Part shown: positions 1 to 26,547 of the stretch, in pieces
Layout of the letters: the number at the start of each line of letters is the position of its first letter
How positions within the stretch are numbered: position 1 is the first letter of the stretch
Source of the DNA: a virus
DNA length: 26,547 nucleotides
Virus record (IMG/VR): IMGVR_UViG_3300041955_000190
Span: 1-26,547 of that record
Reading direction: 5' to 3' (one strand)
Notes under the pieces: model-generated
Databases searched by the model: none
Told to the model about the DNA's origin: nothing
What the model saw: the letters and a program-made list of their open reading frames with translations, nothing else
Position numbers and translations under genes: made by a program

Positions 1-299
1 ACGTGCCTCAGATCATGGCTGAGGGTCTCGTCCCCAAACGAGGTCCTCGATCCGTCCAAATGGAATCCGAGGACGGCATCTACCTCTTCAAAACACCAGA
101 AGGTGTTGAGAACGCCCTGACGAACTGGCTTGGCGACGAGTTTGGAGAGGATGAACCCCTAACTTTGTTGGGGGTAGAGCTTCCTCCTGAGGCTCAGAAA
201 CGGCTCAACGAGCAAGGGGACGATCACGCCAGCTATGAGGTTGTTGTGACCACCCCCATCCCCGCGCAATACATTCAAATCCTCTCCGAAGACATATAG
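1..299 (+). CDS. 3' end of an unknown protein, possibly ADP-ribosyltransferase/RNA 2'-phosphotransferase-like (partial)
   Basis: The reading frame is open at the left edge, so the true start lies outside the window; about 98 codons remain, ending with TAG at 297-299. The visible part contains EGLVPKRGPRS, then GIYLF, a WLGDEFGED segment, LPP and a C-terminal TTPIPAQYIQIL. This order (a 'GL.P..G.RS' turn, an 'IYLF' strand, then a 'V...IP...I' strand near the end) is what I recall from short phage proteins with an ART/2'-phosphotransferase-like fold. The N-terminal part that would carry the first catalytic residues is missing, so the assignment is only a suggestion. It is followed by a 46-bp gap holding a candidate promoter. 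Confidence 0.55.
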   Translation, partial: VPQIMAEGLVPKRGPRSVQMESEDGIYLFKTPEGVENALTNWLGDEFGEDEPLTLLGVELPPEAQKRLNEQGDDHASYEVVVTTPIPAQYIQILSEDI

Positions 300-323
300 C
301 CAAGCAACTTTTCGACTTTCTCA

Positions 324-334
324 GTATTAAGTAG
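324..334 (+). promoter_or_regulatory. Candidate phage-specific promoter motif GTATTAAGTAG
   Basis: GTATTAAGTAG lies 12 bases before the ATG of the GIY-YIG gene at 346. The same 11-mer occurs at 3881 before the other GIY-YIG gene, and close variants occur before other genes. There is no clear -35 box, as in T4-type late promoters. Inferred from recurrence only. Confidence 0.4.
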
Positions 335-345
335 GAGAGGTCGAA

Positions 346-1041
346 ATGTTCATCTATCTAATCGTCAACCACATCACGGGAAAATACTATGTCGGCCAGC
401 ACAAGGGCAACAATCTGAAGAAGTATTTTCAACAGAAACTCGGGCACGCTAAGCGTGGAGAATCGAAACGCTCTTACCTTTATAACTCCATGCGTAAACA
501 CCCAGACCCGTCCATTTGGTCAATCCATGCTCTTCTCTCCGACATTCAAACCAAACCCGAACTCGACCAGCATGAGCGGAACTTCATCGCTTTCTTGAAG
601 TCCCAAGACCCCGAGTACGGCTACAACATCTGTCGTGGTGGTGAGGGATTTACTGGACCCCACACTGAACAATGGAAAGAGGAGGCGCGAGCCCGCATGA
701 CGGGACGGACATTTAGCTCTGAGGCGATTGCTAAGATGAGGGCGGCTCCGAAGACTGAGGCTCAATTGGCTAACCTGTCTTTAGGGACAAAGGCTTTGAA
801 GTTCGGAATGTCCCACGAGGATTTTATCAGATCGAGGGTACAACCATTCTCGGCTCAGGCGTGGAAAGGAAACCACCACACAACAGAAACTCGACTTCGC
901 TTAAGTGAAAATCACAGGGGTACTGCCAATCCAATGTATGGAATGGCGTGGTTCTATAACGACCTCCTTCAAGTAACAAAAAGATTCAAAGCCGAGTCCG
1001 CCCCCGATGGTTGGGTTCGTGGAAGAAAGTTTTGGAGGTAG
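346..1041 (+). CDS. GIY-YIG homing endonuclease (free-standing)
   Basis: 231 residues. The N-terminus carries the GIY-YIG core: FIYLIV at residues 2-7 and KYYVGQ at 13-18, followed by a basic helix and E/R-containing segments (HERNFIAFL), then YGYNICRGGEG, which commonly ends the catalytic domain. The C-terminal half has short repeated basic modules (SSEAIAKMRAA, TETRLRLSENHRG) like NUMOD-type DNA-binding motifs, then NPMYGMAWFYND, a tail also common in phage GIY-YIG proteins. These enzymes make a site-specific double-strand break and spread by copying into the cut allele. A strong SD (GGAGAGG) precedes the ATG. Same family as the gene at 3909, but a different sequence. Catalytic activity is inferred from motifs only. 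Confidence 0.9.
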   Translation: MFIYLIVNHITGKYYVGQHKGNNLKKYFQQKLGHAKRGESKRSYLYNSMRKHPDPSIWSIHALLSDIQTKPELDQHERNFIAFLKSQDPEYGYNICRGGEGFTGPHTEQWKEEARARMTGRTFSSEAIAKMRAAPKTEAQLANLSLGTKALKFGMSHEDFIRSRVQPFSAQAWKGNHHTTETRLRLSENHRGTANPMYGMAWFYNDLLQVTKRFKAESAPDGWVRGRKFWR

Positions 1042-1052
1042 CTCGAAATCGG

Positions 1053-1062
1053 GTATTAGACA
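1053..1062 (+). promoter_or_regulatory. Candidate promoter motif GTATTAGACA
   Basis: The stretch AAATCGGGTATTAGA ending at 1060 is repeated exactly before the primase-like gene (ending at 13432). Each copy stands 12-19 bases before a start codon and is followed by an SD. Variant of the GTATTAAGTAG motif. Confidence 0.35.
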
Positions 1063-1081
1063 TGAGAGGATTTTTCCACTC

Positions 1082-1447
1082 ATGTCAGAAATCAAAACCT
1101 ACGATGCGGCTGCTCCCCAGCCCACCCCCACTGGCAACGGCATTGATGTTGCCGTCGTCGCAGCCGAAAAGCTCAAGGCCCTTGGCCTTAACCAAATCGC
1201 AGAGGATATCGAGGATCGCATCCGTCTCGGCGAACGCAAGTACGGCACCCGCCTGAAGGCGTTCAACGGTCGCGAGCCCCTCATGGACCTGTACCAAGAG
1301 GTTCTCGACGGTATCAACTATTCCCAGCAGTGCGTAATCGAAGGACTCGACCCAGAGAGCAATTTCTTCAACGTTCTCGTGTCTCTGGCGATTGGGGTCC
1401 AGAAGGCAATCGAGGCCGAGGCGTGCAAGAAATCTACCAGCGTGTAG
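1082..1447 (+). CDS. Small phage protein of unknown function with 'KYGTRL..FNGR..L.DLYQEVLDG' motif
   Basis: 121 residues from the ATG at 1082; an in-frame GTG at 1007 lies inside the previous gene and is less likely. The central segment ERKYGTRLKAFNGREPL, followed by MDLYQEVLDGINYSQQ, matches a pattern I recall from many short phage and prophage proteins, in which an all-helical core carries G-x-KYG-x-L, NGR and YQE.LD. The acidic and helical pattern resembles small helical NTP-pyrophosphatase-type folds, but no function is established. The stop lies 25 bp inside the next gene, indicating translational coupling. Confidence 0.75.
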   Translation: MSEIKTYDAAAPQPTPTGNGIDVAVVAAEKLKALGLNQIAEDIEDRIRLGERKYGTRLKAFNGREPLMDLYQEVLDGINYSQQCVIEGLDPESNFFNVLVSLAIGVQKAIEAEACKKSTSV

Positions 1448-2511
1448 CCGAGCTTTTCACGGCCAAGATCAACGCGGTGTTTGAGTCGGAAGCCTCCCTT
1501 GAGGCTGAGTTTAAGCAGTTTTTCGCTCTCCCCGCAGTTGAGGCTGACCCCGAAGAGCATTTCAAAAGCGTTGCCGCGCAGCTTCAGCAAACCCCCTCAG
1601 GTGTCGAGTTCAGCCGTACAGACCACTGGTCGGGCATCATTTGGGGAATTCTCGAAGACGCATGGTTGGAAGCTGGTCCCGAAGTCAAGTCCATGCCCAC
1701 GGGCTACGACAAGCTGATGGTGCTGAAGCTCGCCCACCCCCTGCTGGACTACAACATTTTCACTCAGGTGCTCCTGAACCTTCAGGGCTACACGGGCATG
1801 AAGTACGCCGTGGGTGACGCTCAAAAGGAACTGGCGGGCATCAAGGGTAGCTGGAAGCACCCAAAACTCGACCCATTTGCACCCAAAGCCAAAAAGATCA
1901 AGGAAGCCAAGACCACGGATGAGCAGAAATTCAACAACCTCATCAGCCAAGTACGGGCGGTCAACCTGATCGCTCAGTTCGACGGACAGGTGAGTTTCAG
2001 GGTGAGTCCCAAGGGCAGTACGCCAGCCTTCGCAGATAGCCGCAACCTCAGTATGATTGGCGTCGGCGGCGACAAGTACCTGCGGGTATTCCCCAACCTC
2101 AAGCCGTTCTACATCGCTTGGCAGCCGGGGCAGACGCCACAAGTTGCTCATCCCATGATGACAGCGGGGCAGGCCGCTGACGGTACGGTAGGCACCATGC
2201 TTCACGCCGATGGAATTTCTTATTCGTTCGTTTCTAGGTCAGGCGGTGATATCCTCAACGAGGTTCTGTTCTCCCGCAAGATCATGTACGAAGTCTTCCG
2301 AGATTTCGACATCACCAAAGAGACCTGCATCATGATTCCCCGCATGAACTCCGTGCTGGTAGTGACGGCGGTGGACGGGGACCACATCAAGAAGACTTTT
2401 GAGCGCCTCAAAGCGGTTTACCCTGTACTCGAACTGTATGAAGGTGCTAGAATCAAGGAGCTAACAGATGAAGTGGAAAGTGTTCCGCAACAGCCGTTCG
2501 GGGGAGCGTGA
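1423..2511 (+). CDS. Unknown phage protein, 362 aa
   Basis: I place the start at GTG 1423 (VQEIYQRVAELF...), preceded by GAGGCCGAGG and overlapping the upstream gene by 25 bp. Longer in-frame starts add an arginine-rich stretch that is the shadow of the upstream gene. The protein opens with a helical part (residues 1-60) and a Trp-rich segment near DHWSGIIWGILEDAW. A Lys/Pro-rich linker (KHPKLDPFAPKAKKIKEAKTT) leads into a mixed alpha/beta C-terminal half with many aromatic residues. I recognise no family motif. No signal peptide or membrane segment is seen. Confidence 0.75.
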   Translation: MQEIYQRVAELFTAKINAVFESEASLEAEFKQFFALPAVEADPEEHFKSVAAQLQQTPSGVEFSRTDHWSGIIWGILEDAWLEAGPEVKSMPTGYDKLMVLKLAHPLLDYNIFTQVLLNLQGYTGMKYAVGDAQKELAGIKGSWKHPKLDPFAPKAKKIKEAKTTDEQKFNNLISQVRAVNLIAQFDGQVSFRVSPKGSTPAFADSRNLSMIGVGGDKYLRVFPNLKPFYIAWQPGQTPQVAHPMMTAGQAADGTVGTMLHADGISYSFVSRSGGDILNEVLFSRKIMYEVFRDFDITKETCIMIPRMNSVLVVTAVDGDHIKKTFERLKAVYPVLELYEGARIKELTDEVESVPQQPFGGA

Positions 2512-2632
2512 TGCTTCGCAACATACGAACCAAGATAAAACTCATGTGTTCTGCCATGATCCGCGCAACTGTCAGTGCGTTTGCACACTCTGTAAACATG
2601 CGGCACGTCGGGTGAGGAAGCTACGTCCATGA
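2468..2632 (+). CDS. Small Cys/His-rich protein, likely zinc-binding (54 aa)
   Basis: ATG at 2468 lies inside the end of the previous gene (44-bp overlap, different frame). The 54-residue product is basic and has C29, H30, C35, C37, C39, C42 and H44, that is CH-x4-CxCxC-x2-C-x-H, a compact metal-binding pattern. The stop TGA is shared with the next start (ATGA). The overlapping alternative ORF from 2511 (34 aa) has no such pattern and is less likely. Function unknown. Confidence 0.55.
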   Translation: MKWKVFRNSRSGERDASQHTNQDKTHVFCHDPRNCQCVCTLCKHAARRVRKLRP

Positions 2633-2796
2633 AGCACATATTCAAAGTTGAAGCCGAGGGCGATGTCGTTTACATCGAGGCCGAGGACAAGAAGGCGGCT
2701 ACCGCTCGCTTGACCGAAGTCATGGGGCCGATTCCCGCGTCCTTGCTCAAGTGGTCTTCTGTCGAGAAGCTGCCGAAGGGTGAGGAGTTGCTGTGA
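2629..2796 (+). CDS. Small unknown protein (55 aa)
   Basis: Starts at an ATGA overlap with the preceding stop and ends in a GTGA overlap with the next gene, a layout expected for translationally coupled phage genes. The product reads MKHIFKVEAEGDVVYIEAED, then a helix (KKAATARLTEVMG) and SLLKWSSVEKLPKGEEL. Two beta strands followed by a helix and a strand suggest a small alpha/beta fold. Similar short proteins occur in many phages without a known role. Confidence 0.65.
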   Translation: MKHIFKVEAEGDVVYIEAEDKKAATARLTEVMGPIPASLLKWSSVEKLPKGEELL

Positions 2797-3257
2797 ACAA
2801 AACAGAGAAACTAATCGCGGAACGGCAGAAGTTCGTCGAGAAGGTCATTCGCTTTGTCCATGAACTCCTGAACGCCGAAGGCAAGGTGCTCAAGCGCGAG
2901 ACCCACTCGTCTCACATGTACGCACTCCGCGAAATGGAGTTCGAGGGATTTCGGTTTAGGGATGAGGGCTCCTTCACGATGTTCGGCGGCGATGAAGTCG
3001 TGGTCTACTTCCAAGGCTGGAAGGTGTTCGAAGTCAAGTACCATGACATCAAAGAAGCCGAGGTTAAAGAATTCGACATCTCTATGCCGTGTCCGGATTG
3101 GCAGACGCCGTTGATGCGCCAAGGCGTTACCCGGATAGCGGCGAAGATCGATCAAGCCAAGAAGAAGTCCGAAGCTTTGTACGAGAAAGACTTGCAAATC
3201 GGCTCGGCTCAGAATCGGCTTCGGAAGGAAATGGAAAGGCTCAGGCTGGTGAACTAA
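2793..3257 (+). CDS. Unknown protein with terminal helices (154 aa)
   Basis: GTG start overlapping the previous stop (GTGA), preceded by GGTGAGGAG. The N-terminal 35 residues and the C-terminal 45 residues (IAAKIDQAKKKSEALYEKDLQIGSAQNRLRKEMERL) are predicted by eye to be charged helices, the last probably a coiled coil. Between them is a beta-rich core (FRFRDEGSFTMFGGDEVVVYFQGWKVFEVKYHDI). No recognised motif. Ends in a TAATG overlap with the next gene. Confidence 0.7.
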   Translation: MNKTEKLIAERQKFVEKVIRFVHELLNAEGKVLKRETHSSHMYALREMEFEGFRFRDEGSFTMFGGDEVVVYFQGWKVFEVKYHDIKEAEVKEFDISMPCPDWQTPLMRQGVTRIAAKIDQAKKKSEALYEKDLQIGSAQNRLRKEMERLRLVN

Positions 3258-3556
3258 TGGCACTCATTCTGCATTGCGACGGTTGTCACGCTCAGGACGG
3301 TAGTCTCGACGGTAACAAACAGCTTCCGCCTCAGGGAGCACCCGTGGCTACGAATCAGGCCCCACCCCGCATCAAGGTGTGGCGAAATGTTCAGGTTTAC
3401 GGCAAGACATACGATCTTTGCAACCGCTGTGTTGGCAAGATCAACGCGGTTTTGCAGCTACCCAGCGATGCCCCTTTGGACGGCCCGAAGGCCCCCAAGC
3501 TTGTGACGCAGGACAGGCTCGAAGGCATCGACCCAGAGATTTCCGGGCGCTGCTGA
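3257..3556 (+). CDS. Small protein with two CxxC motifs, likely zinc ribbon (99 aa)
   Basis: I take ATG 3257, which overlaps the upstream stop as TAATG, rather than the longer GTG-initiated frame inside the previous gene. C7-x2-C10 and C55-x2-C58 can form a four-Cys zinc site, split by a Pro/Gln-rich linker. It is the last gene of this small-gene operon; an AT-rich promoter region follows. Function unknown. Confidence 0.65.
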   Translation: MALILHCDGCHAQDGSLDGNKQLPPQGAPVATNQAPPRIKVWRNVQVYGKTYDLCNRCVGKINAVLQLPSDAPLDGPKAPKLVTQDRLEGIDPEISGRC

Positions 3557-3596
3557 AAATAATTTTTGCTTTTCCTAGCGAAAATTCCGACTTTCA

Positions 3597-3605
3597 TGGT
3601 AGTAT
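3597..3605 (+). promoter_or_regulatory. Extended -10 promoter TGGTAGTAT
   Basis: TG-G-TAGTAT fits the extended -10 form (TGnTAnnnT) and sits in an AT-rich stretch after the upstream operon (AAAATAATTTTTGC). It is close to the elements at 6646 and 8010. The predicted transcript start near 3612 would lead into the tiny ORF at 3636 and the tRNA-Tyr region. No good -35 box is seen. Confidence 0.45.
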
Positions 3606-3635
3606 GTAGTAGGTGAGGAATCACCGAAGGACATT

Positions 3636-3713
3636 ATGACCCGCGTAACCCTATCACTGTCGCTGTTGTATACCCTGCTTAGCGGGGTTGGCGGCGGTGT
3701 GTTCGAGGGGTAA
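3636..3713 (+). CDS. Tiny ORF (25 aa), possible leader peptide
   Basis: ATG at 3636 follows AAGGA with proper spacing and encodes a hydrophobic 25-residue peptide starting MTRVTLSLSLLYTLLSG. Its DNA resembles another tiny ORF at 12297: both begin ATTATGAnCCG, both contain ATCACT followed by TCG, and both end near a GC-rich arm containing CGGGG. Both stand before tRNA genes. It is followed by an intrinsic terminator and then tRNA-Tyr, so a leader or attenuator role is possible. Confidence 0.35.
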   Translation: MTRVTLSLSLLYTLLSGVGGGVFEG

Positions 3714-3739
3714 CGCTATTCAAACCCGAGAACGACCGA

Positions 3740-3768
3740 GCCGCCCAAAAGGGCGGCTTTATTGTTTT
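3740..3768 (+). terminator. Rho-independent terminator
   Basis: Perfect 7-bp stem GCCGCCC / GGGCGGC around an AAAA loop, followed by TTTATTGTTTT. It ends the short transcript from the 3597 promoter, just before tRNA-Tyr. Confidence 0.8.
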
Positions 3769-3778
3769 GCGGTGAAAT

Positions 3779-3863
3779 GTATGGGTGGGTGAGTGGCTAA
3801 AACCAGCGGTCTGTAAAACCGCCGCCCTCAGGGGCTACGCAGGTTCGAATCCTGCCCCATGCA
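3779..3863 (+). tRNA. tRNA-Tyr(GTA)
   Basis: Class II cloverleaf. Acceptor GTATGGG / CCCATGC (one G-U), anticodon arm GCGGT-CTGTAAA-ACCGC with anticodon GTA and normal U33, a long variable arm (CCCT...GGGG) and T arm GCAGG-TTCGAAT-CCTGC. Discriminator A. The 3' CCA is not encoded, unlike most tRNAs downstream. It lies upstream of a tyrosyl-tRNA synthetase gene. Confidence 0.93.
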
Positions 3864-3880
3864 CTTCCGTGACTTTCCGA

Positions 3881-3891
3881 GTATTAAGTAG
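3881..3891 (+). promoter_or_regulatory. Candidate promoter motif GTATTAAGTAG
   Basis: Identical 11-mer to the one at 324, 17 bases before the second GIY-YIG start. The preceding bases GACTTTC are also shared with the first copy (both have GACTTTC 5-6 bases upstream). Confidence 0.4.
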
Positions 3892-3908
3892 AGTGTTCGG
3901 GAAGGTTC

Positions 3909-4547
3909 ATGATGCAATACACTGTTTATAAAACGGTGAATTCGATCAACGGCAAGTTCTACATTGGGGTTCATAAGACCGAGAACCCCGACGATGACTA
4001 CCTCGGTTCTGGGAAACTCATCAAACGAGCCGTAGCGAAATACGGGGAACAGAGCTTCCAGAAAGAAGTTCTAGCGGTCTTTGAAACCCCGAATGATGCG
4101 TTCGAACTTGAGAAGAAGCTCGTGGCGGAAGTTCTCGGTACCCCGCTGTGCTACAACCTGAAAAATGGCGGCGAGGGCGGATTCGACTGGATAAATGGGC
4201 ATGGGTTGGCTGACCACGTAAAAGCCGCAAGAGCTACACATAAAGCACATGCTCCTGACTTTTACCGACGTATCTGCTTAAAGGCAGCGGCACAAATCAG
4301 GGCGCACGGGTTTTCCCCCGCTGCACGGGAAAAGATTGTGACGACCGTCCGTAAGACTTGGACGGGAAGAAAACACAGCGAGGGTACAAAACAGAAAATG
4401 GCCGTAGCGGGAAGAAAAAGAGTGGGTTCAAATAATTCACAGTTCGGGACCTATTGGGTCACAAAAGATGGGATGAACAAAAAGGTATCCACCGTTCAAT
4501 TTCCACAATTTTTGGAACTGGGTTGGCGACGGGGGAGAAAAGTATAA
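3909..4547 (+). CDS. GIY-YIG homing endonuclease (free-standing)
   Basis: 212 residues; ATG 3909 or 3912 can start it, after GGGAAGG. The N-terminus has YTVYKTVNSINGKFYIGVHKT (GIY and YIG strands), then DDYLGSGKLIKRAVAKYG (catalytic Arg and helix), an acidic ELEKKLV segment and YNLKNGGEGG. The C-terminus has TGRKHSEGTKQKMAVAGRKR, a NUMOD3-like basic module, and NSQFGTYWVTKDGMNKKV, the typical tail of this class. It is inserted between tRNA-Tyr and a second tRNA reading GTA, so tRNA genes may be its homing targets; this is inferred. Confidence 0.92.
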   Translation: MMQYTVYKTVNSINGKFYIGVHKTENPDDDYLGSGKLIKRAVAKYGEQSFQKEVLAVFETPNDAFELEKKLVAEVLGTPLCYNLKNGGEGGFDWINGHGLADHVKAARATHKAHAPDFYRRICLKAAAQIRAHGFSPAAREKIVTTVRKTWTGRKHSEGTKQKMAVAGRKRVGSNNSQFGTYWVTKDGMNKKVSTVQFPQFLELGWRRGRKV

Positions 4548-4550
4548 AAT

Positions 4551-4646
4551 GCACGTCTGGCCGATGCGGTAAGGCAGCGGGCCGTAACCCCGTCTTCCTC
4601 CACAGTGAGGGACTCGATGTAGGTTCGATTCCTACGGCGTGCACCA
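4551..4646 (+). tRNA. Class II tRNA with anticodon loop reading GTA and C33 (Tyr-like, atypical)
   Basis: Acceptor GCACGTC / GGCGTGC pairs fully (one U-G), discriminator A, CCA encoded. D arm GCC...GGC, T arm GTAGG-TTCGATT-CCTAC, long variable arm with CCTC...GAGG. The anticodon arm GCGGG / CCCGT encloses CCGTAAC, so positions 34-36 read GTA but position 33 is C, not the nearly universal U. Isotype Tyr is therefore provisional. Only 16 bases separate its CCA from the synthetase start at 4663. Confidence 0.7.
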
Positions 4647-4662
4647 AGATTGTGAGAAGCGT

Positions 4663-5814
4663 ATGATGGTAGTGCAAACAAAACTGACGGACAGAGCGCT
4701 AGAGATCATTCGCAGTGGCACCGTAGAGATCACGCACGAAGCGGAGTTGGGGGCACTCTTGCAAGAGAACCGACCGCTGACGGTGAAATGTGGGTTTGAC
4801 CCCACCGCGCCGGACATGCACCTTGGTCATGCGGTGCTGTTGCTAAAGTTGCGGCAGTTCCAAGACCTCGGTCACAAGGTGGTTTTTCTGGTTGGAGATT
4901 TAACCGCTACGATTGGCGATCCAACAGGACGGAACGCGCAGCGTCCGCCGATTAGTCGGGTGAAGATTGCGGAGAATGCCGCCAGTTTCAAGAAACAGTG
5001 TTTCACGATTCTGGACTCGACGAAAACAGAGATCGTGTACAACTCGGAGTTGTGGAGTCCGTCAATAGAAGACTTGCTGAAGTTGATGGCTACCACGACA
5101 GTGAGCCAGATGTTGGAACGCGATGATTTCAAAAAGCGTTTTGACGCGGAACAGCCGATCCACTTGCATGAGTTGATGTACCCGCTCCTGCAAGCTATGG
5201 ACTCGGTGAAACTGACCGCTGATGTGGAATTGGGCGGCACGGATCAGAAGCTCAATTTGCTCATGGGCAGGACGCTTCAACGGCACTTTGGAAAGAAGCC
5301 GCAAGTTTGCGTCACCATGCCGATCATCAATGGTCTGGATGGTGTGAACAAGATGTCAAAGTCGCTGGGAAATCATGTCGGCTTGACCGAAGCACCATCT
5401 TCGCAGTTTGCAAAGTTGATGTCCGTGTCGGATGAAATGATGGTGCAGTTCCGACAAGCGCTGTCATTGCCTGATCCTACGGAAGAACATCCAAAGGAAC
5501 AGAAGAAGGAAATGGCACACGCGATAGTGGAGATGCTCCACGGATGCATCGAAGCGGACCGGGCATTCGTTGATTGGGAACTTCAGTTCGAGCTAAAGCA
5601 GGAACCAGAGATGGAGACTGTGACGGTTCCGCGAGATCGACTGGATAGAGTCATTGTCTCGGCTGGGTTGGCGGCATCGAACTCCGATGCGAACCGCATG
5701 ATTAAGTCTGGTGCGGTATCGGTGAACGGCGCGAAGGCAGTGGACAACAAGTTTGAGCTACCAGAATGTTTTGTACTGAAGCTGGGAAGAAACTGGAAGC
5801 GTGTTAGGTTTTAG
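4663..5814 (+). CDS. tyrS: Tyrosyl-tRNA synthetase
   Basis: 383 residues from ATG 4663, chosen because GAGAAG precedes it; an earlier in-frame ATG at 4639 lies inside the tRNA. It charges tRNA-Tyr with tyrosine in the cytoplasm. Class I signatures are present: GFDPTAPDMHLGH (HIGH box HLGH, residues 53-56), GDLTATIGDPTGR, the PLLQAMDSVKLTADVELGGTDQ tyrosine-pocket segment, and KMSKS at 230-234. The C-terminal part (from about residue 325) is an S4-type RNA-binding domain (DRVIVSAGLAASNSDANRMIKSGAVSVNG). The length is normal and all motifs are intact, so it is probably active. It most resembles the TyrZ-like bacterial subtype. It is packed between a class II tRNA reading GTA and the Leu tRNAs, consistent with co-transcription. 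Confidence 0.96.
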   Translation: MMVVQTKLTDRALEIIRSGTVEITHEAELGALLQENRPLTVKCGFDPTAPDMHLGHAVLLLKLRQFQDLGHKVVFLVGDLTATIGDPTGRNAQRPPISRVKIAENAASFKKQCFTILDSTKTEIVYNSELWSPSIEDLLKLMATTTVSQMLERDDFKKRFDAEQPIHLHELMYPLLQAMDSVKLTADVELGGTDQKLNLLMGRTLQRHFGKKPQVCVTMPIINGLDGVNKMSKSLGNHVGLTEAPSSQFAKLMSVSDEMMVQFRQALSLPDPTEEHPKEQKKEMAHAIVEMLHGCIEADRAFVDWELQFELKQEPEMETVTVPRDRLDRVIVSAGLAASNSDANRMIKSGAVSVNGAKAVDNKFELPECFVLKLGRNWKRVRF

Positions 5815-5817
5815 CTT

Positions 5818-5895
5818 GTGCAGGTGAAGGGAACTGGCATACCTTACAGGTCGAGAGCCTGTAGCTTGTGGGTTCGAAGCCCACTCTGCACACCA
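5818..5895 (+). tRNA. Atypical tRNA, loop TCGAGAG (anticodon position reads GAG, C33)
   Basis: Acceptor GTGCAGG / TCTGCAC (one G-U), T arm GTGGG-TTCGAAG-CCCAC, discriminator A and encoded CCA are all good. The D loop GAACTGGCATA is Leu-like. The anticodon arm ACAGG-TCGAGAG-CCTGT puts GAG at 34-36 with C at 33. The variable loop is only 5 nt, whereas genuine tRNA-Leu is class II. It could be a Leu tRNA that lost its variable arm, or a non-translating tRNA. Confidence 0.65.
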
Positions 5896-5900
5896 AATGT

Positions 5901-5988
5901 GTGTCCGTGGCGTAACGGCAGCCGCGCAGCGTTGAGAACGCTGTCCCTAATGACGGGGGTGGAGGTTCGATTCCTCTCGGGCACACCA
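5901..5988 (+). tRNA. tRNA-Leu(GAG)
   Basis: Acceptor GTGTCCG / CGGGCAC, anticodon arm CAGCG-TTGAGAA-CGCTG with U33 and GAG, class II variable arm (TCCC...GGGG), T loop TTCGATT, discriminator A and encoded CCA. Confidence 0.88.
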
Positions 5989-6019
5989 AATTTAAGGGTT
6001 TCAGCATTTGCTGAAGTAC

Positions 6020-6103
6020 GCGGCTGTGGTGGAATGGTATACACGTATGCTTGAGGTGCATATCCCGCAAGGGATGGAGGTTCGAGTCCTCTCAGCCGCA
6101 CCA
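6020..6103 (+). tRNA. tRNA-Leu(GAG), second copy
   Basis: Acceptor GCGGCTG / CAGCCGC perfect, anticodon arm TATGC-TTGAGGT-GCATA with U33 and GAG, class II variable arm (TCCCGCAAGGGA), T arm GGAGG-TTCGAGT-CCTCT, CCA encoded. Same anticodon as the previous tRNA but a clearly different body. Confidence 0.9.
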
Positions 6104-6105
6104 AG

Positions 6106-6249
6106 TTTTGAGAGCACGAGTGGGGGAATTGGCATACCCGGAGCGGAAACGACTCCACGTCCCCGAATTGACGGGGGCTGCGGTGCAGCGTGGCGACGGC
6201 AGTGCGGATTCGAGTTCCGCCTCTGAAAGCTGCAACACCGCTCTCAAAA
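6106..6249 (+). ncRNA. tRNA-like structured RNA closed by a 10-bp stem (about 144 nt)
   Basis: Bounded by a perfect inverted repeat TTTTGAGAGC (6106-6115) / GCTCTCAAAA (6240-6249). Inside are a Leu-type D arm (GGGG-AATTGGCATA-CCC, 6123-6139), GGAG/CTCC (6140-6143/6153-6156), CCCCG/CGGGG (6161-6165/6172-6176), GCTGC/GCAGC (6177-6181/6185-6189) and a perfect T arm GCGGA-TTCGAGT-TCCGC (6204-6220). The normal acceptor is broken (only GAG/CTC pairs next to the T arm) and no CCA follows. It occupies a tRNA-sized slot between two Leu tRNAs. It may be a decayed, enlarged tRNA-Leu or a dedicated RNA. Confidence 0.5.
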
Positions 6250-6254
6250 GTTTT

Positions 6255-6340
6255 GCCGAAGTGGTGGAATTGGCAGACACACCCGACTCAGAATCGGACG
6301 GTTAACAGCCATAGGGGTTCGACTCCCCTCCTCGGCACCA
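6255..6340 (+). tRNA. tRNA-Leu(CAG)
   Basis: Acceptor GCCGAAG / CCTCGGC with one A-C mismatch, D loop GAATTGGCAGAC, anticodon arm CCGA-CTCAGAA-TCGG with CAG, class II variable arm (GGTTAACAGCC), T arm AGGGG-TTCGACT-CCCCT, CCA encoded. Confidence 0.88.
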
Positions 6341-6356
6341 ATATTTGCTAGAAAGG

Positions 6357-6431
6357 CTATATTTACTGTTCAGTGAACATTGCTTAAACGGTAAATATAG
6401 ACCGATTACAACGGTTTACGGGTTTAATCGG
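6357..6431 (+). repeat. Two adjacent hairpins (AT-rich inverted repeats)
   Basis: CTATATTTACTGTT (6357-6370) pairs with AACGGTAAATATAG (6387-6400), 14 positions with a single G-U; the loop contains the smaller GTTC/GAAC dyad. Directly after it CCGATTA (6402-6408) pairs with TAATCGG (6425-6431). The 103-bp gap between two Leu tRNAs is filled by these two stems. It may be a processing signal, an operator or a small RNA. Confidence 0.55.
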
Positions 6432-6443
6432 CACAAAGATTAT

Positions 6444-6529
6444 GCGGTTATGGCGGAATGGCAGACGCGCTAGGCTCAAACCCTAGTGGGGGCAACCCCG
6501 TGGAGGTTCGACTCCTCTTAGCCGCACCA
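6444..6529 (+). tRNA. tRNA-Leu(CAA)
   Basis: Acceptor GCGGTTA / TAGCCGC, anticodon arm CTAGG-CTCAAAC-CCTAG with CAA, class II variable arm (GGGGGCAACCCC), T arm GGAGG-TTCGACT-CCTCT, CCA encoded. Confidence 0.92.
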
Positions 6530-6534
6530 AGTTT

Positions 6535-6618
6535 GCACGAGTGGCGTAACGGCAGCCGCGCTCGCCTTAGGAGCGAGTCCCGAAAGGGGTGGAGGTTCGA
6601 TTCCTCTCTCGTGCACCA
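6535..6618 (+). tRNA. tRNA-Leu(TAG)
   Basis: Acceptor GCACGAG / CTCGTGC perfect, anticodon arm CTCGC-CTTAGGA-GCGAG with TAG, class II variable arm (TCCCGAAAGGGG), T arm GGAGG-TTCGATT-CCTCT, CCA encoded. Its acceptor 5' strand GCACGAG recurs in the aberrant RNA at 6106-6249, suggesting common origin. Confidence 0.92.
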
Positions 6619-6645
6619 AATTCCTAGCCAAATCCTTTCCCATCA

Positions 6646-6654
6646 TGGTAGAAT
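6646..6654 (+). promoter_or_regulatory. Extended -10 promoter TGGTAGAAT for a leaderless transcript
   Basis: TG-G-TAGAAT ends 6 bases before the ATG at 6661, so the expected transcript start (+1) falls on the A of the start codon. No SD is present. The same spacing recurs at 8010-8025. Confidence 0.5.
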
Positions 6655-6660
6655 AGCTAC

Positions 6661-6861
6661 ATGTATCCACCCGTCCGCCATGCCCACTGCTGGAACATCC
6701 CCGCTACTGCGGATTGTCCCGTGGACCTGTGCATAATCCAAGACGAGCGTGGGCTGATCTCTCTTGACAACACGGCTCAGGGCTGGCACCCGATCAATAA
6801 CCCGGAACTTCTTCGCTGGACAATGTTCAAAATCTGGTTGGACAAGGAACTAGACAGATGA
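6661..6861 (+). CDS. Small unknown protein (66 aa), probably leaderless
   Basis: Begins MYPPVRHAHCWNIP, contains two Cys near CPVDLCIIQDERG, and ends with an amphipathic helix (LLRWTMFKIWLDKELDR). No SD precedes the ATG; a promoter-like element at 6646 would start transcription at the initiation codon. The stop overlaps the next start (ATGA), so the two genes form an operon inside the tRNA array. No family recognised. Confidence 0.65.
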   Translation: MYPPVRHAHCWNIPATADCPVDLCIIQDERGLISLDNTAQGWHPINNPELLRWTMFKIWLDKELDR

Positions 6862-7187
6862 AACTCTCAAGACTCGCAGTAGACCGTGACGGCAACCTCG
6901 CCGCCATCGTAGTGACTAACGTGATCGACGAAGAGATCGATCTTCTCGTGCGCCCGCTGACGACCGAGGAACTCCGAAAGGTGGTCGAAACCTATAACGC
7001 CGTCGCCGATGCCGCCGAAGGTTCAAACCATCTTCCGTATCAGATGACGTTTCAACTTCTCAGGGAGACGGACATCGCCGAAGTATCCGTACAACACACC
7101 GCTGCGAAACTCTTTGGGGTCGATTTTGTTCCCTGCGGATTAGTTTGGTTTCCGGTTCGTGGCGAAAAAGACACGATCCATAAATAG
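6858..7187 (+). CDS. Unknown protein (109 aa)
   Basis: ATGA overlap with the upstream gene. The product has a beta-hairpin-like start (MKLSRLAVDRDGNLAAIVV), an acidic middle and a long helix (TTEELRKVVETYNAVADAAEG), then a C-terminal beta part ending VRGEKDTIHK. The last 13 codons and the bases after the stop are copied (46-nt repeat) at 11462-11507. Codon use looks like real coding sequence. No recognised family. Confidence 0.7.
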   Translation: MKLSRLAVDRDGNLAAIVVTNVIDEEIDLLVRPLTTEELRKVVETYNAVADAAEGSNHLPYQMTFQLLRETDIAEVSVQHTAAKLFGVDFVPCGLVWFPVRGEKDTIHK

Positions 7188-7194
7188 AGACGCT
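7149..7194 (+). repeat. 46-nt direct repeat, copy A (copy B 11462-11507)
   Basis: The two copies are aligned without net gap; the last 26 positions differ at one base (AGACACGATCCA-n-AAATAGAGACGCT). The repeat spans the last codons and TAG stop of the 109-aa gene and seven bases beyond. In copy B a TAG falls at the same place but no matching gene body precedes it. The AAATAGAGACGC part also resembles the candidate promoter motif. Confidence 0.65.
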
Positions 7195-7413
7195 ATGCCC
7201 ACCGCATGGCAGTAGGTGTTACGAGCACCTTGTGCGGATCGGCTAGACTCAACGGTATGTGACCGCATCAGTAAGTGTGGTTATCCGGCATCCGCGAGGA
7301 CCGGGAGAAGAGTCATGCTGGAGTGGAGAATCGGGAATCTCCAGCCGACCGGAAAATTGCAAGACGTTCTTGGGCGCACGGGGTCGGGGGTTCAAATCCC
7401 TCATCGCCGACCA
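7195..7413 (+). ncRNA. Structured gene-free stretch ending in a tRNA-like T arm and CCA
   Basis: No protein gene is seen. Helices include AGGTG-TTACGAG-CACCT (7214-7230, an anticodon-arm-like hairpin), GCTGGAG/CTCCAGC (7317-7323/7339-7345) and a clear T arm GGGGG-TTCAAAT-CCCTC (7386-7402), followed by ATCGCCG, A and CCA (7411-7413). I cannot find a 5' acceptor strand pairing well with ATCGCCG within normal tRNA length (TCGGCTA at 7239 pairs with TCGCCGA with one mismatch but is about 175 nt away). It is an interrupted tRNA, a tRNA remnant, or a larger RNA with a tRNA-like 3' end. Confidence 0.35.
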
Positions 7414-7424
7414 ATACCGAGGAA

Positions 7425-7484
7425 GGCGTATGGATGCTGGGGCGGTGTCCGGACACGTGAGTTCAATGCTCACTTCATACGCCA
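7425..7484 (+). ncRNA. Minimal tRNA-like hairpin ending GCCA
   Basis: GGCGTATGGA (7425-7434) pairs over 10 bp with TTCATACGCC (7474-7483). Read as a tRNA it gives a 7-bp acceptor GTATGGA / TTCATAC, discriminator G, CCA, and a perfect T arm GTGAG-TTCAATG-CTCAC stacked directly on the acceptor. Only 22 nt (7435-7456) remain where D and anticodon arms should be, and these contain the 12-nt palindrome GTGTCCGGACAC. Total 57 nt from 7428. It cannot be a decoding tRNA; it resembles a minihelix or tmRNA-type tRNA-like domain. Confidence 0.5.
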
Positions 7485-7660
7485 TCGGATTTTTCGAGTA
7501 AGCTCGTTTCGACGGGCGCGTGCGATGGCAGTGACCAAGTAGGGTCGTCCGCAAGGACGGTGGGAGCAGTACCGAACGGAAGCTGGGCACCATCGCCTCG
7601 ACGCCGCTGGATTCGTCCCCGGCAGGGGATGATTGGGTGCAAGACTAGCGGCAAGAGTTT
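7481..7660 (+). ncRNA. Multi-helix structured RNA region
   Basis: CGATGG at 7523-7528 can pair with either CCATCG at 7482-7487 or CCATCG at 7590-7595 (mutually exclusive). Further stems: CGTCC-GCAA-GGACG (7546-7559, GNRA loop), TCCCC-GGCA-GGGGA (7616-7629) nested inside GCCGCTGG/CTAGCGGC (7603-7610/7645-7652). No ORF of credible composition covers it. The GC-rich helices, short loops and tRNA-adjacent position suggest a folded RNA of unknown type. Confidence 0.4.
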
Positions 7661-7682
7661 CGGTGTTTGAAGGAGACAACAA

Positions 7683-7919
7683 ATGTTGATTTTTGAACCA
7701 GTAAAGTGCGGGCATTGCGAGAGTAAGGATTTCAAGATGGTTGAAAAGGGCATTGCAGAGTGCGCCAACGGACATCGGGGAGAAGTGACGGGGATGATTA
7801 CAATCGCCTCCACTACGATTTCACGTACCTTCAACCGCGAACAGGTCGAGGAAAACATGAAGCGGAACGATGATAAACTCCGCTTTGCGTACTCGTACCA
7901 CGAGCCCGTCGAGTTATAG
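7683..7919 (+). CDS. Small zinc-ribbon-like protein (78 aa)
   Basis: ATG preceded by GAAGGAG with 7-base spacing. C9-x2-C12 and C27-x3-H31 (ECANGHRGEV) look like a four-ligand zinc ribbon, followed by a Thr/Ser-rich strand and an amphipathic acidic C-terminus. It lies between structured RNA and tRNA-Pro. Function unknown. Confidence 0.7.
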   Translation: MLIFEPVKCGHCESKDFKMVEKGIAECANGHRGEVTGMITIASTTISRTFNREQVEENMKRNDDKLRFAYSYHEPVEL

Positions 7920-7925
7920 CGATTT

Positions 7926-8002
7926 CGGGGAGTAGCTCAGCTTGGTAGAGCACACCGTTCGGGACGGTGGGGCCGCGAGTTCAAATCTCGCCTCCCCGAC
8001 CA
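7926..8002 (+). tRNA. tRNA-Pro(CGG)
   Basis: Acceptor CGGGGAG / CTCCCCG perfect, D arm GCTC...GAGC, anticodon arm CACCG-TTCGGGA-CGGTG with CGG, T arm GCGAG-TTCAAAT-CTCGC, discriminator A, CCA encoded. A classic class I cloverleaf. Confidence 0.94.
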
Positions 8003-8009
8003 AGATTTG

Positions 8010-8018
8010 TGGTAGAAT
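8010..8018 (+). promoter_or_regulatory. Extended -10 promoter TGGTAGAAT for a leaderless transcript
   Basis: TG-G-TAGAAT begins 7 bases after tRNA-Pro and ends 6 bases before ATG 8025, placing +1 on the start codon, exactly as at 6646-6661. A GAGG sits only one base before the ATG, too close to act as a normal SD. Confidence 0.5.
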
Positions 8019-8024
8019 TGAGGT

Positions 8025-8537
8025 ATGAGATCGAAGCAAAAACGTGTCTGGACGGGTATGGGTGTAGATGACAGCATCCGTGGGCATGAGAGTGTTCACA
8101 AGGGAACAGCGACAGAAGCTCACGTGACGGCGGATTTGATAGACCTTAGGGCGATAGTTTTACGACCGTTCGACTCTAACCCAGACTATGACCTCGTGAT
8201 TCAAGTCGGTGTCGGCCATCCGTGGAAAAGATTCTTGTCGATTCAGTGCAAATCGGGTCGGTTGCATGATGACGGGACGTGGGAGTTCAAAACCGCTGAT
8301 AATAAAGGACGAACCTATAGGGGGAGAGTGGATTTGATTGCGGCTTATACTGCGGATCGAACGCTTCTGATTCGACCCGAAGAGGTCGGCAAGGTGGTTT
8401 ATATCAGGTCTGCCCCGACGAAAAACAAGCAGCGGAAGAAAATCAGGATGGTGGAAGACTACGACGCGCAGCTTGTGCTCATGCGGTTAGTTGAACAGTG
8501 GCGAGCGGAGTATGAAACCCAGCACCCAGAGGTTTGA
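8025..8537 (+). CDS. PD-(D/E)XK endonuclease, I-Ssp6803I-like homing type
   Basis: 170 residues. The motifs appear in the expected order: K26-G-x3-E31 at the start of a helix (HKGTATEAHVTADL), NPDYDLVIQV with catalytic D56, and SIQCKSGR with Q74-x-K76, followed by a beta strand and VDLIAAYTADRTLLIRPEEV. This matches the PDDEXK family that includes the cyanobacterial tRNA-fMet intron endonuclease. It is free-standing here, just after tRNA-Pro, so it could home into a tRNA gene, or act as a small nuclease of another kind. No intron is visible in the adjacent tRNA. Confidence 0.75.
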   Translation: MRSKQKRVWTGMGVDDSIRGHESVHKGTATEAHVTADLIDLRAIVLRPFDSNPDYDLVIQVGVGHPWKRFLSIQCKSGRLHDDGTWEFKTADNKGRTYRGRVDLIAAYTADRTLLIRPEEVGKVVYIRSAPTKNKQRKKIRMVEDYDAQLVLMRLVEQWRAEYETQHPEV

Positions 8538-8606
8538 ATGCGATTTTTGAGAAAACTCACGGCTCTTTTTCGGCGGGATCAGTATCGTCCTATAGGGACT
8601 TGGTAA
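8538..8606 (+). CDS. Tiny basic ORF (22 aa), doubtful
   Basis: ATG directly follows the nuclease stop (TGAATG). The peptide begins MRFLRKLTALFRRDQ and is strongly basic. It overlaps a dyad that may be an operator, so it may be coincidental. Confidence 0.25.
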   Translation: MRFLRKLTALFRRDQYRPIGTW

Positions 8607-8623
8607 ATACCAAACCCTATAGA
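8590..8623 (+). promoter_or_regulatory. Nested dyad: probable operator or hairpin before the 116-aa gene
   Basis: CTATAGGG (8591-8597, with flanks) pairs with CCCTATAG (8616-8623), and the perfect palindrome GGTAAATACC (8602-8611) lies in the centre. The right arm runs into TATAGATAGGGGAC, whose AGGGGA can act as SD for ATG 8635. Symmetry suggests a repressor site or an RNA hairpin that controls the SD. Confidence 0.45.
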
Positions 8624-8634
8624 TAGGGGACCGC

Positions 8635-8985
8635 ATGGCAAAGATTCGTGTCGATGTGGATGGTCACGAGAAGGTTGACGTAAAGACCTTTGACCCATGG
8701 AAGACCGCTACGGAGAAGGGCGAGAGGATTTCGTTCATCGACGTGTGGCTGGCTGAGAGCCCCGTGACCTTGGAAGAACAAGCTGACGCCGAACGCGAGG
8801 TTGAGCATCTCACCAAGCTGGCAGCGGGCAGCAACCTATACCAAGGGTTCGAAACAGAGCTTGCCGAGATCAAGAGCAAGCCGTATGATGAAGTTGTGAG
8901 AGAGCAGGGGCAGATCGAGCTTTCAGAAGACGACACCCCAGTAGCGAAGCCGAAGAAGGCAACCGCGTTCTTTCCGAATTTTTAA
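8635..8985 (+). CDS. Unknown acidic protein (116 aa)
   Basis: Begins MAKIRVDVDGHEKVDVKTFDPW (beta strands), then a long acidic helix (TLEEQADAEREVEHLTKLA) and an acidic C-terminal tail ending KPKKATAFFPNF. Start supported by AGGGGA. It is separated from tRNA(CAT) by a short hairpin. No family recognised. Confidence 0.7.
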   Translation: MAKIRVDVDGHEKVDVKTFDPWKTATEKGERISFIDVWLAESPVTLEEQADAEREVEHLTKLAAGSNLYQGFETELAEIKSKPYDEVVREQGQIELSEDDTPVAKPKKATAFFPNF

Positions 8986-9016
8986 GATTCACCCACCACG
9001 TGTGGGAGGAACTGGG

Positions 9017-9033
9017 GAGTCGGTCACCGATTC
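9017..9033 (+). terminator. Weak hairpin, possible terminator
   Basis: GAGTCGG / CCGATTC around TCA, 7 bp with one G-U, followed by a TC-rich run (TCTTCCTTG). It separates the 116-aa gene from the next tRNA. Confidence 0.35.
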
Positions 9034-9043
9034 TCTTCCTTGC

Positions 9044-9120
9044 GCCTGCGTAGCTCAATTGGCTAGAGCAGCGGTCTCATAAGCCGAAGATGTGGGGTTC
9101 AAATCCCCTCGCAGGCACCA
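9044..9120 (+). tRNA. tRNA with anticodon CAT (elongator Met or Ile2)
   Basis: Acceptor GCCTGCG / CGCAGGC perfect, D arm GCTC...GAGC, anticodon arm CGGT-CTCATAA-GCCG, T arm TGGGG-TTCAAAT-CCCCT, CCA encoded. CAT could be Met or lysidine-modified Ile; the sequence alone does not decide. It is not an initiator, because positions 1 and 72 pair. Confidence 0.9.
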
Positions 9121-9427
9121 AATTTGTGCAGAACAGACGCACCTGTTCTTTGAAGGCCGTTCGGTAAGGCCCGAATGGTTATGATGTGCTGGCGGCTGAA
9201 ACGTCGCCGAAGTTTTCCCGCCCTTCGTTGAAAAGTAGGCTTGCCTTGGACCCGAGGTTATGGGGGCGTCCGACGTGATACGAATAGCGTCGGTTTTGTT
9301 CACCAAGTTTTAGGGAAGTCGGGAGTCTGCGGACCCTTCCGAGGCTATAGAGCCAAAAGCATCTGGCTATTAACTGCCCAAACACAGTATCGGATACCCG
9401 ACAATTCAAACACAGGAGGACGAGCAG
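9121..9427 (+). ncRNA. Gene-free stretch with several hairpins; possible structured RNA
   Basis: No credible ORF. Stems: GAACAG/CTGTTC (9131-9136/9143-9148), CCGTTCGG/CCGAATGG (9157-9164/9171-9178, 8 bp), GGCGGC/GTCGCC (9191-9196/9203-9208), CCGACG/CGTCGG (9270-9275/9288-9293) followed by TTTTGTT, then GGCT/AGCC (9352-9363). The fourth stem with its T-run may terminate an RNA starting just after the tRNA. The last 60 bases lead to a strong SD and a 12-codon ORF. Confidence 0.35.
9270..9300 (+). terminator. Possible intrinsic terminator
   Basis: 6-bp perfect stem CCGACG / CGTCGG with a 12-nt loop, followed by TTTTGTT. Confidence 0.45.
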
Positions 9428-9466
9428 ATGGCTACTAACCCTAGCAAGACCGCACATACCGCATAA
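9428..9466 (+). CDS. Tiny ORF (12 aa) with strong SD
   Basis: ATG is preceded by AGGAGGACGAGCAG (AGGAGG with 7-8 base spacing), one of the best SD sites in the window, yet the ORF encodes only MATNPSKTAHTA before TAA. It ends 27 bases before the start of the 99-aa gene. It could be a translated leader that sets expression of the following gene. Confidence 0.35.
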   Translation: MATNPSKTAHTA

Positions 9467-9493
9467 GGTGTGAGCGGTCGGGGAGTGAAAGCC

Positions 9494-9793
9494 ATGTCTC
9501 ATCCTACGTCCCGTGCCGAACGTCGGCACCAGCGTGATCGTGTAATTGCCCGTCGTAAATTCATCGTGACCCGCGTTTGGTCACGGGGTTCGTATAGCAC
9601 CAGCAGCGAGTCTACCAAGAAGTGGCTCGAAGAAATGCAATGGGGCGTCTATGCGAAATTCAACCTCAACTGCGGCTGCACACAGTGTCACGGGGCAAAG
9701 TATTTTTCCTGTGCCCACAAACGCCGCAAGGCCCTTCGTCATGCCGAGTCGCAAGCAGATTTTCGGCGAAAGGATAAAGTCGAAGGTAGATAA
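9494..9793 (+). CDS. Small basic Cys/His protein (99 aa), widespread phage type
   Basis: I choose ATG 9494 (GGGAG nine bases upstream) over the in-frame GTG 9470. The N-terminus is very basic (RAERRHQRDRVIARRKF), the middle has several Trp, and the C-terminal half has C60, C62, C65, H66, C73 and H75, which may bind zinc. Many phages, including those with large tRNA arrays, encode short proteins of this layout (basic N-terminus, then a CxCxxC patch and Arg-rich tail). No function is known. Confidence 0.75.
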   Translation: MSHPTSRAERRHQRDRVIARRKFIVTRVWSRGSYSTSSESTKKWLEEMQWGVYAKFNLNCGCTQCHGAKYFSCAHKRRKALRHAESQADFRRKDKVEGR

Positions 9794-10075
9794 TCTTTCA
9801 AAACTAGCGTATTACTGTAATGTGGGGTGCTGCTGGCGAGTGCAGGCGGCTTAATTTGGTGTCTGTTGCGTCCATGCCCTGATGTACCTCGGCACCCGCT
9901 CCGCAGCGGGACGCTTGACAAGCAGTGGGGGAGTTGATTCTTTGCGGATGTGTTCGGCTCCCCGACATTCAGCCGACGTGGTGCCCGACTCTGTTTGGTC
10001 GTCGTTTCCTCGGCCCCGAAAGTGGGCTCGTTGGGGGAAGGTGCACTTGCCGAGGTTTTTCTTTCTGGAGGCCGT
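9794..10075 (+). ncRNA. Gene-free stretch with strong hairpins upstream of a small gene
   Basis: CCCGCT-CCGC-AGCGGG (9895-9910), GGGGAG/CTCCCC (9928-9933/9958-9963), and CCTCGG/CCGAGG (10008-10013/10050-10055) with an inner GCCC/GGGC. The last stem is followed directly by TTTTTCTTT, and then by the SD of the gene at 10076. This order (terminator-like stem, T-run, SD) is what an attenuator or riboregulator leader looks like, but no known riboswitch class is recognised. Confidence 0.35.
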
Positions 10076-10270
10076 ATGGCTATTGCGCTGGACAAGAAGT
10101 TGTGTTTGAATGGGAATGCGACCGACCACATCTGGATTATGGTCGATGGCGATGAGCCCAACGTGATTGGTATTCGCATGGACTGCGGAGATTCTGGAAC
10201 GGTCTATGTGACTCGCGATCAGGCGAAAGAGTTAGCAGAACAGTTGCAGGACGTTTTGCAGAAGATTTAG
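10076..10270 (+). CDS. Small unknown protein (64 aa)
   Basis: ATG 10076 follows TGGAGG with 5-base spacing. The longer upstream frame has no SD. The product MAIALDKKLCLNGNATDHIW..., ending with helix DQAKELAEQLQDVLQKI, looks like a four-strand sheet plus one helix. Good codon use. No family recognised. Confidence 0.7.
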   Translation: MAIALDKKLCLNGNATDHIWIMVDGDEPNVIGIRMDCGDSGTVYVTRDQAKELAEQLQDVLQKI

Positions 10271-10744
10271 CCGAGTGGCCCGTGATTCAACTGGTTCAGT
10301 GGTCTCAGTAAGTGGGTGAATAGCCTGTCGGGGAGAAATAAATAATCTCCGAGCGAAGTTCAGACCGCCGCCCCCAGTATAAAAAACGCAGCAGCGGGGG
10401 GTGGATACCGTAAGGTCCACTGGAGGCACCCACGCTCAGGTACTCGACCACCTGTGGGTAGCCGTATCGGGATTCGAGCATAACCGAAAGGTGCTCGGCT
10501 AAAGTTTGGCAGTGAGCGGCTTTGCAAAAGAGGCCGTCAACCTGCCCGTCAGCCTTTGTCAAGCCGGGAGAAGTTCTCTTTAGAGCAGACGTTAAAACCG
10601 AAACGAGAACGTTACAATGTTAGTGGGGGCATTCATCCATTGCTCCAGTAGGGAAGTCGGCCCGAGTTCGGGATGCATCGCAGTCACCCGAGGGGGTTAG
10701 CCCCGTAGAAGGTGGATGTGGGCTCGGGCCGCAGTACAATTTGA
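10271..10744 (+). ncRNA. Large structured RNA candidate upstream of tRNA-fMet
   Basis: 474 bases without a credible gene but dense with stems: GGAGA/TCTCC (10332-10350 area), CCGCCCCC/GGGGGGTGG (10368-10375/10396-10404), ACC-GTAA-GGT (10407-10416), CGAGC-ATA-ACC-GAAA-GGT-GCTCG (10475-10497) and a long-range pair GGCCCGAG/CTCGGGCC (10659-10666/10723-10730) enclosing GGGG/CCCC. GNRA tetraloops (GTAA, GAAA) on GC-rich stems are typical of large tertiary-folded RNAs. Phage RNAs of the GOLLD and ROOL classes occur next to tRNAs, so this is a candidate for one of those or a new class. Confidence 0.45.
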
Positions 10745-10821
10745 CGCGGGGTGGAGCAGTCTGGTAGCTCGGAAGGCTCATAACCTTCAGGTCGAGGGTT
10801 CAAATCCCTCCCCCGCAACCA
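10745..10821 (+). tRNA. Initiator tRNA-fMet(CAT)
   Basis: Starts CGCGGGGTGGAGCAG, as bacterial initiator tRNA does. C1 faces A72 (3' strand CCCCGCA), the hallmark mismatch. D arm with AGCAGTCTGGTAGCTCG, anticodon loop CTCATAA, T arm GAGGG-TTCAAAT-CCCTC, CCA encoded. The anticodon stem is GAAGG/CCTTC, not the usual one with three consecutive G-C pairs. Confidence 0.92.
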
Positions 10822-11043
10822 TCTCTAAGATGACAGGCAAGAGTAGCCGTTGACCTAGCTGGCGAGTGTGAACGGTAATTTCGACCTGTCGGTTGCGCCA
10901 GCGTAATTTGTACAAATGCTGCTGTGAGGCATGTCGGGGCGGACTATTCACAGGCTTGTAGCAGACCCCGACACCAAGTTTCCCCAGTGAGGCGCACAGC
11001 GCCTTGCAAGTGGAGTCGCCTAGCGTCTCCCGGGGATCGAGTT

Positions 11044-11122
11044 GCGGGCGAGTGGATACGGATACATAAACCATACAAGCCTCATAAGCTTGTGATAGTC
11101 AGTTCGACTCTGACGCTCCGCA
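11044..11122 (+). pseudogene. Degraded tRNA, anticodon CAT
   Basis: Good anticodon arm CAAGC-CTCATAA-GCTTG and T arm GTCAG-TTCGACT-CTGAC, but the acceptor GCGGGCG / GCTCCGC has two mismatches next to the T arm, the D region is poorly paired, and the 3' end is A-CCC, not A-CCA. Probably a decayed or divergent tRNA. Confidence 0.6.
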
Positions 11123-11580
11123 CCCAAGTTGCCGCATAATAGCGGCTGTGATTAGCAGGTCCTCATTGGACTTCGACTTTGTGCCTGAGTGGGGTCGTTG
11201 TTCGGGGAACCGCCATAACCTAAAACGGTGCGGCGTGGAACCTGTGAAATCGCTTCTCAGGCCGCTTTTTGAAAGCTTGTGGCGGCGTTCTGTGCTAACT
11301 ATGCGAAAGCTGGTAGAGTACACAACGTGAGCAATCGTTCTTCAAGGGAGATGTTCCAAAAGAACGTGTGCGGATGGGTCATGATGCGACCTCCTATCCT
11401 TTGTTGCTTGTCCGCGCAGTGGGGCCGTGATTTCCGGCTGCTATCCCCCGCCACAACCGTTTTTCCAGTCGTGGCGGAAATAGACACGATCCAGAAATAG
11501 AGACGCTCAAGCGTTTGGAGAGAGTTCCCGCTGCGACGGGATTCCAATCGTGGAGACCCAAGCGGTCAGCACAGCCCACT
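11123..11580 (+). other. Gene-free stretch with scattered hairpins and a repeat copy
   Basis: No convincing gene. A stem GTTCTT/AAGAAC (about 11337-11367) and the 46-nt repeat copy B (11462-11507) are the only clear structures. A 73-codon frame ending at 11500 shares only its last codons with the gene ending at 7187, so it looks like a fragment next to a copied gene end. TGGTAGAGT at 11310 resembles an extended -10. Confidence 0.4.
11462..11507 (+). repeat. 46-nt direct repeat, copy B
   Basis: Matches 7149-7194, best over the last 26 bases (one difference). The TAG stop in the repeat closes a short frame without a matching body. Confidence 0.65.
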
Positions 11581-11581
11581 G

Positions 11582-11785
11582 TTGGCGATTCAGGCTACGC
11601 ACTTTGGTCAGAAGATCAATAGCCTTGCACTGCTGACGAACAAGGAATCGCTGGCTCGGCTGGGTGAGATGTTCACCGCCGCATCGAAGGAAGACTACTC
11701 GGGTAACGAGTATGTGTACGCCGCAAAAGTTCAAGAGCCCGTGCTTACAGGCGATGCCGAAAGCTGCGGACAAGAAGAGAATTAG
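11582..11785 (+). CDS. Possible small protein or gene remnant (67 aa from TTG)
   Basis: The translation (KINSLALLTNKESLARLGEMFTAASKEDYSGNEYVYAAKV...) and its third-position GC bias look like real protein, but there is no ATG and no SD. The frame is open back to 11501. Either a TTG-started gene or the 3' part of a broken gene lying after repeat copy B. Confidence 0.35.
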   Translation: MAIQATHFGQKINSLALLTNKESLARLGEMFTAASKEDYSGNEYVYAAKVQEPVLTGDAESCGQEEN

Positions 11786-11975
11786 GGCGCTCGATAAGCT
11801 GTGCCTCGGGTGGATGTCCCGCGATCCTGCGTAGCCAGTCGCAGTATAGCCCTACAGTTCTCGGACTTAAACCGAGTGGTGGAGGGTCAGGCGGGTAACC
11901 GCTATGTCCCCCGTTCTCGGACGTAAACCGAGTGGTCCCGACCAACGGCGGAGCGAAAGTCCCGCCGCCGCTTTG
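11786..11975 (+). ncRNA. Structured RNA with tandem hairpins
   Basis: Contains CTGCG/CGCAG (about 11828-11845), two 24-nt repeats (11857-11880 and 11913-11936, one base different), each a CTCGG/CCGAG hairpin with 7-nt loop, a GCGG-GTAA-CCGC hairpin between them, and CGGCGG...CCGCCG capped by GAAA (11945-11966). It runs up to the SD of the next gene. Compact helices and GNRA loops argue for a folded RNA or 5' leader. Confidence 0.45.
11857..11936 (+). repeat. Two 24-nt hairpin repeats, 56 bases apart
   Basis: 23 of 24 bases match; each starts GTTCTCGGAC, continues to CCGAGTGGT, and folds into a 5-bp stem with loop AC(T/G)TAAA. Confidence 0.75.
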
Positions 11976-11988
11976 AAAGAGAGAAACA

Positions 11989-12240
11989 ATGGGTTGTGAT
12001 ACTTGCATTTTTCAGAACGACGTTCGTAATCACGCAGATCAGAAGGGCAGCAAGTTGGAACCGTGCAGCATGGAGTACGGGTGCAATCCGTACTTCAAAG
12101 AGGGTGCCAACAGTAGTGTTTTGATTTCCGAATCCTATTGTGGGACCTGCAACGCATTACAGAAAGATTGTCAGTGCGCCGAAGGCGTGCGGCAGATTCG
12201 GAACCGCAAAGTTCAAGTAGCAAGGAACCGTGGACGGTAA
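11989..12240 (+). CDS. Cys-rich small protein (83 aa), likely zinc-binding
   Basis: Start ATG after GAGAGAAACA. Eight cysteines: C3, C6, C26, C32, C51, C54, C61 and C63, enough for two zinc sites, with a basic C-terminus (RNRKVQVARNRGR). It follows structured RNA and is closed by an intrinsic terminator. Function unknown. Confidence 0.75.
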   Translation: MGCDTCIFQNDVRNHADQKGSKLEPCSMEYGCNPYFKEGANSSVLISESYCGTCNALQKDCQCAEGVRQIRNRKVQVARNRGR

Positions 12241-12250
12241 CATCGACCGC

Positions 12251-12285
12251 CCCAGCTAGGAGGTCCACCCAACGCTGGGATTTTT
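12251..12285 (+). terminator. Rho-independent terminator
   Basis: CCCAGC / GCTGGG stem (12251-12256/12274-12279) followed by ATTTTT, downstream of the Cys-rich gene. Confidence 0.65.
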
Positions 12286-12296
12286 AAGAGCAGATT

Positions 12297-12350
12297 ATGA
12301 TCCGTATTCACATCACTCTCGACTTGTTTATCAGCCCCTCTCGGGGCTAA
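12297..12350 (+). CDS. Tiny ORF (17 aa), twin of the ORF at 3636
   Basis: Encodes MIRIHITLDLFISPSRG. The DNA aligns with 3633-3690 (ATTATGAnCCG start, ATCACT-TCG in the middle, CGGGG arm near the end). Its end forms a perfect hairpin AGCCCC-TCTC-GGGGCT containing the stop. tRNA-Phe follows 19 bases later. Possible leader peptide of the tRNA unit. Confidence 0.3.
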   Translation: MIRIHITLDLFISPSRG

Positions 12351-12369
12351 GTAGTCGTGTGTTCAATGT

Positions 12370-12446
12370 GGGTCGGTAGCTCAGCCCGGTAGAGCGCAGC
12401 CCTGAAGAGGCTGGCGTCGGGGGTTCAAATCCCTCCCTTCCCACCA
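12370..12446 (+). tRNA. tRNA-Phe(GAA)
   Basis: D arm GCTC...GAGC, anticodon arm CAGCC-CTGAAGA-GGCTG with GAA, T arm GGGGG-TTCAAAT-CCCTC, CCA encoded. Acceptor GGGTCGG / CCTTCCC has two mismatches at positions 4-5, which may lower stability. Confidence 0.85.
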
Positions 12447-12467
12447 AATCTCTATATACAATCGAAT

Positions 12468-12543
12468 GGGAAGTGAGCAAGTGCGGTCATTGCGATGGCT
12501 TGAAACCCCATAGAATCGGGTTCGACTCCCGGACTTCCCACCA
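12468..12543 (+). tRNA. tRNA-Phe(GAA)-like, second copy
   Basis: Acceptor GGGAAGT / ACTTCCC perfect, T arm TCGGG-TTCGACT-CCCGG, CCA encoded. The anticodon stem ATGG/CCAT carries a C-C mismatch before loop TTGAAAC (U33, GAA). The D stem is only 3 bp. Reads Phe, but with a weak anticodon arm. Confidence 0.7.
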
Positions 12544-12545
12544 TT

Positions 12546-13184
12546 CTAATTCAGCAAGAACTCCCGAGTAGTTGCCTCCCAATCCCGACTGCCCATTTCC
12601 GTTAGGAAGTCATCGCACGCCTCACCGCCGTCCTGTGCCAAGGCGGGGTGCAGACGGTTGACGGCCTCTTCGACCCACAACCGTGCCATGCAGCCATCAA
12701 ACAGGTTGCGGAGGCAGGTCTTCTGGTCGGGCGAGTCCACGGTCATGAGCCAGCCGTCATAGGCGCTCTTGCGAGCGGCCTCGGGGTCACGGATGGCGTC
12801 GGGGTTAACATCGGTCACAATGCCCTCAATCGGTGAGATCAGATCAACGGTGCGCCCGTCACGGGTGATCGTGGCAAATCGCTGCCCCTGCCGTACCCAC
12901 GTGTTACGCTGCGGCAACGTGATCGAATCGATCTTGCCGATCATCTTGGATGCGAAGTCGTCCATGCCTACACGCACGAGCGAGGGGGATTCCTTGAGAG
13001 CCCACGTGTGGGCGGGGTGGTAGAGGAGATTCGTCGGCACACTAAAGCCGCGAACGAGCGCGGGCGTGAGTGGCACTTGCGGCACCCGATAAGCTGCGGC
13101 GGGAACGGGGACCTTGCCGCGACTCTTGAAGTAATCGATCAGCAGGAAGAGAATGAACGTGAGCAGAACCAGAATGACTGTCAT
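12546..13184 (-). CDS. Membrane-anchored GcvH-like (lipoyl-fold) protein without the lipoyl lysine
   Basis: 212 residues from the ATG at 13184, chosen because GGAGG lies 6 bases upstream; longer in-frame starts lack this. Residues 1-18 are one hydrophobic membrane segment. From residue 55 a glycine-cleavage H-protein fold follows: YHPAHTWALKE, VRVGMDDFASKMIGKIDSITLP, ISPIEGIVTDVN, and DGWLMTVDSP. At the site of the lipoylated lysine the sequence is RDGRTVDLISP, so that lysine is absent (Gly110/Arg111) and it cannot act as a normal lipoyl carrier. The tail LAQDGGEAC...DWEATTREFLLN matches bacterial membrane GcvH-like proteins. It is the only reverse-strand gene here, between tRNAs and the replication genes, which marks it as a host-derived moron. 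Role in infection unknown. Confidence 0.82.
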   Translation of the reverse strand: MTVILVLLTFILFLLIDYFKSRGKVPVPAAAYRVPQVPLTPALVRGFSVPTNLLYHPAHTWALKESPSLVRVGMDDFASKMIGKIDSITLPQRNTWVRQGQRFATITRDGRTVDLISPIEGIVTDVNPDAIRDPEAARKSAYDGWLMTVDSPDQKTCLRNLFDGCMARLWVEEAVNRLHPALAQDGGEACDDFLTEMGSRDWEATTREFLLN

Positions 13185-13446
13185 GATAACCTCCACCATT
13201 GCTATAGCAATTAAACAGCCAAACTCTAAGTCTTTATTTGTCAGTGTTTTACCAATCTCGTCCCCGCTCGGCTGTTGCGATATGCAACGGCTAAAACTCG
13301 ATCTCGAAGATAACCTCAATGTTTTGTGCACTTTTTCAGCGTTGCGAAACACAACTGTCACTGTTGCGTTTTTAAGTGGTGCTAATCCAACCCTTTATTT
13401 TCGCTGACTATTCCCCAAAATCGGGTATTAGATACCTGAGGGCAGT
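13185..13446. promoter_or_regulatory. Divergent intergenic region
   Basis: AT-richer 262-bp gap between the reverse GcvH-like gene and the replication operon. It contains GTTGC-GATAT-GCAAC (13274-13288) and two further GTTGCG copies (near 13341 and 13363), possible operator repeats. A candidate rightward promoter motif lies at 13425. I see no clear sigma70 box for the reverse gene. Confidence 0.4.
13425..13434 (+). promoter_or_regulatory. Candidate promoter motif GTATTAGATA
   Basis: Part of AAATCGGGTATTAGA, shared exactly with the copy at 1046-1060; 12 bases before GTG 13447. Confidence 0.4.
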
Positions 13447-14130
13447 GTGTCAGATAAATACACCCAAGCACCCGACGTTCAGGATGTAGACTTCCAAAAA
13501 CGTACAGCGGACAAACTCTATCGGGCGGGAGCCATACGTGGTATCAACCCCCGGCGGATTGAGCGCATCCGCGAAGAGGTTCGGTTCGATGATGTGGTCG
13601 CCCACTTTGTCCGTAACGTGGGAGATAAAATCAGTTGCCCCTTCCACGGCACCGATTCCACGCCATCTTTTCAGGTCTATCGCGGGTCCAACGATGGCTT
13701 CTGTTTTGGTTGCCCCGCAGGTAAAGGCTACTACGATCACATCCGTTTCGTGAAAGAATCCCTCGGGTGCACGTGGGTGCAGGCCCTCAAGTGGATCGAG
13801 AAGCAGTTCGAACTTCCCGCACTCCCCGATGTTCTCATCGAGCAAGACGAAGACGAAGAGATCACAACAGAGGTCACTTTTACCGATCTGTCGGAACCAT
13901 TTCTCGTTCGCGCTGTTAAAGACATTCGAACATCGAAGGACTACGAGTTGGCCGTGGAGTACATCCACGTCTATTTTGGCGCTCTCGATTTCGAGAAGGG
14001 TGCAGACGAGGCAAAGAAAGCCCGCGAGCCCGAAGAAGCAACAAAGCTACATTTCAAAGCCGCAATGCGTCTGGCGAGAGTATTAGGACAAGAGGCGGTA
14101 AATCGAATTTTGGACGACAAGGAACTCTAA
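13447..14130 (+). CDS. CHC2 zinc-finger protein, primase zinc-domain type (227 aa)
   Basis: GTG start after TGAGGG. Residues 40-105 match the DnaG-type primase zinc-binding domain: EVRFDDVVAHFVRNVGDKISCPFHGTDSTPSFQVY...CFGCPAGKGYYDHIRFV, with C64, H67, C86 and C89. This domain reads template DNA at primer initiation. The remainder (acidic, then helical) has no TOPRIM polymerase motifs, so the catalytic part is absent or encoded elsewhere. It ends in a TAATG overlap with the next gene and heads a replication operon that includes DNA polymerase. Confidence 0.85.
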   Translation: MSDKYTQAPDVQDVDFQKRTADKLYRAGAIRGINPRRIERIREEVRFDDVVAHFVRNVGDKISCPFHGTDSTPSFQVYRGSNDGFCFGCPAGKGYYDHIRFVKESLGCTWVQALKWIEKQFELPALPDVLIEQDEDEEITTEVTFTDLSEPFLVRAVKDIRTSKDYELAVEYIHVYFGALDFEKGADEAKKAREPEEATKLHFKAAMRLARVLGQEAVNRILDDKEL

Positions 14131-14396
14131 TGCTAAAACCACGCTGCATCTACTGCGGTAAGATTTTCGCCGACAAAGAAAAGTACGACACCATCACCAA
14201 GCCCGTAGCGGCTACAGGTGCCAACGGTGGGACGAAGATCATCCAGAAGCCCGTTGGATTCAACTGCATCAAGCGGTGTTTCAAAGGTCAAGCGAGAGCG
14301 ATGTTCGAGCTATACGCCGACGTTGAACTGAAGGACGGCAAGCTGGTCGAAGTCAAGCGTCCCGGCAATGGCGGGCTAACGCTAAGGAAGTTCTAA
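14130..14396 (+). CDS. Small zinc-binding protein (88 aa)
   Basis: Starts in a TAATG overlap and ends in another with the polymerase gene. C6-x2-C9 and C46-x3-C50 can hold a zinc ion. The rest is basic and Gly-rich. Tight coupling between the primase-like gene and DNA polymerase suggests a replication accessory role, by position only. Confidence 0.7.
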   Translation: MLKPRCIYCGKIFADKEKYDTITKPVAATGANGGTKIIQKPVGFNCIKRCFKGQARAMFELYADVELKDGKLVEVKRPGNGGLTLRKF

Positions 14397-17300
14397 TGGC
14401 AAAGATTCAACAGGACACGGGCGAGGTCAAGCTTAAGCGGACCAAGAAGGTCAAGAAACCTAAGCCGCCGTCCGATCTCCGCTCCATGTATCGGGCTCGT
14501 CTTCGCGAGATAGACATCGAGAAGATCAAGAAGCCGTGGATGGCTGAGAAAGCCTTCAAGTTGTTGGATACGGAAGAGGCTCTCCAAGCGTGGGCAGACA
14601 ACCTGCTCGCGGACCAATCCCGTCACTGTACATACGGCAAAGAAACGAGTCCCGCTCTCGCGGTGGACACCGAAGGCAATGGTCTGGATACCCGCATCTT
14701 GATCGACATGCAGGAGCAACCAGACGGCTCGTATGAATTGACCTACGAGGTCAAAGTTGAGATTGCTGGCGTCTGCTTGAGTGCAGATGGTGTCGAGGGC
14801 ATCTACATTCCGATCAACCACGAGAGGGGCAGAAACGTCCCCCGTGAAGCCGCACGCCGTATCCTTCAGCACCTCTTTGATCGCTGCCATCTGATTTTCT
14901 ACAACGCGAAATTCGACCGCGAAGTCATACGTCTGTGTCTGGGCATCAACCTGCGCGGCTACCCGCACTTCGAAGACGTGCAATCCCTCGCGTACATCAA
15001 TGACCCCAAGGCCGATCTGGGCGACAAGAAGCAGAAATACACGGGCTCCGCTGGTGGTTTGAAGGCGTTGTCCAAGACTGTGTTGGGCATCGAGCAGATC
15101 GAGATTGAAGAAATCTCCGTGGTCAAAGCGACAGTATGTCCGCTGACCAAGAAGCCTCTCTGCAATTGCTCGGAAGAAGAGATCAAAGCCCTATCCCAGA
15201 AGGAATTAAAGCACGGCAAGAAGAACGTGTACGCTCCGTTCACGTGGGTTCCCACGAATGTCGCCCTCTGGTACGCCGCCGGTGATGCTATCTGCACGTG
15301 GCTTCTGTGGCAGAAGATGAAAGACTTGGCTCGCAGCCGCCGCCTGCCACACCGCATCGATCACGAGTTGGTGGACAGCATCATTTTCGTAGAGCGCCAA
15401 CGATTCCAGATCGATACCGAGCGTCACGGTCGCACCGCCAAGTGGCATCAAGGGCTGTTGGATAGCCTGTACAACAAGCTCCGTGATCTGGCTCTCGAAG
15501 CTGGGTTTAAGGAACCCGCTGACGAAGAGGGCAAGGTCAACGACGATGATAAGTTCAACCCGGGAAGCGGGCCGCAGTTGCAGAAACTCCTGTACGGAGT
15601 CAAGGGCTACAAGTGTGAGCATTACACGAAGAAGGCGGGGAACCCATCTTGTGACAGCGATGCCATTGATGACCTGCTTAAAGATCACCCTGACGATGAG
15701 TTCCTCAAGACTCTTGTGGAATTCAAGAAATATGGAGCCCTACACCCCGCCAACCTGCGGTATGACCCGAAGGACAACTCCGCTCGTATTCACCTGCGCC
15801 AGAGCACGGTAGCGGGCGGTCGTCTGTCCGCTTCAGGCGGCGACTTCGAGGAAGATGGCGGATTCGGCATGAACCCGCAGGGCGTCAAGAAGGTCGAGCC
15901 CGAAAAGCAGTGGCGTGTGCATGGTAACGTTCTCTCGCCCGACTCAATTCCAGTGGACGAGATTGAAGAGTACACCGAAAACGACCTGCACCCGTCTTGT
16001 TTCCGCCTTGAGAAGGGCGTCATCAAGAAGGCCAAAGGCATCATCAAGAACCACATCGGACAGTACACGGGTTACGCGATCTGCCTCGTCCCGAAGTGTA
16101 CGTCTTGTGCGGAGAAACACGGTATCCTCATCAAAGACACGCAGATGGATGCCAACGAAGTCGTCAACCTGCGTGTGCTGATGTGTTCGCCTCGTGGCTG
16201 GACGTGGTTCTCCGTTGACTATTCGAACATCGAAATGCGTGCCGCCGCCAACATGAGCGGTGAGCCAAAATTCATTGACGAATTCCTTAAGGGTAAGGGC
16301 GACTTCCACACCCTAACTGCGTCCAACGTCTTCCCAGAGTTCAACGACCCGAATACTTCAGCCGACAAAAAGAAGGGCTTCCGCGATATCGCTAAGATCA
16401 TCAACTTCGCCCTCCTGTATGGCGGCACTGAGCACGCCATCTACCTCAACATGAAGGAAAAGGACCCCAGTATCACCAAGGAAGACTGCAAGAAGATGGT
16501 CGATAAATACTGGGAAGGTGTGCCTAAGTTTGCCGAGTTCGTGCAGATGAAACAGACGAAGGCGAAGACTGAGATGATTTGCGAAACCTCCACGGGTCGT
16601 GTCATCAACTTCAACTCGGCGTTGGAAGCTCTCCACCTGCACAAGCCGTTTGATGAAGAGCGTCAGAACCTTTACGAATACTACGCAAACAACCGCGAAG
16701 CCGAGACTGCGAAGCGGGCTGGAAATGACGTGGAGTACCAGAAGTACAAGGGCCGCGCAGACCGTCTGTGGAAAGACCCGGATTCTGGCGTTCGCAACGC
16801 GATGGAATACAACAAGTTCATCGGCAAGGTCCAGCGTATCGCTGTCAACGCCCCAATTCAGGGTATTTGCGGCGACTTCATGCGTATCGCCTTGAACCGC
16901 CTCCGTAAGTGGGTAGAGGCTGATCCATTGATCCAGTCAGTGTTCCGCCTACATACGTCGGTGCACGACGAAGTTGACTTCTCGGTGAAGAACGAGTACA
17001 TCCCGTTCATCCTGCCGCGTGTCACCCGCCTCATGAAGCTCCGCAAGTACCACGAGCAGATGAAGTGGCCCGTACCGATTGAGTGCGATGCGGAATACGG
17101 CCATAGCTGGGACGTTGACTGGAATGCTACGGACCCGAAGAAGGCCGTTGCATGGACGCACGTTGAGGGCATGGAGAAATACCTGCCTGACGCATTCGAT
17201 TCGAAGTCGGTCAAGGCTATGCTGCACTCGCTGACATCTGGCGATCCGATCAAGGTCGGAAAAGTAAAGGCTTGGATGATCGAGAACCTGCACCCACGCG

Positions 17301-18034
17301 CTATTGGCCGGGTGCATGACACGGATGTATACGAAACGATTAACGCTCTGGATAAGGCGAAGGACCCCAAGGAAACTCAGCGTGTCCTGATTGCCATCCT
17401 CCAGTTGCATGAATACTGGACGCTCGATCACGTGCCTGATGGACAGGATGCCACGATGGAGACGTTGGAGCAGTACGAGCAGCGTGTTGGCCTCACCGCA
17501 AAGGATCGCGGCATGATGCCATCGTTCGGCTATTCAGGTGCGATTCCGTTGGATGCCAAAGTTATTCGTCCGACGCTGCTCATCCTCGGTGAAGAAGTTC
17601 AAGCCGAGCTTCCGAATATTGTCGTGTCGGAGAACGAGATTACGGCTACGGTTCCAGCGGCTAAAGAGTCCGAGGTAGTTCTGAGTGCAGAAACTCAAGC
17701 GACGATGACCGAGGTTTGTCATCGGATGAATCAGGAAACCTTGCGTGAGATGGAAGCTGATCGAGCAGCCAAAGAAAAGATCGTGGCGGGACAGATTGCT
17801 CGTGCTTCCGAAGAATTGCCGAAGATTTTGGCAGAGTTGCATGGAACGGAGCCCGTCTACGAATTGATCGATGAGATTCGAACGGACGACGAACTCAAGC
17901 ACAAGCTCAAGGAAGCCCTTGGCAGGGGACCGAACACCATCAAAATCAAGATCGGCGACAGGATCATGGAAATCACGGGGAAGAAGCTCGACCACGTGCC
18001 CGAAGAATTTCTCAAGCAGGTGACCCTTGCGTAA
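14396..18034 (+). CDS. DNA polymerase, family A, with 3'-5' exonuclease (1212 aa)
   Basis: Copies the phage genome. The exonuclease domain has AVDTEGNG (D91, E93), FYNAKFDREV (Exo II) and YAAGDAICTW (Exo III). The polymerase domain has motif A FSVDYSNIEMR (D608), motif B RDIAKIINFALLYGG (K667) and motif C HTSVHDEVDF (H857-D858-E859). It is longer than usual phage Pol A enzymes: there is a roughly 70-residue insertion between motifs B and C (LHKPFDEERQN...AGNDVEYQKY) and a C-terminal extension of about 300 residues after the catalytic core with no recognised motif. A Cys cluster (CPLTKKPLCNC) lies near residue 247. All catalytic residues look intact. Confidence 0.96.
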   Translation: MAKIQQDTGEVKLKRTKKVKKPKPPSDLRSMYRARLREIDIEKIKKPWMAEKAFKLLDTEEALQAWADNLLADQSRHCTYGKETSPALAVDTEGNGLDTRILIDMQEQPDGSYELTYEVKVEIAGVCLSADGVEGIYIPINHERGRNVPREAARRILQHLFDRCHLIFYNAKFDREVIRLCLGINLRGYPHFEDVQSLAYINDPKADLGDKKQKYTGSAGGLKALSKTVLGIEQIEIEEISVVKATVCPLTKKPLCNCSEEEIKALSQKELKHGKKNVYAPFTWVPTNVALWYAAGDAICTWLLWQKMKDLARSRRLPHRIDHELVDSIIFVERQRFQIDTERHGRTAKWHQGLLDSLYNKLRDLALEAGFKEPADEEGKVNDDDKFNPGSGPQLQKLLYGVKGYKCEHYTKKAGNPSCDSDAIDDLLKDHPDDEFLKTLVEFKKYGALHPANLRYDPKDNSARIHLRQSTVAGGRLSASGGDFEEDGGFGMNPQGVKKVEPEKQWRVHGNVLSPDSIPVDEIEEYTENDLHPSCFRLEKGVIKKAKGIIKNHIGQYTGYAICLVPKCTSCAEKHGILIKDTQMDANEVVNLRVLMCSPRGWTWFSVDYSNIEMRAAANMSGEPKFIDEFLKGKGDFHTLTASNVFPEFNDPNTSADKKKGFRDIAKIINFALLYGGTEHAIYLNMKEKDPSITKEDCKKMVDKYWEGVPKFAEFVQMKQTKAKTEMICETSTGRVINFNSALEALHLHKPFDEERQNLYEYYANNREAETAKRAGNDVEYQKYKGRADRLWKDPDSGVRNAMEYNKFIGKVQRIAVNAPIQGICGDFMRIALNRLRKWVEADPLIQSVFRLHTSVHDEVDFSVKNEYIPFILPRVTRLMKLRKYHEQMKWPVPIECDAEYGHSWDVDWNATDPKKAVAWTHVEGMEKYLPDAFDSKSVKAMLHSLTSGDPIKVGKVKAWMIENLHPRAIGRVHDTDVYETINALDKAKDPKETQRVLIAILQLHEYWTLDHVPDGQDATMETLEQYEQRVGLTAKDRGMMPSFGYSGAIPLDAKVIRPTLLILGEEVQAELPNIVVSENEITATVPAAKESEVVLSAETQATMTEVCHRMNQETLREMEADRAAKEKIVAGQIARASEELPKILAELHGTEPVYELIDEIRTDDELKHKLKEALGRGPNTIKIKIGDRIMEITGKKLDHVPEEFLKQVTLA

Positions 18035-18152
18035 ATGGTGGGTCAGAAAGCTCAACGGGAAATGGACGGCGGTCTCCCCAGATGGCGGTTGGCTCATCAC
18101 GTTCGCTAACTGGGAACGGGCGTTCGCGTGGGCGTCGGACTGGAGAATGTAA
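18027..18152 (+). CDS. Small Trp-rich protein (41 aa)
   Basis: TTG start overlapping the last codons of the polymerase. It reads LRKWWVRKLNGKWTAVSPDGGWLITF..., then NWERAFAWASDWRM, with seven Trp. Tiny Trp-rich proteins of this pattern ('W.VRKL.GKW.A..PDG') are frequent in phages. It ends in TAATG with the next gene. Unknown role. Confidence 0.6.
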   Translation: MRKWWVRKLNGKWTAVSPDGGWLITFANWERAFAWASDWRM

Positions 18153-18559
18153 TGCTCAAAGCTTTCGACTGCAATGTCAGGGGGTCTTCGTTCCCTCCGA
18201 CCACCATCTACCACATCACCGCTGGAAAAGCGAAGTACGAATTTTGGATGGATATGACGGATTGTTACCCCGACATAAAGTACACAGATATAACAGTTTG
18301 CAGGGGTTCAGATCGTCCGAACAAGAAGGTCTTCGACGAATTCCTGCGTACCGCAACCTATAGAGACGTTCCCTTTGCGAGGATTGGGATGTCGGTAGAG
18401 GTTGGTGGGTTCAAGGGCGAGATTGCAGGGAAGAATTCCTCGGCGAACTTCGACATCCTGTTTCTCGAAGGCCCTCACAAAGGGCTGATCCTCAACTGTC
18501 ATCCGAATTGGAAAATTCGCTACTTTGATTCGAATGGCGAGTTGATTAAGGAATTCTAA
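18152..18559 (+). CDS. Unknown protein (135 aa)
   Basis: ATG 18152 is set by the TAATG overlap; an in-frame GTG at 18128 lies inside the upstream gene. Beta-rich, with YHITAGKAKYEFWMDMTDCYPDIKYTDITVCRG near the N-terminus and SANFDILFLEGPHKGLIL in the second half. I recall similar short proteins in phages without known function. Ends in a TAATG overlap with the next gene. Confidence 0.7.
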   Translation: MLKAFDCNVRGSSFPPTTIYHITAGKAKYEFWMDMTDCYPDIKYTDITVCRGSDRPNKKVFDEFLRTATYRDVPFARIGMSVEVGGFKGEIAGKNSSANFDILFLEGPHKGLILNCHPNWKIRYFDSNGELIKEF

Positions 18560-19365
18560 TGGCGAAGAAAAAGATCGCACTCACGAAAGAAGACAAGTTC
18601 CGCCAGTGCCCCAAGTGCTACGGGCCGATTGATTACTTCAACACCTGCCGCCGCTGCGGTCGTCCATGGACACCCGCATTGACCAAGGCTGAGATACAGG
18701 AGATGGAAGCGGAAGCCCGTGCCGAGGAATCGGAGGACCCCGAACCAGCACTCGTTGGCGAACGTGAATCGGCTCTCACCCGTGAGATGGACGAAATAGT
18801 CGGCAAGGTAGCCAAGCCTGTCGGCAGGAAGAAACACGACTCGCCGATATTCAAACACTGGGAAATTCTCGACGGCGACGACGATACGGAGATTGTTCGG
18901 AAGCGATCTTTGATGCGGCTCGATGCCCGCAAGATATACAACCAGATGGGCTTAGCTATGCGTGCCTACCAAACTCAGAAACAAGTTCTAATATGCCTCA
19001 CTAATTTATGGGGGTTCTTGGATGAGCCAGAGCGTGAAGCGTTCGCTCCTACCGCCGAAATGCTGAAGCAGGGGTTGATGGGGTTGGCCGAACTGAGTTC
19101 CAAGAAAGTAAGTCTGGCGGCTCAAATGGAAGAGGCTCTGTTGCGGGAAAAACGGAAAGCCCGCACAGTTCGGTCAGCCAAAGACGTGATTAACGCGGCG
19201 ATTAAGAAGGCATCGAAACTGCCGTCCCCCGGGGCGGATTCGGAAGGCTTCGAAACCGTTGATCTGGTGGACCTTGACCCAGAAGAGCTTATGGAGCAGG
19301 TGAAACTCCAGCTTGCTCAAAGGACCAAGAAGTTCCAAAAGGACGCGGAAGAACAAGAAAACTAG
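18559..19365 (+). CDS. Zinc-ribbon protein upstream of portal (268 aa)
   Basis: N-terminal zinc ribbon: C17-x2-C20 and C30-x2-C33 (CPKCYGPIDYFNTCRRCGRPW). Then a long acidic linker (EMEAEARAEESEDPEP) and a helical C-terminal half (KIYNQMGLAMRAYQTQKQVLICLTNLWGFL, ELMEQVKLQLAQRTKKF). Its place directly before the portal gene would suit a terminase or packaging accessory protein, but no ATPase or nuclease motif is present. No family recognised. Confidence 0.7.
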   Translation: MAKKKIALTKEDKFRQCPKCYGPIDYFNTCRRCGRPWTPALTKAEIQEMEAEARAEESEDPEPALVGERESALTREMDEIVGKVAKPVGRKKHDSPIFKHWEILDGDDDTEIVRKRSLMRLDARKIYNQMGLAMRAYQTQKQVLICLTNLWGFLDEPEREAFAPTAEMLKQGLMGLAELSSKKVSLAAQMEEALLREKRKARTVRSAKDVINAAIKKASKLPSPGADSEGFETVDLVDLDPEELMEQVKLQLAQRTKKFQKDAEEQEN

Positions 19366-19374
19366 CTTTTTGTT

Positions 19375-19384
19375 GTATTTAGAG
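19375..19384 (+). promoter_or_regulatory. Candidate late promoter GTATTTAGAG
   Basis: Ten bases before portal ATG 19395, after the T-rich TTTTTGTTG. Variant of the recurring GTATTAAGTAG motif. The AGAGAGG part can serve as SD. Confidence 0.4.
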
Positions 19385-19394
19385 AGGCACCGTA

Positions 19395-22034
19395 ATGGCA
19401 AATAAGACAGCAGACGACGGTCAAGGAAAGCGCGTTACTACCCGCCAACGGGGAGCCAACACACGTATTTCCCCGTCCATCGTGAAACGGAAGATCGCCA
19501 AGGTAGGCGGCAAGGAATTCGCATCGGCTGGCAAATACACGCAGGTGAACTCCAAGGGTGAGATCGTCGAAGATTCGGCGATGAACAAGCTCCGCATTAT
19601 CCAAGGCGCGGCCCGCAGCGGCACCGTAAGCACCAACCCCAACTCTGGCTGGGGCATGTACGAGGCAGCTAAGACGGCTGCTGGTCTTTTCAGTGACGGC
19701 GGCTTAGGCGCTGCCGATATTCAAGATTCAAACAACATCGGTTACTACAGCTACGAGTTCCCAGTTGACGCCCTTGAGCTTCCCGCCTCTCGTGCGGAAG
19801 AACTCCGTTTCTATCGTCTGGCATACGACCGCGACCCAATCGTTGGTCGCGCAATCGACATGCACACGGAACTGCCTGTCAGCAAGATGACGGCAGAGAA
19901 GCCGAAGTGCTCGTCCGAAGAGTACGCCGATTACGTGTACGACGATTTCCAGCGGTTTATGAACCGCACCCGTCTGTTCCAAGTCATCATCGATGCGGCC
20001 CGTGAATACTGGTGCATTGGTGAGACCTTCCTGTTCATCGAAGACCCCGAAGACATCGAGCCCTGCAAAGCGGCCAAGAAACTTCTTGAGAAGGACGGCA
20101 AGGGCGGCGGCGGGGGTAAGGCTGGCGACGGCGTTGAACCCCGAGATTCAACTTTCCATCCGCCAGAGGGCGGCACGGGAGATCGTATTCTCGAATACCT
20201 CCAGCCCGAGAAACGCTCTTCGTGGATCAACAAACGCGCTTCGGTATTTGATGAACTCAAGGCTGCGGGTATCGACTTTGATTTCGGTGCCGATAGCATC
20301 ATCAAGGACCTCGCTAAGGTCTCGGCTAAGATCGAGGCTACTCGCAAGGACCTCAACAAAGGCGCTCGTAAGTTTGCCAAGGTCATAGGCATTGCTCCGA
20401 AGAAACTCGCCAAGATGATTATGGCCTCAGAGACCAACGACAAGCTGTCGAAGCTTATCCGTAACGAAAAGGGTGACGACATTTACCCACTCCAAGTTCT
20501 GGCCGAAATGTCCAAGGTTGCTCAACCACCCGCTGGCGGTGCCCCCGCTGCTCCTCCTGCGGACGCTCCTGCTGGTGATGCTGGTGCTGGTACGCCCCCG
20601 GGCGCGGATGCTCCTGCGGGCGATCCCGCTGCTGGTGATCCAGCGGCAGGCGGCGAGGGTGCCCCATTAGGTGAGGGTGGTCTCGGCGATGTTGAGGGTA
20701 TGGGCGGCGGTGCTCCGATGGGTGGAGGCGGTGGTGGGGGTGGTCCGATCACTCCTGCGGATGCGGCTCCGGGCGTCAAAGACGCTATCGCTATGGGCGC
20801 TACGATTTCAGCCCAGCGCGAATTGATGGAGATGAAGCACCTCCTCAAGTTGCTTGAAAAGAAGAAAGAACTGCTCGAAGAACTGAAGGAAATCCGCGAG
20901 AAGAAGCGCGAAGAACTGGAACTCTTCGGCCACATCGAGAACAAGGATTACGAAGGGCCTGATCGCATTCAGATTCTTCCACCTGAACAGATCGAGATCA
21001 CCAACGAAGGTACGATGGTGGATGGTCCGACGATCTACTACAAACCACCCGAGGCTCAGAAGCAAGCCTACATGGACGATCCAGAGGTTCCAAATCAGGT
21101 GAAGGACGTGATCCAGACGGAAGGCAAGATTCCGCTGAACAACGATCCGTTCCAAGGTTCCTACGTCATTCACTTCGCCCGCAAGAAGAGCGGCTACGAA
21201 TTGCATGGTCGCTCGATCCTGCAACGTTGCATCCGCACAGTCATCTACCGTGAGAAGCTCCGTCAGGTGCAGAGCACGTTGGCGTCCCGCAACATGACGC
21301 CGAAGCGTTTGATTGTGGCTCCAGACATTCCAGCGTCCGAAGTCATCGCTTTGCGTGCACACATCGACGAAGCTATCGCCGATCCAGATTATTCTGTGGT
21401 CGTGAACTACGAGTGCCGTTGGGACGAAATTGGTTCCGAAGGCCGTTTGCTCTCGCTTGACGCTGAGTGGCAGCACACGAACTCCGACTTGGCAATTGGT
21501 CTGGGTCTGTCGCCTGAAATCCTCATCGGTGAGGGCATGTACTCAGGCAACCGCATCCAGTTGGAAATCATGAACGTGTCGTACCTCCAGTTCCGCGACC
21601 TTCTGACCTATGTCATCGAACAAGAAATTTTCCGGCCCTACGCCATGAAGAAGGGCTATTACGAGATGGACAAATACGGGCGTCCCCGTTGGATATATCC
21701 GAAGATCACGTTCAGTCGCATGGCACTGCGCGACTCCGGCGACCTTTACGACATGTTGTTTAATCTTTATTCAAAAGGCAGCCTGCCGGTTGACATCATC
21801 TACGAATTCTTGAACCTCGATCCTGAGGATTGCGAGCGCAAGCTGGAAGACGCGCTCTTCACGGTTAAGGACAGCAAGTTCAACGAGATGTTGAGCAACA
21901 TCTACAACTCGGTTGGCGACTGGCTGATGACCAACACCGACTTGGGTAAGCGCATCACGAAGGGTCTCGACCTGAACGAAGTCGAAGCTGAGGGTGAGGA
22001 CGAAGGTCCTGAAGGTTCTGGCGAGGGAATGTAA
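19395..22034 (+). CDS. Portal protein (879 aa) with a disordered Pro/Ala/Gly insert
   Basis: Forms the dodecameric ring at the capsid vertex through which DNA passes. Portal-like features: YSYEFPVDALELPASRAEELRFYRLAYDRDPIVGRAIDMHTELPVSKM, an entry domain with REYWCIGETFLFIEDPED, and the C-terminal core YVIHFARKKSGYELHGRSILQRCIRTVIYREKLRQVQ...SYLQFRDLLTYVIEQEIFRPYA. Residues about 376-460 are a low-complexity Pro/Ala/Gly/Asp run (PPAGGAPAAPPADAPAGD..., GGGGGGGG), followed by a strong coiled coil (KHLLKLLEKKKELLEELKEIREKKREEL). This insert is unusual for a portal, whose typical length is 500-600. Assignment rests on overall layout and context. Confidence 0.75.
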   Translation: MANKTADDGQGKRVTTRQRGANTRISPSIVKRKIAKVGGKEFASAGKYTQVNSKGEIVEDSAMNKLRIIQGAARSGTVSTNPNSGWGMYEAAKTAAGLFSDGGLGAADIQDSNNIGYYSYEFPVDALELPASRAEELRFYRLAYDRDPIVGRAIDMHTELPVSKMTAEKPKCSSEEYADYVYDDFQRFMNRTRLFQVIIDAAREYWCIGETFLFIEDPEDIEPCKAAKKLLEKDGKGGGGGKAGDGVEPRDSTFHPPEGGTGDRILEYLQPEKRSSWINKRASVFDELKAAGIDFDFGADSIIKDLAKVSAKIEATRKDLNKGARKFAKVIGIAPKKLAKMIMASETNDKLSKLIRNEKGDDIYPLQVLAEMSKVAQPPAGGAPAAPPADAPAGDAGAGTPPGADAPAGDPAAGDPAAGGEGAPLGEGGLGDVEGMGGGAPMGGGGGGGGPITPADAAPGVKDAIAMGATISAQRELMEMKHLLKLLEKKKELLEELKEIREKKREELELFGHIENKDYEGPDRIQILPPEQIEITNEGTMVDGPTIYYKPPEAQKQAYMDDPEVPNQVKDVIQTEGKIPLNNDPFQGSYVIHFARKKSGYELHGRSILQRCIRTVIYREKLRQVQSTLASRNMTPKRLIVAPDIPASEVIALRAHIDEAIADPDYSVVVNYECRWDEIGSEGRLLSLDAEWQHTNSDLAIGLGLSPEILIGEGMYSGNRIQLEIMNVSYLQFRDLLTYVIEQEIFRPYAMKKGYYEMDKYGRPRWIYPKITFSRMALRDSGDLYDMLFNLYSKGSLPVDIIYEFLNLDPEDCERKLEDALFTVKDSKFNEMLSNIYNSVGDWLMTNTDLGKRITKGLDLNEVEAEGEDEGPEGSGEGM

Positions 22035-22121
22035 GAAATTGCCATCTATTACGGGAATTCACGTCGTTACACTGGTATTAGTCATGAGTGCCCTCACTTC
22101 GTGACCAATCTGGAGGCGGCA

Positions 22122-22250
22122 ATGGCGCTTGTTGACTTCGGACACCGAGCCAACAGATACGGGGATAAACGATTGGCTAAATCGTATCTGAAGGCCGCGA
22201 AAGCTTGTGAGAAGGTTGGCGTGGGAGGCATAAATGGCGAAGAAAATTGA
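22122..22250 (+). CDS. Small protein (42 aa from ATG; possibly longer)
   Basis: ATG 22122 is preceded by GGAGG at good spacing. The product is MALVDFGHRANRYGDKRLAKSYLKAAKACEKVG.... The frame stays open upstream to 22035 and reads IAIYYGNSRRYTGISHECPHFVTNLEA, which also looks like protein but has only an ATT as possible start. Either the gene starts at a rare codon or it once extended into the portal gene. Confidence 0.5.
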   Translation: MALVDFGHRANRYGDKRLAKSYLKAAKACEKVGVGGINGEEN

Positions 22251-22410
22251 AATTCTTGAAGATGACATGGCGTTTGACCGCTTCGCGGAACTGGCGTCGG
22301 GACGTACCCATCAGATTGCGGCAAAGCAGCCTCTAGATAGCTTTTTGGTCAAGAACAAGGATGAGGTTTCGACCGAAGAAATTGTTCGAGCTTTTGAAGC
22401 GGTTGTGTAA
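22234..22410 (+). CDS. Small acidic protein (58 aa)
   Basis: ATG after GGGAGG with 6-base spacing; overlaps the end of the previous frame by 17 bp. MAKKIEILEDDMAFDRFAELASG, then a helical C-terminus (STEEIVRAFEAVV). Unknown. Confidence 0.6.
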   Translation: MAKKIEILEDDMAFDRFAELASGRTHQIAAKQPLDSFLVKNKDEVSTEEIVRAFEAVV

Positions 22411-22446
22411 TTTCCCCACCTAAAACCATAAAACCGCCTTTCCTTC

Positions 22447-22457
22447 GTATTAAATAG
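22447..22457 (+). promoter_or_regulatory. Candidate promoter motif GTATTAAATAG
   Basis: Eleven bases before ATG 22468 and the copy closest to T4-type TATAAATA. Preceded by a pyrimidine-rich CCTTTCCTTC. Confidence 0.45.
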
Positions 22458-22467
22458 GGATAGGTGG

Positions 22468-22947
22468 ATGATGGATTCTGTACCTCTCGAAAATTGCACC
22501 CACGAACCGAAAATCGCTAGGGGCTTGTGCCGTCCGTGCTACTACACGAACTGGCGACGAGGGTTTCTTCCGCCCATCCAACGTACCCCCCAAAGTTCCG
22601 AAGAACACCGTCAGCAAATGCGGGATTGGAAGGCTAAAAATCTCACCCCCGCACGGCGAAAGGGTTATGTCTTGATGGAGCTTTACGAGATTACCCTCGC
22701 TGACTTCGAACGTATGAAAGCGGCACAGGCGGGGGCGTGCGCTCTTTGCGGGCAAGTCCCACCACCGTCCAAGGATGGGAAAGAGGTTCTGTTTGTCGAT
22801 CATGACCATGAAACGGGGCAAGTGCGGGCTCTTCTGTGTCGTAGATGCAACCTCGCGGTCGGCTGGGTGGAGAAGTGCGATATCGCCAAAATTCAAACCT
22901 ATTTGGAATCCTTTAAGCAGAGGTCACTGGCGGCGGTGAACGAATAA
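22468..22947 (+). CDS. Endonuclease VII-like (HNH/His-Me finger) nuclease
   Basis: 159 residues. The C-terminal core has C91-x2-C94, then VDHDHETGQVRALLC (D111, H112, D113, H114), C124-x2-C127 followed by N128: the zinc-bound His-Me finger of recombination endonuclease VII. An N-terminal module with C10, C21 and C24 (HEPKIARGLCRPCYYTNWRRG) probably adds a second zinc site for DNA binding. In T4 the enzyme resolves branched DNA before packaging, while many phage copies are free-standing mobile nucleases. The position between portal and tail-type genes and its own promoter motif fit a homing insertion. Confidence 0.9.
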   Translation: MMDSVPLENCTHEPKIARGLCRPCYYTNWRRGFLPPIQRTPQSSEEHRQQMRDWKAKNLTPARRKGYVLMELYEITLADFERMKAAQAGACALCGQVPPPSKDGKEVLFVDHDHETGQVRALLCRRCNLAVGWVEKCDIAKIQTYLESFKQRSLAAVNE

Positions 22948-25900
22948 TGCTTACCACACTCGACACACAGTCTTGGGCAAAAGAATTAGTAACTGGAAAT
23001 GCCCAATTTATTGAGGTTTCCGCAGGCAGTCCGCCCGCTCTGACGATCTATGTCGTCTCGAACGTCAGGGCGGACAACAGCTTCGCCATCCTCCATTCCA
23101 TCCCCCCACCGCCCGCAGGCTTCGCCCCGGGCCCCGGCTCCAATTTCCTCACGGTAGCCACGTACACATTCCCGCGTCCAAACAGTGGCTTCGATCCCGT
23201 CACGGCTTACGATCCGAGTACAGGGTTGCTGCACATCATCGGGACGCAGAACAACGCCATCAATTCCCGTTATTCGGACCTGATTAAGTTCACTTTCAAC
23301 ACGAACACCCAGACCCTTTCAGGACCACACATCCTGACGACCGCTTCGGCGGTACGCGATGGGTATGACATGGTGATACTCGCTAACGGGCACCGTTTCA
23401 TCGCCGTATCGGTTCTGGACGCTACGATGGTGGGTGCCGAAGTTCCACCCCTATTCCAAGCCCCAATCACGTTTGTGGGAATCACGACCACGGGCACGCC
23501 CGCCGAGACCACGCTGACGATCACGGCAAGCAACACGTTCTCGGAAGGCCAATTGGCTACCCTGACGGGGTTGACCAACGCAACATTTCTCAATGGTCTG
23601 ACGGTACAGGTTTTGAGTGCCGACCCGACTCAGTTCACTGCGGCGTTCACCACCGATTCCCCCGACTATTCCGCCGCCGATACAGGTCTGGCGACTCCGT
23701 ACTATTCTGGTGAAAACCTGCTCGCGTTTGAACTGGACACCAGCGACAACTACGTCTCGGGCTCACTCCACATCGTCGCATCGTCGCCTGATCGTTCGGG
23801 CGATACGTTCAGTGCCGTGAGCTTGGTCACCCCCGATGGGCTGAGCATCGAGCTTTACTACGGGGCACACCCGAAGGTTTACAACTTCAAAGATCAGTTG
23901 TTTACGATCAATCTCATCAACCGCACCACGACACTCAGCCCTCCTGTCTCGGGTGTTTGGGACGCTGCGCCTACCAATCTCTTTACGTTCACATCTCGTT
24001 ACGCCGACGACAGTCTGACCGTTATACCCGACTTGTTCGGCAACCGCTACCTTAGCTGGTCATTCTGGACACAGAGCAACCACCCCGAAGGCATCATCGG
24101 AAACGTGATGCTCGGGACCCTGCAAGTGGGGAATCCATGGCTCTTTAACCCCATCTACGGCACCTCGGTCAACGGTTCGATTGTTCAAGCAACCCTATCG
24201 GTCACGCAGTTCGGTATCGTGAGCTTGGCATACTTGCTGGAGCCATTCAATCTAGTGACTCCAATCCCAGCAATGGGAACCTTTCCCGTTTATCCGCTTC
24301 ACGTGGCGACCGTTACTCCGACGCTGAACACCATAAACACCACAGGATGGTACGACCAGCAGGTCTTCACATGGCTACGCGGGACGAATGTCCCTATCGA
24401 TGATGCGTCCACATGGGCGTTTGTGGGTGAGGCATCGAAGATCATCTCGGTTACCAACGAAGCACAGACGATCCCCGCCTCGGGAGTAGTTCAGGTAACG
24501 CATTTTGACGATACCCCATTTTCCAACTTCTGGGAAAACGTGGGGGTCATCTACTCACAGACTGGCGTGCCGCTGGTTGAGGTCGCTACAGCCCCCGCTA
24601 AGGGGCAGTATCAAGTTGAGCCGACCAACGGGCGGTACATATTCAATCTGGCGGATGTTGGTCAGGGTGTTCAGATCAGCTACAGCTACGTGGGTATCAT
24701 TACCCCCGTGTACGTCTCGTTGTTCAATGTTCCGCCCATCGTTGGATTGGTGCCGCCTCTGCCTTTGTGCGGCCCGCCGATGATCGTATATCGCGACACA
24801 GGATCGCCGCTTGGTCAGCCCCTCACGCTCAGTGCGGCGGGAACTTTTGATGCAGACCAAGATACCATCGAATATTGGTGGTCGGATAACGACATCACTG
24901 GGTTTGTGACGTTAAATCCCAGCGGGCTTTGGACCTTCAGCGACACCTCCGTTCTATCGGTTAGTCCCCAGATCGGCGGGGCAGAGGCAACTTTCAACGT
25001 AGGCGTTGCGGCGGTAGACCTTTATCCCGATCTCGTCACGCAACGTCACCCGCCTCTTAACATATCGGCGTATCAGGTATTGCTTGGCACCCTACAGGTG
25101 CCGCAGATGGTCGAGTTTACGGTGAGCAACACCCCTGTTGGCAACCCGCCTACCGACATTCCAACCCTGCCGTTAGCGATAGGCGAAGAGGTCATGACTT
25201 GGGATATCACGAGTTGCAGCCCGCCGACGCCCATTCAATCCCTGAACGATCAAGTGTGGTACGTGGTTGCATCGACATCCACGACTTTCACCGCAGTACC
25301 ACTCTGCGGCATGTCGGGTAGTCCTCCTTCGCCCCCACCACCGTCGCCTCCGCTCTCTCCCGTTACTACGGAATTGGCTTCGGCGGCAAATTACGCCGTG
25401 CTCGCTTACAGTGGGATCACGAATACGGGCAATACCGTTATTACGGGCGGGGACATCGGCTCTTCACCAACTCCCGCCATCACGGGATTCCCTCCCGGGA
25501 TTGTGGTTCCTCCAGCTATTGTTGACAACGCCGACGCTGGCGCTGCTCGAATTGACGCCCAGATCGCGTACAACTATTACTCGACGTTGCCATCGGGCAC
25601 GATCATCAGTAGTGTGAGCAATCAGACGTTCACCCCGGGCACGTACACCGCATTGAGCACCCTGCTCTTCACGGGCGGTACGGTGACTCTGAACGGTGCT
25701 GGGGTTTACATTTTCCAAGTTGGTTCCGCGTTGAATGTTACCACGGGTCCGACGACGTTTGTTCTCACTAACGGTGCAACAGCCGATAATGTGATCTTTG
25801 TAGTGGGCAGTGCGGCTTCCTTCGATGCCAACCAAGCCACGGGTAGTTTCGTGGGAACCATCATCGCTCAGGCGGGGGTTTCGTTCGTTGGCGGTACGCT

Positions 25901-26547
25901 CACAGGCAGAGCGATCTCCACGACGGCGAATGTCACCTTTGCCGCAGCCGAGATCATCAACGTGCCCGCGAGCGCCCAGCCCCCAAGTCCTGCCATTGAT
26001 TTGTGCAGCGGGTATGCGATCCCGCAGTTCCAGTTCTCCGTGATTACGGTGGTGGTGCCGTTCAATGAACCTCCGACGATCACGTTCCCCTTCCCCGTAT
26101 GGGAGGACATCGGCTCACCGCCCGTGCCGAACACTCTTGCAATCCCCGCTTCGGTCGCTCGGAATACTCAGATCACGATCACACCGTTCGCGATTACTGA
26201 TCCCTCGACTCAATTCCCCGTGGAATACGGCGGCATTAGCGACCCCGATGATGTCGTCACCTATACGTGGTCACAGGTATCAGGCACCCCCGTTGTCATT
26301 GTCGGTGCTTCTAATTTGCCGACGTTCACGTTCGATACGAACGGTGTGGCGATACAGGGAGAAAGCCTCGTATTCCAGCTTACGTTGTGCGATGGTGTCA
26401 ACCCCTGCACCACATCCGAATTCACGATCCCAGTTGCGGGGTACGCTTACGCGCAGGGTACAGACGATCTCCAGTTGTCACGGTCGGTTTACTCGGGTAA
26501 CATTTCTCTACGTAACCAATTGGGAACGTGGGGGCCTGTCGATATAA
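22947..26547 (+). CDS. Giant beta-rich virion-type protein with embedded DUF3494 ice-binding domain (partial, at least 1200 aa)
   Basis: Opens with a TAATG overlap on the nuclease stop and reads without a stop to the right edge. Composition (Thr, Ser, Val, Pro, Gly, few Lys) and strand-turn pattern point to a string of Ig/beta-sandwich domains, as in tail fibre, baseplate or capsid decoration proteins. Residues about 600-725 (LSAAGTFDADQDTIEYWWSDND...) and 1060-1170 (YGGISDPDDVVTYTWSQVSGTPVVIVG) look PKD/cadherin-like. After a Pro/Ser linker (residues 793-805) comes a complete DUF3494 ice-binding domain (about 810-1006): ANYAVLAYSGITNTG, GDIGSSP, GFPPG, FTPGTY, YIFQVGSALNV, NVIFVVGSAASF, and FVGTIIAQAGVSFVGGTLTGRA. 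No signal peptide is seen, which suits delivery in the virion. Confidence 0.85.
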   Translation, partial: MLTTLDTQSWAKELVTGNAQFIEVSAGSPPALTIYVVSNVRADNSFAILHSIPPPPAGFAPGPGSNFLTVATYTFPRPNSGFDPVTAYDPSTGLLHIIGTQNNAINSRYSDLIKFTFNTNTQTLSGPHILTTASAVRDGYDMVILANGHRFIAVSVLDATMVGAEVPPLFQAPITFVGITTTGTPAETTLTITASNTFSEGQLATLTGLTNATFLNGLTVQVLSADPTQFTAAFTTDSPDYSAADTGLATPYYSGENLLAFELDTSDNYVSGSLHIVASSPDRSGDTFSAVSLVTPDGLSIELYYGAHPKVYNFKDQLFTINLINRTTTLSPPVSGVWDAAPTNLFTFTSRYADDSLTVIPDLFGNRYLSWSFWTQSNHPEGIIGNVMLGTLQVGNPWLFNPIYGTSVNGSIVQATLSVTQFGIVSLAYLLEPFNLVTPIPAMGTFPVYPLHVATVTPTLNTINTTGWYDQQVFTWLRGTNVPIDDASTWAFVGEASKIISVTNEAQTIPASGVVQVTHFDDTPFSNFWENVGVIYSQTGVPLVEVATAPAKGQYQVEPTNGRYIFNLADVGQGVQISYSYVGIITPVYVSLFNVPPIVGLVPPLPLCGPPMIVYRDTGSPLGQPLTLSAAGTFDADQDTIEYWWSDNDITGFVTLNPSGLWTFSDTSVLSVSPQIGGAEATFNVGVAAVDLYPDLVTQRHPPLNISAYQVLLGTLQVPQMVEFTVSNTPVGNPPTDIPTLPLAIGEEVMTWDITSCSPPTPIQSLNDQVWYVVASTSTTFTAVPLCGMSGSPPSPPPPSPPLSPVTTELASAANYAVLAYSGITNTGNTVITGGDIGSSPTPAITGFPPGIVVPPAIVDNADAGAARIDAQIAYNYYSTLPSGTIISSVSNQTFTPGTYTALSTLLFTGGTVTLNGAGVYIFQVGSALNVTTGPTTFVLTNGATADNVIFVVGSAASFDANQATGSFVGTIIAQAGVSFVGGTLTGRAISTTANVTFAAAEIINVPASAQPPSPAIDLCSGYAIPQFQFSVITVVVPFNEPPTITFPFPVWEDIGSPPVPNTLAIPASVARNTQITITPFAITDPSTQFPVEYGGISDPDDVVTYTWSQVSGTPVVIVGASNLPTFTFDTNGVAIQGESLVFQLTLCDGVNPCTTSEFTIPVAGYAYAQGTDDLQLSRSVYSGNISLRNQLGTWGPVDI

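Follow-up and report, generated by a model that had tools for sequence, protein, structure and literature searches.

A phage tyrosyl-tRNA synthetase in a Tyr/Leu tRNA operon with a putative leader-peptide attenuator

Why phages carry tRNA genes is an open question, as is whether these tRNAs are supplied blindly or only when needed. Here, a complete tyrosyl-tRNA synthetase (TyrRS) gene of a phage was found physically joined to a pair of tRNA-Tyr genes, a linkage which the preliminary description of this DNA had pointed out and which was borne out and is no product of chance. The locus lies in a 26.5-kb stretch of DNA, the whole of which was analysed and is called the window. By its sequence, the window appears to be part of a jumbo phage genome akin to that of Acidobacteriota phage Tunturi_5 (PP885688.1); the DNA polymerase and portal showed 44.5 and 58% identity over the aligned parts, and the primase, polymerase, and portal genes occurred in a common order. 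The largest relatives in this clade reached 463 kb, and the tRNAs of the clade were grouped in blocks by amino acid. Tunturi_5 is described as having 43 tRNA genes (PMC11924767). We consider it likely that the locus is a Tyr/Leu tRNA operon under ribosome-mediated transcription attenuation, which carries TyrRS as accessory cargo behind tRNA-Tyr.

Organization of the Tyr/Leu operon

All parts of the operon were located on the + strand. It starts with a promoter-like 5′ region (3553–3635), which matched that of relative G005 with 93% identity over 88 nt, and in relatives a version of it also preceded the Pro block. No sigma-70 consensus promoter was called in this region, and a promoter is proposed because the region is conserved. 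A Shine-Dalgarno sequence (AGGA, within AAGGA) stands ahead of the ATG of a short leader ORF (3636–3713, MTRVTLSLSLLYTLLSGVGGGVFEG), the translation of which is predicted. After Met, the peptide comprises six Leu and one Tyr in 24 residues (7/24 against an expected fraction of 0.11, p = 0.015); with this p-value and a single Tyr codon, it was one of the weaker matches, and its frame scored best among the six. The leader of G006 had equal length and layout, with four synonymous and four non-synonymous codon changes. An intrinsic terminator with a 9-bp stem and a T-rich tail (3738–3768; hairpin 3738–3759) is situated 24 nt past the leader stop and 20 nt ahead of the first tRNA. The same hairpin preceded tRNA-Tyr in G003, G005, and G011, and a similar one was found in G006, 257 nt ahead of tRNA-Tyr. 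A candidate antiterminator strand, placed at 3684–3698 by coordinates derived from the duplex output, could base-pair with the terminator's 5′ arm, to which it is complementary. Control of the Tyr/Leu unit probably lies with this leader peptide and terminator, both of which had been missed before.

The two tRNA genes with GTA anticodons reported earlier were recognized by both ARAGORN and Rfam, with scores of 55.6 bits for tRNA-Tyr 1 (3779–3864) and 47.0 bits for tRNA-Tyr 2 (4551–4646, encoded CCA) at a gathering score of 29. The earlier distinction of one tRNA as class II and the other as classical fails, because both belong to class II, with G1-C72, A73, and a long variable arm in common; bacterial tRNA-Tyr is normally class II. 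The first tRNA has a T2:G71 wobble and a normal anticodon loop. In the second, the loop reads CCGTAAC, with C33 where U33 is usual, and the G011 homologue has an identical loop. A residue other than U33 was present in 20 of 243 clade tRNAs, and C33 was also found in blocks without synthetases. The 455.7-kb contig G011 contained the C33 tRNA-Tyr and no TyrRS; the C33 tRNA is therefore independent of TyrRS, and an obligate pairing of the two was rejected.

The two tRNA-Tyr genes are 1 nt apart in G011, whereas in the window a GIY-YIG homing endonuclease gene (3909–4547) is inserted between them. The nuclease had been named from the letters alone and was confirmed by PHROG 314 (E = 3e-43); a Pfam SegE match of the same ORF was weak (22.7 bits, under the 25-bit cut-off). 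tRNA-Tyr 1, the neighbour of this gene, has lost its CCA, which is not encoded.

The synthetase gene (4663–5814) follows tRNA-Tyr 2 after the 16-base gap given previously, as measured from the tRNA end (4646) to the first in-frame ATG (4663). Its frame opens at 4639, and its stop codon TAG (5812–5814) is followed by the next tRNA 3 nt on. The gene is complete, as had been claimed, and its HLGH, KMSKS, and GGTDQ motifs are all intact. It scored 313.7 bits with NCBIfam tyrS (cut-off 113.8) and 28.8 bits with the Pfam S4 domain at its C-terminus (cut-off 22.8), and it kept 90 of the 102 columns that are nearly invariant in a reference of 110 other TyrRS rows. The ORF is a bacterial-type TyrRS with an apparently intact active site, for which tyrosylation is predicted.

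Downstream of TyrRS, there was a GAG-anticodon tRNA with a short variable loop and C33 (5818–5895), which scored under the Rfam cut-off and has a homologue in G011. It is followed by tRNA-Leu genes found by both ARAGORN and Rfam, with the anticodons GAG (5901–5988 and 6020–6103), CAG (6255–6340), CAA (6444–6529), and TAG (6535–6618). The unit had been delimited as 3779–5814; its core was retained, and its boundaries were extended to the upstream leader and terminator (3553–3768) and the tRNA-Leu genes (to 6618), which that interval left outside. The tRNAs of the blocks were diverse and most were well formed. A tRNA-Pro in the window (about 7370–7414) was present as its 3′ half only.

Leader composition and tRNA blocks

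Leaders were defined by a terminator at most 300 nt from a tRNA and the longest ORF with its stop 15–40 nt before that terminator. The rule returned 16 leaders from 20 terminators so placed, and the distance from leader stop to terminator was 18–32 nt (20–25 nt in 13 of 16). Such leaders stood ahead of many blocks, and their composition tracked the block that followed: SSLSSSSSS stood before a Ser block, T/Q/I-rich peptides before Ile-Thr-Gln blocks, and the Leu- and Tyr-containing peptide before the block in the window. The true pairing of leaders and blocks ranked first in 40,320 permutations of eight block classes with both scores, in a test that followed inspection of the leaders and used a mechanical rule and mechanical scores. 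Both in this test and in that of 5,040 permutations, the block classes combined orthologous blocks and were named by us. In 15 of the 16 leaders, the ORF frame scored above the other five. The block tRNAs could decode 76 of 96 informative leader codons, against 75.5 expected from phage codon usage, and a match of leader codons to tRNA anticodons was thus rejected; the match is by amino acid.

Five new genomes, unseen beforehand, were searched with the rule frozen, which makes this a stronger test than the 40,320 permutations. There were 12 matches, eight of them at p < 0.05, and the true pairing ranked 3 of 5,040 by log-odds and 11 of 5,040 by fraction. Among the four that missed p < 0.05, two were plainly unmatched: the leader of a Met/Phe block in G272 with 1 of 31 matching residues, and the only leader of G282 (13/26 against an expected fraction of 0.53), a remote relative in which the tRNAs are unsorted and which served as a control. 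In the distant phage LR745208.1, the pairing was the best of 720 and the own block came out on top in 5 of 6 cases, by a rule (promoter, then first ATG) that was set after viewing the region; to that extent this test, too, is stronger than the first. Nothing was found in LR745208.1 under the strict terminator rule.

A leader-like ORF was present at 3 of 43 other terminators of the clade loci, and in two of the three cases an inserted ORF had displaced a Thr/Gln/Ile-rich leader that preceded an Ile-Thr-Gln block. Across the five new genomes, a leader-like ORF was found at 27 of 272 terminators far from tRNAs, so the geometry of ORF and terminator alone is unspecific; it is the composition match that is specific. 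The first 50 kb of XacN1, a control with 28 tRNAs unsorted by amino acid, contained one terminator and no leader. In the Pro/Met/Phe blocks of four genomes, a Pro/Met/Phe-rich leader was present and no terminator was found by the leader rule. One of the 27 ORFs, in G278, was Thr/Gln/Ile-rich and located 378 nt before tRNA-Ile; it was left out of the count.

Attenuation and alternative explanations

Proceeding from these parts and their order, we infer how transcription, stalling, switching, processing, and charging might proceed. With charged tRNA-Tyr and tRNA-Leu in ample supply, the ribosome would cross the Leu/Tyr-rich leader, the terminator would form, and the operon would be mostly off. 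Scarcity of either tRNA, whether the cause is high demand, starvation, inefficient charging, or the destruction of host tRNA, would stall the ribosome at Leu or Tyr codons, and the leader could then engage the terminator's 5′ arm. RNA polymerase would continue past the blocked terminator and transcribe the genes for tRNA-Tyr, TyrRS, and tRNA-Leu. The TyrRS message would be excised by tRNA processing between the flanking tRNAs, and the enzyme would charge tRNA-Tyr.

Complementarity between leader and terminator was found in all 16 leaders, and the duplex had z ≤ −2 in 11 of them. The duplex in the window (−15.9 kcal/mol, z = −0.87) was the weakest of the 16. In a rough equilibrium model that placed the ribosome on every codon in turn, the probability of the terminator fell below 0.5 for 8 of the 16 leaders, or for 9 when a dip confined to the start codon is counted; for the leader of the window it did not fall below 0.5.

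Another explanation starts from host defence: the unit would replace host tRNA-Tyr destroyed by a nuclease, and TyrRS would charge a resistant C33 tRNA. PtuAB of retron-Eco7 is described as depleting tRNA-Tyr, from which T5-like phages escape via their own tRNA-Tyr (PMC11555353). The rarity of C33 in the clade and its retention in the G011 homologue fit this explanation, and loss of tRNA-Tyr is exactly what the attenuator would sense. However, no defence gene or nuclease was tied to the phage or its host in the present analysis, C33 also occurs apart from synthetases, and the loop of tRNA-Tyr 1 is normal. We regard it as possible but rather unlikely, and it is compatible with the attenuator, not an alternative to it. 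Attenuation might itself act as an amino-acid-resolved response to tRNA damage, to which we tentatively give a little less than an even chance. Each operon would have its own attenuator, and when one species of charged tRNA is lost, as it might be to a defence that uses an anticodon nuclease, only the matching tRNAs and any matching synthetase would be induced; the Tyr/Leu operon would be the most complete unit of this kind, since a single transcript would join the sensor to the replacement tRNAs and the charging enzyme.

Phage tRNAs are usually explained by codon compensation in the available literature (PMC11924767; eLife 2023), and this would make the extra tRNA-Tyr and TyrRS a constitutive supply for the codon demand of the phage, with the leaders incidental or otherwise used. 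The diverse and mostly well-formed block tRNAs agree with such a supply, but it predicts neither block-matched leaders nor a terminator placed 20 nt ahead of the first tRNA. In five phage proteins encoded in the window, Tyr accounted for only 3.3% of the residues, which does not indicate a special demand, and we consider constitutive supply improbable.

Attenuation has close bacterial counterparts. In the trp, his, leu, and ilv attenuators, a short leader ORF with many codons for the amino acid under control is followed by an intrinsic terminator and the regulated genes, and E. coli pheST is a synthetase operon under ribosome-mediated attenuation. The phage layout resembles them in its order of leader ORF, terminator, and genes, and may do so in a competing antiterminator. 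It differs in that tRNAs would be regulated, the synthetase is cargo, and each genome has several block-matched leaders. Ribosome-mediated attenuation of bacterial operons has been described (PMC1183508), and a literature search on attenuation of phage tRNA genes found no report. Tunturi_5 belongs to the same clade and has the leader and terminator layout too, but it has no TyrRS, and the available text of its description does not mention leaders or attenuation (PMC11924767). In T5-like phages facing retron-Eco7, the phage tRNA-Tyr matters upon depletion of host tRNA-Tyr, and in the available account it has a strong promoter without synthetase or attenuator, unlike the window (PMC11555353). 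If attenuation holds, its range, so far biosynthetic and synthetase operons, would come to include tRNA genes themselves, phages would gain a means of sensing defences that target tRNAs, and they would offer a natural set of sensors, each tuned to one group of charged tRNAs. It would also suggest a reason for the amino-acid sorting of tRNAs in the clade, namely that a block shares one switch. A leader composition that names the downstream tRNAs makes the question of tRNA supply directly testable.

Origin of TyrRS and synthetase genes in relatives

TyrRS was absent from all 33 related contigs searched (0 of 9 and 0 of 24), and it therefore looks like recent cargo, judged from these sequences. 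Its best identity was 51%, with an Acidobacteriaceae row. In trees of 112 and 49 rows, the phage TyrRS adjoined Omnitrophota on a branch of 2.1–2.2 changes per column, a placement that may be caused by long-branch attraction. Grouping with Acidobacteriaceae (p-AU = 0.217), with 17 of 18 Acidobacteriota rows (p = 0.103; L134, which was placed elsewhere in the tree, was left out), or with Beta/Gammaproteobacteria (p = 0.202) was not rejected. Three duplicate loci were left out of the trees, as was L002, which had an extreme branch, from the second.

Synthetase-like genes adjoined cognate tRNAs in G006, G262, G267, and G281, with GlyRS-like genes next to tRNA-Gly and HisRS-like genes next to tRNA-His. 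The PF00587 scan was positive in 2/7 and 3/17, with six matches in all, five of which adjoined a cognate tRNA; L163 (LR745208.1) had no tRNA nearby. Only L163 and L164 exceeded the curated cut-off. The GlyRS-like label of L312, L313, and L314 was given for a weak PF00587 match and a location directly after tRNA-Gly, and that of L312 and L314 also for resemblance to L165 by eye; L313 and L314 may stem from a single phage that was sampled twice. Scans of the clade for other synthetases gave 0/7 with PF00133 and 0/19 with PF00152.

TyrRS and the GIY-YIG gene could also be selfish, hitch-hiking without benefit to the phage in a tRNA array where homing endonucleases tend to accumulate. Homing-endonuclease-like ORFs were observed in the equivalent blocks of relatives, and the absence of TyrRS from every relative and the CCA loss next to the GIY-YIG gene point in the same direction. 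The active site of TyrRS is well conserved, however, and the gene adjoins its cognate tRNA as the GlyRS-like and HisRS-like genes do, and we find mere hitch-hiking hard to credit. CYT-18 is a fungal mitochondrial TyrRS acting in splicing, and a like role for the phage enzyme in splicing introns of the array, to which the half tRNA-Pro might point, is extremely improbable given an ordinary domain make-up with an S4 domain. No group I intron was found in 3500–13000 at E up to 5, and the intron mode of ARAGORN gave merely implausible joins spanning genes.

Synthetases had been called rare in phages in the preliminary description; they are uncommon, yet already described. Huge phages have many tRNAs and synthetases, the latter proposed to charge phage tRNAs, and the available text on them mentions neither attenuator control nor adjacency to cognate tRNAs, unlike the window (Al-Shayeb et al., 2020, PMC7162821). 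The jumbo phages GAP32, BF, and CBB of Enterobacteria also encode a TyrRS, as the window does, but theirs showed only 28–30% identity to that of the window, which is of another bacterial type.

tRNA blocks and their leader ORFs

The window, a 26,547-nt viral fragment from IMG/VR, encoded a DNA polymerase (14396–18034) and a portal protein (19395–22034) that were 44.5 and 58% identical, over the aligned parts, to those of Tunturiibacter phage Tunturi_5. This 308,711-bp jumbo phage of Acidobacteriota was the nearest to both proteins among phage records, and several IMG/VR contigs were 92–93% identical to both. An endonuclease VII-type ORF was located at 22468–22947.

Rfam tRNA matches numbered 39, 69, and 64 in the related viral genomes G003, G006, and G011, and 38 in Tunturi_5. 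The tRNAs of these relatives were grouped in amino-acid blocks: Tyr-Leu, Pro-Met-Phe, Val-Ala-Gly-Asp-Cys-Glu, Ser-Leu, His-Arg-Asn-Lys-Gln, and Ile-Thr-Gln. In Tunturi_5 the blocks were joined otherwise, as Leu-Cys-Tyr-Ser and two larger ones. The order at these blocks was a conserved 5′ region, a short ORF (the leader), an intrinsic terminator, and the first tRNA. The leader rule took a terminator ≤300 nt before a tRNA and the longest ORF with its stop 15–40 nt before the hairpin. Twenty terminators had this placement and 16 of them had a leader; the other four lay near or inside blocks.

Leader composition followed the block: MNRISSLSSSSSSFGGFGERVRWRGW for Ser, MKQTLQTRTTTQQITITCVRVGVSGTQGE for Ile-Thr-Gln, MTRVTLSLSLLYTLLSGVGGGVFEG for the Tyr-Leu block of the window (leader 3636–3713, terminator 3738–3768), and, in Tunturi_5, MKTLCLSSYCLSSSLSLSDGWDLRTGRDADMI for Leu-Cys-Tyr-Ser and MKQILKQLGHDFDIRGKRGVVVDTWDITIRGERKWSDVRDMRVLRERPV for Trp-Asp-Met-Lys-Val-Arg-Glu-Ile-Gly. 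A block with altered tRNA content had an altered leader; in genomes G265 and G278, Ser was added to the Tyr-Leu block and the leaders were Ser/Leu/Tyr-rich (MRHILLSSYLSSSSLLTGSEPMRGSVE; MKNLSSNSLSSLSYSSSLLSGLVLPDGWDG, 18/29 residues). In each of G003, G005, G006, and G011, the Pro-Met-Phe block had a conserved leader (MNLMRPFTMFRPCMPTMRRETIL in G006, translated by eye), but no terminator was found there under the leader rule.

When the 16 leaders were pooled into eight block classes, the true leader-block assignment was the single best of 40,320 permutations, by log-odds and by fraction score, and the own block scored highest for seven of the eight classes. Single-leader p-values ranged from 1e-6 to 0.12 (14/16 < 0.05), and in 15 of the 16 leaders none of the five alternative frames matched the block as well as the ORF frame. 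The rule was frozen and applied to five additional genomes, where it yielded 12 leaders, eight with p < 0.05; 3 of 5,040 permutations (log-odds) and 11 of 5,040 (fraction) reached the observed value. In the distant phage LR745208.1, whose portal was 41.9% identical across half of the query, no terminator was found by the strict rule, and the leaders were located 3′ of TTGAC-type promoters. For its six leaders, the true assignment was the best of 720 and the own block ranked first in five; an extra short ORF, MNQHLHHHCY, seen by eye and outside this test, preceded a Tyr-Cys-His block. A leader-like ORF accompanied 3 of the 43 remaining terminators at the clade loci; two of these ORFs were Thr/Gln/Ile-rich leaders of Ile-Thr-Gln blocks displaced upstream by an inserted ORF. 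The corresponding count in the five new genomes was 27 of 272; therefore, ORF-terminator geometry by itself is not diagnostic.

The tyrosyl-tRNA synthetase unit

On a single strand, 3779–6618 held two tRNA-Tyr(GTA) genes (3779–3864 and 4551–4646), a GIY-YIG homing endonuclease, TyrRS (4663–5814), and six tRNAs called Leu. This bore out the preliminary description of a complete synthetase linked to two GTA tRNAs with a GIY-YIG nuclease: the TyrRS was full length, with intact catalytic signatures. It started 16 nt past the second tRNA-Tyr and ended 3 nt short of the next tRNA. These short gaps make cotranscription with the flanking tRNAs likely. The TyrRS stop codon was TAG. A second GIY-YIG/NUMOD3 homing endonuclease was present at 346–1041.

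PF00579 was found in none of nine related contigs in a first set and none of 24 in a second, some of these contigs being fragments or possibly one phage sampled again. The search of the first set also covered G001 and G002, TyrRS-bearing viral contigs that were retrieved via TyrRS and counted apart from the nine relatives. In G011, 1 nt separated the two tRNA-Tyr genes, and small ORFs occupied the TyrRS position between the second one and the homologous Leu-type tRNA. Because of this arrangement and the missing PF00579, the TyrRS and GIY-YIG genes are best read as insertions in the lineage of the window. The synthetase phylogeny proposed earlier was built, and the trees did not settle the donor.

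Two synthetase-like genes in G006 also lay beside cognate tRNAs. A HisRS-like protein of 204 aa (PF13393, 75 bits vs. a cut-off of 25) ended 6 nt before tRNA-His, and a GlyRS-like protein of 239 aa started 10 nt past tRNA-Gly; the top NCBIfam match of the latter was glycine–tRNA ligase, at 38 bits, far under the 312-bit cut-off. GlyRS-like ORFs directly 3′ of tRNA-Gly also occurred in the genomes G262, G267, and G281. The small (~235 aa) GlyRS-like class II proteins found in this position in several clade phages included L165 1225–1944, L312 1048–1899, and L314 1192–1899. These GlyRS-like cases may share one origin. No anticodon-binding domain was detected in the two small HisRS- and GlyRS-like proteins searched. 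The HisRS-like protein (L164 1318–1932) had class II motifs at half the usual size, and could be a natural minimal HisRS. One PF00587 match, in LR745208.1, had no tRNA nearby. By its position, the window TyrRS fits this cognate-neighbour pattern.

Predicted attenuation and function

Judged from sequence, the leaders and terminators are arranged as in ribosome-mediated attenuation. In all 16 leaders, the 5′ arm of the terminator was complementary to a stretch ~15–29 nt upstream of the last base of the leader stop codon. The predicted antiterminator duplexes were −14 to −21 kcal/mol, with z ≤ −2 in 11 of 16; the z of the window was the weakest. A ribosome near the leader stop would hinder the pairing stretch, and one stalled at earlier control codons would leave it free. 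The ribosome was also placed at successive codons in an equilibrium model, which takes no account of folding kinetics. In eight of 16 leaders the terminator probability fell below 0.5 with the ribosome inside the leader and recovered near the stop; the window leader had no such dip. Since the regulated genes are tRNAs, we infer that control must act via transcription or RNA stability and not via their translation.

In the preferred reading, when charged tRNA-Tyr or tRNA-Leu is short, the operon would be read through, and replacement tRNAs and the Tyr charging enzyme would be supplied. A synthetase within an attenuator-type operon is known from E. coli pheST, of which the window TyrRS is reminiscent. 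Attenuators, phage tRNA arrays, and phage synthetases are each already known as kinds; in the literature searched, no report was found of all three together with a matched leader for each tRNA block. A host nuclease could possibly cause the shortage, which would be consistent with the published depletion of tRNA-Tyr by retron-Eco7 (PMC11555353). The C33 of the second tRNA-Tyr may be relevant to function. Non-U33 anticodon loops, chiefly C33, were found in 20 of 243 clade tRNAs, including this one and the GAG tRNA at 5818.

Other RNA elements in the arrays

An unannotated element of ~143 nt in the Leu block (6107–6249) was 94% identical to one in G006 (L105 11142–11294), against only 59% for the polymerases. 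Its ends resembled those of a tRNA, and its predicted fold was strong (−64.7 kcal/mol for 6102–6254); it may be a novel structured RNA or an expanded tRNA. At 7370–7414 lay the 3′ half of a tRNA-Pro(TGG) that is intact in G005; the 5′ half was not adjacent. A short tRNA-like element at 7425–7485, closed by a 7-bp stem and bearing a T-arm-like hairpin, was retained in G005, G006, and G011, and its closing stem was altered on both sides in G011. The tRNA-Met at 10745–10821 was ~88% identical to that of Caulobacter jumbo phages and had a C1:A72 mismatch, a hallmark of initiator tRNA. CTA-anticodon tRNAs (labeled Pyl by ARAGORN) were located upstream of Ile-Thr-Gln blocks at L140, L144, and L147 (G003, G006, and G011), and are possible amber suppressors.

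Follow-up and report, generated by a model that had tools for sequence, protein, structure and literature searches.

A DUF3494 (ice-binding-type) domain in a probable tail protein of a Tunturi_5-like phage: a candidate exchangeable virion module

The window, that is, the whole 26,547-base stretch of DNA analysed here, is a fragment held as a virus record, and a long protein encoded after its portal gene contains a domain of the DUF3494 or Ice_binding family (PF11999). We give roughly even chances to the interpretation that this domain is a virion-displayed, exchangeable surface-binding module on a probable tail protein, its ligand probably being ice. In such a mechanism an intact DUF3494 β-solenoid would sit on the virion surface by way of a tail-associated protein and serve as a surface-binding pad, the flat B-face with its small and Ser/Thr residues would bind ice, and the virions would adhere to ice in freezing soil alongside their hosts, suffer less freeze-thaw damage, or both.

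The sequence-only reading had placed a DUF3494 domain at positions 25374-25970 (+ strand; amino acids 810-1008 of the protein, hereafter the carrier), and both the profile search and the structure prediction bore this out. Carrier residues 818-1003 match PF11999 with an E-value of 2.1e-31 and 109.7 bits (curated cut-off, 28.7 bits) over positions 1-207 of the 208 in the profile, and a six-frame search locates the match at nucleotides 25398-25955, within the above interval; six-frame searches of 14 control genomes gave no PF11999 match. The closest solved relatives by sequence are EfcIBP (6eio, E 1e-24), AnpIBP (7bwx) and SfIBP_1 (6bg8). An AlphaFold2 model of the domain, built on 61 aligned domains, has a mean pLDDT of 94.7 and a pTM of 0.92, and predicts a discontinuous β-solenoid with a flanking α-helix (55-70), as in the DUF3494 family. 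All 31 chains that Foldseek matched to it at E<=1e-3 are DUF3494 proteins, the top matches in the PDB being ice-binding ones. Furthermore, VIA-align superposed it on 7bwx (Z 29.7) and 6eio (Z 29.5) with an rmsd of 1.2-1.3 Å over about 190 residues; Z was 26-30 against 25 solved DUF3494 chains and 13 for the nearest unrelated chain. A chance PF11999 match was rejected on these grounds (E 2e-31, fold Z about 29.5). Profile, fold and a rotated-profile test described below agree that the window domain is in native order, not permuted.

AnpIBP binds ice with its B-face, where the substitution S153Y or T156Y cut the activity to 17% (PMC7277481). Alignment assigns S146 and S149 of the window domain to the columns of AnpIBP S153 and T156, and among 49 phage domains Ser or Thr occupies the S146 column in 96% and the S149 column in 98%; the ladder columns of T16, T188 and S170 hold Ser or Thr in 90-96% of the same set. 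In addition, the outward B-face residues are 79% Gly, Ala, Ser or Thr as against 50% in the whole domain, and variation is lower in the B-face columns than in the remaining non-hydrophobic ones (p 0.02). Judged by its sequence, the window domain appears to have the B-face residue type of functional DUF3494 ice-binding proteins, including both hydroxyl positions. The main rival to ice is a host surface: the solenoid would recognise capsule, LPS, exopolysaccharide or a crystalline polysaccharide on which the hosts grow (cellulose, chitin), and would be swapped like receptor-binding modules. We regard this as unlikely, though it deserves serious weight. It does not sit well with canonical B-face residues being kept in 90-98% of the phage copies, including the baseplate ones, and not diversified, nor with the occurrence of the domain in the tail sheath, which is normally no receptor-binding protein.

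The surroundings of the domain point to a phage. The portal protein (phrog_16240; 19395-22034, +) shows 47.8% full-length identity to gp7 of Tunturi_5, a jumbo myovirus with a 309-kb genome that infects Tunturiibacter psychrotolerans (Acidobacteriota) and comes from Arctic tundra soil in Finland (PMC11924767). In the window the genes for primase, DNA polymerase, a 268-aa protein, portal and carrier succeed one another as in Tunturi_5 gp4-gp8. The other anchors of this synteny, both recognised by profile matches, are a DnaG-type zinc-ribbon primase protein (13447-14130, +; gp4) and a DNA polymerase A (14396-18034, +; gp5). Nearer relatives, with portals 75-92% identical, occur on contigs of up to 224-456 kb. 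From portal homology and the gene order of a 26.5-kb fragment, the source phage would be a Tunturi_5-like jumbo myovirus. The virus record and the Tunturi_5-like gene order thus uphold the phage origin supposed at first, and a bacterial contig with a host adhesin was rejected, this being a viral record with a portal, a family A DNA polymerase, a primase and homing nucleases. Other features of the window are 13 tRNA genes (ARAGORN), including a cluster with duplicates at 3779-6618 (two Tyr and six Leu, three of the latter with the anticodon GAG), a phage tyrosyl-tRNA synthetase within that cluster (4639-5814), two further homing endonucleases (346-1041 and 3909-4547) and a 271-aa ORF (12546-13361, -) which matches the glycine cleavage H-protein, a lipoyl carrier (E 2e-16), and is unusual for a phage.

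A cold-soil host is plausible, because Tunturi_5 infects Tunturiibacter of the Finnish tundra and the cellular domains nearest to the window domain are acidobacterial. DUF3494 was found neither in the complete genome of Tunturi_5 nor in the 455-kb and 463-kb relatives, so the domain is regarded as an exchangeable accessory module and not as the mark of every cold phage.

The carrier (22947-26546, +) lies downstream of the portal, as had been noted, with an endonuclease VII-type nuclease gene (22468-22947, +; profile matches) in between, the end of which (22947) overlaps the carrier start. It is 1200 aa long up to the point where the ORF exits the contig, is open at its 3′ end, and has homologs that extend further. 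A K319L-like PKD domain occupies amino acids 1083-1162 (26193-26432, +; profile match), and on the N-terminal side of DUF3494 the PKD-chain profiles match weakly. No PHROG of known function matched the carrier, and gp15 of Bacillus phage G, encoded after its portal, is unrelated to it. Its homolog in Tunturi_5, gp8, has the same place after the portal and is annotated as a "minor tail protein". This annotation favours the earlier description as a virion-type protein; virion membership itself we infer from gene position and the annotation of the homolog, and the carrier is probably tail-associated. An AlphaFold2 model of the carrier, from six sequences, reached a pLDDT of 44, and in this low-confidence model the N-terminus gave weak Foldseek matches in the PDB to β-propellers (E>=1.7e-3); these are glycan-active ones, including phage endosialidases, and would suit attachment to the host.

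Carrier orthologs were found in L102, L010, L103, L012 and L014, and the portal is followed by the ortholog in the latter four (in L014 about 4.5 kb separates the two). The L102 ortholog has DUF3494 at the identical position between flanks 71-92% identical to the window carrier; an assembly chimera was rejected because this independent contig has the same carrier with the domain at the same place. In L010 and L103 a different module is at this site, and the L012 and Tunturi_5 homologs are without the DUF3494 stretch.

Beyond this carrier, DUF3494 is present in at least 40 viral contigs (a single alignment-based scan of IMG/VR gave 44 loci), and a check of 35 further records gave one or more PF11999 matches in 34 of them. 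The relatives G010 (IMGVR_UViG_3300038465_000091, portal 92% identical to the window portal), G006 and G001 have six, four and two matches, respectively; those of G010, a 223-kb relative, lie in several long fibre-like proteins (L051-L054). Among the domain-bearing proteins, L008 matches a tail sheath family (phrog_279), L083 a baseplate wedge family (phrog_6) and L051 a tail fibre family (phrog_2631). With DUF3494 masked, these proteins fall into families that include ones of 14, 12 and 7 members, and the genes next to them have matches to families of the baseplate, head decoration, major tail and major head proteins. A hydrophobic N-terminus is absent from most phage carriers and present in most bacterial ones. 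Moreover, comparison with Myxococcus phage Mx1 gave a collinear baseplate J-like protein to which DUF3494 domains are added, and a sheath alignable only C-terminal to the DUF3494 domain. The search of other phage structural genes, recommended with the first reading, has thus extended the domain well beyond one phage, and a virion module is supported because these carriers match sheath, baseplate and fibre families and mostly have no hydrophobic N-terminus. In isolated phages, tblastn with two domain copies against 50,697 phage records gave no match. L095, on a 137-kb contig, is a DUF3494 protein of 306 aa whose tail is basic and RS-rich; it is very divergent from the phage copies, and its contig may be from a virus of eukaryotes.

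These carriers also bear on host cryoprotection, the interpretation given to PF11999 genes in marine viruses of the Central Arctic (PMC11515562), by which the domain would belong to an ice-binding protein that infected cells produce against freezing of the host. A stand-alone secreted form with a signal peptide would be expected of such a gene, and the carrier does not fit: its N-terminus is MLTTLDTQSWAKELVTGNAQF, with no hydrophobic stretch visible, and the domain is embedded in a multidomain protein of 1200+ aa right after the portal. Since its relatives are moreover located in sheath, baseplate and fibre proteins, host cryoprotection is very improbable here.

In the sheath proteins the C-terminal part of the profile is met first, with the N-terminal part coming immediately after it. 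When the profile was rotated at domain residue 50 and scored against the native one, each of the 14 sheath proteins tested (L008, L056, L089, L093, L096, L098, L100 and L113-L119) gave a single full-length rotated match above its best native match, for example 239 vs 197 bits in L089 and 224 vs 166 in L118, whereas the window domain favours the native order (204 vs 148+49 bits). By this comparison of profiles, the sheath DUF3494 is circularly permuted. In the known fold the first strand coil lies beside the last, the order being β1-β6-β5-β4-β3-β2 (PMC7277481), and because the first coil packs against the last, the permuted domain would form a regular solenoid. Permuted copies were also observed in L086 (baseplate-type), L088, L101 and one copy of L003. 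Fibre and baseplate copies would mostly have the native order, and the sheath copies appear to be natural circular permutants.

The kinship of the domains does not follow that of their carriers. The window domain shares 83% identity with a G001 domain that lies in an unrelated, fibre-like protein, and by blastn the DNA similarity of the two is limited to the domain and its SPVTTEL lead-in; the Pro/Ser-rich linker immediately 5′ of the domain (25314-25361, +; from sequence and blastn extent) and the SPVTTEL next to it are common to both proteins. To the domain of the L102 ortholog it is 45% identical (41% over the stretch equivalent to residues 831-1006), and the L102 domain is 85% identical to domains of two other proteins in G010. 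Both pairings, window/G001 and L102/G010, have tree support of 99-100%. DUF3494 is therefore an exchangeable module, because domain kinship crosses unrelated proteins while the ortholog flanks stay 71-92% identical. Such exchange among fibre-type carriers whose flanks stay conserved, the presence of as many as six copies in one phage and the alternative modules at the same carrier site in L010 and L103 are all in keeping with attachment to the host, and rapid swapping, being also expected of a host-receptor module, counts against ice.

The dN/dS ratios are 0.13 for window/G001, 0.07 and 0.05 for L102/G010 and 0.07 for the portal; the domain is under purifying selection. This weighs on the view that DUF3494 is a structural spacer or decoration, a stable β-rich filler without a specific ligand like many Ig-like domains. 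A spacer would agree with the sites of insertion, which tolerate additions and lie between PKD-like modules or in the loops of a baseplate protein that is collinear apart from them, and with the absence of the domain or its replacement by another module in relatives, but the low dN/dS and the conservation of surface Thr/Ser ladders, not of core residues only, render a spacer rather improbable. As to origin, the sampled bacterial copies, which are few (12) and were chosen by similarity to the window domain, all fall on one side of a branch (12/12, 96%), and the phage carriers are intermixed by class. The phage copies thus seem to form their own lineage, separate from these 12 bacterial ones. 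A recent transfer from a host gene is unsupported, the nearest cellular copies being 42-45% identical and the 12 bacterial rows one clade (96%).

Ice as the ligand is supported by the PF11999 match, the fold Z of 29.5-29.7, the kept B-face Ser/Thr and the low dN/dS; against it stands, besides the swapping, Tunturi_5, which comes from tundra soil and has no DUF3494. A wider proposal, held more tentatively than that for the window domain, is that a wide range of soil phages have ice-active virions and that DUF3494 is a shared, recombining decoration of contractile-tail phages, permuted on the sheath, where it is probably present once per sheath subunit, hence in many copies per particle. If this were true, some virus particles would bear antifreeze-type proteins on their tails, which would alter the view of how phages survive, spread and meet their hosts in permafrost, peat and snow, and the partition of virions into ice would be a direct laboratory test. 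It would also correct the habit of labelling PF11999 matches in viruses as auxiliary genes for the host, regardless of the surrounding protein. In addition, DUF3494 has in the phage copies a large branch that has apparently been overlooked, and the natural circular permutants are informative on the assembly of the fold.

PF11999 in viruses is already known; as a virion domain no report was found in the open literature searched, and in the same scope nothing was found joining DUF3494 with phage or ice-binding with the tail sheath. One "antifreeze protein" has been reported from Southern Ocean viruses (PMC8407431). In the Central Arctic vOTUs (Microbiome 2024, PMC11515562) PF11999 is in viral contigs as here, but here tail-type proteins hold the domain; that study names Synechococcus phage S-SKS1, in which PF11999 found no match at E<=0.001. 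In BFVD the DUF3494 matches at E<=0.001 are three, all Hyperionvirus proteins; they too are DUF3494 in a virus, but a giant virus of eukaryotes, and are 261-623 aa long. Tunturi_5 gp8 (PP885688) is homologous to the window carrier and has the same place after the portal, but is without DUF3494. The DUF3494 proteins EfcIBP (6eio), AnpIBP (7bwx), FfIBP (4nu2) and SfIBP_1 (6bg8) resemble the window domain in profile, fold (Z 27-30) and B-face residue type; the solved structures, however, are of cellular proteins, whereas the window domain sits within a probable phage tail protein. Structural proteins of tailed phages bear optional, exchangeable Ig-like and PKD accessory domains. DUF3494 is optional and exchangeable like these, but unlike them it is a large β-solenoid with an ice-binding-type face, and is circularly permuted in the sheath.
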